Program-made: the position numbers and the translations under genes
The notes under the pieces: model-generated
Database searches by the model: none
Seen by the model: only the letters and a program-made list of their open reading frames with translations
What the model was told of the DNA's origin: nothing
Part shown: positions 1 through 64,000 of the stretch, piece by piece
Layout: each line of letters begins with the position of its first letter
How positions within the stretch are numbered: the first letter of the stretch is position 1
From: Lycium barbarum
Lineage: Eukaryota > Streptophyta > Magnoliopsida > Solanales > Solanaceae
Direction: 5' to 3'
Length of the DNA: 64,000 nt
Assembly: GCF_019175385.1 (NCBI RefSeq)
Contig: NC_083339.1
Location: 46,157,330-46,221,329, forward strand

Positions 1-94
1 CTTGACGATATTTGAAACTTGTTTGAAGTATTATGGTGTAGTTATATAAACTACTCCGACTATGACTATCTTAGTAATTTATTAAATGGATTAG

Positions 95-127
<33 letters not shown>

Positions 128-2285
128 CATATATAAAAGTGGGCAGCCCCCACCCCCCTCCCTTTTTTTTCATCCTTATCCCAAGTAAGATATAAAACCT
201 TTTGGCTCTTATCCTCTTCACCACCCCCCAATTTCGTTTTTCTCCAAGGAAATAAAACACCAAAACCTCTCTCGTATCATAATATTCATCCTCTAAATCA
301 ATCATTAAGACTTGCTTTGGTTGAGCCCCAAACAACTCTACGCGATTGAGGTAAGTTACAAACCCATTTTTGAACTGGACTGTTGTTAGTGTTTTCAGCA
401 TAATCCTTTGTATAAAGCTCAGTTTTAAGTGATTAAATATATTATGGAAAGCTATTTAATAGAGCTACATCTTTCATTTAGGCTCCAAAACCCAGTTTTG
501 CTTGTATTTACTCGAAAAGAGGTGACGAAGTACAGGGCAGGTGCTGCCCAGATTTCGGTTTTGCAAACCCTACATGTACTATTGTTAGTATTTTGAGCAT
601 ATATTGTATTAAAAAACTACTGTAGGAGTGATTTAAATTTATCTGATACCCCAAGACATGTATCTACAACTTAGATTAAGGCCACAAAGCCTATTTTTGC
701 CGTTTACCCCTTTGAAACTGAACCACAATGCAAGATAATAGTATTGTCCAGAATTCCTGTTTTGATAGTTTATGGTGATTTTCAGTGATTTCATGTTTAG
801 TTTCGACGTACTGAAACCATTGAAGTTAAGTAGATATTTGATTATGTATTTAAGGTACATATGCTCTATTACAAGCTAAGAGGAATTGTTTGACGAAGTG
901 GACTTTGATTGGTCTATGGCGTAGAGGATTTGAACTGCTCGAGTTATGGTAGAACTTGTTATGTGGTAAAACGCCAAGGTTTGTGTATAAACTTGAACTC
1001 GGAATATCTTGATTTTCGGGAAGTTTTGAAGTATCTTGAGGGGTTGTTTCCTTACTCTTCATCTTATATCTTTGTGTGGTTATTATCTCAAGCATTGCAA
1101 AACTTTCGCTAAATCGCCCAGTTATACGAATTGCTTGATTATTTCGCATTCTTGTTGGAACTATGTCCTTTTTGTTACGGTGACTTTGTCACCGATATCG
1201 GTATGCCTCTTGATTCGGATATTGCCCATCTTGACTTTGGATTTACATTTCGTCTTGATGATGGATTTTCATCCTTTTTTTAGTACGAGTGGAAAGACAC
1301 TTTCCACATGGCTCTTGAATCTCTTGATTATTGGGTGAAGACCTTTCTTGATTTGGGGCTTCGGTCCATCATGATATTGATTATGCTTGGTGTGATGGCA
1401 TGATGTACTTATTGGGTGAAATTGGTTATTTGACAGACTCTCTTGAATTGAATTATAAGCTTTCTTGACACTTGAGCCTTCGAATATTGATATTGATATT
1501 TTGAAACTCTTCAAGGTTTGGTATTTGATACTTTCGATATACTGGGTTACTTGATTTATTTTTATCTCATTGAGCTACCTAAATGGCTCCAAGCTCAAAG
1601 TTTATACACTATTAAGCTTTATGCTTAGCAATAGATGTTTTCTATCGTAGGTAATGTACGGGAAGATATTTGAAGATGGCCATTTGGAGTAGACTTTTTG
1701 GGAGCCTTAGTGAAGATCACATTTGCATATGCATCCAGGTCCTGTAAAATTTTGGGGACTTTTACATGATCCATAGGTAACACTTACGTATGAAATTCTG
1801 GCGGGTTGTTTGACACAAGACCATATGCTTGTACCTTGAACTTGGTGACTTGTTTTGCTATTTTAGGGTGTGCTTTCAACCCAAGTCATGCCATGTACTT
1901 GGTTTACATTTTGCGTTGTAATTATGTACAAAGGAAGATACTAGTTTATGTGATAATCGCAAGTTTGAGTTTCGTGTAACTTATGGACCCGCAGTAGTGT
2001 TGATTTTAAAATATAATTTCAAAACGAAGTTTCTTAAATATGTTGACTATTTGAGAAGGGCATTACCATTTTAAATTGATAGTATGATATTGTATTTCAT
2101 CTAAGAAATTTTTCAAAGGGTACAATGGGAAAAAAATGTCGCACTTTCTACCCTTTTTTGCATGGGCCTATTTCCCCTATTAAATATTTTTGTGAATATC
2201 TTTTGGCCTAAATTTCTTCTAAACGTTGTAAGTGTGGAATTAGCTTTTGTTTCATAAGTGGAATCCTCCCTAAGGGGATGCCACA
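1..2285 (+). repeat. Element A 5' LTR (left end outside window)
   Basis: This matches the 5' LTR of B base for base apart from a handful of changes. It ends in ...GGGGATGCCACA at 2285, five bases before the PBS. About 100 bp of the LTR start, seen in B at 17804-17902, lie outside the window. A TATAAAA box at 132-138 follows a (TA)n run at about 90-121. A consensus splice donor (GAG|GTAAGT, G at 351) and an acceptor-like site (TTTTCTATCGTAG|GT, ending 1650) lie within the LTR. Confidence 0.9.
132..138 (+). promoter_or_regulatory. TATA box of element A LTR
   Basis: TATAAAA follows the TA microsatellite and precedes a C-rich stretch. The same box is at 18022-18028 (B 5' LTR) and about 24655-24664 (B 3' LTR), so it is conserved between diverged LTRs. 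This fits a U3 core promoter; the start site is inferred about 30 bp downstream. Confidence 0.6.
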
Positions 2286-2290
2286 AGTTT

Positions 2291-2302
2291 TGGTATCAGA
2301 GC
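2291..2302 (+). other. Primer-binding site, initiator tRNA-Met type (element A)
   Basis: TGGTATCAGAGC lies five bases after the LTR end. It is the standard plant retrotransposon PBS complementary to the 3' end of initiator methionine tRNA, where minus-strand DNA synthesis starts. Confidence 0.92.
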
Positions 2303-2447
2303 CTAGGTTTGTGATTCTAGGACTTTTGTTGTTACTTGTTGGTATACTTGTTCCTTTTTTTAACATGTTCTGTTGAGTGTATTGGGCATATGCATCATGT
2401 ACACGTCTCTAATGCAATGTGATCTTCCCTTATGGAGGAATTAAGTT

Positions 2448-2951
2448 ATGGCCTTTTCTTCCTCTAATAGACCTATGGAAGCCGCTCGTAAGGGTTTAAA
2501 TAACTCTAAAGCCCAACCTCACTTACAAGAAGGGGTTGGAGAACAGTTTTCTGATTCTAATCTTCCTTATACTAGTGGATCTGAATTGGAAAATAATCAG
2601 GGTATAAAAGTTGGGCCACATCCTCAAATGAGTCATAGTACTAGTGCTGTTGATCCTCCTTTTCAACAAATGGCTGATTTCATTCGTCGCATGGCTAGAA
2701 GAATGCCCGACCCTAATGAAATGAACTTTGAGAAAATGAGAAAAATGGGTGGAGTTGTGTTTGAAGGCACTGTTGGTACTACGGATGCCGAGTAGTGGTT
2801 GGAGCGCATGGAAAGAGTATTTGAGTAATTAGAGTGTTCAGATGCTGCCAAATTTAAGTAAGTTGTCTCACTGTTACAAAAAGATGCTTATGACTGGTGG
2901 GTAAGTGTACCGAATGCCAAGGAAAAACCTCATGTTCTTACTGGTGGGTAA
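2448..2951 (+). pseudogene. gag: gag pseudogene, element A
   Basis: The reading frame opens with MAFSSSNRPMEAARKG and runs 115 codons to a TAG at 2793. The following codons still read as capsid-type gag (WLERMERVF, KDAYDWW) but carry further stops. A 15-bp direct repeat (ACTGGTGGGTAAGTG, near 2893 and 2939) marks a region where the rest of capsid and the CCHC zinc knuckle are missing. The stops are the same as in B at 20338. Gag would form the virus-like particle; this copy cannot make a full-length protein. Confidence 0.8.
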
Positions 2952-3583
2952 GTGAAGGATTTTCCTAATCCTAACCCTACTTCTTCTCCGTGTATGGAAG
3001 GCTTAGTTCAGAAACCTATTACCACTCCTTCTCAAGGGAATAGAGGTGCAAGATCTAGAAACACACACGCAACAGGTGCAGGTGGAGCCAATCAAGCTAG
3101 TGGATCAAGAGCTACAACACGAGCTTATGCTATGAGACAGAGGGATGACCAAGATGGAGCACATGTGGTTATTGGTAAATTTCACTTATTTGGTTTATGT
3201 GTTGTTAAATTATTTGATCTTGGTTTTACACATTTCTATGTTTCCTCATCATTGGTTTTTCCTAAAATGTGAAATCTGTGAGACTTGATTGTGGTGTGCT
3301 TGTCCAAAGTCCTTTGGGTCAACAGGTTGTTTGTAATCAAATCTATCGAGGTTGTCCCTTGGTGATTCAAAATCTAGTCTTCCCTGCTGATTTGATTGAA
3401 ATGACTTTTCGAGACTATGATGTCATCATGGGTATGGATTGGTTTCATAGATACCATGCGGTAGTTGACTGTAGGTCAAAGCATGTGACCTTTAGAGCTC
3501 CTTTATTTTCAAACATCATTGGTCAAGGTGAAAGATCATTGACATCAAATATTATCTTCGGTTGTGGCAAGAAAGATGGTTAG
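2952..3583 (+). pseudogene. Protease pseudogene, element A
   Basis: The segment reads as a gag tail (RAYAMRQRDDQDGA) followed by a retropepsin-like domain. The usual active-site region (LFDxGST in relatives) reads LFDLGFT, so residues after the catalytic Asp are changed. A stop and a one-base frame change occur at about 3269. The downstream frame has the conserved [19 protein letters not shown] block of gypsy proteases. It is broken in the same way as element B. Confidence 0.8.
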
Positions 3584-4671
3584 TAAGGGTTGTGAAGCTT
3601 ATCTTACTCATATATTTGATACACACCTGGAAAGTCCAAGCCTTAAGGATATACTAGTTGTATGTGAATTTTCTGATGTTTTCCCTAAAAATCATGGTGG
3701 ATTACCCCCCCAAAAAGGGAAGTTGAATTTCCTATAGAGGTTGTTCCTGGAACTACTCCTATTTCTTTAACTCCTTATCGAATGACTCCAGCAGAATTGA
3801 AGGAGTTGAAAATTCAATTGCAAGAACTTCTTGAGAAAGGTTTTATTTGCCCAAGTGTTTCTCCCTGGGGAGCTCCTATTTTATTTGTGAAAAAGAAAGA
3901 TTGAACTCTTAGGCTTTGTATTGATTACCGGCAATTGAACAAGGTAACAATTCAAAATAGATATTCACTGCCAAGGATTGATGATTTATTTGACCAGCTA
4001 AAGGGTTATAGGTTGTTCTAAAGAAATTGACTTGAGGTCTGGGTATTACCAACTGCGAGTAAGTGAGCAAAGATGTCCCAAAAACTGCCTTTAGGACTCG
4101 ATATGGTCATTATGAATTTTTGATGACGCCATTCGGGTTGACGAATGCTCCTGCGACATTCATGGATCTAATGAATCGTGTGTTTAAGCCTTATCTTGAT
4201 CAATTTGTGGTGGTATTTATAGATGATATTTTAATATATTCCAAGAATAGTGAAAATCATGAAAAGCATCTCCGGATTGTTTTGCAAATTTGGGAAGAGA
4301 AAAGGCTTTATGCTATGCTTTCCAAATGTGAAATTTGGCTTGGTGAAGTGGCTTTTCTGGGACATGTTGTGTCAGCTGAAGGTGTGAAGGTGGATCCTAG
4401 TAAGATTCAAGCTATTATTGAATGGAAACCTCCTAAAAGTCCAACTGAAATAAGAAGTTTCTTGGGCTTAGCGGGATACTATAGAAGGTTTGTCAAAGGA
4501 TTATCCATTATGGCCTCTCCTTTGACTAAACTCTTGAGGAAGGATGTAAAGTTCGTATGGGATGACAAATGCCAAGAGAGCTTTGAAAAGCGCAAATCCT
4601 TATTGACACAAGCTCCTATACTTAAACTGAAGGGAAAGAGTATGTGATATATAGTGATGCTTCTCATCATG
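3584..4671 (+). pseudogene. Reverse transcriptase pseudogene, element A (3'-truncated)
   Basis: The RT domain is in several frames. It starts with the protease-RT linker and [21 protein letters not shown] (stop TGA at 3902), then [16 protein letters not shown] frame break near 4015-4030 falls just before motif A. From 4063 an open stretch of 194 codons carries [12 protein letters not shown], the catalytic [10 protein letters not shown] and [11 protein letters not shown]. RNase H begins at about 4648 in another frame and is cut off at 4671 by the junction with element J. Confidence 0.85.
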
Positions 4672-5452
4672 CGTCTTCGGAATATCCTCCACCATAACCT
4701 TCAGCTGATGGTAGCTCAATCTCAAGCCGATCTTATAGAAGACCGATGCACCCTGAAGTTGATCAAACGAGTCATCTATGCTGGGTATCAGATACTTGTT
4801 TCCAATTGTAACCTTGTTCAACTATCGATAGTCGATACACATCCGCATAGTACCATCTTTCTTCTTCGCAAACAACACGAGAGCACCCAAGGGGAAACAC
4901 TGGATCTAATGAATCCCTTACCCAACAAATCCTGCAATTGCTCCTTACTGTCTCAACTCGGAGCCACACAATAGTGTGGAATAGAAATAGGATGAGTGCC
5001 TGGTTCCAAATCAATGCAAAAATCAATATCCCGATCAAGTGGCATACCAGGAAAATCTGTGGGGAAACCCTCTAAAAACTCACTAACCACTGGTACCCAC
5101 TCTAAGGAAGGAGTATATGTACTAGTATACCGGATATGCGCCAAGTAAGATACACACCCCTTATCCACCAGCTTCTTCGCCCGAATGAACGATATAATCT
5201 TGTTGGGAGCAGAGCTAGGAGTGCCCTTCTAGTCAAATCTCAAAATTCTTAGCATGGCCAACGTGTGCGTCTCGGCTTGACAGTCTAGAATCGCATGATA
5301 AGGAGATAACCAATTCATGCCTACGATAATATGGAAATCCACTATGGTGAGGATCGCCAAATCTACCCAAGTATTGTAACCCATGAATGAAACCACACAA
5401 GAATGATAGACTCGATCTACTACCACAAAAACTTCGACAAGAGTAGAGATAT
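4672..5452 (-). pseudogene. Element J: protease-RT fragment of an older Ty3/gypsy element
   Basis: Read on the minus strand from 5452 down. A protease block (VVVDRVYHSCVV, then HIIVGMNWLSPYHAILDC at about 5426-5260) is followed by a protease-RT linker (VPVVSEF...DIDFCIDLEPGTHPISIP, 5168-4953), then RT start motifs and [24 protein letters not shown] (4821 onwards). The motif A region reads [12 protein letters not shown], so the catalytic Asp is Gly. Several frame changes are present. Its right side is interrupted by C at 5453. Its left side meets element A head-on at 4671/4672. It is the oldest recognisable substrate in the window. Confidence 0.8.
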
Positions 5453-5746
5453 TGTTATGCCTCTCGTTCTCGTCATAGCAGAACTTATGGTTTCATAGTC
5501 GGGTATGCCTTTGTATTTGAGACCCGTGTATGAGTTTTAGAGATAGAAAGTGTCTTACTCCATACACAAAGGTACCGACAGGTATTCCTGGTAATTTATA
5601 GGATTAAAAGTCAAACGAATCGAATCGACGCGATCTAAGCTGAATCTAAGAAATCTGCAGACACCAGTTATCATCGACGAGTTGTCATTGTGCGGCGTCT
5701 ATAGGGTTCCGCAGCCTCAAATCTGTAGGCATAGGTCAACGGGACA

Positions 5747-5830
5747 GTCGATGGACCATCGACACGTTAACGAGTCGTCAACCCGCTCGTCGAACTGTAC
5801 CGCTGGGACTTTTTAATTCCAAGTATAAAT
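5747..5830 (+). promoter_or_regulatory. U3 palindrome and TATA box of element C
   Basis: GTCGATGGACCATCGAC at 5747-5763 is an inverted repeat with 8-bp arms around one base. Further CGACGAG/CTCGTCG inverted motifs lie near 5677 and 5786. TATAAAT follows at 5824-5830. The arrangement (palindrome, then TATA) recurs with unrelated sequence in D, E, H and I. Promoter function is inferred. Confidence 0.55.
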
Positions 5831-5952
5831 ATGTGGTCCATGACTCTATTTCTCATTTTCTCTCTTCCAAGTCAGATAAAAACCCTAGTATATTTACTTC
5901 CAACATTTTCCATCTTTATAGTGGAGATTTGGTAAGGTCCAAGCCTCATAAA

Positions 5953-5957
5953 CCTTA
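5953..5957. repeat. Target-site duplication of H (CCTTA), left copy
   Basis: CCTTA at 5953-5957 is repeated exactly at 15784-15788, directly outside the two LTRs of H. A perfect 5-bp duplication is the mark of gypsy integration and fixes both ends of H. Confidence 0.9.
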
Positions 5958-7276
5958 TGTCACGACCCAACCCCGTCGGCCATGACTAGTGCCCGAGCTG
6001 GACACTCGTATACATACGTGTTAGATATAGTCAAACTGAATCTAAGAACAATATGGAAACTTGCAAAAGAACTCCAAAGGTTCATAACGTCATCTTACGT
6101 ATATATCCAGATAACCTGTCTCCTGAGGAGTCACAACTTATCAAATCATAATATGATACGCAAGCCGACAAGGCTGCCACTACATATCAATACCATAAGC
6201 AAGCCGACAAGGCTGCCACTACAAACGAACATATCCATAGCACATCGTATAGACACAGCTGAACAAAACGTATACACAACCCACACATATGTCTACAGAC
6301 CTCTAAGAGTACAAGAGTGAAATACGACAGGACAGGGCCCCGCCGTAACCCTGGATATATATATAAGTCTATATAAAAGATCTGCACCAAAATACCTGGG
6401 CTCAGAAACAATGGAGCTCTCCAAACAGCTAAGCAGAAGTCTTAAGCTGGAGGATCACGAAATTGAGTATCTGTACCTGCTGGCACGAAACGCAGCCCCC
6501 TGAAGAAAGGGAGTCAGTACGAGATATGTACTGAGTATATAAAGCATGAAATACAATAAAGAGGGTCATGACTGAAATAGAGATTACAAGAGACAAGTAT
6601 GACAATCAGAGATACCAATACACTGCCTTATGAATGTAAATCATGCATATCAATATCATATATCATAGCCGGCCCATCATGGGACTCGGTGAATAAAGTC
6701 ATCATATACCATCCTCGACGCCATAATCACATCATCATATCGTCACATCATCATATATATATATACCATACCCGGCCCTCTAGTGTGGGACTCAGTGAAA
6801 CTGTGCACGAAAACATACCCGGCCCAGGACTCGGTGAAAGATATATTGAGGCATGCACGAGCAGAGTAGTGAGCAACCATATGCAAACTAAGTCATATCC
6901 GAGACTCGATAGAATAATCAAAATAAACTATCATTTGAAAATCAAGACAATAATCATATCAAGTACCCTTCGAATGTCATAATGGATTATATAAAAACAG
7001 GACGCCTGAAATCATAGGCACGTATCAAGACATAATAAAATAAGTCTTGGGAATCAAGAACATTAGCCATCCTAGTGTCTCTAAAAATAGGAGCTTCTTT
7101 GGAGTCATATACACGTCGTTTGTTTGTTTCATCAAGATCATGCCAAAAAGAAGGAAGGGTTAGCTTTACATACCTTACGTCGTCCAAGGAACTCAACTTA
7201 ATCACGAACTTTTCACAATTAATATGCCAAACCTATAATCGTAAGAATATGCACGTGACTTAAGAAGGCTTTCGTA

Positions 7277-7277
7277 T

Positions 7278-7311
<34 letters not shown>
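7277..7311. repeat. (TA)n microsatellite in H 3' LTR
   Basis: An uninterrupted AT run of about 34 bases. In the other H LTR (near 14509) it is only a few repeats long, so it expanded or contracted after insertion. Confidence 0.9.
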
Positions 7312-7317
<6 letters not shown>

Positions 7318-8008
7318 TAACTTATTTCTAAAACGAAACGGGCAGCTTCTCCCTTATATCATTAGTATCTCCCAATTCGGTATATCACCACAACAGCCCA
7401 ACTACAATAAATAAATCTCAAAAACACAACAATATACTTAATTTACTGCAACAATCCATCCAATATATATCCTTAAAATCAATCCCTTAAACCTATCTTT
7501 ATTTCTAACGGAATTTTGACAACATTTCCTTTCTATTCTGAACAATCCCAATACCTCAATTCAGCTAACAAACCATAATATCAATATTAACAAAAATACC
7601 CAACATTTATCCACAATAATATAACTAAATCCACCATAGAATCCATCCAAATCAACACATAATCCCCAACTACTTAATACAACATATACGACAATTACAT
7701 CAACATTTTCAACATTCTAATCCGCCAAATCTATCAATAAACATGTAAATAACATCACAGACAACTTAAACATACCTTATGTAGTACATAACCACGAAAT
7801 CAACACCATGCAAAGCTAATTTTTGGTTCAAAACGACGACAATAATTTGTTCTTCACTTCACTCTTCACGGGCCTCGGGATTTGGGGCCTCGAACTTGAT
7901 CAAACTCTCACTTTCTCTCTCTAATCTCTCCTCCCTCTCTCTCTAACCTTCCATAAGCTTGCTGAACTTTATATCACATTATCATGCTGTTTATGACTTG
8001 TTTGGAGT

Positions 8009-8062
8009 CTATTTATAGTGACAAAAGGCGGTGGAGTGGTCCTGCCACGTGTCCACCATGTG
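8009..8062 (-). promoter_or_regulatory. U3 core promoter of H: TATA box, G-box and inverted repeat
   Basis: The minus strand reads CTATAAATAG at about 8008-8018. Upstream of it lies a GGTGGA...TCCACC inverted repeat containing a CACGTG G-box (about 8030-8057). The other LTR copy (about 15214-15260) keeps the G-box but has CATAAATAG. G-boxes are bound by plant bZIP/bHLH factors; stress control is only a possibility. Confidence 0.5.
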
Positions 8063-8596
8063 TCAGGCTCTCTACTTGCGGCCAGCCCCTTTGTTCAGTA
8101 AAACAGTCATATCTCTTGATTCCGATTTTGAATAAATTCCCCCGACCTATGGTTCGAAAGATAATTCAATTATCTACAACTTTAATTTTAGGAGTTTTCC
8201 CCAATTCCAAAATAATTATGCGGTTATGGTCTCCCGAAGTCAGATCACCCGAAAACGTAACTTAAAAATATCTTTTTGGAGGGCTTACACTTGGATTTGG
8301 CTCAAGGGTCCTTCTTGAGTTGTGTTTAACATCACATATATTGTCCATATAAATTATCATATGTCCTTTATAAAAATCCCATCATGTGGACCCCACCTCA
8401 GCTTACGGTTACGAGGGCTATATATCTTTTAACATATCATTCCAATCATATTGTACGAATTCCAAATATCATACTCGTGCTATCCTCATGCTACTACTGT
8501 AGAATTTCATTCTTTATACTTGTAATATTTGCTCCTCCTCGAGCTCACATTAAGCCGTCTGTAGCCTTAGTAACACGAAATTTTCTGGGTGTAACA

Positions 8597-8632
8597 TCCT
8601 TCCCCCCTTTGGAACATTCGTCCTCGAATGTT
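8597..8632 (-). other. Polypurine tract and upstream hairpin of H
   Basis: On the minus strand AAAGGGGGGAAGGA abuts the 3' LTR and is the plus-strand primer. Immediately before it is an inverted repeat AACATTCG/CGAATGTT with a 4-nt loop AGGA (8613-8632). The same hairpin-PPT pair is present in D, E, G and I. Confidence 0.85.
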
Positions 8633-11600
8633 AAACTAATCCTGCACTCTCAATGCTTCCTTAAACATTCTTTTACTGAATTATGCCCTTCACATGCCTC
8701 CTTCATTGGTCGATCCCTTCACTTTATGATAACGCATTCCAGCTCTCTCAGTAACCATTTCATAATATTTGTTCTTGCTCTTGCCTCTCGAGGTGATAAT
8801 TCCATGCCATTGTCTTTACTCTCTTTTCATTTCGCAGTTGGTTGACGATTGTATTACGAGCTCTTCCGCTAAAATCTTACTCTATCCCTGGTGGACTTAG
8901 TCTTAACTCGACTCTTTCTTCTTCTAAAGTTACTCCTTTAAGACGTATCGTTCACTTTATCTTACCTCTCACGCATAGACGTCCCTCATCGATTTATTAG
9001 ACTTTACAATCCCTGGAGTATTTCATGCCTCTGGTAACCTGTAGACCCTTCACAGACTCTACGAATAAGACGAAATTTCCCTTGGTGTAACATTATTTTG
9101 CTTCAATAACCTTACATTGCTCTGTTGTTACAGTCCATACTCTGGAATCTTCAGCATCATGTACCACTTCTCGACTTCTTTAACTGTCATTTTGCTTTTA
9201 GCTCTTAATCTCGATCTTTTGAGTTGGCTATCAAGTAGCGCTAGAGTTCCCTCATATTATAACTTTACATAGCTGCTCTGTGATCTGACTATCATTAACT
9301 GGTATAATTCTGAAAGAATTTTGTGATCTGACATATAAATTCACCGTCTTCTAGTGACCTGCTCGTTCTGATTGTCTCTCTTAAACCATTTCACAACTTC
9401 CCTTAACCCAACTTGTAAGACTTTAGGCGTAATATCTCGTGTCATTTCTTTATTTTTAATTCAAACCCTTCTATTGCCTCTTTACTCAGATTTTACTCTT
9501 AGTTTTTCTGTCATGCCTTATGCTGCAATCTTTACAAGAATATGTGAAGGTGCTCAAATTAGCCCGAGAATATCTTAACACCGTTTCGCTAGTCCTTATG
9601 CTTTACCTTGTATTTTCCTCTTGTATCTTTCAGTCGGTATCGGGACTCAGCTATAGCCATGTCCTATTTGCCTGCAGTACTAACTCGGTAATTTGTCTCA
9701 AACCACCTCACACCTTTCCTTAATGTATCCAGAATATCATTACTGCATTGCTATTACTGAATCCTTACTCTTCTTATCAAGTACTCACTTAGTCTCATTC
9801 TAAGCATACAAATATTCGTAGGTTGCGTAACTATTCTTGTACAACTTGTATAATATATATTCAATCCTAGTCATAGTCTTTACTTCTCTTGATTCATTAT
9901 GCTTTACATAACTCATCCATACTAAAACTTGCTTGTAGCCTATCTTATCATACTCCTTTCCCTTCCTTTATTCACCCCTTTGATTTTTCTCATATCCTAC
10001 TATAGGAGATTTTATATCCCTTCCCTTTGCTACTTATAAGTCGCAACATATTGCCAAATCTTAGCCTCTAATCTAGTATAGCATTGCTATCGTTTATAAT
10101 ATCTCTTAAGTTACTCGTTACCATTCTTTTGTCGTACTCTTTCTTTTTATAAGCACCCACTTTGTAATGCCATATCATTCAAGTTCTTTACAAAAGCTTC
10201 TCTGCACCGTCTCAAATACTATCCAGGCTTCTACCCACTTATTGTTGGCTTTCGGATCTTACTAACTTGTCTCAGCAAGGGATCTCACTTAAAGTTTAAG
10301 CATCTATATCAAATATATTGCAGTGTCAATTGTTTCCATCTTACACCTGCATTTCTCTCACCCGCTTCCCCCTTTAGGGTGTACTTATATCATTATCTAT
10401 GTATATTCTGCTCTATGTCCTCATTTTCAATCCCAAATTCATCTGACTCTTTTTCAATTCACTTGGTATACTATACCATATCCATGTCCTTTCTTTATAA
10501 TTTATAACTTTGATTATCCTCATACGAAACCTTAACAAAATCACGAAGTGACGAGAACCTTTCTATATATAGTATAAAATCTCGTCTGATGATCTGTACT
10601 CGAGTAATGCAACCCATGTAGCAACTCATCCAAGGCCACATTCTACCTACTCCAATTAGTAATTAATTAGTACTTATAGTCATTCCAAATTCTCAATTAG
10701 GTAGCACTTATATTCAGATGATAAGTGTCCAAAGTTCTCTTGTAGTATTATATCTATTCCAACCTATATCATCTGTTTCCTTTAATAAATTCACAATACC
10801 TCATCTGGTCCTCAAGTCTACAGTCCTTATCCTTTAAGGATTTCACTACTTCCAAGGTGAAGTCATATACACGCAACACCCCCTTATGCCTTATACTCTT
10901 TTACCCTTGTTGTGTACCCAACACTGGCTTCTATCTTACTCAAAATCATATCAAGTTCGTCTTAATAATGGTCTTATCTTATCACCTTGTCGCCGTACTA
11001 CACCTTTAAGTTCGTAGCTATATGTTTCCCTTCTATTTTATACTCGTATTCAATTAATTACGCCTATCTTGGGTGTTTCCTTTAGTATTCCCTTACCATT
11101 TCTTTAGTCTATGTCCATCTTTCATTCTGTGCATGAGGAATCTCATGCTACCTCTGTATCCTTCGGAAAACCCTACTCCTACATAATCCCTTTCTCATTT
11201 TCAAAACGTATTCTGTTCATCCCTGTTTGTTTTTGTCATACTAGTCATTTTCTAGCACTCATTCTACCTCGTTGCTTATCTTTCTGTAATTTGGTCTTTC
11301 ACAATTCCGTCACTTATATTACCCGTTCCCTCGGCTATGTCATAACTTGTTACTACACTGTTATCTCGCTTTCTTCTTATTTCCTTCTTTCAATTACTCC
11401 TTCTTTTCTTGTGCTCGCTATCATTTCCGTTATCATATAATCTTTATTATATACTTTCCCTACAAAACTTGATAAGCCTTTCTTATTCGTTCTATAGCTC
11501 GCTTTTCCGTTTCACATTGATCACGTCATATCCTTTAGTCACCTCCTCAGTAGGCTTTGCTCATTTTCATAACAATCCTTATTATATTCACATTACATCC

Positions 11601-13140
11601 CGTTCGTAATCAATCCTCTAGCGTAACACTTCTTAACCTTTAACCCTTTTTGGTCAATCTTATCCTTAATACCTCACAAGCTGTCTTATCAATACATTCA
11701 TATTCGTCACAATTCTTCTTCCTCCGTACTTTTGTCTCAATCATACTATTACTTCTTCTAACTATAAACTCATCGTAATTTATCCCTACTTATCCGTTCA
11801 CTTGATACTTCAATAAAACGTTCTGTTAAGATTTGCCACCTTTTTCTAAGTCATCCCTTAGTGTCACAAGCCCTTCCAAATTATCCTAGCACTTCATCAA
11901 CAACACATGGAACACATGATCTAAGACAGCCCACAAGTTTGTGTTTTCCTTCTACAAAATCGATCTCCAATTAGTTGATTAAGAACTAATAAACTCAAGG
12001 ACATAAAGATATGGTAAAATGTTACCTCAAGAAAACAAGTGCGCTCAAACTCCAAGATTATGTCACTATGAAGCATCCTCCAAAACCACCACAGGAAGAA
12101 GGACTAGAATCCGACAAGCACCACGGGACTTCTAATGCTTGATTCACATAGTTTACCTTCAGATTTGTTCTTGGGTCATGAACGAACTATTTAGTTCATA
12201 AACTACTTGTTGTATGCTTTGTACTCTTCAAATAAAAGTGAAACATAATTGCTTGACGTTTTTGCTCTTCAACATGAGCTTTTTCTAAGGTAAAATGTGG
12301 CTGGAAAGTATTCTGGTCCGTTCAAATGAATTCCAAACATTGCTGCTCATATTTGCTTCTTCGAAATAAAATTTCCCAAATAAGAATGATGCCAATTACG
12401 GATGACATGGAGGGTATTTCTTAAAGCTTTAATCCAACATGATAAATTTACCCTATCGATATCGACCTCATAATTACTATTACTATCAATTCAACAGTTA
12501 ACTTTATTTCTCGGAGTCAGGCTTGCAACTTGGTCAAATCCTATTATTACTGTTGACACGACCTTTCAAGACATATTACGAAATTATATCTCATTCCCTT
12601 TTTATTTCTAGGAAAATTTTGGAAGAGTTTCCTCTGTATTTCTTACTATTTCAAAACCTGCACGCAGTAAATACAAACAATGCCTCACAGGGACAACATG
12701 TACATATATATTATATCGTGTCGTAGCCGCACAGGGCTCCCCATATCAATATCAGTATGAAACTGACGAACTTACCTCGTATGTCCAACTCAAATTGTAC
12801 CTGTTACACTTTCCTGTTTATTTTCCCTTTCAATCTTTAACTGCAGGTTTTAATCATACCTGCAACATTCACACTATATCTGACGTATATCCTGCTTACC
12901 GTTACTAATTCCTTCAGCTTCTTCTGTGCGCACCTTATAACTGAACTTATCAACAATATATATACATTCAATCCACTTTCTCACTATACTTACAATAACT
13001 TACCTTGATGATGACCAGTTTGCAATTCTGTATATGCAATTTCTGATAACGTAACCTCAATGAAATATTAGCCTATATAACTCCCAGTAGCATTATTTAC
13101 CTTCTCTTGTCGACACCACTATCCCACTGAAATCAAAGGT
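8633..13140 (-). other. Non-coding interior of H (purine-rich on sense strand)
   Basis: About 4.5 kb without a recognisable gene. The plus strand is strikingly pyrimidine-rich (CTT/TTC-rich), so the transcript would be purine-rich. Short ORFs here are on the antisense strand and have low-complexity composition. The sequence matches the interior of G (52963-56138) over its length with many substitutions. No protease, RT or integrase motif was found on either strand. Confidence 0.75.
12607..12694 (-). other. Conserved 3' interior module, H copy
   Basis: The reverse complement reads CTGTGAGGC, a TTTGTATTTACTGCG run, GTAAGAAATACAGAGGAAACTC and AAAATTTTCC. The same order occurs in D (39751-39840) and, more diverged, in I (59241-59320) and in E (33600-33685, between pol and PPT). 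Its function is unknown. Confidence 0.6.
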
Positions 13141-13329
13141 TAGTATACAAGGGATATCATTTCCTATCTCTTGGCTCTATCGCACGATCTAGAGTAAGAA
13201 GGAAAGGTAACATCCTAAATGTCCTGTAGCTTCCTGTTCATAGATGTGGTGCACAACACACCGATAAACAAGACTCTACTAGACACGGTCTGCAGACACT
13301 CCGAGGATGAACTGCTCTGCTACCACTTT
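13141..13329 (-). other. Leader of H: PBS and leader hairpin
   Basis: The PBS reads TGGTAGCAGAGC on the minus strand (13314-13325), one mismatch from the tRNA-Met consensus, four bases from the LTR. Further in is GTGTCTAGTAGAGTCTTGTTTAT and a hairpin with arms 13264-13272 and 13233-13241 whose apical part contains the palindrome GTGCAC (13249-13254). The leader matches those of C, D and E although H lacks pol. A packaging or dimerisation role is inferred. Confidence 0.75.
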
Positions 13330-15783
13330 TGTCACGACCCAACCCCCTGGGCCTTGACTAGTGCCCGAGCTGGACACTCGTATACATACCTGTTAGATAT
13401 AGTCAAACTGAATCTAAGAACAATATGGAAACTTGAAAAAGAACTCCAAAGGTTCATAACGTCATCATACGTATATATCCAGATAACCTGTCTCCTGAGG
13501 AGTCACAACTGATCAAATCATAATATGATACGTAAGCCGACAAGGCTGCCACTACATATCAATACCATAAGCAAGCCGACAAGGCTGCCACTACAGACGA
13601 ACATATCCATAGCACATCTTATAGACACAGCCGAACAAAACGTATACACAACCCACACATATGTCTACAGACCTCTAAGAGTACAAGAGTGAAATATGAC
13701 GGGACAGGGCCCCACCGTACCCCTGAATATATATATAAGTCTATATAGAAGATCTGCACCAAAATATCTGGGCTCCGAAACAATGGAGCTCTCCAAACAG
13801 CTAAGCAGAAGTCCTAAGCTGGAGGATCACCAAATCGAGTATCTGTACCTGCGGGCATGAAACACAGCCCACCGAAGAAAGGGGGTCAGTACGAGATATG
13901 TACTGAGTATATAAAGCATGAAATACAATAAAGAGGGTAATGACTGAAATAGAGATTACAGGAGACAAGTATGACAATCAGAGATACCAATACAGTGCCT
14001 TATGAATGTAAATCATGCATATCAATATCATATATCATAGCCGGCCCATCATGGGACTCGGTGAAAGATATATTGAGGCATGCACGAGCAGAGTAGTGAG
14101 CAACCATATACAAACTATGTTATATCTGAGACTCGATAGAATAATCAAAATGAACTATCATTTGAAAATCAAGACAATAATCATATCAAGTACCCTTCGA
14201 ATGTCACAATGGATTATATCAAAATAGGACGCCTGAAATCATAGGCACGTATTAGGACATAATAAAATAAGTCTTGGGAATCAAGAACATTAGCCATCCT
14301 AGTGTCTCTAAGAATAGGAGATTCTTTGGAGTTATATACACGTCGTTTGTTTGTTTCATCAAGATCATGCCAAAAAGAAGGAAGGGTTAGCTTTACATAC
14401 TTTACGTCGTCCAAGGAACTCAACTTAATCACGAACTTTTCACAATTAGTATGCCAAACCTATAATCGTAAGAATATGCACGTGACTTAAGAAGGCTTTC
14501 GTATATCATATATATTAATAAATAACTTAATTCTAAAACGAAACGAGCAGCATCTCCCCTATATCATTAGTATCTCCCAATTCGGTATATCACCACAACA
14601 GCCCAACAACAATAAATAAATCTCAAAAACAGAACAATATACTTAATTTACTACAACAATCCATCCAATATATATCCTTAAAATCAATCCCTTAAACCTA
14701 TCTTTATTTCTAATGGAATTTCGATAGCATTTCCTTTCTATTCTGAACAATCCCAATACCTCAATTCAGCTAACAAACCATTAATATCAACATTAACAAA
14801 AATACCTAACATTTATCCACAACAATCTAACTAAATCCACCAAAGAATCCATCCAAATCAACACCTAATCCCCAACTACTTAATACAACATATACGACAA
14901 TTACATCAACATTTTCAACATTCTAATCCGCTAAATCTATCAATAAAAATGTAAATAACATCACAGACAACTTAAACATCCCTTATGTAGTCCATAACCA
15001 CGAAATCAACACCATCCAAAGCTAATTTTTGGTTCAAAACGACGACAATAATTCTTTCTTCACTTCACTCTTCACGGGCCTCGGGATTTGGGGCCTCGAA
15101 CTTGATCAAACTCTCACTTTCTCTCTCCAATCTCTCCTCCCTCTCTCTCTAACCTTCCATAAGCTTGCTGAACTTTATATCACATTATCATGTTGCTTAT
15201 GACTTGTTTGGAGTCTATTTATGGTGACAAAGGGCGGTGGAGTGGTCCTGCCACGTGTCCACCATGTGTCAGGCTCTCTACTTGCGGCCAGCCCCTTTGT
15301 TCAGTAAAACAGTAATATCTCTTGATTCCGATTTCGAATAAATTCCCCCGACCTATGGTTCGAAAGCTAATTCAATTATCTACAACTTTAATTTTAGGAG
15401 TTTTCCCAAATTCCAAAATAATTATCGGGTTATGGTCTCCCGAAGTCAGATCACCCGAAAACGTAACTTAAAAATATCTTTTTGGAGGGCTTACACTTGG
15501 ATTTGGCTCAAGGGTCCTTCTTGAGTTGTATTTAACATCACATACATTGTCCATATAAATAATCATATGTCCTTTATAAAAATCCCATCATGTGGGCCCC
15601 ACCTCAGCTTACGGTTGTGAGGGCTATATATCTTTTAACATATCATTACAAATATCATACTCGTGCTATCCTTATGCTACTACAGTAGAATTTCATTCTT
15701 TATACTTGTAATATTTGCTCCTCCTCGAGCTCACATTAAGCCGTCTGTAGCCTTAGTAACACGAAATTTTTTGGGGTGTAACA
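13330..15783 (-). repeat. Element H 5' LTR
   Basis: TGTCACGACCC at 13330 to GGTGTAACA at 15783 (plus strand). It is 185 bp shorter than its partner, mostly because one tandem block between two GGACTCGGTGAA repeats is missing and the TA run is shorter. Box 1 is at about 13847-13895 and box 2 at about 14366-14405. Confidence 0.92.
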
Positions 15784-16326
15784 CCTTAGCTTTTGAAGAA
15801 GAAGATTGGTTCTAGGGTTTCTTCAAGGTTGTCAAGCTTAGGAAGTTGGAGTTGAAGTTGATCCTTAGAATCTTAGACCCCTCAAGGTATGTAAATGGTC
15901 TCTACCCTTGTATTTAAGTTAATTATCGAGAGTTTTAGTGGTTTAAGTGAAGAGAGGATACTTATGGAAGTGGTAAATAAATGAAGGGTAAGATAGTGAT
16001 TTGGGGCTATTTTAAGAGATGATTGGGAATGGTTAGTAAACGAGGTAAATCGTCTAATTATGGCCTACGTTATCCTGATTGTAGACTTACAAGTTCGAGG
16101 AGTAGAAGTTAGACGATTGGAGATATTCTAATGTATGTTAAGTTTATCATTTCTTTCTTTTGGCATGATCTTATGGTGTGAGCTAACAAGCGAGTAATTG
16201 AGTGTCTGTATTACTTTACTCTTAGAAGCATTAGGAGTACTTCAGTCTTTGATGTTCCTGTACCCCGTTGATGATTGTCGCTTCTGTTCATGGGTCCAAC
16301 TCTATGTGTACAGTTTATGCATGCAT

Positions 16327-16329
<3 letters not shown>

Positions 16330-16399
<70 letters not shown>
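16330..16399. repeat. (TA)n microsatellite, about 35 units
   Basis: A pure TA run of about 70 bases. Open frames across it on both strands are only repeat translation (YIYIYI). Confidence 0.95.
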
Positions 16400-16401
<2 letters not shown>

Positions 16402-16518
16402 ACCTGTGACCAGAAGACGTTATATATGCGAATGTTAGATGCATAACCGGTATGGGATGAGGGAAGGGGTTATATACGCATTACCACCTGATCAACTTCG
16501 CATAGTGATGATGATGAT

Positions 16519-16600
16519 GTTATATGGCTCGGGTCGTACGTTCCTCGGCACTTTTATATGGGATATGGATCGGGCTGAACGTTCCTCAGCACTATGACCT
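16519..16600 (+). repeat. Tandem CGGGYCG..CGTTCCTCGGCA units in C LTR
   Basis: Two units of about 40 bp (GGCTCGGGTCGTACGTTCC and GGATCGGGCTGAACGTTCC). The reverse complement of the same unit occurs three times in F (31044-31170). Tandem GGGCCGGG-type units occupy the same place, between box 2 and box 1, in H, D, G and I. Confidence 0.7.
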
Positions 16601-16601
16601 A

Positions 16602-16603
<2 letters not shown>

Positions 16604-16654
<51 letters not shown>
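16604..16654. repeat. (TA)n microsatellite
   Basis: A pure AT run of about 50 bases, close to the longer one upstream. Confidence 0.95.
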
Positions 16655-16657
<3 letters not shown>

Positions 16658-17347
16658 CATGATTATCATTGAGAGCATGCATATTATGCGCCCACTGAGG
16701 CATTGTTAGTTATACAGATTTATGCAGATACTAGTTCATACAAATATATGCAGATAGTCATTTCAATTTATGATTTCAGATTTTATTCATGAGTCCTGTA
16801 TATATACATGTTGTTCTTATGACTTACCTACACAGTACATTATCCGTACTGACTCCCCATTGCTCGGGGGGCTGCATTCATGCCCGCAGGTTCAGGTAGA
16901 CCGACAGGTGGTCCAGTTCAATAGGACCTCTATACCCAGCAGTGGTCAGTGTGCTTCCTTTGAACCGGAGTTGCAGGCAATTTTGGTATGCGACCGTTTT
17001 GAGATGTATATGCATATGGGTATGACGGGGCCCTGTCCCGTCCTTTCTACAACTTTTATTCCAGAAGAGGTCTATAGACAGTTGTATGTTTTACTCAGAT
17101 GATGTAGCCTCGTTGGCTTCTATTCTTTTGTGTACAGTATATGTAGCAGCCTAGCTGGCTAGCACTCTTCCTTCTGTATGTATATGTGTATATAGATTTT
17201 ACAAAGTTACGATGTCACCCTGTTTATGAGATCAATTTAATTCACTTGTGGGCCCTTGTTGCTCAGTAATGTTCAGATATGTGTACAGGGGTGTTTGGTC
17301 GCTAGTGGTCAGACACTCGTCATGATTCATCGATTTGGGTCGTGATA

Positions 17348-17549
17348 GAAGTGGTATCAGAGAAGTTCCGTCCTAGGGTTTTCAACAGACCATGTCTAGT
17401 AGAGTCTTGTTTATGGGTGTGTTGTGCACCACACTTATAAACAGGAGGCTACACGACATTTAGGATGATGTGATTCTTTCTCTCTTAGATCATGCAATAG
17501 AGCCATGTGTTAAGCGTTCGCTTTCTGATACTTTGTTCTGATTTCAACG
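17348..17549 (+). other. Leader of C: PBS and leader hairpin
   Basis: The PBS TGGTATCAGAG is at 17352-17362. About 45 bases further on, arms CTTGTTTAT (17406-17414) and ATAAACAGG (17437-17445) enclose a second stem GTGTG/CACAC (17417-17421 with 17430-17434) and a loop with the palindrome GTGCAC (17424-17429). The gag start follows at 17550. Confidence 0.8.
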
Positions 17550-17803
17550 ATGCCTCACAAGAAAGCTACAGCTGCCCAGAAAGGCAAAGGAGTGTCACCT
17601 AGCGGGCCACTAGTACTCGAGATGAGATTCAGAGTGAGAGTCCATCTCAGACTTCACATACCCCTCCTCCAGCACCTGCCCCAGCTCCTCGTCCAGATGC
17701 ACCGAACCAGGATGTGCGGGATGCAGTACAGTTATTGACTAGACAGGTAGCCACTCAGGGTTAGCGGTAGGGGGTTGGTGTTGATCATGCAGACCGAGTG
17801 AGT
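17550..17803 (+). pseudogene. gag: gag pseudogene of C, N-terminal part
   Basis: It begins MPHKKATAAQKGKG, clearly related to the MPPMGSATAAQKG start of E. A frame change at about 17610-17630 replaces the expected sequence, and the correct frame then reads a QGQRQGVGVDHADRVS-like stretch up to the B insertion at 17804. The last five bases (TGAGT) are the target duplication. The protein continues at 26764. Confidence 0.75.
17799..17803. repeat. Target-site duplication of B (TGAGT; right copy TGGGT)
   Basis: TGAGT precedes the 5' LTR and TGGGT (26759-26763) follows the 3' LTR, a 4/5 match as expected for an older insertion. Removing B and one copy restores continuous gag reading (DRVS then SARVKTF) in C. 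Confidence 0.8.
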
Positions 17804-20175
17804 TGTTACACCCCGAATTTTATATAAGCTAACTCTTGAATTTTTGATTGACAATATCTTGATAGTAAGGGTATATTTTACTTCGCACTTCCTTAATGTG
17901 AACTTGACGATATTTGAAACTTGTTTGAAGTATTATGGTGTAGTTATATAAACTACTCCGACTATGACTATCTTAGTAATTTATTAAATGGATTAGATAT
18001 ATATATATATACACATACATATATAAAAGTGGGCAGCCCCCACCCCCCTCCCTTTTTTTTCATCCTTATCCCAAGTAAGATATAAAACCTTTTGGCTCTT
18101 ATCCTCTTCACCACCCCCCAATTTCGTTTTTCTCCAAGGAAATAAAACACCAAAACCTCTCTCGTATCATAATATTCATCCTCTAAATCAATCATTAAGA
18201 CTTGCTTTGGTTGAGCCCCAAACAACTCTACGCGATTGAGGTAAGTTACAAACCCATTTTTGAACTGGACTGTTGTTAGTGTTTTCAGCATAATCCTTTG
18301 TATAAAGCTCAGTTTTAAGTGATTAAATATATTATGGAAAGCTATTTAATAGAGCTACATCTTTCATTTAGGCTCCAAAACCCAGTTTTGCTTGTATTTA
18401 CTCGAAAAGAGGTGACGAAGTACAGGGCAGGTGCTGCCCAGATTTTGGTTTTGCAAACCCTACATGTACTATTGTTAGTATTTTGAGCATATATTGTATT
18501 AAAAAACTACTGTAGGAGTGATTTAAATTTATCTGATACCCCAAGACATGTATCTACAACTTAGATTAAGGCCACAAAGCCTATTTTTGCCGTTTACCCC
18601 TTTGAAACTGAACCACAATGCAAGATAATAGTATTGTCCAGAATTCCTGTTTTGATAGTTTATGGTGATTTTCACTGATTTCATGTTTAGTTTCGACGTA
18701 CTGAAACCATTGAACTTAAGTAGATATTTGATTATGTATTTAAGGTACATATGCTCTATTACAAGCTAAGAGGAATTGTTTGACGAAGTGGACTTTGATT
18801 GGTCTATGGCGTAGAGGATTTGAACTGCTCGAGTTGTGGTAGAACTTGTTATGTGGTAAAACGCCAAGGTTTGTGTATAAACTTGAACTCGGAATATCTT
18901 GATTTTCGGGAAGTTTTGAAGTATCTTGAGGGGTTGTTTCCTTACTCTTCATCTTATATCTTTGTGTGGTTATTATCTCAAGCATTACAAAACTTTCGCT
19001 AAATCGCCCAGTTATACGAATTGCTTGATTATTTCGCATTCTTGTTGGAACTATGTCCTTTTTGTTACGGTGACTTTGTCACCGATATCGGTATGCCTCT
19101 TGATTCGGATATTGCCCATCTTGACTTTGGATTTACATTTCGTCTTGATGATGGATTTTCATCCTTTTTTTAGTACGAGTGGAAAGACACTTTCCACATG
19201 GCTCTTGAATCTCTTGATTATTGGGTGAAGACCTTTCTTGATTTGGGGCTTCGGTCCATCATGATATTGATTATGCTTGGTGTGATGGCATGATGTACTT
19301 ATTGGGTGAAATTGGTTATTTGACAGACTCTCTTGAATTGAATTATAAGCTTTCTTGACACTTGAGCCTTCGAATATTGATATTGATATTTTGAAACTCT
19401 TCAAGGTTTGGTATTTGATACTTTCGATATACTGGGTTACTTGATTTATTTTTATCTCATTGAGCTACCTAAATGGCTCCAAGCTCAAAGTTTATACACT
19501 ATTAAGCTTTATGCTTAGCAATAGATGTTTTCTATCGTAGGTAATGTACGGGAAGATATTTGAAGATGGCCATTTGGAGTAGACTTTTTGGGAGCCTTAG
19601 TGAAGATCACATTTGCATATGCATCCAGGTCCTGTAAAATTTTGGGGACTTTTACATGATCCATAGGTAACACTTACGTATGAAATTCTGGCGGGTTGTT
19701 TGACACAAGACCATATGCTTGTACCTTGAACTTGGTGACTTGTTTTGCTATTTTAGGGTGTGCTTTCAACCCAAGTCATGCCATGTACTTGGTTTACATT
19801 TTGCGTTGTAATTATGTACAAAGGAAGATACTAGTTTACGTGATAATCGCAAGTTTGAGTTTCGTGTAACTTATGGACCCGCAGTAGTGTTGATATTAAA
19901 ATATAATTTCAAAACGAAGTTTCTTAAATATGTTGACTATTTGAGAAGGGCATTACCATTTTAAATTGATAGTATGATATTGTATTTCATCTAAGAAATT
20001 TTTCAAAGGGTACAATGGGAAAAAAATGTCTCACTTTCTACCCTTTTTTGCATGGGCCTATTTCCCCTATTAAATATTTTTGTGAATATCTTTTGGCCTA
20101 AATTTCTTCTAAACGTTGTAAGTGTGGAATTAGCTTTTGTTTCATAAGTGGAATCCTCCCTAAGGGGATGCCACA
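17804..20175 (+). repeat. Element B 5' LTR
   Basis: TGTTACACCCCG at 17804 to ATGCCACA at 20175. TATA box 18022-18028, donor GAG|GTAAGT with G at 18241, and acceptor-like TCTATCGTAG ending 19540. It is nearly identical to the LTR of A but clearly diverged from its own 3' LTR. Confidence 0.92.
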
Positions 20176-20180
20176 AGTTT

Positions 20181-20192
20181 TGGTATCAGAGC
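20181..20192 (+). other. Primer-binding site of B (initiator tRNA-Met)
   Basis: TGGTATCAGAGC follows the LTR after five bases (AGTTT). The leader that follows lacks the GTGTCTAGTAGAG hairpin of the C/D/E/H group, so B belongs to a different family. Confidence 0.92.
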
Positions 20193-20337
20193 CTAGGTTT
20201 GTGATTCTAGGACTTTTGTTGTTACTTGTTGGTATACTTGTTCCTTTTTTTAACATGTTCTGTTGAGTGTATTGGGCATATGCATCATGTACACGTCTCT
20301 AATGCAATGTGATCTTCCCTTATGGAGGAATTAAGTT

Positions 20338-20841
20338 ATGGCCTTTTCTTCCTCTAATAGACCTATGGAAGCCGCTCGTAAGGGTTTAAATAACTCTAAA
20401 GCCCAACCTCACTTACAAGAAGGGGTTGGAGAACAGATTTCTGATTCTAATCTTCCTTATACTAGTGGATCTGAATTGGAAAATAATCAGGGTATAAGAG
20501 TTGGGCCACATCCTCAAATGAGTCATAGTACTAGTGCTGTTGATCCTCCTTTTCAACAAATGGCTGATTTCATTCGTCGCATGGCTAGAAGAATGCCCGA
20601 CCCTAATGAAATGAACTTTGAGAAAATGAGAAAAATGGGTGGAGTTGTGTTTGAAGGCACTGTTGGTACTACGGATGCCGAGTAGTGGTTGGAGCGCATG
20701 GAAAGAGTATTTGAGTAATTAGAGTGTTCAGATGCTGCCAAATTTAAGTAAGTTGTCTCACTGTTACAAAAAGATGCTTATGACTGGTGGGTAAGTGTAC
20801 CGAATGCCAAGGAAAAACCTCATGTTCTTACTGGTGGGTAA
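20338..20841 (+). pseudogene. gag: gag pseudogene, element B
   Basis: The first 115 codons are open to a TAG at 20683. Further stops occur at about 20716, 20748 and later. Capsid-like residues (WLERMERVF, AYDWWVSV) continue after the first stop. The zinc-knuckle part is absent. A 15-bp direct repeat at about 20783 and 20829 flanks the shortened segment, suggesting deletion by slippage or recombination. It is identical in structure to A. Confidence 0.8.
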
Positions 20842-21473
20842 GTGAAGGATTTTCCTAATCCTAACCCTACTTCTTCTCCGTGTATGGAAGGCTTAGTTCA
20901 GAAACCTATTACCACTCCTTCTCAAGGGAATAGAGGTGCAAGATCTAGAAACACACACGCAACAGGTGCAGGTGGAGCCAATCAAGCTAGTGGATCAAGA
21001 GCTACAACACGAGCTTATGCTATGAGACAGAGGGATGACCAAGATGGAGCACATGTGGTTATTGGTAAATTTCACTTATTTGGTTTATGTGTTGTTAAAT
21101 TATTTGATCTTGGTTTTACACATTTCTATGTTTCCTCATCATTGGTTTTTCCTAAAATGTGAAATCTGTGAGACTTGATTGTGGTGTGCTTGTCCAAAGT
21201 CCTTTGGGTCAACAGGTTGTTTGTAATCAAATCTATCGAGGTTGTCCCTTGGTGATTCAAAATCTAGTCTTCCCTGCTGATTTGATTGAAATGACTTTTC
21301 GAGACTATGATGTCATCATGGGTATGGATTGGTTTCATAGATACCATGCGGTAGTTGACTGTAGGTCAAAGCATGTGACCTTTAGAGCTCCTTTATTTTC
21401 AAACATCATTGGTCAAGGTGAAAGATCATTGACATCAAATATTATCTTCGGTTGTGGCAAGAAAGATGGTTAG
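20842..21473 (+). pseudogene. Protease pseudogene, element B
   Basis: The gag tail is followed by protease with LFDLGFT at the active site and a stop/frame change around 21157-21162. The conserved flap-proximal region [19 protein letters not shown] is intact in the second frame. Proteolytic activity is unlikely. Confidence 0.8.
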
Positions 21474-22537
21474 TAAGGGTTGTGAAGCTTATCTTACTCA
21501 TATATTTGATACACACCTGGAAAGTCCAAGCCTTAAGGATATACTAGTTGTATGTGAATTTTCTGATGTTTTCCCTGAAAATCATGGTGGATTACCCCCC
21601 CAAAAAGGGAAGTTGAATTTCCTATAGAGGTTGTTCCTGGAACTACTCCTATTTCTTTAACTCCTTATCGAATGACTCCAGCAGAATTGAAGGAGTTGAA
21701 AATTCAATTGCAAGAACTTCTTGAGAAAGGTTTTATTTGCCCAAGTGTTTCTCCCTGGGGAGCTCCTATTTTATTTGTGAAAAAGAAAGATTGAACTCTT
21801 AGGCTTTGTATTGATTACCGGCAATTGAACAAGGTAACAATTCAAAATAGATATTCACTGCCAAGGATTGATGATTTATTTGACCAGCTAAAGGGTTATA
21901 GGTTGTTCTAAAGAAATTGACTTGAGGTCTGGGTATTACCAACTGCGAGTAAGTGAGCAAAGATGTCCCAAAAACTGCCTTTAGGACTCGATATGGTCAT
22001 TATGAATTTTTGATGACGCCATTCGGGTTGACGAATGCTCCTGCGACATTCATGGATCTAATGAATCGTGTGTTTAAGCCTTATCTTGATAAATTTGTGG
22101 TGGTATTTATAGATGATATTTTAATATATTCCAAGAATAGTGAAAATCATGAAAAGCATCTCCGGATTGTTTTGCAAATTTGGGAAGAGAAAAGGCTTTA
22201 TGCTATGCTTTCCAAATGTGAAATTTGGCTTGGTGAAGTGGCTTTTCTGGGACATGTTGTGTCAGCTGAAGGTGTGAAGGTGGATCCTAGTAAGATTCAA
22301 GCTATTATTGAATGGAAACCTCCTAAAAGTCCAACTGAAATAAGAAGTTTCTTGGGCTTAGCGGGATACTATAGAAGGTTTGTCAAAGGATTATCCATTA
22401 TGGCCTCTCCTTTGACTAAACTCTTGAGGAAGGATGTAAAGTTCGTATGGGATGACAAATGCCAAGAGAGCTTTGAAAAGCGCAAATCCTTATTGACACA
22501 AGCTCCTATACTTAAACTGAAGGGAAAGAGTATGTGA
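21474..22537 (+). pseudogene. Reverse transcriptase pseudogene, element B
   Basis: The linker and first RT motifs ([24 protein letters not shown] stop at 21792; [13 protein letters not shown]) are followed by a frame break around 21905-21935 at the catalytic motif A. An open 194-codon stretch (from 21953) has [29 protein letters not shown] with the double Asp, and [12 protein letters not shown] further frame change at 22537 leads into RNase H. Confidence 0.85.
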
Positions 22538-22923
22538 TATATAGTGATGCTTCTCATCATGGTTTGGGTGGTGTCCTGATGCAGGAAGGGAAAGTGCTTG
22601 CGTATGCCTCTCAAAAATTGAAACCACATGAATTGAACTATCCTACTCATGACCTTGAGCTCGCTACCATATTGTTTGCTTTTAAAATTTGGAGGTATTA
22701 CTTATATGGCGAAAAGTGTAACATATGTACTGATCACAAGAGTTTGAAGTACTTAGGTACACAGAAAGAGCTGAATTTCAGACAACGTAGATGGCTTGAA
22801 CTCATTAAAGATTATGACTGTATCATTGACTATCATTCGAGTAAAGCCAATGTCGTTACAGATGCTCTAAGTCGCAAAGCTTATGCTAGTTTGTCTCTAA
22901 GTTCTTTGGCTGTATTTCTTTAA
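22534..22923 (+). pseudogene. RNase H domain, element B
   Basis: A 129-codon open stretch with the RNase H landmarks: [13 protein letters not shown] (first Asp), [22 protein letters not shown] (Glu), [11 protein letters not shown] (Asp) and [11 protein letters not shown] (last Asp). All four acidic positions are present, so this domain looks structurally intact, though its frame is broken from RT upstream and it ends in a stop at 22921. Confidence 0.85.
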
Positions 22924-24409
22924 TTGAGAGCCATGAATGCTTGTCTTGCATTTAATTCTGATAGCTCTATTGTTGCTAGTTTGCATGTCAAGCCGGTTCT
23001 GCCTGAACATGTGAAAGAAGCACAGAAGATAGATGAGAAGCTTGTGAAATTGATCAAAAAAGTTCAAACTGGAGGAAAGCTTGATTTTAAGTTAAGGGAG
23101 GCTGGTATTCTATTTTATCAAAATAGGTTATGTGTTCCTAAAGATGACAACTTGAGGAAAGAAATTTTGAATGAAGCACATACGTCACCATATGCAATGC
23201 ATCCTGGAGGTACTAAAATGTACCAAACCATCAAAGAACACTACTGGTGGAATGGTATGAAGAAGGACATTGCGGAATTTATTTCTAAATGCTTAGTTTG
23301 TTAACAAATAATGGTCGAGCATCAAGTCCCAGCTGGTTTGTTACAACCCTTATCGATACCTAAGTGGAAATGGGAAAGGATAACTATGGACTTTGTTTCT
23401 GGGCTTCCACGCACTCAAAGAAATCATGATGCAATTTAGGTTGTAGTTGATAGGCTAACCGAAAGTGCTCATTTCTTGGCCATCGGAATGGAATACCCAG
23501 TTGAACGTTTAGCAGAATGGTATGTTAATATGATTGTGAGGCTGCATGGAGTTCCTATTTCTATTGTATCTGACCGAGATCCAAGGTTTACATCCTGATT
23601 CTGGACTAGCTGGCAAGAAGCTTTGGGCACTAGGTTGAAATTTAGTACTTCTTTCCATCCTTAGATAGACAGCCAGTCCCAGAGGGTGATTCAAATCTTG
23701 GAACATATGCTTCGAGCTTGCATTATCGAGTTTGAGGGTAGTTGGGACAGACACCTAGCCTTGATAAGATTTGCTTACAATAATAGCTTCCAATCAAGAA
23801 TTGGCATGCCTCCCTATGAAGCATTAGATGGGAGAAAGTGTAGAACTCCTCTTTGTTGGAGTGAAGTTGGTGAAAGAAAATTGGTCGGTCCTGAGATTGT
23901 GCAACAAACTGAAGATAAGGTAAAAATCATCAAGGATCGTCTAAAAATTGCCTCGGATAAACAAAAGTCTTATGCTGATCTTAAGAGGCGTGAAATTGAA
24001 CATCAAGTGGGAGATAAGGTATTTTTAAAGGTTTCTCCATGGAAGAAGATTAGGAGATTTAGCCAAAAAGGAAAACTTACTCCTCGATTTATTGGACCAT
24101 ATGAAGTACTTGACAGAGTTTGTCCAGTTGCATATAAACTAGCTCTTCCACCGGAGTTAGATAAGATCCATAATGTCTTCCATGTTTCTATGCTTGGAAG
24201 ATATCGCTCAGATCCATCTCATGTTCTTCCAGTTGAATCCATTGAGGTCAGCCCTGACTTGACATATGAAGAGGAACCTATCCATATCTTGGCGCATGAG
24301 ACAAAAGAGCTTAGAAACAAGAAAATTCCTTTGGAGAAATGATTCTGCCAAAGAAGCTACCTGGGAGCGAGAAGAGGATATGCGAATTCAATATCCACAG
24401 TTGTTTTGA
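22924..24409 (+). pseudogene. Integrase with chromodomain-like tail, element B
   Basis: The HHCC zinc finger reads HTSPYAMHPGGTKMYQ...CLVC and is followed by a TAA. The core has MDFVSGLP and VSDRDPRF (two catalytic Asp), but the position of the catalytic Glu reads SQSQRVIQ, that is Gln. Stops lie near 23302, 23437, 23596 and 23662. The open segment 23686-24342 holds the GPY/F region (RFIGPYEVLDRV...LPPELDKIHNVFHVSMLGRY). After a frame change, ATWEREEDMRIQYPQLF ends a chromodomain-like tail, which in chromoviruses targets integration to heterochromatin. Confidence 0.85.
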
Positions 24410-24425
24410 GGGTAGTATAAGGTAT

Positions 24426-24459
24426 ATTTCAGGACGAAATTTCTTAAGGGGGGGAGAGT
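24426..24459 (+). other. Polypurine tract and short hairpin of B
   Basis: The PPT AAGGGGGGGAGAG (24446-24458) abuts the 3' LTR. Just before it are ATTTC/GAAAT arms around AGGAC (24426-24440). The loop sequence matches the AGGA loop of the longer hairpins in D, E, G, H and I, with different arms. Confidence 0.8.
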
Positions 24460-26758
24460 TGTAACACCCCGAATTTTTTTTAAGCTAACTCTTGAATTTT
24501 TGATTGATCATATCTTGATAGTAAGGGTATATTTACTTCGCACTTCCTGAATGTGAACTTGACGATATTTGAAACTTGTTTGAAGTGTTATGGTATAGTT
24601 ATATAAACTACTCCTACTATGACTATCTTAGTAATTTATTAAATGGATTAGATATATATAAAAGTGGGCTGCCCCTTTTTTTTCATCCTTATCCCAAGTA
24701 AGATATATACCCTTTTGCCTCTTATCCTCTCCACCACCCCCAATTTCGTTTTTCTCCAAAGAAATAAAACACAAAAACCTCTCCCCTATCATAATATTCA
24801 TCCTCTAAATCAATAAACAAGACATGCTTTGGTTGAGCCCCAAACACCTCTACGCGATTGTGGTAAGTTACAAACTGGTTTTTGAACTTTTCTGTTGTTA
24901 GTGTTTTCAGGCTACAACTTTCATTTAGGCTCCAAAACTCAGTTTTGCTTGTATTTACTCGAAAAGGGGTGATGAAGTACAGGGCAGATGCTGCCCATAT
25001 TTCTGTTTTGCAAACCCTACATGTACTACTGTTAGTATTTTGAGCATATCTTGAAGTACAAAACTGCTATAGGAGTGATTTAAATTTATCTGAAACCCCA
25101 AGACATGTATCTACAACTTTCATTAAGGCCACAAATTTTATTTTTGCCGTTTACCCCTTTGAAACTGAGCCACAATACAAGATAGTAGTATTGTCCAGAA
25201 TTCCTGTTTTGATAGTTTAGTGTGATTTTCGCTGATTTCATGTTTAGTTTCAACGTGCTGAAACCATTGAACTTAAGTAGATATTTGATTGTGTATTAAA
25301 GGTATATATGCTCTTGTACAAGCTATGAGGAATTGTTTGACGAAGTGGACTTTGGTTGGTCTATGGCGTTGACGATTTGAACTCCTCGAGTTGTGGTAGA
25401 ACTTGTTGTATGGTAAAACGCCAAGGTTTGTGTATAAACTTGAACTCGGAATATTTTTATTTTCTGGAATTTTTGAAGTCTCTTGATGGATTGTTTCGTT
25501 ACTCTTCATCTTATATCATTGTATGATTATTATCTCAAGTCTTGCAAAACTTTCGCTATATCTCCCACTTGTACGAATTGCTCGATCATTTTGCATTCTT
25601 GTTGGGACTTTGTCCTTCTTGTTACGATGACTTTGTCACCGATATCGGCATGCCTCTTGATTCGGATCTTGCTTATCTTGACTTTGGATTTACATTTCGT
25701 CTTGATGATGAATTTTCATCCATTTTTTAGTGCGAGTGGAAAGACACTTTCCATATGGCTCTTGAATCTCTTGATTATTGGGTGACGACCTTTCTTGATT
25801 TGGGGCTTCGGTCCATCTTGATATTGATTGTGCTTAGTGTGATGGCATGACGTACATATTGGGCTAAATTGGTTATTTGACAAACTCTCTTGAATTGAAT
25901 TATAAGCTTTGTTGACACTTGAGCCTTCGAATAGTTTTATCGATATTTTGGAACACTTCAAGGTTTGGTATTTGATACTTTCGATATACTGGATTACTTG
26001 ATATATTTTTATCTCATTGAGCTACCTACGACGGATAAGGGAATTGGAGAATATAATGGCTCCAAACCCAAAGTTTATACACCACTAAGCTTTATGCTTA
26101 GCGATAGTTGTTTTCTATCGTAGGTAATGTACGGGAAGAGATTTGAAGATGGCCATTTGGAGTAGACTTTTTGGGAGCCTTAGTGAAGATCACATTTGCA
26201 TATGCATCTAGGTCTTGTAAAATTTTGGAGACTTGTAGATGATCTAGATGTAACACTTATGTATGAAATTTTTTAGGCTTGTTGGACATACGACCATATG
26301 CTTGTAGCTTGAACTTGGTGACTTGTTTTGCTATTTTAGGGTGTGCTTTCAACCCAAGTCATGCAATGTACTATTTTTACATTTTGCGTTGTAATTATGT
26401 ACAAAGGAAGATACCAGTTTCTATGATAATTTCAAGTTTGAGTTTCGTGTATCTTATGGACCCACAGTGGTGTTGATTTGAACATATAATTTCAAAACAA
26501 AGTTTCTTAAATGTGTTGACTGTTTGGGAAGGGCATTACCATTTTAAATTGATACTCTGATATTGTATTTCATCTAAGAAATTTTTCGGAGGGTACAATG
26601 GGAAAAAAATGTCGCACTTTCAAACCTTTTTCGCACGGGCTTATTTCCACTATTAAATATTTTTGTGAATATCTTTTGGCATAAATTTCTTCTAAACGTT
26701 GTAAGTGTGAAATTAGCTTTTGTTTCATAAGTGGTATCCTCCAAAAGGGGATGCTACA
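24460..26758 (+). repeat. Element B 3' LTR
   Basis: TGTAACACCCCG at 24460 to ATGCTACA at 26758. It is collinear with the 5' LTR but lacks short blocks (for example the C-rich stretch after the TATA box) and has an insertion near 26030. It keeps the TATA box, a donor-like TGTG|GTAAGT (G at 24863) and the acceptor-like TCTATCGTAG ending 26123. Confidence 0.92.
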
Positions 26759-26763
26759 TGGGT

Positions 26764-27632
26764 AGTGCGAGGGTTAAAACTTTCCTTGGGTTAGACCCTC
26801 CAGAGTTTTTCGTGTTGAAGCAAAATATTAATCCTCAAGATTTCATTGATGGTATGCAGAGGACCTTGAGGGTTATGCACGCGGATGAAGTCGAATCTGT
26901 AGAGTTGGCTTCGTATAGGCTTCGTGACATTGCAGTACAGTGGTATCAGACTTGGGAGCTATCTAGGGGAGAGAATGCCTCTCCAGCGGTGTGGTGAGAG
27001 TTTTCAGATGCTTTGATTCGCCATTACATACCACCAGAGGTCCGGCGGGCCGGAGCAGATAGGTTCTTGCGTATTGAGCAGGGCAACATGAGTGTCCAGG
27101 AGTATTGTGTACACTTCAATTCTCTGGCTCGATATGCCCCAGCCATGGTGGCTGTGATGGAGGACAAAGTTCATCGTTTCGTGGCTGGTCTTGGGCCACA
27201 TTTGATAGATGAGTGTACGACCGCTGCACTACAGTCGGGCATGGATATTTCCCGTATACAGGCATATGCCCAGAATCTGGAAGATCGTAAGCGTCAGTGG
27301 GGCATATACTGGGAGGGTGACCGAGGCCATGGTAAAAGCGCTAGATCTTTAGATATGGCTGGTGAGATCAGAGAAAGGCGGAGACAACAGCATTCCCGGT
27401 ATCCATTCTATCTAGCAGGGAGTGTACCTCCGCGAGTTTAGGCCATAGGTTAGATCAGTCTTTTTATTTCTGAGAGGGTCAGATCTCCAGAGCATCAGGC
27501 TCTCAGTACCGACCAAAGTCAGGACAGGTGAGGCCAGCCTTGCCATGGTGTGCTCAGTTCGGTAGGCTACACGCTGGGCAGTGTCAATAGGGATTAGAGG
27601 GTCGCTATGCTTATGGTCAGTCAGGCCACAAG
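26764..27632 (+). pseudogene. gag: gag pseudogene of C, C-terminal part
   Basis: Continues gag from 17803: SARVKTFLGLDPPEFF, ESVELASYRLRDIAVQWY, stop TGA at about 26996, then IRHYIPPEVRRAGADRFLRIEQG, FNSLARYAPAMVA and GLGPHLIDEC. This is the retrotransposon gag (capsid) domain, closely related to E. The frame ends at 27441. Downstream, the zinc-knuckle position reads RYAYGQSGHKMREC, with the first two Cys of a CX2CX4HX4C motif replaced (Arg, Tyr), so nucleic-acid binding would be lost. Confidence 0.85.
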
Positions 27633-28259
27633 ATGAGGGAGTGTCCTATAAGGGTTGGTACAGGCATCGTTCAGCCTACGGGGTCCATAGCTAGTTCTTC
27701 TTCCTCAGTACGCCCTTTAGGGCAGGTTTCTCAGATGCCAGGAGGACGTAGTAGAGGAAGGACTGGAGTATCTACCTCGAGTGGGCCTCAGCACCGTGTT
27801 TATGCATTAGTCGGTAGACAGGATCGTGAGACGTCTCCTGATGTTGTTACAGGTATATTATCAGTTTCCTCCCATGATGTATACACACTGATTTATCTAG
27901 GTTCTACCCTATCATATGTTACCCCATTTGTTGCTGGAAAGTTTGGGATAGAGCCCGAGTTAATTAAACCTTTTGACGTGCCTATGCCAGTGGGTAATCC
28001 GGTCATAACTAGGCGAGTATACCGAGGCTGTGTAGTGATAGTTTGCAATCGCCATACCTTAGCATATTTTATTGAGTTAGACATGATTGATTTCAATGTT
28101 ATTATGGGTATTGATTGGTTGGCTTCCTGTTATGCCAATGTTGATTGCAAGGCAAAGATAGTTCTATTTCAGTTCCCAGGCGAGCTAGTCCTAGAGTGGA
28201 AGGGCAAAGCTGCTTCGCCGAGGGGTAGGTTATTTCCTACCTTAAAGCAAGGAAGATGA
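27633..28259 (+). pseudogene. Protease pseudogene of C
   Basis: An open stretch of 208 codons starting in the zinc-knuckle remnant. The active-site block reads [16 protein letters not shown] where E has [16 protein letters not shown], so the catalytic Asp is Tyr. [19 protein letters not shown] is conserved. The frame stops at 28257 just before the protease-RT linker. Confidence 0.85.
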
Positions 28260-29330
28260 TCAGAAAAGGGTACATCTATCACCCGGTTCGAGTTCAGGAT
28301 GTGCAAGCATGTCATTGGCCCTTCAGTCTGTTCCTGTGGTTAATGAGTTCCCAGAGGTGTTTCTAGATGAGCTTCCAGGCATTCCCCCAGAGAGAGAGAG
28401 ATTGATTTTACTATTGATCTATTGCCAGATACTCAGCTAATATCTATTCTTCCTTATAGGATGGCGCCTGCGGAGTTGAAGGAATTAAAGGAGCAGTTGA
28501 AAGATTTGTTTTAGAAGGGCTTTATTAGACCCAGTACATCACTGTGGGGAGCACCAGTATTATTTGTAAGAAAGAAGGATGGCTCTTTGCGAATGTGTAT
28601 TGATTATAGGCAATTGAATAAAGTGATTGTAAAGAATAAGTATCCGCTCCCAAGAATTGATGATTTATTTGATCAATTGCAAGGCGCCAAATACTTCTTG
28701 AAGATAGACTTGAGATTAGGATATCATCAGGTTAGGTTGAAGGAAGACGATATTCCGAATACGGCATTCCGGACTAGATACGGACATTATGAGTTTTATT
28801 TCATGTCATTCGGGTTAACTAATGCTCCGGCAGTATTCGTAGACTTGATGAATCGTGTATTCAGACCCTTCCTATATTTGTTCGTCATTGTATTCATAGA
28901 TGATATTTCGGTTTATTCACCGTCAGAGAATGAACATGCAGAGCATCTACGAACAGTGCTTGGAGTTCTTCGAAGGAGAGAGCTATATGCGAAGTTTTCC
29001 AAGTGTGAGTTCTGGTTGAACTCTTTGGCTTCTCTAGGTCACATTATTTTAGATGAAGGCATTAGGGTAGATGCCTAAAAGATTGAGGCTGTGAAGAATT
29101 GGCCAAGGCCCACGACCCCAACAGAGATACGTAGCTTCTTGGGCCTGGCAGGATATTATAGAAGGTTCGTAGAAGGATTTTCCTCTCTTTTTGCCCCATT
29201 GACTAAGTTGACTAAGAAATCAGCTAAGTTCCAATGGACAGATGCTAGTGAGCAGAGTTTTCAGACACTGAAGGATAAGTTGATTTCAGCACGTGTTTTG
29301 ACTCTTCCAGAAAGAGTAGATGGCTAAGTG
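28260..29330 (+). pseudogene. Reverse transcriptase pseudogene of C
   Basis: The linker with a frame change ([11 protein letters not shown]...LPDTQ-like) and a TAG at about 28513 are followed by [28 protein letters not shown] (motif A Asp present), [19 protein letters not shown] and [12 protein letters not shown] (catalytic double Asp). There is a TAA at 29077 and a second open stretch with [15 protein letters not shown]. The catalytic residues are intact, but several stops break the protein. Confidence 0.87.
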
Positions 29331-30352
29331 GTATATTGTGATGCTTCAGGTATTGGTTTGGGTTGTGTGTTGATGCAGCACGGTAAGGTTGTCGCTTTCT
29401 AGGCAGCTGAAGAATAGGCAGCTGAAGAAGCATAAGAAGAATTTTCCAGCCCATGAACTTGAATTAGCGACGGTGATTCATGTTTTTAAAATATGGAGGC
29501 ACTAATTATACGGTGTCCATGTTTATATCTATACTGATCATAAGAGCCTCCAGTAAATCTTTAACCAGAAGGACTTGATTTGCGTCAGAGGCGATGGCTG
29601 GAGTGGTTGAAAGACTATGATATGGATATTCTGTACCATCCCGGGAAAGCTAATGTAGTAGCCGATGCCCTTAGTCGTAAATCCATGAGTTTCTTGTCAC
29701 ATGTGCAGCCAGAGAAGAGAGAAATGGTCCGTGAAGTTCGTCGATTAGCTAGCCGCGGAGTTCGATTAGTAGATTCAGGTGAAGCAGGAGTTACTGTTCA
29801 ACACACAACAGTGTCATCTTTGGTAGCAGAATTAATGGAACGTCAGTACGAAGATCCTGTCCTAGTTCATTACCGAGATACAACGCCTCGAAAATAAAAG
29901 ACACCCTTGGTAATCACAGGTGATGGAGTACTCCCGTATTGAGGTAGATTATGCGTTCCTAATGTTGTGGGACTTCATCAACAGGTTATGGGGGAAGCAC
30001 ATTATTCTCGCTATTCTATTAATCCAGGCTCGACGAAGATGTATCACGATCTCAAGGAAGTTTATTGGTGGGATGCTATGAAAATAGATATAGCAGAATT
30101 TGTCGCCCAGTGTCCAAATTGTCAGCAGGTCAAAACAGAACACCAGAAGCTCGGAGGTCTATTGCAGGCTATGGAGATTTTGACATTGAAGTGGGAGGTA
30201 ATTAAAATGGATTTTATTACAAGTTTGCCCCGTACTTAGAGAAAGTGTGAATCGATATGGGTCATAGTCGATAGGCTTACAAAGTCAGCCCATTTCCTGC
30301 CTGACAGAACTACTTATGCAGCTGAGGATTATGCAAAGCTTTACCTTAAAGA
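29331..30352 (+). pseudogene. RNase H and integrase start of C (cut by F)
   Basis: RNase H starts YCDASGIGLGCVLMQHGK. It is then disturbed by a tandem duplication of GGCAGCTGAAGAA near 29402-29430 and by stops. It resumes [26 protein letters not shown] (29580-29700). Integrase: [21 protein letters not shown]...CPNCQQVK (HHCC finger, His-Pro reads Asn-Pro), MDFITSLPRT then TAG, and VDRLTKSAHFLPDRTTYAAEDYAKLYLKD ending at 30352 where F begins. The rest of the core is displaced out of the window. Confidence 0.85.
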
Positions 30353-31193
30353 TGTCACAACCCAAACTGATTAGCCACAACGAGCGGCCGACCACTACTG
30401 GCAAAGCAAGCACTCCCATGCTTGCATTTACTTCTCACTGATTAACCTGGGCCCATACACAATCTATAACTGAGTTGTACTGCCTCCTGAACAATTAACA
30501 CAAGAAACACCATCTCGAGAACCCACGGCCAGCACATACATATAAACATAAATACTGAGAGTAGCAGCGCAAGACGATTAGGCTGCTACATATACTATAC
30601 AACAAAACAAGCGTCGACGAGGCTACATAACACCACGGCTATCTACCACTGTCTGCAGACCTCTATGGAATATAGACTACAAAAGGAGGGGACAAGGCCC
30701 TGCCATACCCGTATATATACATGTCAAAAGGCATACCGAAAGGCTGAAGCTCCGGTCCAAATGGAGCTCGCTGGCTGAGGCGGAAGAGAGGTCCTACTGG
30801 TCTGGCCTACTCGGCTGGCTACCTGATCCTGCGGGCATAAACGCAGCGTTCAAAAGAAAGGGCATCAGTACGAATAATGTACTGAGTATCTAAGGCATGA
30901 ATAATATCATAAGATCATAGTAAGAAACGTGAAGCATAACATAAAGTAAGGAGATAACCTGTACATTTGTTTGCCTCTTAAGGCAGATACCATGCATACT
31001 TAGCTCGCTTTTTGAAAAACATTTCTCATACATGTATACATAAGATGGAATTGCTGCGGAACGTGCAGCCCGATCAAAAAGCATATCATTTTGCCGCGGA
31101 ACGAATGACCCGATCCATCTATATATTATATATATGATAGTACCGAGGAATGAATGGCCCGATCCATTTAGCCATATATCCCGCGTCCGGGAC
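30353..31193 (-). repeat. Element F LTR, first segment
   Basis: Contains box 1 in reverse complement (CCTGCGGGCAT...CAGTACGAATAATGTACTGAG, about 30826-30887) and three units of GCGGAACGAATGACCCGATCC type (31044-31170). It ends at GGGAC, the target duplicated by E. Confidence 0.75.
31189..31193. repeat. Target-site duplication of E (GGGAC), left copy
   Basis: GGGAC at 31189-31193 is repeated exactly at 50054-50058 outside the other E LTR, 18.9 kb away. This proves that everything between is one insertion plus its nested passenger D. Confidence 0.92.
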
Positions 31194-33544
31194 TGTCACG
31201 ACCCAGCTAGGGGCCGCGATGGGTACCCGGGGCTAGCCACCGAGCACCACTCACTCTACCACTCATCTTACTCACTTAAGGCCCTTTTATCAATTTCATA
31301 CACGAATTATAGGTAAAACATATTTTAGATAGAAATATAAATGCATTATATACATTTGCCTCTCGGCCATCAAAATAATATATACATATAATAACATCTT
31401 GTGAGACCATCTAACCCACACTGCATAGCTACGAACCTCTACTGACAGACTGTATATATATAGATGGAACAAGACTCCGTCGTGCCCAAAATATGCATAT
31501 ATACCAAAAGGAGAATCACAAGCACCTCCGAACAATGGAGTGCTCTCAATCAGCTGCCAGCTATTAAGAATCTGGATCAAGCTCCCCTCCCTGTCTACCT
31601 GTGGGCATGAACACATCGTCCAAAGAAAACGGATGTCAGTACGAATATTGTACTGAGTATGAGAGGCATAAACAACGAAGGAAGACAACAATAATATAAT
31701 GAGAACATCAATATGAAACATCTGTATCTGAATGACAATCATAAGAGAAGTAATGCATGCTGTCTTACTCATACTCATCATCATATCATATATGCATAAT
31801 ATGTAAGCTGCCCGTCCAAAATGGAACGGTGTGATAATCAATAACAATAGCCTGTGTCCAGGCCTCCCGCGTCCGGGGTACCTTCTCATGCCGTCCACTA
31901 GTGGTGGCTGCTCATGCCAAATGGTCATGGTGTATTCGTATAGCTGCCCGCCTTAGTGGTGACTGCCCGGCCAACTAGGCGCGGTGTAATATTATCATGA
32001 CATGATCATATTATTATAGTACATGCGTAAAGCTTAAGATCAACTACACTTTATCGGGGTGACGTAAGGTCGTGATCCCTCGATTTCTTTATGGAGCAAT
32101 TATTGACATTCTGCCTCACCTTGAAGGAATTAGCACATAAGGTGGGTGTGGGTAATCAATAACATCTTCATCATTATGGCATCTTAGTATTATATATCTT
32201 ATCTTATATAGACATTTATAGATATAGGCTTTTTAGCTTTCTTCGGAATACATGAACTCATGAAGAGGAAAGGAATTTATGCTATAGGATTCATGCCATT
32301 AGAAGGAAGGGACTAGCCTCACATACCTTTGTCGTTTAAGCAATTTAGCATTTGCTTATTCTCCTTCAATGTCATGCCTCTACCTTCAAAAAGAGGATTC
32401 GTACGATCATTAGTTAACCAACTATAAGAACGCACTACTATTTCTAGAGAAAATTGGTAGCACTTCCTTTGTTTATACTACTTTTCCCGTATTCCATATC
32501 AACTCCCAATCACCCACAATAACAATCATAATATAGCAAATCACAATTATCATTCATATCCAATGGCCATGACCCCCATTTCTCTTCATTTTTTCCCACA
32601 TTTATGGTTTTGGGTTCGCTATCGTATTTTCCCATGTACCACACTTATCTCATGGTATACATGTCATTTATAACATACTCATACTCACAACACACTAACA
32701 TTCGTGATTCAATTCAACTACCACTCACTCATGACACTATTCACTCTTGAAAGACCCATTTGCTATGTTCTTCTACAATTCGGGTATCTTAACCTTCCAA
32801 TACCTTAAACAACATAAATTGTCATGAAAATTACCTTGGATGATGGTGGAATAAGTCTAGAGTGGAATTCCTTCCTCTTTCACCAAACCCTGCTTCACCT
32901 CCTTTGAGATTTCTTGGTCTGGACGAACTTCACTTGAGTTTCATACACTTGGCTTCATGGATTTAATGTTGTTGATCTTGATGTTCCTTTGATTCTCTTG
33001 GATGAAGTGTTTGGAGAATATTCTAGAGTGTTCTTGAATTGTGGAGATGAGAAATGAAATAAATTGAGGTTAGTGTCCCTTTTTAATACTCAAAATCTGA
33101 TTTTTTAATGAACAAAAGTCGGGGTGTACAGTGGTCGTAAACCATAGTTTACGGACCGTATACTGGTTTACGGCCCGTCCTCCACGGTCGTATTTTAGCA
33201 TATCAGAAAGAGAAAGGTTGGCTGGAGATCATGCCAGTTTACGACTCAGTTTACGGGCCGTATTTCGATTTACGGTCCGTATTCTGGGTCGTATTTTACC
33301 ATTTCAACATTTAACAGAAAGTCGAAATTTTTGAAATGTTGAAGGACGATGGCACTTTACGGTCTGTAAATCACTTTACGGGCCGTAAATCACGTTATGA
33401 CCACTGGGCTGAAATAAAATTCCGCAACTTTCTTATTTCCAAAAATTCATAATTAGTCATTCCCTACTTAGTAAAACATCGCACACTCATACCCTTCATT
33501 GGTCTATTCATTGTAGGCTCGCGAAAAATTTCCGAGGTGTAACA
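31194..33544 (-). repeat. Element E 3' LTR
   Basis: TGTCACGACCC at 31194 to GGTGTAACA at 33544 (plus strand). Box 1 about 31596-31650, box 2 about 32291-32330, palindrome array 33148-33389. A 210-codon antisense-to-window ORF at 31296-31928 is interrupted in the other LTR and is not considered a gene. Confidence 0.93.
33148..33389. promoter_or_regulatory. Array of TTTACGGNCCGTAAA palindromes in E U3 (left LTR)
   Basis: Six near-palindromic units start at 33148, 33167, 33250, 33269, 33356 and 33375 (for example TTTACGGGCCGTAAA). They lie upstream, in E's sense, of a TATTAAAAAG TATA-like site near 33087. The same array is in the other LTR from 49676 to about 49908 with one unit deleted. It is a candidate enhancer, hairpin cluster or methylation-dense site; function not shown. 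Confidence 0.65.
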
Positions 33545-33690
33545 TTCTTCCCCCCTTTTTGGAACATTCGTCCTCGAATGTTAAACACTTGGGATTCTAC
33601 GAAAATTTTTCCGGAGTTTCCTCTATAATCTGGCACTACAAACCTATCACAACAGCCCACAATATCATCGCCTCACAGGGCTACATCACA
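33545..33690 (-). other. E 3' end: PPT, hairpin and conserved 3' module
   Basis: The PPT AAAAAGGGGGGAAGA (minus strand) abuts the LTR. The hairpin AACATTCG/CGAATGTT, loop AGGA, is at 33563-33582. The module at 33600-33685 (minus strand CTGTGAGGC ... AGAGGAAACTCCGG-AAAAATTTTC) lies between the end of pol and the hairpin and also occurs in D, H and I. Confidence 0.8.
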
Positions 33691-33748
33691 ATATCGACAC
33701 ATCTATGGCCACACACGACCAAGAACATAAAAAGTAAGCATACATACC

Positions 33749-34246
33749 TTATAGTCTCGGCGTATCATCATGAACCTCTTCTGGAGGTTGGAATAAATGC
33801 GGATATTTGGCTGTCATATTCTCCTCCGCTTCCCAAGTCATTTCTTCCCTATTGTTGTTTCTCCATAAAACTTTGACTGATGCTACCTCTTTATTTTGAA
33901 GTCTTCGCACCTGTCTATGTAAAATGGTAACAGGCACTTCTTCATATGTTAGTTGTTTTGTCACTTGGACATCATCAACCGAAACTATTCCTGTAGGGTC
34001 TCCAATACACTTGCGGAGCATCGATACATGAAAAACTGGGTGCACTGTCTCAAGCTCTAAAGGAAAGTCCAATTCGTAGGCTACACGACCCACCTTACGG
34101 ATAATTTCATAAGGTCCAATATATCGTGGGCTCAACTTCCCCTTTTTACCGAATCTCATTACCCCTTTCATTGGCGATACTTTCAAGAATACCCAATCAT
34201 TGACCTGAAATTCTAGATCTCGGATCACCTTAACTTTTTCTACCGC
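33749..34246 (-). pseudogene. Integrase C-terminus and chromodomain-like tail of E
   Basis: An open 159-codon stretch: LEFQVNDWVFLKVSPMKG, RYIGPYEIIRKVGRVAYEL, VFHVSMLRKCIGDP (GPY/F region), then LTYEEVPVTILHRQVRRLQNKEVASVKVLWR and MTWEAEENMTAKYPHLF, a chromodomain-like tail. It is in frame with the upstream integrase except for a TAA at about 34244. Compared with B, a stretch of about 20 residues is missing between the VKVIRD and LEFQV blocks. The tail is thought to direct chromatin targeting. Confidence 0.87.
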
Positions 34247-35594
34247 TTACTGAATCAATTCGGGGCCTATAAATTGTGCTTGTCCTATTTCAAACAATCC
34301 AATCGGGGATCTGCATTTCCTTCCATACAAAGCTTCATATGGAGCCATTTGAATACTGCAATGGTAGCTATTGTTGTAGGCAAATTCAATAAGAGGTAAA
34401 TGCTCATCCCAACTACCGCCAAAATCCAACACACATGCTCGTAGCATATCCTCCAAAGTCTGAATAGTGCGTTCGGCTTGTCCATCGGTCTGTGGATGAA
34501 ATGTCGTGCTAAGCTTAACTTGAGTACCTATACCTTCTTGAAAAGACTTCCAAAACTTGGCTGTAAACTGTGCCCCTTTGTCTGTAATAATGGCTAGTGG
34601 AATTCCATGGAGTCGCACGATTTCTTTTAAATACAACCTGGCATAATCTTCTGCCGAATACGTGGTTCTAACTGGGAGGAAATGAGCTGCTTTTGTGAGT
34701 CTGTCCACGATCACCCATATAGAATCATATTTCCCCCGTGAACGGGGTAATCCCACAATAAAATCCATATTAATGATTTCCCACTTCCACGTAGTAATTT
34801 CCATTGCTTGCAATAAGCCCCCTGGCTTCTGATGTTCTGCTTTCACTTGCTGGCAATTTAAGCATTGGGCTACAAATTCTGCTATGTCTCGTTTCATGCC
34901 ATCCAACCAATATAGCAGTTTGAGATCATGATACATCTTGGTTGCACCTGGATGAATAGAGTATCGAGAATAGTGTGCTTCCTCTAGAATCCATTGGCGT
35001 AATTCTGCTACATCCGGCACACATAGCCTGCCTCGATATCTAAGGACTCCATCTACAGAGGCTTCGAATGGAGACTTCTCCTTTTCACGAGAGACATTGC
35101 TGTAATGACACATTTGTGGATCTTCATATTGCCGTTCTTTCACTTCTATATTCAAAGATGAAACTGTGGGATCATTGATGCTAATTCCTACATCACCCGA
35201 ATCCATTACACGTACTCCAAGATTAGCTAGTTGGTGGAGCTCATGAACCATATCTTTCTTTCCCGGAGGGATTTCACATAGACTGCCCATTGATCGGTGG
35301 CTGAGCGCGTCGGCTACTACGTTTGCTTTTCCGGGATGGTACAAAATATTCACGTCATAGTCTTTCAACAATTCTAACCACCACCTCTGCCGCAGGTTAA
35401 ACTCCTTTTGCTTAAAAATATGTTGGAGGCTTTTGTGGTCCGTATAGATATCAACGTGCACACCATACAAATAATGTCTCCATATCTTCAACGCATGAAT
35501 AACCGCGGCCAATTCGAGATCATGAGTTGGATAATTCTGTCCATGTATCTGCAACTGTCTCGAAGCATATGCAATAACCTTCCTATGTTGCATT
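34247..35594 (-). pseudogene. RNase H (C-part) and integrase of E
   Basis: 448 open codons beginning [14 protein letters not shown] exactly at the D insertion, so the apparent start is an artefact of the break. RNase [16 protein letters not shown] (Glu), [12 protein letters not shown] (Asp), [12 protein letters not shown] (Asp). Integrase: HHCC finger ([16 protein letters not shown]...CLNCQQVK), catalytic Asp in MDFIVGLP, Asp in [13 protein letters not shown] and Glu in GQAERTIQ, then [17 protein letters not shown]. The catalytic DDE triad is present. It ends at a TAA after GPELIQ. Confidence 0.9.
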
Positions 35595-35599
35595 AATAC
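35595..35599. repeat. Target-site duplication of D (AATAC), left copy
   Basis: AATAC at 35595-35599 recurs exactly at 44651-44655. Removing D and one copy joins the two halves of E RNase H (GLGCV on one side, MQHRK on the other). Confidence 0.93.
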
Positions 35600-35882
35600 T
35601 GTTATGTCCCGTGTTTTTGTATAATTGAAAATCGAGAAATAATTAAGACTTGTGTGTTATAAGGGAATATTTTGATTCTAGTTGATGTGACTATGTTGGT
35701 TATGAAATCATTAATGTTAAGACATTGGGGAAGGCCGAGGGTAAATTTGGAATTTTGGAAATTAGTTTCGGGAATTACAAAACGGGACTTTTAATGAATT
35801 GGGCCAAGAAAAATTAGAACAAATTGAGGCCCAAAGTCTTGAAGGGAGCCGGCCAAGGCTTGGCCCATGATCCATTTTGAGT

Positions 35883-35921
35883 GGTCATGTGATTATCACA
35901 TGACCTATAATTGGATATATA
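35883..35921 (+). promoter_or_regulatory. U3 perfect inverted repeat and TATA box of D
   Basis: Arms GGTCATGTGAT and ATCACATGACC (11 bp each, one-base centre) span 35883-35905, followed by GGATATATAC at 35913-35922. In the 3' LTR the palindrome is unchanged (about 41905-41927), whereas the TATA region reads GGACATATAC. Promoter role inferred from position. Confidence 0.6.
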
Positions 35922-36990
35922 CTAATTCCCCCTTTGGAGTTATCAAGAACTAAATCAAAACAAAAGAAAAAAATTGAAGAACACCCACCAAGGGCTCTCG
36001 GCCGAACCTAAGGAAAAGAAAAAAAAAATTCCCCAAGCCTTGTTGTGATCCAAAAATCGTAGTTTTCACATAGTTGTAAAGTACTCAAGACCCTCTTCAA
36101 CGGGGTACAATTAGTTTGGCAAAAGGTGCGCGTTTGCGACAAGTCGGAAATTCAAGAAAAGGTAAGAATTTTGCCCCTCTAATGTTATGGAATTGGTGTG
36201 AATGTGTTAAGGATTGAGAATAGACGAGAATTCCGTCGTTTTGATGTGTGTGCAAAGCCGTGGGTATATGTATATTTGATGTCATGGCCGTGTGCCCTAG
36301 GAAGAAGAAAGAAATGTGAATTGATCTTGTTTGATTTGTTCAATGTGTCGTTGTGACCTTTATGTCATAAATGAACGTTTAAAGAATTGAATTGGCGTTG
36401 GAAAAGGATTTCGGATCATTACTGGAAAGTGTATACCTTTTGTATATTTGCGCATGTCATTGTATATATATGATGTTTAAGACTTTAAATATGACTTATG
36501 GTTGATGTTAATGAATTTGGAATGAAACAATGCGAGTTAGAATGTTCGCCGTAAGTTTTGATGTTTTGGATGAAATATGGAAAGTAATGAACTTCGGGAA
36601 ATTTTGTATATTGTTTGGAGTGTAATTGGGATGGGTTTGAATAATCTTGAATGGGTGAATGAATACAATAATGTGGGCGTAAGTTTGGAATTGTGAAGTT
36701 TGAATGAAAGTTGTCAACTTGTGTAGTAAGGTAGAACTTTGAAGTTAGAATGATTTGATTGTGATTTATGTTGCTTGTGATGTTTGGGTTGTTGTTGTTG
36801 ATGTATTTTGAGCCGAGCTAAGTCTCGGGGGTGTTAGATTTATAGGGGAAATGCTGCCGAAATTTCGGTAGCCAAGTATAGCCCAAAGATTAAGATGTTA
36901 ACTTTCATGAATAGTAACTGGTAAAAGTGACCATTTGCAATTTTTTGGACGAAACGAGAATTGAGATTTGACGAGCGTAAGGCGCAATCC

Positions 36991-37030
36991 AGGTATGTAA
37001 AGCTTACCTTTCCTTCTTTTGGCATGTCCT
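36991..37030 (+). other. LTR box 2 (AGGTATGTAAAGCTTACC...GGCATG)
   Basis: AGGTATGTAAAGCTTACC, a TTCCTTCTTTT run and GGCATGTCCT. Recognisable copies occur in the LTRs of C (16131), E (32291 and 48816), G (51830), H (7136 and 14366) and I (57906 and about 62041). The first part is a good plant 5' splice-site match (AG|GTATGT). Function unknown. Confidence 0.65.
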
Positions 37031-38025
37031 AGTTATACTAGGTCAAGATCGGACCCTCAGGGATAATTCAACTCTTGGAAATCCGAGTTCAAGTTTGGGC
37101 ACTATTCATTCAGCGCAATTGAAACCTATTCCTTACATTTGGTTGAAAGAATGTTCAAACCTTCATAACTTTTGCTATTGAGTCCGAATCTCTCCGAAAC
37201 TTTCGTAGATGGCTTTATGGAGCCTAAAGTCTGTGATTTGTGTCCGCCGCCTCGATTTGACTCAAGGTAGGCCCGCAAGCCCCGACGCTTCCCTTATTTG
37301 GTTTGTTTGGCTCATTTTCGTTCGATATGAAAAGTAATCATTTGCCTATAACTCAAAGGTCCGTTTGAAATTTCCTATATCGTTATTGAACGTTTTGCAC
37401 TATGAATGATGTGAGATTTTCGGAAAATGATCTGTGAATTGCTTTTCAAAGGTTTTGCAGTTTGAAACTTCGTAACTTCCATATATAAATTTTGATCGCC
37501 CTGACTCCTACCCCGAGCCTTCTGGCGTCGGTATATGCCTATATGTAATTATATGTCGAGTCTTGTAAATTACTTTTGATATGCATATGGTTTCTGCACT
37601 ACTCCGTTCGTGCCATTCGCTATGATTTCGTTCGTCGGTACCCGGGGCGACTTTGTGATCGTGCGCGCTATACCATATTCGGAAGTATGATGTGCTACGG
37701 TTTCCGAGGCCTCGCCATAGGGCCGGTTACCGTCTATGGAGTTATGATGTGATATGGCATTTGATATGTTCTGATGATGTGATATGTGTGTGATACGATT
37801 TTTCTGGAGACTGTACGGAGATTTGAAAAACTTCTGGAGTATGATGTGTTGTGGCACCAGCGTCGGGGGGTGACCACGTTCCTAAGCCCTATACATGATT
37901 TTTATTTGCATTTGTACATTTATCTTCCGTACAGGTTTGATTTGCTACTTTGATGTTGTGTTTGTTCCTTCTGACTCCAGTTATGATTGGGATTTCTGTA
38001 CATTCCGCTTTACATATTCAGTACT

Positions 38026-38085
38026 TCTCCCGTATTGACCCCCCTGTTCTTCGGGGGGCTGCGTTTCATGCCCGCAGGTACAGAA
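38026..38085 (+). other. LTR box 1 (C/G hairpin and CATGCCCGCAG|GTACAG)
   Basis: CGTATTGACCCCCC, loop TGTTCTT, CGGGGGGCTGCG, then TTTCATGCCCGCAGGTACAG. The C6/G6 arms form a hairpin and the tail resembles a 3' splice site. Copies with changes in both arms are in C, E, F, G, H and the 3' LTR of I. It is the most conserved LTR segment across families. Confidence 0.7.
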
Positions 38086-38627
38086 GCTCGTTTGGGTGAT
38101 CCTCCGGTTTAGGCTACATATTATGCTATTTTGGAGAGCTCCCCTTGATCCGGAGCTTAACTTTTGGTACATACCTTTTGCTGTGTGTGGATTCTGTACA
38201 TTTGTGGCTGTGTGGGTACGGCGAGGCCCTGTCCCGTCATATGTTCGTATGTTCTGTTTTGTTTTAGAGGCCTGTAGTCATATTTGTGGGTCGTGGGTCC
38301 GGTGTGTTCGTATGTGGTTCTGTTTTACGTTCTTAAGCGGCCCGTATGCTATTATGGCCAAGACGGCCCATAAGTTTGTACGTGTGTGTGTGTGCATTTG
38401 GGCGATGTATATTCCGCCACCTTTCTGATTTTGATATGACTGTCCTGCATGGGCGACCGCTTAAGATAAGTGTTTGTTCAATGCTTGTGTGACGTCTGCT
38501 ATTAGTTTTCAGTTCGAATAACGTATGTTAAGTCCGAATGAGTCTGAATATGATGATCTGGTTTGGGAGTCTGGTTGGGGTGCCTAAGTAGGGTGCCAGT
38601 CGCGGCCCACGGGGTTGGGTCGTGACA

Positions 38628-38913
38628 GAAGTGGTATCAGAGCGGTTAGTCCTCGGTATGTCTACAGGCCGTGTCTAGTAGAGTCTTGTTTATCGGTGTG
38701 TTGTTCACCACATCTATAAACAGGAGGCTACAGGACATCTAGGATGTTACCTTTCTTTGGATTCTTAGATCGTGCGATAAAGCTGTGTGATTAGGATGGT
38801 TCTCCCCTACGAATTGCTGTATCTACAGCGAGGCTCCAAAAGAGCAGAAGTGTCGGTATTTGGGGAAAATGTTTCTGACCCTCTTCCTGCAGGTGATCGT
38901 AGGTTGATAAAGA
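38628..38913 (+). other. Leader of D: PBS and leader hairpin
   Basis: PBS TGGTATCAGAGC at 38632-38643. The leader GTGTCTAGTAGAGTCTTG is followed by hairpin arms 38685-38693 and 38716-38724. The apical sequence reads GTTCAC (38703-38708), one change from the GTGCAC palindrome seen in C and H. The rest of the 286-nt leader leads to the ORF start at 38914. Confidence 0.8.
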
Positions 38914-39429
38914 ATGAAGAGGAGCGCTTCGGATGATGGGGATGGGGGTGCTAAGAAGGCCCCTAGGACGTCACCAGGACCGAGTAGGCAGATCCCCAGC
39001 TACTCGATTGAGACAGACCCTTCGGAGGATCCAGTGACAATTCCTCCAGAGTTTTTGATCCCCAGAGCAGAGGCTCCCAAGGAAGACAGTTATGATACCG
39101 ACCCCTCGGAGGACCCAGCGACGATACCTCCAGAGTTTCTTACTCCCAGGGAAGAGGATAGCCCCGATGCTGAGCCACTAGAGCATTCCTCTGGGATGCC
39201 GGAGGAGGAGGTTCCCGAGGGCGTGCCAGCAGCTCCTGTAGTGGAGCAGTATGTTAGACAGGCCTCCCCGGAGAGTGTCACGCCCTACCCCAGCCCTTTG
39301 TCCTGGCCGTCGGTGAACCAGGAATTGTCGGGCTACTTATACTCCTCCGATTCAGATGCAGGTAATAGTGGGGGCCAGACAGACGACGATGATGAGGGAC
39401 ACAGTTCCCACGGCAGCTCCCCAGGTTAG
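38914..39429 (+). CDS. Uncharacterised acidic 171-aa protein encoded by element D
   Basis: An intact ORF in the gag position of D. The start (MKRSASDDGDGGAKKAPR) is basic-acidic and could include a nuclear localisation signal (KR at 2-3, KKAPR at 14-18). Two near-identical 18-residue repeats follow: TDPSEDPVTIPPEFLIPR (34-51) and TDPSEDPATIPPEFLTPR (62-79). The rest is Pro/Glu/Ser-rich, with a very acidic tail (TDDDDEGHSS). No zinc knuckle, capsid, protease or membrane segment is visible, and most of it is probably disordered. I do not recognise the family. It could be a degenerated gag-like accessory protein or a chance ORF; the in-frame tandem repeat and lack of stops favour coding. Confidence 0.6.
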   Translation: MKRSASDDGDGGAKKAPRTSPGPSRQIPSYSIETDPSEDPVTIPPEFLIPRAEAPKEDSYDTDPSEDPATIPPEFLTPREEDSPDAEPLEHSSGMPEEEVPEGVPAAPVVEQYVRQASPESVTPYPSPLSWPSVNQELSGYLYSSDSDAGNSGGQTDDDDEGHSSHGSSPG

Positions 39430-39750
39430 ACCCGAGTTTGATCAGTCATGAGTACATAAGTTTCCTAGAATTTTCGATGTGTGTATGATATCTGTAAAAC
39501 GTTGTTCAACGACGACGGAAATTTAAAAGGATTAGAGACTTAGTGACCAAAGGTAAGGGAGACTGAGATGTCCCCACCGTCAGTGTGAATCTGGAAATCC
39601 CGGATGAAAGTAAACAGGAAAGTGCCTCCGATGCCGTTTGAGTTGGGCACGTGTGGTAAGTGTCGACGTCATTATAATTCTTATTTGAAGCTATCAGCCC
39701 CGTGTGACTGCGATACGCCATGATATGATATGTATGTATGTGTATATATG

Positions 39751-39840
39751 TTGGCCTTGTGAGGCCCGGTTGGTATTTCTGGTGTACAGGTTTTGGATAG
39801 TAAGAAAAACAGAGGAACCTCTGCCCAAATTTTTCCAGAA
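39751..39840 (+). other. Conserved 3' interior module, D copy
   Basis: GGCCTTGTGAGGC, TGGTATTTCTGGTGTACAGG, GATAGTAAGAAAAACAGAGGAA, CTCTGCCCAAATTTTTCC. It is collinear with the H copy (12607-12694, minus strand). The flanking 39430-39750 and 39841-40181 hold nothing I recognise. Confidence 0.6.
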
Positions 39841-40181
39841 ATATGGAAGTAAATATGTAGATTAAGTGCTAAAGTGTTCCGCGATACTTGTCGGAATTTA
39901 GTTTTCTTCTGTCGGTGGCCGGAGAACACCTTACGGTGACATTTATCAGACTCCACCGACTATTTGGAGGCGGAATTCGTAGGACGAAGATTTAAATCCG
40001 TGGGTTGTCCGTAATTGTGTGTATATGTGTATGAAAGTGAATGTTGAAGATTCAGAAAGGCAGCGCGGTAATTGTATGACTTAGCCCGGGGTGGGACTCG
40101 CTACGAGAATTCTCCGAAAAATTTGCTAAGACCCCGATCTGCCCTAAAATTTCGTGACAAAGGTCGTGCGGGGCAATCGAC

Positions 40182-40280
40182 GAAATTATATTATCCTTAA
40201 CGCGTCAAAATGCATGAAAGTTTCGAGGTTAAGCGTGCTCAAGCCAGAGCAATTCTGGGATGGGTGACCCCCTGGGAAGT
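40182..40280 (+). ncRNA. 5S-rRNA-derived module in D (not a functional 5S gene)
   Basis: The 99 nt align without gaps to plant 5S rRNA as I know it. Most conserved is GGTTAAGCGTGCTC (A-box region) and GGGATGGGTGACC..CTGGGAAGT (intermediate element and C box). The first half (40182-40227) is more diverged but stays in register. After GGGAAGT similarity ends apart from a short TGCA. It is in sense orientation to D. A matching block occurs in I (59432-59530). The internal Pol III promoter elements are largely kept, but transcription is not shown. Confidence 0.75.
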
Positions 40281-40914
40281 AATGCAAAGTTTCTCACAAG
40301 TGAAAGTATGATAAATATAAATGGAAATTTGGGGGTAACCAAAAGAAAAAAGGGAATGTGTGGAGTAATTAGTTCCCTTACAGGAGCCGCACAGACCGAC
40401 GCGGACTAAATGGGCAAAGATAGAAAGCGCAATACCGCTCGAAAATTGAGCAAGTTCGAATAACAGTCGGAGACGCTCGCCAATAAGATATTAGTAAATG
40501 TATCTGTATGTGTGTATGCGTGTGTGTATGATTTTTGTCTGGTTCCCATATGGATCAAGAGCCTAGTCCCGGCGACTAGTATTGTGATAGACGGAAGGTT
40601 TTACTAAACCGAATACCTGAAGCGAAGCGGGGACGACGATCCGAATGTTGTCAGGGGATAGAAAAGCCCCGGTTGCGTTATAATTTAGTCTGGTATGACG
40701 ATGTCTGAAAAAGAAAATGAGTATGAATGGTAGGGAGGATGAAAGATAAGAAGTGTGAATAAGCGGAACCTCTGAAGGAGCCGATGAGCGACACGCAAGA
40801 CGATTTGTATGATCACTTGGCAAACAAGTTTACAAATAAAGGGAAATTCTCATGAACCATTGGAGCCTTAATAGGAGCGATTTGATCCTAATTCGATATT
40901 CTATCTGTTGTACT

Positions 40915-41285
40915 TCTACACTCCCGATTCCGATAAGGCTCTGCCTAGTACGCCTCTGTATTTCTGAGCTCGATTATGTTCCCATCTGATGAATTTTTGT
41001 GCGTCTGATTCTGAATACGTTTCTGTCTGACACACCTCTGTGCGTCTGATTTTGATCACGCGTCTGTCTGATACATCTCCGTATGTCTGATACATTTCGG
41101 TCTGTCTGACTTCGATCACGACTCTGTATGATACAATTCTGTACGTCTGATTTTGATTTCGAATCTGTCTGATATCTCTCTGTACGTCTGACTCCGATCT
41201 CAGATTTGTCTGACATATTTCCGTACCTCTGATGTTGACTACGAATCCGTCCGATATGCTTATACGCGTCCGGCCCTAGCTCTGA
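40915..41285 (+). repeat. Degenerate tandem repeat in D interior
   Basis: About eight irregular units of the type TCTGTACGTCTGATTTTGAT / CGAATCTGTCTGATA, each roughly 40-50 bp. The minus-strand ORF across it (40974-41396) is repeat translation. Similar TTCTGTACGTTCTG units occur in the I 3' LTR (63150-63480). Confidence 0.7.
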
Positions 41286-41586
41286 ATCTGTTTGGCATAA
41301 AGTGCCTGGTATGAAGTATTGCGACGATGTGGTAAGAAACTCAGAAGTGTAACGAAAAATGATATTGATTATGATGTCTGGAAAGCGTTCGTCCATTACA
41401 AGAATATAGCGTATGGTTCGGTGCTTACGTGGGGTATGAGAAAATGTATTATGGAGGCATTTGAATCAGTGATGTGGGAAAACTTTACCACATAATGTTG
41501 GTGAACAAGCCACGTCGGAAAATTATCAAAGGACAACTACAAAGAGAACCCTTCCGAAGTAGTATGACTCCCCATGAGGTCAACTT

Positions 41587-41622
41587 AACATTCGAGGACG
41601 AATGTTCTTAAGGGGGGGAGAA
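41587..41622 (+). other. Hairpin and polypurine tract of D
   Basis: AACATTCG/CGAATGTT arms with AGGA loop (41587-41606), then AAGGGGGGGAG (41610-41620), then the 3' LTR at 41623. The PPT is the RNase H-resistant primer for plus-strand DNA. Confidence 0.88.
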
Positions 41623-44600
41623 TGTTATGTCCCGTGTTTTCGTATAATTGGAAATCGAGAAATAATTAAGACTTGTGTGTTATAAGGGAATATTTTGATT
41701 CTAGTTGATGTGACTATGTTGGTTATGACATCATTAATGTTAAGACATTGGGGAAGGCCGAGGGTAAATTTGGAATTTTGGAAATTAGTTTCGGGAATTA
41801 CAAAACGGGACTTTTAATGAATTGGGCCAAGAAAAATTAGAACAAATTGAGGCCCAAAGTCTTGAAGGGAGCCGGCCAAGGCTTGGCCCATGATCCATTT
41901 TGAGTGGTCATGTGATTATCACATGACCTATAATTGGACATATACTAAGTCCCCCTTTGGAGTTATCAAGAACTAAATCAAAACAAAAGAAAAAAATTGA
42001 AGAACACCCACCAAGGGCTCTCGGCCGAACCTAAGGAAAAGAAAAAAAAAATTCCCCAAGCCTTGTTGTGATCCAAAAATCTTAGTTTTCACATAGTTGT
42101 AAAGTAATCAAGACCCTCTTCAACGGGGTACAATTAGTTTGGCAAAAGGTGCGCGTTTGCGACAAGTCGGAAATTCAAGAAAAGGTAAGAATTTTGCCCC
42201 TCTAATGTTATGGAATTGGTGTGAATGTGTTAAGGATTGAGAATAGACGAGAATTCCGTCGTTTTGACGTGTGTGCAAAGCCGTGGGTATATGTATATTT
42301 GATGTCATGGCCGTGTGCCCTAGGAAGAAGAAAGAAATGTGAATTGATCTTGTTTGATTTGTTCAATGTGTCATTGTGACCTTTATGTCACAAATGAACG
42401 TTTAAAGAATTGAATTGGCGTTGGAAAAGGATTTTGGATCATTACGGGAAAGTGTATACCTTTTGTATATTTGCGCATGTCATTGTATATATATGATGTT
42501 AAACACTTTAAATATGACTTATGGTTGATGTTAATGAATTTGGAATGAAACAATGCGAGTTAGAATGTTCGCCGTAAGTTTTGATGTTTTAGATGAAATA
42601 TGGAAAGTAATGAACTTGGGGAAATTTTGTATATTGTTTGGAGTGTAATTGGGATGGGTTTGAATAATCTTGAATGGGTGAATGAATACAATAATGTGGG
42701 CGTAAGTTTGGAATTGTGATGTTTGAATGAAAGTTGTCAACTTGTGTAGTAAGGTAGAACTTTGAAGTTAGAATGATTTGATTGTGATTTATGTTGCTTG
42801 TGATGTTTGGGTTGTTGTTGTTGATGTATTTTTAGCCGAGCTAAGTCTCGGGGGTGTTAGATTTATAGGGGAAATGCTGCCGAAATTTCGGTAGCCAAGT
42901 ATAGCCCAAAGATTAAGATGTTAACTTTCATGAATAGTAACTGGTAAAAGTGACCATTTGCAGTTTTTTGGACGAAACGGGAATTGAGATTTGACGAGCG
43001 TAAGGCGCAATCCAGGTATGTAAAGCTTACCTTTCCTTCTTTTGGCATGTCCTAGTTATACTAGGTCAAGATCGGACCCTCGGGGATAATTCTGCTCTTG
43101 AAAATTCGAGTTCAAGTTTGGGCACTATTCATTCAGCGCAATTGAAACCTATTCCTTACATTTGGTTGAAAGAATGTTCAAACCTTCATAACTTTTGCTA
43201 TTGTGTCCGAATCTCTCCGAAACTTTCGTAGATGGCTTTATGGAGCCTAAAGTCTGTGATTTGTGTCCGCCGCCTCGATTTGACTCAAGGTGGGCCCGCC
43301 AGCCCCGACGCTTCCCTTATTTGGTTTGTTTGGCTCATTTTCGTTCGATATGAAAAGTAATCATTTACCTATGATTCAAAGGTCCGTTTGAAATTTCCTA
43401 TATCGTTATTGAACGTTTTGCACTATGAATGATGTGAGATTTTCGGAAAATGATCTGTGAATTGCTTTTCAAAGGTTTTGCAGTTTGAAACTTCGTAACT
43501 TCCATATATAAATTTTGATCGCCCTGACTCCTACCCCGAGCCTTCTGGCGTCGGTATATGCCTATATGTAATTATATGTCGAGTCTTGTAAATTACTTTT
43601 GATATGCATATGGTTTCTGCACTACTCCGTTCGTGCCATTCGCTATGATTTCGTTCGTCGGTACCCGGGCCGGCTTTGTGATCGTGCGCGCTATACCATA
43701 TTCGGAAGTATGATGTGTTACGGTTTCCGAGGCCTCACCATAGGGCCGGTTACCGTCTATGGAGTTATGATGTGATATGGCATTTGATATGTTCTGATGA
43801 TGTGATATGTGTGTGATACGATTTTTCTGGAGACTGTACGGAGATTTGAAAAACTTCTGGAGTATGATGTGTTGTGGCACCAGCGTCGGGGGGTGACCAC
43901 GTTCCTAAGCCCTATACATGATTTTTATTTGCATTTGTACATTTATCTTCCGTACAGGTTTGATTTGCTACTTTGATGTTGTGTTTGTTCCTTCTGACTC
44001 CAGTTATGATTGGGATTTCTGTACATTCCGCTTTACATACTCAGTACTTCTCCCGTACTGACCCCCCTGTTCTTCGGGGGGCTGCGTTTCATGCCCGCAG
44101 GTACAGAAGCTCGTTTGGGTGATCCTCCGGTTTAGGCTACCTATTCTGCTATTTTGGAGAGCTCCCTTTGATCCGGAGCTTAACTTTTGGTACATACCTT
44201 TTGCTGTGTGTGGATTCTGTACATTTATGGCTGTGTGGGTACGGCGGGGCCCTGTCCCGTCATATGTTCGTATGTTCTGTTTTATTTTAGAGGCCTGTAG
44301 TCATATTTGTGGGTCGTGGGTCCGGTGTGTTCGTATGTGGTTCTGTTTTACGTTCTTAAGCGGCCCGTATGCTATTATGGCCAAGACGGCCCATAAGTTT
44401 GTACGTGTGTGTGTGTGCATTTGGGCGATGTATATTCCGCCACCTTTCTGATTTTGATATGACTGTCCTGCACGGGCGACCGCTTAAGATAAGTGTTTGT
44501 TCAATGCTTGTGTGACGTCTACTATTAGTTTTCAGTTCGAATAACGTATGTTAAGTCCGAATGAGTCTGAATATGATGATCTGGTTTGGGAGTCTGTTTG

Positions 44601-44650
44601 GGGTGCCTAAGTAGGGTGCCAGTCGCGGCCCACGGGGTTGGGTCGTGACA
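41623..44650 (+). repeat. Element D 3' LTR
   Basis: TGTTATGTCCC at 41623 to GGGTCGTGACA at 44650, same length as the 5' LTR, with scattered substitutions and no large indel. It is followed by AATAC and the resumed RNase H of E. Confidence 0.95.
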
Positions 44651-44655
44651 AATAC

Positions 44656-44787
44656 ACATCCTAGTCCCACACCGGAGGCATCACAATACACGACATAGCC
44701 ATCCGGCCCTTCGGGAAGCGTTAACACTGGAGCTGAAGTCAATCTGTCTTTCAACTCTTGAAAACTACGCTCGCAAGCGTCATTCCA
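44656..44787 (-). pseudogene. RT end and RNase H start of E
   Basis: Continues in frame from the 533-codon stretch after a TAA at about 44788: FQELKDRLTSAPVLTLPEGPDGYVVYCDASGVGLGCV, including the first RNase H Asp. It is cut by D at 44651. The open frame listed through the LTR edge is artificial beyond this point. Confidence 0.85.
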
Positions 44788-46374
44788 TTAAAATTTCACT
44801 GACTTCTGGGTTAGCTTCATCAATGGAGCTGAAATAGATGAAAAGCCCTTTACGAATCTTCTATAATAGCCTGCTAAACCTAGAAAACTACGAACTTCCG
44901 TGGGCGTCGTAGTCCTTGGCCAAGTCTTCACAGCTTCAATCTTCTGAGTGTCGACACGAATGCCATCATCCGAAATAACATGGCCTAGAAATGTCACGGA
45001 ATTTAGCCAGAACTCGCACTTTGAAAATTTCGCATATAATTCCCGAGCTCGAAGAATGCCAAGACCAATTCTCAAATGGTCTGCATGCTCCGATTCTATG
45101 CGAGAATATACCAGAATATCATCAATAAACACTATCACAAACAAGTCCAAGAGTGGCCTGAATACATTTTTCATTAGATTCATGAACACTGCCGAAGTGT
45201 TAGTCAATCCAAATGACATCACTCTGAATTCATAGTGGCAATATCTCGTCCTGAAAGCTATTTTGGGAATGTCCGCTTCTCTAACTCTCACCTGATGATA
45301 ACCCGATCGCAAATATACTTTAGAAAACCATTTGGCACCTTGCAATTGATCGAATAAGTCATCAATCCTTGGAAGAGGATATTTGTTCTTCACCGTCACC
45401 TTGTTCAACTGCCTGTAATAGATACACATTCGTAGAGAACCGTCTTTCTTCCTTACGAACAATACCGGTGCTCCCCACGGTGATGGACTAGGCCTAATGA
45501 AACCATTCCCGAGTAAGTCTTTCAACTGCGCCTTTAGCTCTTTCAATTCTGCCGGAGCCATTCGATAAGGAGGAACAGAAATAGGCTGGGTGTCCGGCAA
45601 CACATCGATGGCAAAATCAATCTCTCTTTCTGGAGGAAGACCTGGAAGTTCGTCTGGAAACACATCTGGAAATTCATTCACTACCGGAACTGATTGAAAA
45701 GTTAGTGGCTCTGCCTCGGTATCATGAACTCGAACTAGATGGTAAATGTATCCCTTGGCTATCATCTTCTTTGCCTTAAGGTAGGAAATAAACCTACCTT
45801 TTGGAGAACCTGTATTACCCTTCCACTCAAGCACGGGCTCTCCCGGGAATTGAAATCGAACCATCTTTGTCCGGAAATCGACATTAGCATAGCATGAGGC
45901 CAACCAATCCATACCCATAATTACGTCAAAATCAAGCATTTCCAGCTCAATCAAATCAGCTTTTGTTCGGCGATGACATATGACAACTACATAATTTTTG
46001 TACACTTTCCTCGCTATTACCGGATCACCAACCGGAGTGAATACCTCAAAAGGTCTAATTGGCTCGGGTTTCACCCCAATACAGTCAGCAACATACGGAG
46101 TAACATAAGATAAGGTAGAACCCGGATCGATCAAAGCATATACAGCACGGGAAAATATAGTTAATGTACCTGTGACGACATCTGGGGAAGACTCAAGATC
46201 CTGTCGCCCCGCTAAAGCATATACGTGGGGCTGAACGGTACCTGAAGTAGATGCTCCCCCTCTGCCTCTACCTATACCTGCTGAAGTCTGAGGAATCTGT
46301 GCTCTCGGGCGTACCGAAGAAGAACCCGCTGCTGAACCTGTGGGCTGAGTCCCGGCTCTATCTCTTATCGAGGG
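44788..46374 (-). pseudogene. Protease and reverse transcriptase of E
   Basis: A 533-codon open stretch. Protease: [16 protein letters not shown] (catalytic Asp present) and [18 protein letters not shown]. Linker: [73 protein letters not shown] (usual Asp is Tyr), [12 protein letters not shown] (the motif A catalytic Asp is Tyr), [12 protein letters not shown] (double Asp intact), [15 protein letters not shown]. Two Asp-to-Tyr changes in an otherwise open frame imply RT inactivation after a long period under constraint. The frame ends at a TAA in the RT-RNase H linker. Confidence 0.9.
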
Positions 46375-46825
46375 ACAATCTCTCATCATATGGCCGACTT
46401 GACCGCAGGCATAGCAGGCGTCCGAACCTGTCCGGAATGTAGTCTACCGCACTGGCTGCATTGCGGTACTGGGTGTCCCCTCTAACTAAAATCCCCTGTG
46501 GATTGAAAATCCGAGTCCCTCAAACTCTAGCCCTGTCCTGACTTGAAAGAATGGTCAAACCTCCTATCTTGAAATCTGGAAGGCGCACTAGTCGCTGACT
46601 GGCCTGAATGCCTAGAATGTGTCTGTCTCGGTCCCCCTCTATACTCACTGCTGGCTCCCATAGATCTAGCCCTCTTGCCTTGTCTCCTGTCAGTATCATG
46701 ATCACTCCTTTTTGGTGACTATCGTCCCTCTAAATTCTGAGCATGGGCTTGTATAAGGGAAATGTCCATCCCGTCCTGCAATGAGGCTGTCAAGCAATCT
46801 TTGAATAAATGTGGTCCCAAACCAC
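46375..46825 (-). pseudogene. gag: gag C-terminal region and zinc knuckle of E
   Basis: The zinc knuckle [14 protein letters not shown] (CX2CX4HX4C) is at 46375-46416 on the minus strand and in frame with the protease. Upstream (46417-46825) gag similarity (SGLGPHLFKDCL, LQDGMDI) is present but spread over frames with stops. Confidence 0.8.
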
Positions 46826-47512
46826 TCAAAACCTGTGCACTCGATCCCCCATGTCGGCCACCATAGCCGGGGCATACCTGGCCAAAGAATTAAATTGCAA
46901 GCTATATTCCCGAGCACTCATGCTTCCTTGCTTTAGATTCAAGAACCTGTCCGCTCTAGCTCGGCGGACCTCGGGTGGCAAATAATGACGAATAAAAGCA
47001 TCCACAAATTCTTGCCAAACCGAAGGAGGCGCGTTCTCTGCCCTTGATGCTACCCAGTTGTTGTACCATAATACCGCCACATCGCGGAGTCTATAAGAAG
47101 CCAACTCCACGGATTCGGTCTCGGAGGAATGAATAATCTTTATGGTCCTCAACATCTCATCAATGAAGTTTTGTGGATCTTCATCCGGTTTCGACCCAAA
47201 GAACTCCAGAGGATTTAAGGTCATAAAATCACGAGCTCTCGTGCTAGCTGAACGATCACTCGGGCTCGCATTCCGTCGTTGTGCCTGGACAACAACTAAT
47301 TGGGTCAATAAATGTATGGCCTCAGTCACTTGTTGACCCGAAGCATCCACTGGAGGAATCGGAGCCGAGGCTCCTCCTTGCTCTTCTACATTGGGCGGGG
47401 CCTCATTTTGTGATTCGCCCTCTTCTACATTCACCAAAGGATCTCTTTCCGCCCGTCTTTTTGTCGTAACATTGCCCTTCTGGGCAGCTGTAGCGCTTCC
47501 CATTGGCGGCAT
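46826..47512 (-). pseudogene. gag: gag (capsid) of E
   Basis: Starts MPPMGSATAAQKG at 47512 (the homologous start to C at 17550; the open frame extends upstream into the leader but that part is not conserved). Capsid domain: FMTLNPLEFFGSKPDEDPQNFIDEM, ESVELASYRLRDVAVLWY, FVDAFIRHYLPPEVRRARADRF, FNSLARYAPAMVADMGDRVHRF. A TGA at 46826 follows, caused by a one-base frame change; gag similarity continues in the next frame. It would form the virus-like particle with leader-bearing RNA. Confidence 0.87.
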
Positions 47513-47716
47513 TCTGAAACCACAGCACACTATTAGGGAGGATAAAATCTTACGCATGGCTCTATCGCACGATTTCATAAGAAGAAGGATGGTCATTTTT
47601 CCTAAATGCCCTGTAGCCTCTTGTTTATTAGCATGGCGCGCAACACACCATAAACAAGACTCTACTAGACACGGCTCGTAGACACTTCCTAGGACGAACT
47701 GCTCTGATACCACTTT
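47513..47716 (-). other. Leader of E: PBS and leader hairpin
   Basis: The PBS on the minus strand, TGGTATCAGAGC, is at 47701-47712, four bases from the LTR. The hairpin arms CTTGTTTAT (47650-47658, minus) and ATAAACAAG (47620-47628, minus) are perfectly complementary over 9 bp. The apical part contains GCGCGC (47636-47641). This leader is copied in structure by C, D, H and I. Confidence 0.85.
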
Positions 47717-50053
47717 TGTCACGACCCAGCTAGGGGCCGCGACGGGTACCCGGGGCTAGCCACCGAGCACCACTCACTCTACCACTCATCTTACTCACTT
47801 AATGCCCTTTTATCAACTTCATACACGAATTATAGGGAAAACATATTTTAGATAGAAATATAAATGCTTTATATACATTTGTCTCTCGGCCATCAAAAAT
47901 AATATATACATATAATAACATCTTATGAGACCATCTAACCCACACTGCGTATCTATGAGCCTCTACTGACAAACTGTATATATATATAGACGGAACAAGA
48001 CTCCGTCGTGCCCAAAATATGCATATATACCAAAAGGAGAATCATAGGCACCTCCGAACAATGGAGTGCTCTCAATCAGCTAACAGCTACTAAGAATCTG
48101 GATCAAGCTCACCTCCATGTCTACCTGTGGGCATGAACACAGCGTCCAAAGAAAATGGACGTCAGTACGAATATTGTACTGAGTATGAGAGGCATAAACA
48201 ACGAAGGAAGACAACAATAATATAATGAGAACATCAATATGAAACATCTGGATCTGAATGACAATCATAAGAGAAGTAATGCATGCTGTCTTACTCATAG
48301 TCATTATCATATCATATATGCATAATATGTAAGCTGCCCGTCCAAAATGGAATGGTGTGATAATCAATAATAATAGCCCGCATCCAGGCCTCCCGCGTCC
48401 GGGGTACCATCTCATGCCGCACACTAGTGGTGTCTGCACATGCCAAATGGTCATGGTGTATCCGTATAGCTGCCCGCCTTAGCGGTGACTGCCCGACCAA
48501 CTAAGCGCGGTGTAATATTATCATGACATGCTCATATTATTATAGTACATACGTAAAGCTCAAGATCAACTATACTTTATCGGGGTGACGTAAGGTCGTG
48601 ATCCCCCGATTTCATTATGGAGCAATTACTGACATTCTGCCTCACCTTGAAGGAATTAGCACATAAGGTGAGTGTGGGTAATCAACAACATCTTCATCAT
48701 TATGGCATCTCATTATTATATCTCTTATGTTATATAGACATTTATAGATATAGGCTTTTTAGCTTTCTTCGGAATACATGAACTCCTGAAGAGGAAAGGA
48801 ATTTATGCTATAGGATTCATGCCATTAGAAGGAAGGGACTAGCCTCACATACCTTTTTCGTTTAAGCAATTTAGCGTTTGCTTATTCTCCTTCAATGTCA
48901 CGCCTCTACCTTCAAAAAGAGGATTCGTACGATCATTAGTTAACCAACTATAAGAACGCACTAGTATTTCTAGAGAAAATTGGGCAGCACTTCCTTTGTT
49001 TATACTACTTTTCCCGTATTCCATATCAACTCCCAATCACCCACAATAACAATCTTAATATAGCAAATCACAATAATCATTCATATACAATGGCCATGAT
49101 CCACACTTTCTCTTCATTTTTCCCCACATTTATGGTTTTGGGTTCGCTATCATATTTTCCCATGTACCACACTTATCTCATGGTCTACATGTCATTTATA
49201 ACATATTCATACTCACAACACACTAACATTCATGATTCAATTAAACTACCACTCACTATGACACTATTCACTCTTGAAAGACCCATTTGCTATGTTCTTC
49301 TACAATTCGGGTATCTTAACCTTCCAATACCTTAAACAACACAAAATGGTCATGAAACTTACTTTGGATGATGGTGGAATAAAAATAGAGTGGAATTCCT
49401 TCCTCTTTCACCGAACCCTACTTCACCTCCTTTGAGATTTCTTGGTTTGGACGAACTTCACTTGAGTTTCATACACTTGGCTTCATGGATTTAATGTTGT
49501 TGATCTTGATGTTCCTTTGATTCTCTTGGATGAAGTGTTTGGAGAACATTTTAGAGTGTTCTTTAATTGTCGAAATGAGAAATGAAATAAAATGAGGTTA
49601 GGGTCCCTTTTTATTACTCAAAATCTGATTTTTTAATGAACAACAGTCGGGGTGTACAGTGGTCGTAAACCACAATTTACGGACCGTATACTGGTTTATG
49701 GTCCGTCCTCCACGGTCGTATTTAAGCATATCAGGAACAGAAAGGTTGCCTGGAGATCATGGCAGTTTACGACTTAGTTTACGGGCCGTATTTTGATTTA
49801 CGGTCCGTATTCTGGGTCGTATTTTACAATTTCAACTTTTAACAGAAATTCGAAATTTTTGAAATGTTGAAGGACGATGGCACTTTACGGTCCGTAAATC
49901 ACTTTACGAACACTGGGCTGAAATAAAATTTCGCAACTTTCTTATTTCCAAAAATTCATAGTTAGTCATTCCCTACTTAGTAAAACATCGCACACTCATA
50001 CCCTTCATCGGTCTATTCATTGTAGGCTCGCGGAAAATTTCTGAGGTGTGACA
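47717..50053 (-). repeat. Element E 5' LTR
   Basis: TGTCACGACCC at 47717 to GGTGTGACA at 50053 (plus strand). Box 1 about 48115-48170, box 2 about 48816-48860, palindrome array 49676-49908 with one TTTACGGNCCGTAAA unit lost. Followed by GGGAC. Confidence 0.93.
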
Positions 50054-50058
50054 GGGAC

Positions 50059-50379
50059 GATATCATAATATACAAACTGATCAGGTGGCTATGCGTATAT
50101 AAATCCTCACCTTTCCCCATATCCCCTATATATATATATATAATATAAGTAGCATGCATGAGAGCCCAAATAAAAGCTGTGACTCTATCGATGTAACGTA
50201 AGGTCGGTAACCTCCGATTATATGATGGAATAATCATCATCGCTCTATCTCACATTGAAGGAACAATTATTATAAGGTGAGATCAACAACAATGAATAAA
50301 ATCGAGAAAATCTTGAAATAAGCCAATAATCTCATAATAGCATTAAAATCATAAGCTTTGGAATTTCTAGAATTAGAAT
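50059..50379 (-). repeat. Element F LTR, second segment
   Basis: Continues F after E. A (TA)n run at about 50130 and GTAACGTAAGGTCGGTAACCTCCGAT/CACATTGAAGGAA sequence correspond to 32050-32150 in E. It is cut at 50380 by G (AGAAT before it). Confidence 0.7.
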
Positions 50380-52926
50380 TGTCAAGACCCAACCCCGTGG
50401 GCCATGACTAGTGCCCGAACTGGACACCCGTATACGAACCTGTTACATATAATCAAACTGAATCTATGAATAACATGGAGACTTGCAAAAGAACTCCAAC
50501 GGTTCATAACGTCGCCATATATGTATATTCAAATAAACTGCTTCCTAAGGAGTCACAACTGATCAAATCATAAAATGATACGCAAGCCGACAAAGCTGCC
50601 ACTACTCATCAATATCATGTCATATGCAAGCCGACAAGGCTGCCACTACAGACGGACATCATATCATAGCACATCGTATAGACACAACTGAACAGAACTT
50701 ATACACAACCCACACAATGTCTACAGACCTCTAAGAGTAGGAATAGCGAAATATGACGGGACAGGGCCCCGTCGTACCCCTGGATAACATATACATATAT
50801 ATATCATAAGATCTGTACTAAAAGTCTAGACTCCGAAACAATGGAGCTCTCCCAAAACAGCTGAGTAGAAGTCCTATGCTGAAAGGTCACAACCGATTAT
50901 CTGTACCTGTCGGCATGAAACGCAGCCCTCGAAGAAAGGGGCTCAGTACGGAATATGTACAGAGTATATAAAGCATGAAACACAGTAAGAAGGATCATAA
51001 CTGAAATAAGGAGTACAGAAAACAAGTACAATGTCCAGAATACCAAAACATTTGCCTTTGAACATAAATCATGCATGTCAATATCATATATCATATCTGG
51101 CCCATTATAGGACTCGGTGAACATGGTCGCCACCCCGTCTTTGGTGCCATAACCCAGCATAACACCATAAACGCATCATAACGCCATAACACAGCTTACT
51201 CCATAACACAGCATAACTCCACAACACAGCATAACTCCGTAACACAGCATAACTCTATAACACAGCATAACACCATCATACATATATATATATATCATAT
51301 TCCGGTCCTCTAGCGAGGGACTCGGTGAACAATGCATTAAGACTATGCACGATAACATATCCTGGCCCGGGACTCAGTGAAAGAAATATTAAGACATGCA
51401 CGAGTGGAGTAGTGAGCAACCATATGCAAATTAAAATATTTTCAAGGACTCAATGGAATAATCAAAACGAACTGTCATTTGAAAATCAAGACAATAGTTA
51501 TATCGAATACCTTTCGAATGCCCCTCGGAAACATATCAAATATCCCTCGAATGTCATCGTGAAGTATATCAAAGAGCCTTAAGAATCATAGTCATATGTC
51601 GATATAGTATGAAACATCTTATAGAAGGCTAGACATTAGTTATCATAGAGTTCCTAAGAATAGGAACTGATATATATCAACTATTATCCAACGTACAGAA
51701 AACTTAAGAGGGAAGCTCAATCACTTAAGAGTTATAACATCAAGAAGTCAATAAGAATCATAAATCACACTCAAAACTTATGAATAGAATTACCCCAAAG
51801 TTCATATCATTCATCGCTTAGATCTAAGACATGCCAAAAGAAAGAAGGGACAACTTTACATACCTGCTAACGACTATTCGCAAACCCGTTCGCTTCGTCG
51901 CTCTTTTAGCTTATTTAATATAAAAGTAATGTTATCGTTAGTAACTACACCTTCTAGTTCATAAATCCGTAGCCCATCGCTTATAGAACTTATTCTTTAA
52001 CTTATACATTCTCGTTTAGGGTATTTCATTATTAAGGATTTAACGAAAATCGGGCAGCATTTCCCCTATATATTCGCCTAACCCGAATTTCCAATTATTC
52101 TCCTGTTAACACAGAAATACCAACAAAAGAGATATACATATAAAATTCTCCCAATTCAGCCCATAACAATTCCAACAACCCAACAACCTTTCTGAATCCA
52201 TTTCAATCCACAATATCCTATAACATCGATTTCATGCATATTCTTACTTCCAGTTTCGTCCAATCCAATTTTAATAATTTCATTACAACACTATTAACAC
52301 AATTACACCACAAAACAAGAAAATCTTACCAAATTTTTCTCGGAGGAATTTCTACACTTAATTGCTCCAATTTCACAATTCCTTCTTCTCCAACTTAAAA
52401 TCCATTGTTGCTATCACCTCCATGAATTTGTATTGCACTTGAACTTGATCAAGAAGGAAACAAAATATATTTTTCCCCCCATCCATGGCTGGCTGAGAGC
52501 AGCCATGGAAGTTGCATTTTTTTTTCTAAGTTTCAATTTGTGAAATGGAAATTAACTCCTAAATTGATCATCCCATTTCCATATGTATGGCATCCCTGAA
52601 AGTGACACGTGCTGCCCCCTTGTGACTCACAAAAATTTTCTTGATTCATCATTTCATTTTTTTTATTAAATCGGGTGGGGCCTTCTTTCAATAATTAAAT
52701 TAATTAATTTTAATAAATCATTAATCCTTACTTAATAATCTAATCACCATTAATTTAATCCTTAATCTCTAATAATATTTCTACACTAAATAAAATTTAT
52801 AACAATTTATGTTCTAATTAAAATTGAAAATTAAAGGTTCCTATTTCATGTCCGAAAATAATCCGCCTTTAACTTGAGTCAATTTGCTTGCGAATAATTC
52901 GACGTATAAAAATACGGGGTATAACA
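50380..52926 (-). repeat. Element G 3' LTR
   Basis: TGTCAAGACCC at 50380 to CGGGGTATAACA at 52926. Box 1 about 50901-50955 and box 2 about 51830-51866. A tandem array of ATAACACAGCATAACTCC-type units (five or six, about 51175-51280) lies between the boxes. Confidence 0.88.
51175..51280. repeat. Tandem repeat ATAACACAGCATAACTCC
   Basis: Five to six units of about 18-19 bp, near-identical. It is absent from the LTRs of relatives, so it is a local expansion. Confidence 0.85.
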
Positions 52927-52962
52927 TCCTTCCCCCCTTTATAACATTCATCCTTGAATGTT
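52927..52962 (-). other. Polypurine tract and hairpin of G
   Basis: AAAGGGGGGAAGGA on the minus strand, with hairpin arms AACATTCA/TGAATGTT around AGGA (52943-52962). Relative to D, E, H and I both sides of one base pair have changed (G-C to A-T), keeping the stem. Confidence 0.85.
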
Positions 52963-55900
52963 AAACTCGTCCTGAACTCCCAATACTTCCTCAAGTATCC
53001 TCTTATTTAATTACACCCTTCACATACCTCTTCCATTGGTCGATTCGCTGTGATTCATTATAACGCATTCCAGGCCTCTACATAGTCATTCCTGTAATAT
53101 CTCCTCTTTCTGTTGCTTTCCGAGGTAATAATTCCACGTCATTACCTTTACCTTCCTCTTATTTCGCAGTCCATCGTCAGTTGTATAGTGAGCTCTTCCG
53201 TTGAAATCTTACTTTCTTCCTTGTGCGCTTAGTCTTAACTTGCCCCCTTCTTCTCCTATAGTTATTCCTTTAAGGTATCATTTCCTTTAGCTTACCTCTC
53301 AATCTTTAAATATGATTTTAATAACGCACAGACGTCCCTTGTCGTTTCATTAGACTTTAATATCCCTGGAGAATCGCATGTCTCTGGTACCTGTGAATCC
53401 TTCACAGGTTCTATGAGTAAAATGAAATTTCCCAGAGGATAACATTTTTGTACTCCAATATCCTTGCTTTACTCCACTGTGACAGTCCGTATTCTGGAAT
53501 CCTCAGCATCATGTGTCACTTTCTGACTTTCTTTTAAATGTCTTTAACTATCACTTGTTTTTACTTCTTGATTTCCATCTTTAGGGTTGGCTATCAAATA
53601 GCGCTAGGGTCCCCTCATATTATAGTTTTACTGTCATCCAGTAACTCGTAACCTGCTTGTTCCGATTGTCTTGGTTAAATCATTTCGTAATTTCCTTTAC
53701 TCTAATTGGAAATACTTTAGGCATATTACCTCGTGTCGTTTCTCTATTTTTGACTCAAACTCTTCTATTGCCCCTTTACTCAAATTTGCTCTTAGTTCTC
53801 CTACCACGCATCCTATTGCAACCTTTACACGAATATGTGTAGGTGCTCAAATCAGCCCAGAAAAAAACCATAGCTTCGCCACGCTAGTCTTTATGCATAC
53901 CCTATATCTTTCTCTTATCTCTTTCAGTTGATATCAAGGCTCAACTATGGATTTTGCCCTCAATACTAATTATATCTCTGTAGTTTTGCCTCAAACCATC
54001 TTATACATTTCTTTAATGTATCCGAAATATCACAATCACATTATTGTTACTGAATTCTTATTCTTCTTATCATGTACTCACTTGGTATTATTCTTCGCAT
54101 ACAAATATTCGTAGGTTTCATAACTATTCTTGTACAATTCGTACAAAGTGCATCCAATCTCAGTCATAGTCTTTCCTTCTCCTGGTTTATTCTGCTCTAC
54201 ATATCTTATTGTACTAACACTCACTTGCTGTGTATTTTGCCATACTCCTTTCCCTTCCTCTATTTACCATTTGGTTTTCTCATATCCTACTATAGGAGAG
54301 GTTTCCTATCCTTTCTCCTTTGCTACTTATATGTCACAATATCATTAGCCAATAACTCTGTTGCCAACATCTTAACCTCTAATCCAGTATAGCCTTGCTA
54401 TCCTTTATAATATCTTTTAAGTTACTCGTTACCATTCTCTTGTCGTATTCTTCCTTTTTATAAGCATCCACCTTCTGATGTCATATTATCTAAGATCTTT
54501 ACAAATAATTCTCTGCACTGTCTCAAATGCCATCTTGGCTTCTATCCGTTTATTGCTGGCGTTCAAATCTCACTAACTTGTTTCAGCAAGGGATCTCACT
54601 TGAAGTTAAAATATCCACATTAAATGTGTTGCAGTGTTGGTTGTTTTCATCTTACACTTGCATCTCTCTCATCCACTTCCCCCCTTTTGGGTGTACCTAC
54701 ATCATTATCTATTTATATTCTACTCTATGTACCCATTTTCAATTTTCAAATTCATATGATTCTTTTCTAATACATTTGGTATATTGCACCATATCCATGT
54801 CTTTTCTTTATCATCTATAACTTAGATTACCCATGTATGAAAATCCAGCGCAATCACGAGGCGATAAGAACTCTCGATATATTGTACAAAATCTTATCTG
54901 ATGGTTGGTACTCGAGTAATGTAACTAATGTAGCAATTTATCCGAAGCCACATTCCATTCATTCCAATCAATAATTAGCTAGTGCTTATAGTTCTTTCAA
55001 ATTCTCAATTAGGTAGCACTTATATTCAAATGATAAGTGTCCCAAGTTTTCTTATAACACTATCTTTATCCCAACGGATATCACCTGTTTCCTCTAGTAA
55101 ACTCACCATGCATCAGTTGTTTCGCAAATCCACAATCCTTGTCCTTTAAGGATTTCACTATTTTCATGGTGAGGTCACATATATGCAGTACTCCTTTATG
55201 CCTCATGCTCTTTCATTCTTGTTGTATACCCAACGCTAACTTCTAAATTACTCAAAATCATATCAAAGTCGTCTTAACAGTGGTCTTGTCTTATCACCTT
55301 CTCGTCGTACTACACCTTAAGTTCGTAGCTATATATTTCCCTTTTATTATGTACTCATACTCAATTAATTACGTCTGTCTTAGGTGCTTCCATTGGTATT
55401 CCTTTCATTTCTCCAGTCTATGTCCATCATTTCATGCTACTCATGTATCCTTCGGTAAACACTGTTTCTACATAACCCCTTTCTCATTTTCAAAACATAT
55501 TCTGTTCATCCCTATTTGTTCTTATCATACCGGTCCTTTCTGGCATTCATTTTTGTCTCGTTGCTCATCTTCCTTTAGGTTGGTCTTTCACAATTCTGTC
55601 GCTTATATTACTCGTTTTCTTAGCTATACTCATCATAACACATCGATGCACTGTAATCCCACTCGCTTTCTTCCTATCTTCTTCTTTCAATTAACTTCTT
55701 CTCTTCCTGTGCTCGCTTTTACTTTAATCACATAGATCACGTCATATCTTTTAGTTACTTCCTTGCTAGGCTTTACTCATTACTATAACAATCCTTGTGG
55801 TATTCACATTACATCCTGTTCGTAATCCATCCTATAACGTAACACTCTTAACCTTATTCACGATTCTTACTATGTTTCAATTACACTCTGTGGAGTAGGC

Positions 55901-56138
55901 GTATTTAACCCTTCACCCTTCTTGATCAATCTTATCCTTAATATCTCACAAGCTGTCTTATCAATGCCTTCATAATTTGTCATAATTCCTCCTCCTCCGT
56001 ACTTTTATCTTAATCATACTATCACTCCTTTTAACTGTAAACTCGTCGTAATTTATCCCTACTTATCAGTTCACTCGATACCTCAATAAAATGTTTTGTT
56101 AAGATTTGCCACCTTTTTCGAAATCATCCCTTAGTACC
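52963..56138 (-). other. Non-coding interior of G
   Basis: About 3.2 kb, pyrimidine-rich on the plus strand, with no gene recognised. It matches the H interior; ORFs up to 151 codons lie on the antisense strand and are not conserved in H. Confidence 0.75.
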
Positions 56139-56536
56139 TGTTATAGCCCGTATATTGTACGTTTGGAAATTCTAAAGTCGTCGTGGAAAGTTAAGAACGG
56201 GACTATTTTTAAAAAGGGTTGGAATGTGCAAGTGGTTATAAAAATTAGTTATGAATATTATTGCATGGAAATATTGAGAAAGGTTAAGGGTAAAAATGAA
56301 AATTCACAAAATCGCTTGTGGTAATATTGAGAAAAATCGAGGGGCAAAATGGGAATTTCACAAAAGTCTTGAAAGTTTATAAAATTTCCATGTTGGTTGT
56401 GTGGCATAAGTATATGCCCACATTGCTTTGGGAGCTAAAGTGTACCAAGGAAAACATTTGGTCTTCTTTGACCAAATAAAGCAATTCAAAAAAAAAAAAT
56501 AAAAAAAAAATCAAGAAAATGGAAGAGTTTTCTAGA

Positions 56537-56584
56537 GAGGGGCATGTGCCCCTCACATGCTTGAAAATATATGTATATATATAA
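56537..56584 (+). promoter_or_regulatory. U3 inverted repeat and TATA box of I
   Basis: Arms GAGGGGCA/TGCCCCTC with a TG centre (56537-56554), then TATATATAAAT at about 56574-56584. The same pair is in the 3' LTR (about 60671-60718). Confidence 0.6.
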
Positions 56585-58065
56585 ATGAGTCTTCTTTTAA
56601 TTCAAGACAAGAGGAGGAGAACAAAACAAAACAAAAAAAAGATGAAGAGAATGGAAAGGTGAGGGTTCGGCCCTAGCCATGGAAAATTGGCTCCATTAAA
56701 TCTTGCCCCAAAAATTATTTTCTTGTGGTATTCCTACTAATTCAAGGGCCCTCTACAACGTGGTGTAATTGTTTCGAAAGATAGGCCATCCGTTTCATTG
56801 TTTTCCGCACTTTGGTTGAGTAAAGAAGTTGGGAGGCAAAGGTAAGAATTAATCCTCTTTTATATGTTATAAATGGTTTGTGTATGTTGTGGTATGTGGA
56901 AATGGAAGAGAAGCATGAAAACATGCATGGTTGGAAGCTTGGCCGTGTGTGTACATGTTGTGTAGGAAAAAAAATGGAATAATTTTTATATGGTAATTTG
57001 ATTGTTGTTGATAAGTATCCTATGATGAAAATGAGAACTTAATGATTCAAGTTGGAGTTGAGATTAGTATGTGTAGCCGTGTGTGTGTGTGGTGTGTAGA
57101 AATGATGAATTAAGTGTATTTAGCATGATTATGTGTTGTTGTGATGTGCAAAAAAATGGATGAAAATTATGGAATGTGTGTGTTGAAGGGCTGGCCGAAA
57201 ATGGACTGTTTTGCATGTCAAAGAATGAACTAATTTTATTTAGTATGTTTGGGTTGTTGTGTTGAGGATTATGTGATGTAAATGAGAGCTTAATGATCTA
57301 AGATGGTGTCGTAATTGTTGCGGGCTGTTTTTGGAAGCCAATTTGAATCAAAGGTAGTTTCTTGTAATCATGATAATAATGTTGTAAAAGTGTGGTTTGT
57401 TGGTGTAGATTGTGAATTTTGAAGAAAGAAATGTGTTGTGATGGTTCCTATGGAAGTTGGAAGATTTCAGGTTCCATGGTGCATTGTTGGGTTGTTTGAA
57501 TATTTTGTCATTTGTCCGAGGCGTTCTTGAATCTTGTTTAAATAGTTTTGATTAGTACTTGAATGCATGAAGATGGATGTTGGTTTGATTGCATGCGGTT
57601 GATTTGAATGAAAGTGGAATGTCGTCGAATTGTATAGAAAAGGGTCACTAATGTTAGAATGTGTTTTGAACCTCTTATTGATGTTGTAGCTTGGTTGTTG
57701 GTTGGGTTGTTGTTGATTTGGCCGAGCCATATTCTCGGGGTTGGTATATTTACAGGGGAGATGCTGCCGAAATTCCGGCAGAATATAAGCAAACGTGTTT
57801 GAAAGGTTAAGGCAAGTATGTGACAACGAATCTAATGAATGGATGAATCCTTTTGAATGTAGATTGACAAGTTGGATGAACAAGCGTAACTAGTTGGTCG
57901 CGGCACAGGTATGTAAGGCTTACCCTTTCTTTCTTTGGCATGTCCTAGAGCCAAGTAAGGTATAATGTGATATGCTGCCTTGGGGTAACTCTGTTCTGTG
58001 ATTCTGAGTCTGATTATGATTCTAATTCACTTCTTGACCTGAGTTTGTGATCCTAGTTCATCCCT

Positions 58066-58290
58066 TGATATAAGTATTTTGATATAAGTATTTTGGTACA
58101 AGTATTCTGATATACGTATTTTGATATAAGTATTCTGATATAAGTATTTTGATATAAGTGTCTTGATATAAGCATTTTGATATCAGTCTTCTGATATAAG
58201 TGTTTCGATATGAGTATTTTGATATAAGTATTCTGATGTAAGTATGCTGATATAAATATTCCGATATGAGTATCCTGATATGAGAATTCC
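58066..58290 (+). repeat. Tandem TGATATAAGTATTT repeat in I LTR
   Basis: About fifteen degenerate units of 14-15 bp. The 3' LTR has the matching array at about 62200-62430. The minus-strand ORF here is repeat translation. Confidence 0.85.
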
Positions 58291-58923
58291 GAAATCAGTA
58301 TCCTGGTAAGAGCATTCTGATATGTTTATTCTGGTGCGAGAACTTCTGTAAGATTTAATGTCCCTAACTTCCGTATACAATCTCGGATCGCTCTGAAATG
58401 TTCGAAGAGGTTTCTGTATCAAGACGTCCATAATTTTCTTATACGTAAGTATGGTTCCAAAATCTCTATTTGATCTGATTCGTAAGGACATCCGAAGGTG
58501 CCTGATATGACTATGACTCTGATTCTCCGAAAAAGGCTTCTGAAACGCTTATAAAGCGCTTTGTCCTTCAAACGCTCGTAACTTCCTCATACTACGCCGG
58601 ATTGACCTGAAATCTGTTCCGAGCCTCCAGGTATCGGTAAGTACACTGGTCTATTGAGTCTTGATGTCTATGCATGTGGTTTCTCATGACTCTGCTCGTG
58701 CATGCCTCAATGTATCTTTCGCTGCGTCCCGGGCCAGGTTCTGTTATCGTGCGCATTCCCCTGCATTGTTCACCGCGTCCCTCATATGTATTTTACTATG
58801 TATTTTATCTGATTTGATTTAAAAGTTTGACGTAACTTTATGTGCAGCAACAGTCTGAGGGTTCGCTCGGCCCTAAGTAAGGGTCGGGTGCCCATCACAC
58901 CCTAGTAAGGTCGGGGTGTGACA

Positions 58924-59100
58924 AAGTGGTATCAAAGCAGGTCGGTCTAAGGGTTGTCTGCAAATTCGTGTCCGGTAGAGTCCTGTTTATGGTGTGAAGC
59001 GCGCCATATTTATAAGCATGAGGCTACGGGGCATCTAGGGATTGTTGACCTTCTTTCTGTCATAGATCGTGCGATAGAGCCAAGTCATAGGACATGAGAT
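58924..59100 (+). other. Leader of I: PBS and leader hairpin
   Basis: PBS TGGTATCAAAGC (58927-58938), one mismatch from consensus. GTCCGGTAGAGTCCTG precedes a hairpin in which TATGG (58988-58992) pairs with CCATA (59004-59008). The apical sequence AAGCGCGCC contains GCGCGC (58999-59004). Although the sequence has drifted from C/D/E/H, the stem is maintained. Confidence 0.75.
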
Positions 59101-59240
59101 CCCTTATATGCAAGCCTTACATACTATGGAAGAAAATGGGAAATGATATGGAGAGGTCACAAGGGCAAGTCTGGAGATATTCGTTCTGTTACCTGAAACA
59201 GAAAGCTCTGGGCGGCTAGGATGTGATATATAGCCGTATG

Positions 59241-59320
59241 CTCTGTAAGGCATTGTTGATATTTGCTGCGTACAGATTTCGAATGCTAAGAATTTGTAAA
59301 GGTGGTATGGAAGACCGAAG
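59241..59320 (+). other. Conserved 3' interior module, I copy
   Basis: CTCTGTAAGGCATTGTTGATATTTGCTGCGTACAG then TAAGAATTTGTAAAGG, collinear with H and D. The sequence between the leader and this module (59101-59240) holds nothing recognised. Confidence 0.55.
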
Positions 59321-59427
59321 AGGGTAAAATAGTAATTTCACAAGAAAGGACGTGTTACGAATGTGTCTCAGAATCTGTAAAACCTTGACTTGCTCCAGAT
59401 TACGTAGTAAAGGACACACGAGGAAGT

Positions 59428-59530
59428 GGACGTGATTATATCAGCGTTAAGGCGCCAAATTCCACCAAGGTTTTGAGGTTAAGTGTGCTCAGGTGGGAGC
59501 AATTTTAGGATGGGTGACCCCCTGGGAAGT
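59428..59530 (+). ncRNA. 5S-rRNA-derived module in I (not a functional 5S gene)
   Basis: Ungapped similarity to plant 5S rRNA from its 5' end (GGACGTGATTATATCAGC against GGATGCGATCATACCAGC) through GTTAAGTGTGCTC (A-box region) to TAGGATGGGTGACCCCCTGGGAAGT (C box). The last roughly 20 nt of 5S are missing. It is clearer than the D copy in the first half. Sense orientation, in the 3' half of the interior as in D. Confidence 0.8.
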
Positions 59531-60245
59531 ATGCAGGAAATTCCAAAGATTTAGCTATCAGAGACAAATGGAAAACTAGAACAACCTGAGTGAAATTGGA
59601 GTATACGGAATGGTTGGAGAATGTAAAAAGCCATGTGGCACGCGACAGGCTAGACTAGGAAAAAGATAGAAAGCGCAGTGCAGTTTTGGAATTTGGATAG
59701 GCTTGAATAGCGTCTGAAAGTATTTTGCGGGTTAGTTGATACTAATTATATGTGTATATGTATATGAACATGTATGATATCTCATATGTGAGGGTATCGA
59801 CGGAAAATGAAAGGAAAACTCATGATACGGAATTTTGCTATGTTGTGCACATAGTCGAAAAAAAGAACCGTTGGCATATGAGGAGCCCCTTAAAGGGGGG
59901 GAGGCCATATTAGGCTTACAATGAAGGATGAGGAGCGAAATGAGCACCAACACATGAGGTCAAAGACAAGTATGCTTGTATCGAGAGATACGAGAGGAAA
60001 GATTAAGGAGGAGTTGTGGTAAAGATCTAAAGGTGTGGCTTTTGTTGAGATATGGTTACAAAATAGTAATAGAAAGGAGATGATCCAAGGAAGACAAGTT
60101 GGCCCAGCACTTAGGAAACCCATGAGACAGAATAAGGACCCATATGAGGACGGAAATGCTCGATTTTTTGGAATGGGCATGGACAAACGGGAAACTATGA
60201 AAGAAACCCCCTCCTGAAGTGTACAAGACCCTATAAGGTCAGTTG
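59531..60245 (+). other. 3' interior of I without recognised gene
   Basis: It parallels D 40281-41586 in its last 60 bases (GGACAAAC...CCTGAAGTGTACAAGACC). A 60-codon ORF (60035-60217) has no recognisable features and is not conserved in D. Confidence 0.6.
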
Positions 60246-60281
60246 AACATTCGAGGACGAATGTTCTAAAGGGGGGGAGGA
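60246..60281 (+). other. Hairpin and polypurine tract of I
   Basis: AACATTCG/CGAATGTT arms with AGGA loop (60246-60265), then AAAGGGGGGGAGG up to the 3' LTR at 60282. Confidence 0.88.
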
Positions 60282-63200
60282 TGTTATACGTTTGGAAATT
60301 CTAAAGTCGTCGTGGAAAGTTAAGAACGGGACTATTTTTAAAAAGGGTTGGAATGTGCAAGTGGTTATAAAAATTAGTTATGAATATTATTGCATGGAAA
60401 TATTGAGAAAGGTTAAGGGTAAAAATGAAAATTCACAAAATGGCTTGTGGTAATATTGTGAAAAATCGAGGGGCAAAATGGGAATTTCACAAAAGTGTTG
60501 AAAGTTTATAAAATTTCCATGTTGGTTGTGTGGCATAAGTATATGCCCACATTGCTTTGGGGGCTAAAGTGTACCAAGGAAAATATTTGGTCTTCTTTGA
60601 CCAAATAAAGCAATTCAAAAAAAAAAAAAAAAAGATAGAAAAATCAAGAAAATGGAAGAGTTTTCTAGAGAGGGGCATGTGCCCCTCACATGCTTGAAAA
60701 TATATGTATATATATAAATGAGTCTTCTTTTAATTCAACACAAGAGGAGGAAAACAAAACAAAAAAACAAAAGATGAAGAGAATGGAAAGGTGAGGGTTC
60801 GGCCCTAGCCATGGAAAATTGGCTCCATGAAATCTTGCCCCAAAAATTATTTTCTTGTGCTTTTCCTACTAATTCAAGGGCGCTCTACAACGTGGTGTAA
60901 TTGTTTCGGAAGATAGGCCATCCATTTCATTGTTTTCCGCACTTTGGTTGAGTAAAGAAGTTGGGAGGCAAAGGTAAGAATTAATCCTCTTTTATATGTT
61001 ATAAATGGTTTGCGTATGTTGTGGTATGTGGAAATGGAAGAGAAGCATGAAAACATGCATGGTTGGAAGCTTGGCCGTGTGTGTACATGTTGTGTAGGAA
61101 AAAAAATGGAATAATTTTTATATGGTAATTTGATTGTTGTTGATAAGTATCCTATGATGAAAATGAGAACTTAATGATTCAAGTTGGAGTTGAGATTAGT
61201 GTGTGTAGCCGTGTGTGTGTGTGTGGTGTGTAGAAATGATGAATTAAGTGTATTTAGCATGATTATGTGTTGTTTTGATGTGCAAAAAAATGGATGAAAA
61301 TTATGGAATGTGTGTGTTGAAGGGCTGGCCGAAAATGGACTGTTTTGCATGTCAAAGAATGAACTAATTTTATTTAGTATGTTTGGGTTGTTGTGTTGAG
61401 GATTATGTGATGTAAATGAGAGCTTAATGATCTAAGATGGTGTCGTAATTGTTGCGGGCTGTTTTTGGAAGCCAATTTGAATCAAAGGTAGTTTCTTGTA
61501 ATCATGATAATAATGTTGTAAAAGTGTGGTTTGTTGGTGTAGATTGTGAATTTTGAAGAAAGAAATGTGTTGTGATGGTTCCTATGGAAGTTGGAAGATT
61601 TCGGGTTCTATGGTGCATTGTTGGGTTGTTTGAATATTTTGTGATTTGTCCGTGGCGTTCTTGAATCTTGTTTAAATAGTTTTGATTAGTACTTGAATGC
61701 ATGAAGATGGATGTTGGTTTGATTGCATGCGGTTGATTTGAATGAAAGTGGAATGTCGTCGAATTGTATAGAAAAGGGTCACTAATGTTAGAATGTGTTT
61801 TGAACCTCTTATTGATGTTGTAGCTTGGTTGTTGGTTGGGTTGTTGTTGAATTGGGCCGAGCCATATTCTCGGGACTGGTATATTTACAGGGGAGATGCT
61901 GCCGAAATTCCGGCAGAATATAAGCAAACGTGTTTGAAAGGTTAAGGCAAGTATGTGACAACGAATCTAATGAATGGATGAATCCTTTTGAATGTAGATT
62001 GACAAGTTGGATGAACAAGCGTAACTAGTTGGTCGCGGCACAGGTATGTAAGGCTTACCCTTTCTTTCTTTGGCATGTCCTAGAGCCAAGTAAGATATAA
62101 CGTGATATGCTGCCTTGGGGTAACTCTGTTCTATGATTCTGAGTCTGAATATGATTCTAATTCACTTCTTGACCTGAGTTTGTGATCCTAGTTCATCCCT
62201 TGTTATAAGTATTTTGATATAAGTATTTTGGTACAAGTATTCTGATATACGTATTTTGATATAAGTATTCTGATATAAGTATTTTGATATAAGTGTATTG
62301 ATATAAGCATTTTGATATCAGTCTTCTGATATAAGTGTTTCGATATGAGTATTTTGATATAAGTATTCTGATGTAAGTATGCTGATATAAGTATTCCGAT
62401 ATGAGTATCCTGATATGAGAATTCCGAAATCAGTATCCTGGTAAGAGCATTCTGATATGTTTATTCTGGTGCGAGAACTTCTGTAAGAATTAATGTCCCT
62501 AACTTCCGTATACGATCTCGGATCGCTCTGAAATGTTCGAAGAGGTTTTTGTATCAAGACGTCCATAATTTTCTTATACGTAAGTATGGTTCCAAAATCT
62601 CTCTTTGATCTGATTCGTAAGGACATCCGAAGGTGCCTGATATGACTATGACTCTGATTCTCCGAAAAAGGCTTCTGAAACGCTTATAAAGCGCTCTGTT
62701 CTTCAAACGCTCGTAACTTCCTCATACTACGCCGGATTGACCTGAAATCTGTTCCGAGCCTCCAGGTATCGGTAAGTACACTGGTCTGTTGAGTCTTGAT
62801 GTCTTTGCATGTGGTTTCTCACGACTCTGCTCGTGCATGACTCAATGTATATTTCACTGCGTCTCAGGCCAGGTTCTGTTATCGTGCGCATTCCCCTGCA
62901 TTGTTCACCGCGTCCCTCATAGGCGGGCCGGGCTCTGTTATATGGTATGATGATATAATGATATGGGGTGGTGGCCAGGATGGCATATGATCTGTCTGTT
63001 CACCGCGTCCCGTACTAGAGGGCCGGGCTCTGTTACCGCATCCCTCACTGGAGGGTCGGGTTCTGATATATGCATACATGATACATGAAATTAATATATG
63101 ATGATTCTGTTTACCGCGTCCCTTATCACAGGGCCGGGTTCTGTTATACGCATATGTGACATACGATTCTGAGTATTCTGTATGTTCTGACATCATCTGA

Positions 63201-64000
63201 GTGTTCTGTATGTTCTGACATCCTCTGAGTATTCTGTATGTTCTGTATTCCGTCCGGTATATGACATCATCTGTACGTTCTGTATTCCGTCCGATATATG
63301 ACATCATCTGAGTAATCCGTACGTTATGTATTCCGTCCGATATATGACATCATCTGAGTAATCTGTACGTTCTGTATTCCGTCCGATATATGACATCATC
63401 TGATTAATCCGTACGTTCTGTATATCGTCCGATATATGACATCATCTGAGTATTCAGTACGTTCTGTACTATGTCTGACGTATGACCTTATCTGTGCGTT
63501 CTGTACGTGCCACACTCCTTCTGACATCTGGTGTCGGTATGTGCGATCTGTGTCTGGAAAGTAATTATGTCGGCATTCTGTATGCTCTGCATGATTTTGT
63601 TATGCTTTGTGTTATTTGTACGGTCTTTATGATCTGTATTGGTCGGTATGGTCTGTGTCGGTCTATATGGTCGGTATTGGTCTGTATGAACTATGTCTGA
63701 GAAGCAAGTAATTTGGTAATTTGGATAATATGCTCACCCTGGTACTGTTTGTTTCAATTATGGTTCTGCTTTCTGTATTCTATGTCTTACATACTCAGTG
63801 CATATTCCGTACTGACCCCCGGTTCTTTGGGGGCTGTGTTTCATGCCGCGCAGGTACTCCCAGACGAGATGAGGACACTATAGAAGATATTTCAGCAGTG
63901 GTGGCGAACTCCATTTGCTCCTGGAGGACTGCCAAGTCAGGGTATGGTATATGTGTTATGGTTTCTGTATGGTATTAGAGACTTTGCAGATAGCGTCGTG
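60282..64000 (+). repeat. Element I 3' LTR (continues beyond window)
   Basis: It lacks 14 bp near its start relative to the 5' LTR, then is nearly identical to it up to 62920. From 62921 it has sequence absent from the 5' LTR: four CCGCGTCCC...GGGCCGGGTTCTG units (62908-63140), a long TTCTGTATTCCGTCCGATATATGACATCATC tandem array (about 63150-63480), and box 1 (63806-63858). This is probably the complete form of the LTR. Confidence 0.88.
63150..63480 (+). repeat. Tandem repeat with GTTCTGTATTCCGTCCGA units
   Basis: About seven units of 45-50 bp containing TGACATCATCTGAGTA and TTCTGTATTCCGTCCGATATA. It lies between box 2 and box 1, the usual place for tandem repeats in these LTRs. Confidence 0.85.

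What the first reader, a model, noticed from the sequence alone, without database searches (positions are those of the whole stretch)
59428..59530. 5S-rRNA-derived block inside the interior of a non-autonomous LTR element (I)
About 100 nt align with plant 5S rRNA without gaps, from the 5' end through the A-box, intermediate element and C-box regions. Cassandra elements carry 5S sequence in their LTRs; here it lies in the interior, 3' of the leader, in an element with no coding capacity. A retained internal Pol III promoter could give a second transcript or affect packaging or nuclear position.
Basis: partly seen in the sequence, partly recalled or inferred. Interest (0 to 1): 0.87.

Follow-up and report, generated by a model that had tools for sequence, protein, structure and literature searches.

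The report
Conserved 5S promoter inside LTR retrotransposons
A piece of the 5S ribosomal RNA gene sits inside a large clan of protein-poor plant jumping elements, and the part of it that is the gene's own switch has changed far less than its surroundings, which suggests that the elements use it.

Summary
Window 59428-59530 aligns without gaps to nt 1-103 of this plant's own 5S gene (75/103); with a recalled plant 5S the score is 43 against a maximum of 14 in 1000 shuffles. It lies 3' of the PBS leader in an LTR element without gag or pol. The plant is a Lycium.

It is not one odd copy. A second, distant element in the window (II, 35600-44650) carries it at 40178-40280, and 4 of 12 sampled 10-kb stretches carry it in further lineages, one with gag and no pol seen. 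A core pattern absent from the 5S gene occurs 5448 times in the genome, 0 for the reversed control.

Across lineages I, II and III conservation concentrates in 5S nt 49-103, the internal control region: 44/55 invariant columns against 130/340 in the flanks and 26/48 in nt 1-48. 5S pairing is not clearly kept above chance.

Best reading: one old capture of 5S, kept as a DNA-level TFIIIA/Pol III type control region in non-autonomous Tekay-derived elements. Transcription is unproven; early T-runs and changed intermediate elements speak against a strong promoter. It is not Cassandra, whose 5S lies in the LTR.

The parts
56139..58923 (+). Element I, 5' LTR (TGTTATAGCC...GGTGTGACA)
   Evidence: Direct repeat 56152-58786 / 60281-62921 at 97.8%; ends read
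58927..58938 (+). Element I, PBS-like site TGGTATCAAAGC (tRNA-Met type; the name is recalled)
   Evidence: leader alignable to II and to coding Tekay-type leaders
59428..59530 (+). Element I, 5S-derived block, 5S nt 1-103
   Evidence: 75/103 ungapped to own 5S gene; shuffle test
59476..59530 (+). Element I, conserved internal control region, 5S nt 49-103 (A box 59477-59491, IE 59494-59499, C box 59507-59524; box limits recalled)
   Evidence: best-conserved 55-nt window of the aligned region
60268..60281 (+). Element I, polypurine tract before the next LTR
   Evidence: shared GAGGACGAATGTTC..AAGGGGGGGAG end with II
60282..64000 (+). Element I, second LTR, running past the window end; another interior with the block follows, so the locus is a tandem LTR-interior-LTR-interior
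   Evidence: LTR end at L019:235; block L019:789
35600..38627 (+). Element II, 5' LTR
   Evidence: 98.5% repeat 35600-38627 / 41623-44650; 5-bp target duplication AATAC
38632..38643 (+). Element II, PBS TGGTATCAGAGC
38914..39429 (+). Element II, 171-aa frame without Pfam match; 13 of 25 relatives found bear a source name, all Lycium
40178..40280 (+). Element II, 5S-derived block, 5S nt 1-103
41610..41622 (+). Element II, polypurine tract
41623..44650 (+). Element II, 3' LTR
31194..50053 (-). Coding element of autonomous (Tekay) type (LTRs 31194-33544 and 47717-50053; gag, protease, RT, RNase H, integrase, chromodomain pieces), interrupted by element II; no 5S block in its interior. Whether this copy is intact was not assessed
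   Evidence: integrase core and Chromo just under Pfam's cut-off; best 5S score in its interior 12, at shuffle level

Best explanation
An ancestor of these elements, a non-autonomous derivative of a Tekay-type chromovirus, captured nt 1-103 of a 5S rRNA gene or transcript between the leader (or gag) and the PPT. The descendants now form several diverged families in Lycium. [quoted passage not shown] The most likely reason is that this DNA is still bound by TFIIIA and serves as a type 1 Pol III control region, either giving a short interior transcript or keeping the element accessible. It cannot be the promoter of the genomic RNA, because a transcript starting there would lack the 5' LTR end and the PBS. 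Shown: origin, position, spread, stronger conservation of nt 49-103 between lineages. Inferred: TFIIIA binding, Pol III recruitment, benefit to the element.
For: Single origin: six of six lineages share GAGCAATT where the gene has GAGTAGTA, and the flanks are homologous. Conservation: I, II, III invariant in 44/55 columns of nt 49-103, 26/48 of nt 1-48, 130/340 of flanks (Fisher 7e-9 against flanks, 0.006 against nt 1-48); the best 55-nt window starts at 59476/59477, that is nt 49/50. A region 15/16 and C region 23/24 between I and II while flanks are about 55% alike. Within II (21 copies) minority letters: 8/1155 in nt 49-103, 67/1411 upstream, 138/3741 downstream. C box of the window copy of I is 18/18 the gene's. 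Spread: 5448 core matches. Recent activity: LTR pairs 98.5% (II), 98.2% (L033), 98.7% (L042, part of the LTR). RNA pairs kept are not above a null in nine sequences (p 0.077-0.78), and AGTA, the loop E motif (recalled), is replaced in six of six lineages, which favours DNA over RNA.
Against: No transcription or binding data. The intermediate element region is less conserved (10/15 I to II). In family I (16 copies) the block is no less variable than the upstream flank (15/103 against 13/128 variable columns), and in III (13 copies) the C region is no less variable than the downstream flank (3/312 against 6/624 letters). T-runs of 4-5 at +43 to +47 in I, III and L042 could stop Pol III early. 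15 of 21 II copies carry an extra C just 3' of GGATGGGTGACC. Family III has a G to T change in the C box in 13 of 13 copies. One of five block-family interiors in the sampled stretches (L037) lost the block with about 2.25 kb of interior including the PPT. nt 1-48 is itself somewhat more conserved than the flanks (p 0.04). One lineage, L033, has more double pair changes than the null (p 0.006). The II copies are top hits of a query that includes the block. Columns are not fully independent, so the p-values are optimistic.
Confidence: 0.5

Rival explanations
1. The block works in the element's RNA: a partial 5S mimic that binds RPL5 or TFIIIA, or a packaging or export signal for Tekay-type Gag, and its DNA-level promoter positions are incidental.
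For: It is part of any genomic RNA and lies in sense orientation in six of six lineages. 18 of 19 tested 5S pairs can still form in the window copy, and in L033 double pair changes exceed the null (p 0.006). Precedents: the 5S-mimic intron in plant TFIIIA pre-mRNA bound by RPL5, and viroid RNA bound by TFIIIA-7ZF and RPL5 (PMC6164485, passages). gag-bearing L033 keeps the block.
Against: Pairs are not kept beyond what the substitution types give (p 0.077-0.78, nine sequences), and double changes exceed the null in only one of nine at p below 0.05. The 3' strands of helices I and V lie beyond nt 103 and are absent; AGTA of loop E is gone in six of six lineages.
Confidence: 0.2
2. The block is a passenger: a relic of 5S capture without present function, spread because the elements are numerous and young.
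For: Families I and III show no clear constraint within the family. The block is lost in L037. The gene's upstream sequence is not recognisable by eye.
Against: Between diverged lineages nt 49-103 is far more conserved than the flanks and more than the other half of the same block; in II polymorphism is about five to seven times lower there than in the flanks. Shared non-gene letters speak against re-capture or conversion by the 5S array as the cause.
Confidence: 0.25
3. It is a Cassandra or TRIMp3-like element, or a Cassandra or SINE3 inserted into an LTR element.
For: By eye the block fits the published Cassandra 5S search motif RGTTAAGYRHGY-(15-25)-RRRATRGGTRACY (PMC7215508, passages), and a relaxed form of it hits both window blocks; the PBS type is the same.
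Against: 5S lies 501 nt (I) and 1546 nt (II) 3' of the PBS, not in the LTR; LTRs are 2.8-3.0 kb, element II about 9 kb. The sequence on both sides of the block is homologous across lineages. SINE ends or a target duplication around the block were not searched for.
Confidence: 0.03

Closest known systems
Cassandra (TRIM with 5S in the LTR)
   Same: 5S-derived sequence with A box, IE and C box conserved in a non-autonomous LTR element; same PBS; tandem LTR-interior arrays (PMC7215508 and PMC10853983, passages)
   Different: There the 5S lies in both LTRs and starts the genomic RNA; here it is interior, after the PBS, in elements with LTRs of 2.8-3 kb that share leader and PPT with Tekay-type elements
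Ajax / TRIMp3 (nemertean TRIMs)
   Same: Partial 5S covering the promoter boxes (PMC10886601, abstract and passages)
   Different: In the LTR, elements under 1 kb, animals
SINE3
   Same: 5S-derived internal promoter (PMC10886601, passages)
   Different: SINE3 is a non-LTR element with the 5S-derived part at its head
TR-GAG and LARD non-autonomous LTR elements of plants
   Same: LTRs, PBS, PPT, gag only (L033) or no coding capacity (I) (TR-GAG papers seen as search listing only; LARD definition recalled)
   Different: No 5S-derived control region in them turned up in the searches made; no such paper was read
5S-mimic intron of plant TFIIIA
   Same: 5S-like stretch inside a longer Pol II transcript (PMC6164485, passages)
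   Different: Works through RNA bound by RPL5; here the 5S fold is not clearly kept above chance

Membership tests
Cassandra | 5S-derived sequence inside both LTRs | tested here: not met
   Only 2 C-box matches (up to 3 mismatches) in the window, both interior; in I 501 nt after the PBS start, in II 1546 nt
Cassandra | 5S motif with A box, spacer 15-25, C box | tested here: met
   Relaxed motif search hits both window blocks (motif from PMC7215508)
Cassandra | TRIM size, short LTRs | tested here: not met
   LTRs 2785 nt (I) and 3028 nt (II)
SINE3 | No LTRs, 5S-derived head | tested here: not met
   LTRs, PBS and PPT present
Non-autonomous LTR element (LARD or TR-GAG type) | LTRs, PBS, PPT, target duplication, no pol | tested here: met
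   II: AATAC duplication; L033: CAAAG duplication, gag the only frame over 100 aa in 2600 nt after the PBS, with Retrotrans_gag and zf-CCHC; I: no long frame, its outer target duplication not determined
Mobilised by a Tekay-type chromovirus | Shares leader and PPT end with a coding Tekay-type element | tested here: inconclusive
   Leader 77-78% to the coding element at 47716(-); gag, RT, integrase, chromodomain pieces by Pfam. PPT ends compared only between I and II and the sampled elements. That it is the helper is not shown; the lineage name is recalled
Type 1 Pol III promoter | A box, IE, C box with 5S spacing | tested here: inconclusive
   A 11-13/15, IE 4-5/6, C 15-18/18 to the gene over nine sequences, L033 read across an indel; 3 of 16 family-I copies vary at nt 63 and 2 at nt 57
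Type 1 Pol III promoter | TFIIIA binding and Pol III transcription | not testable with these tools
   No ChIP or small-RNA data at hand
5S rRNA mimic RNA | 5S secondary structure kept by compensation | tested here: inconclusive
   Pairs kept not above null in nine sequences; double changes above null in one of nine (L033); AGTA of loop E lost in six of six lineages

The most novel reading that the evidence does not exclude
A large clan of Tekay-derived non-autonomous elements carries a selected, TFIIIA-dependent control region in its interior, so that thousands of elements recruit Pol III factors in addition to being transcribed by Pol II from their LTRs. This would be a two-polymerase retrotransposon and a genome-wide sink for TFIIIA.
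Probability: 0.3. Interest if true: 0.85.

Novelty: new variant of a known kind. Interest (0 to 1): 0.62.

Why it matters
Known 5S-bearing LTR elements use the 5S promoter in their LTR to start the genomic RNA. An interior copy cannot do that, yet its control region is the best-conserved stretch of the aligned part of the interior. If it binds TFIIIA, it separates the benefit of a Pol III control region from genomic RNA synthesis and makes that benefit testable. In practice, thousands of 5S-like blocks could inflate 5S copy counts and confuse 5S small-RNA and FISH work in Lycium.

Tried and rejected
RNA-structure explanation: first looked strong (18 of 19 pairs possible in the window copy), but a null with the same substitution types gives 11.1 of 14 pairs on average against 13 observed, p 0.11; double changes exceed the null only in L033 (p 0.006). 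Protein-coding explanation: the frame through the C box is open in II-type copies as it is in the 5S gene itself, but short (27-45 aa) and shifted by the extra C in 15 of 21 II copies; the motif search picked a wrong place in I, L003, L028 and L036, so those four rows were not used. Search for the block's reading frame in other plants: one weak hit (E 0.67), uninformative. Scan of viral contigs for the core: none. Other plant genomes could not be searched, so spread outside Lycium is unknown. Alignment A1 has a wrong L033 coordinate and was not used. A second motif hit in L020 (4753) lies in the LTR and on reading has no 5S sequence around it. In one search the block position given for L033 (1027) is a false match of the relaxed motif inside gag; the real one is 5620-5621 on the reversed locus. 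A genome-wide count of intact A boxes was tried and not answered.

Full report
The source. The window is C3:46157330-46221329 of a 1.67-Gb assembly. A protein search with the 171-aa frame of element II gave 25 proteins; 13 bear a source name and all 13 are from Lycium barbarum or L. ferocissimum. I therefore take the plant to be a Lycium; no record names it.

The observation. Block I (59428-59530) aligns to the plant's own 5S gene (L010, from an array on C6 found) without a gap from nt 1 to nt 103, 75/103 identical, and the match stops there. A recalled plant 5S scores 43 against a shuffle maximum of 14 in 1000. Rfam's 5S model gives 27.4 bits, under its gathering score. So the block is real, 5S-derived and easily missed by default scans.

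The element. LTRs of 2785 nt (56139-58923) and a second LTR from 60282 enclose 1358 nt with a PBS-like site and a PPT; the longest listed frame overlapping 58900-60300 is 98 aa, on the other strand. The second LTR runs past the window and is followed by another interior with a block, so the locus is a tandem array. Similar close pairs occur among the 40 hits.

A second family. Element II (35600-44650, LTRs 98.5% identical, target duplication AATAC) carries the block at 40178-40280. It lies inside a coding chromovirus of Tekay type (name recalled) on the minus strand, which has gag, protease, RT, RNase H, integrase and chromodomain pieces by Pfam, the last two partly just under Pfam's cut-off, and no block: the best 5S score in its interior is 12, at shuffle level. 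Interiors I and II share the leader (73%, 172 columns), the region around the block (64%, 437 columns) and the PPT end (79%, 95 columns); other matches between them are short and weak. The leader is also shared with the coding element (77-78%), so movement by Tekay-type proteins is likely but not shown.

More lineages. Twelve 10-kb stretches at fixed positions, all between 49 and 77 Mb on their chromosomes, were fetched (L031-L042). Four of 12 hold a block: L033, L036, L041 and L042; each is followed by the shared PPT end, and L033, L036 and L042 have the PBS upstream, while L041 starts 481 nt before its block. By flank similarity L033, L041 and L042 stand nearer to II and L036 (III) nearer to I. 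L033 has a 491-aa Gag (Retrotrans_gag, zf-CCHC) and no other frame over 100 aa in the 2600 nt after the PBS; L042 has a broken gag. A fifth stretch, L037, has a II-type leader and frame but lost the rest of the interior, block and PPT included. A search for leader homologues in the window and the 12 stretches gave 14 places (hits starting beyond query base 20 were dropped): 5 precede a block (I, II, L033, L036, L042) and 9 do not within the 0.1-3 kb available; of the 9, three are followed by gag (window 47716 minus, L039, L040:2339), one is L037, three are cut short by the locus end (L032, L037:77 and the L040 one just named), and window 13328 minus, window 17349 plus and L040:5349 have neither a block nor a long frame in 3 kb.

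Copy number. The pattern GAGCAATTYYRKGATGGGTGACCCC, which the 5S gene does not match, has 5448 exact places, 0 for the reversed control. Two of the four sampled blocks fit it (sequences), so the total is probably of order ten thousand; this is an inference from a small mid-chromosome sample. Genome searches with I, II and III each scored 40 hits, all covering the block, out of 5153, 3551 and 3484 first-look candidates. These are top hits, so they do not measure how often the block is lost.

One origin. Six of six lineages carry GAGCAATT where the gene has GAGTAGTA, and the likeness to the gene ends after GGGAAGT, nt 103, in each. That argues for a single capture and against repeated conversion by the 5S array.

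What is conserved. In an alignment of six lineages, columns invariant in I, II and III are 44/55 in nt 49-103, 26/48 in nt 1-48, and 46/100, 34/100 and 50/140 in the flanks. The best 55-nt window of the aligned stretch begins at 59476 or 59477, nt 49 or 50. In plant 5S genes the internal control region runs from the A box at about nt 50 to the C box at about nt 97 (limits recalled; the C-box motif AGGATGGGTG is quoted in PMC10853983). Between I and II: A region 15/16, C region 23/24, IE region 10/15, flanks about 55%. Within II, 20 of the 39 other hits were fetched; with the window copy the minority letters are 0/315 in the IE region, 1/504 in the C region, 7/336 in the A region, 17/1008 in nt 1-48, against 67/1411 and 138/3741 in the flanks; a rotation control reaches the nt 49-103 value in 13 of 351 shifts. 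Families I (16 copies) and III (13 copies; 12 of 39 other hits fetched) do not show this within the family. So the constraint is clear between lineages and in II and not visible within I and III.

RNA or DNA. Eighteen of nineteen 5S pairs can form in the window copy and 14-18 in the eight others. With the same substitution types placed at random, as many pairs are kept with p 0.077-0.78 over nine sequences; for double changes p is 0.059-0.54 in eight and 0.006 in L033. AGTA of loop E (motif recalled) is gone in six of six lineages, and helices I and V have no 3' strand within nt 1-103. This favours a DNA-level role without excluding an RNA one.

Is it a working Pol III promoter? For: A box and C box. 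Against: no upstream elements recognisable by eye, T-runs of 4-5 at +43 to +47 in I, III and L042, a changed IE, an extra C in 15 of 21 II copies. The window copy is itself off its family: at nt 57 and nt 79 it has T where 14 of 16 copies have C, which also gives it a second run of four T at +76. A transcript from here would lack the 5' LTR end and the PBS and cannot template the element, unlike Cassandra. Hence a binding-site or chromatin role is at least as likely as a useful transcript.

Literature. Searches for 5S in interiors or in non-autonomous, Tekay, Solanaceae or Lycium elements listed Cassandra, Helenus and Ajax, where the 5S or tRNA piece is in the LTR; no title or abstract start that was listed shows an interior case. 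Only open-licence papers are held and most were seen as listings. Passages were read in PMC10886601, PMC10853983, PMC7215508, PMC7076952, PMC12222929, PMC4524691 and PMC6164485. A survey of Solanum repeats notes that nine unclassified potato repeat families match ncRNAs including 5S rRNA (PMC4524691), which might be relatives; not followed up.

Verdict. It is a new variant of the known theme of small-RNA-gene promoters in retroelements, with a position that makes its benefit a real question.

Noticed in passing
window 60282-64000 and L019; also L022, L024 and close pairs among the hits on C3, C7, C8: Tandem arrays LTR-interior-LTR-interior sharing one LTR; on C1 three interiors are spaced 4603 nt apart, twice.
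   Followed up: partly
window 38914-39429: 171-aa acidic frame in element II with no Pfam match; 25 relatives in the protein search, the 13 named ones from Lycium; possibly a lineage-specific protein of a non-autonomous element.
   Followed up: partly
L033 (reverse strand), interior 3737-6561: Gag-bearing element without pol whose frame ends, judged by eye, just inside the protease start; L042's broken gag ends at the same place, suggesting an old gag-only ancestor.
   Followed up: partly
G000 C11:94009074, 94039588, 94070791: Three full 5S genes (107-115 bits) about 30 kb apart, away from the C6 array.
   Followed up: no
window 1-4671 and 17903-22561: Near-identical direct repeat of about 4.7 kb (99.5%) carrying a frame that looks RT-like by eye.
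   Followed up: no
window 59663-59680: Second conserved stretch downstream of the block (around AAAGATAGAAAGCGCA, 16/18 between I and II), not conserved in III.
   Followed up: partly
window 60282-64000 into L019:235: The second LTR of element I is about 1.2 kb longer than the first; extra tandem repeats lie at 62890-63508.
   Followed up: no
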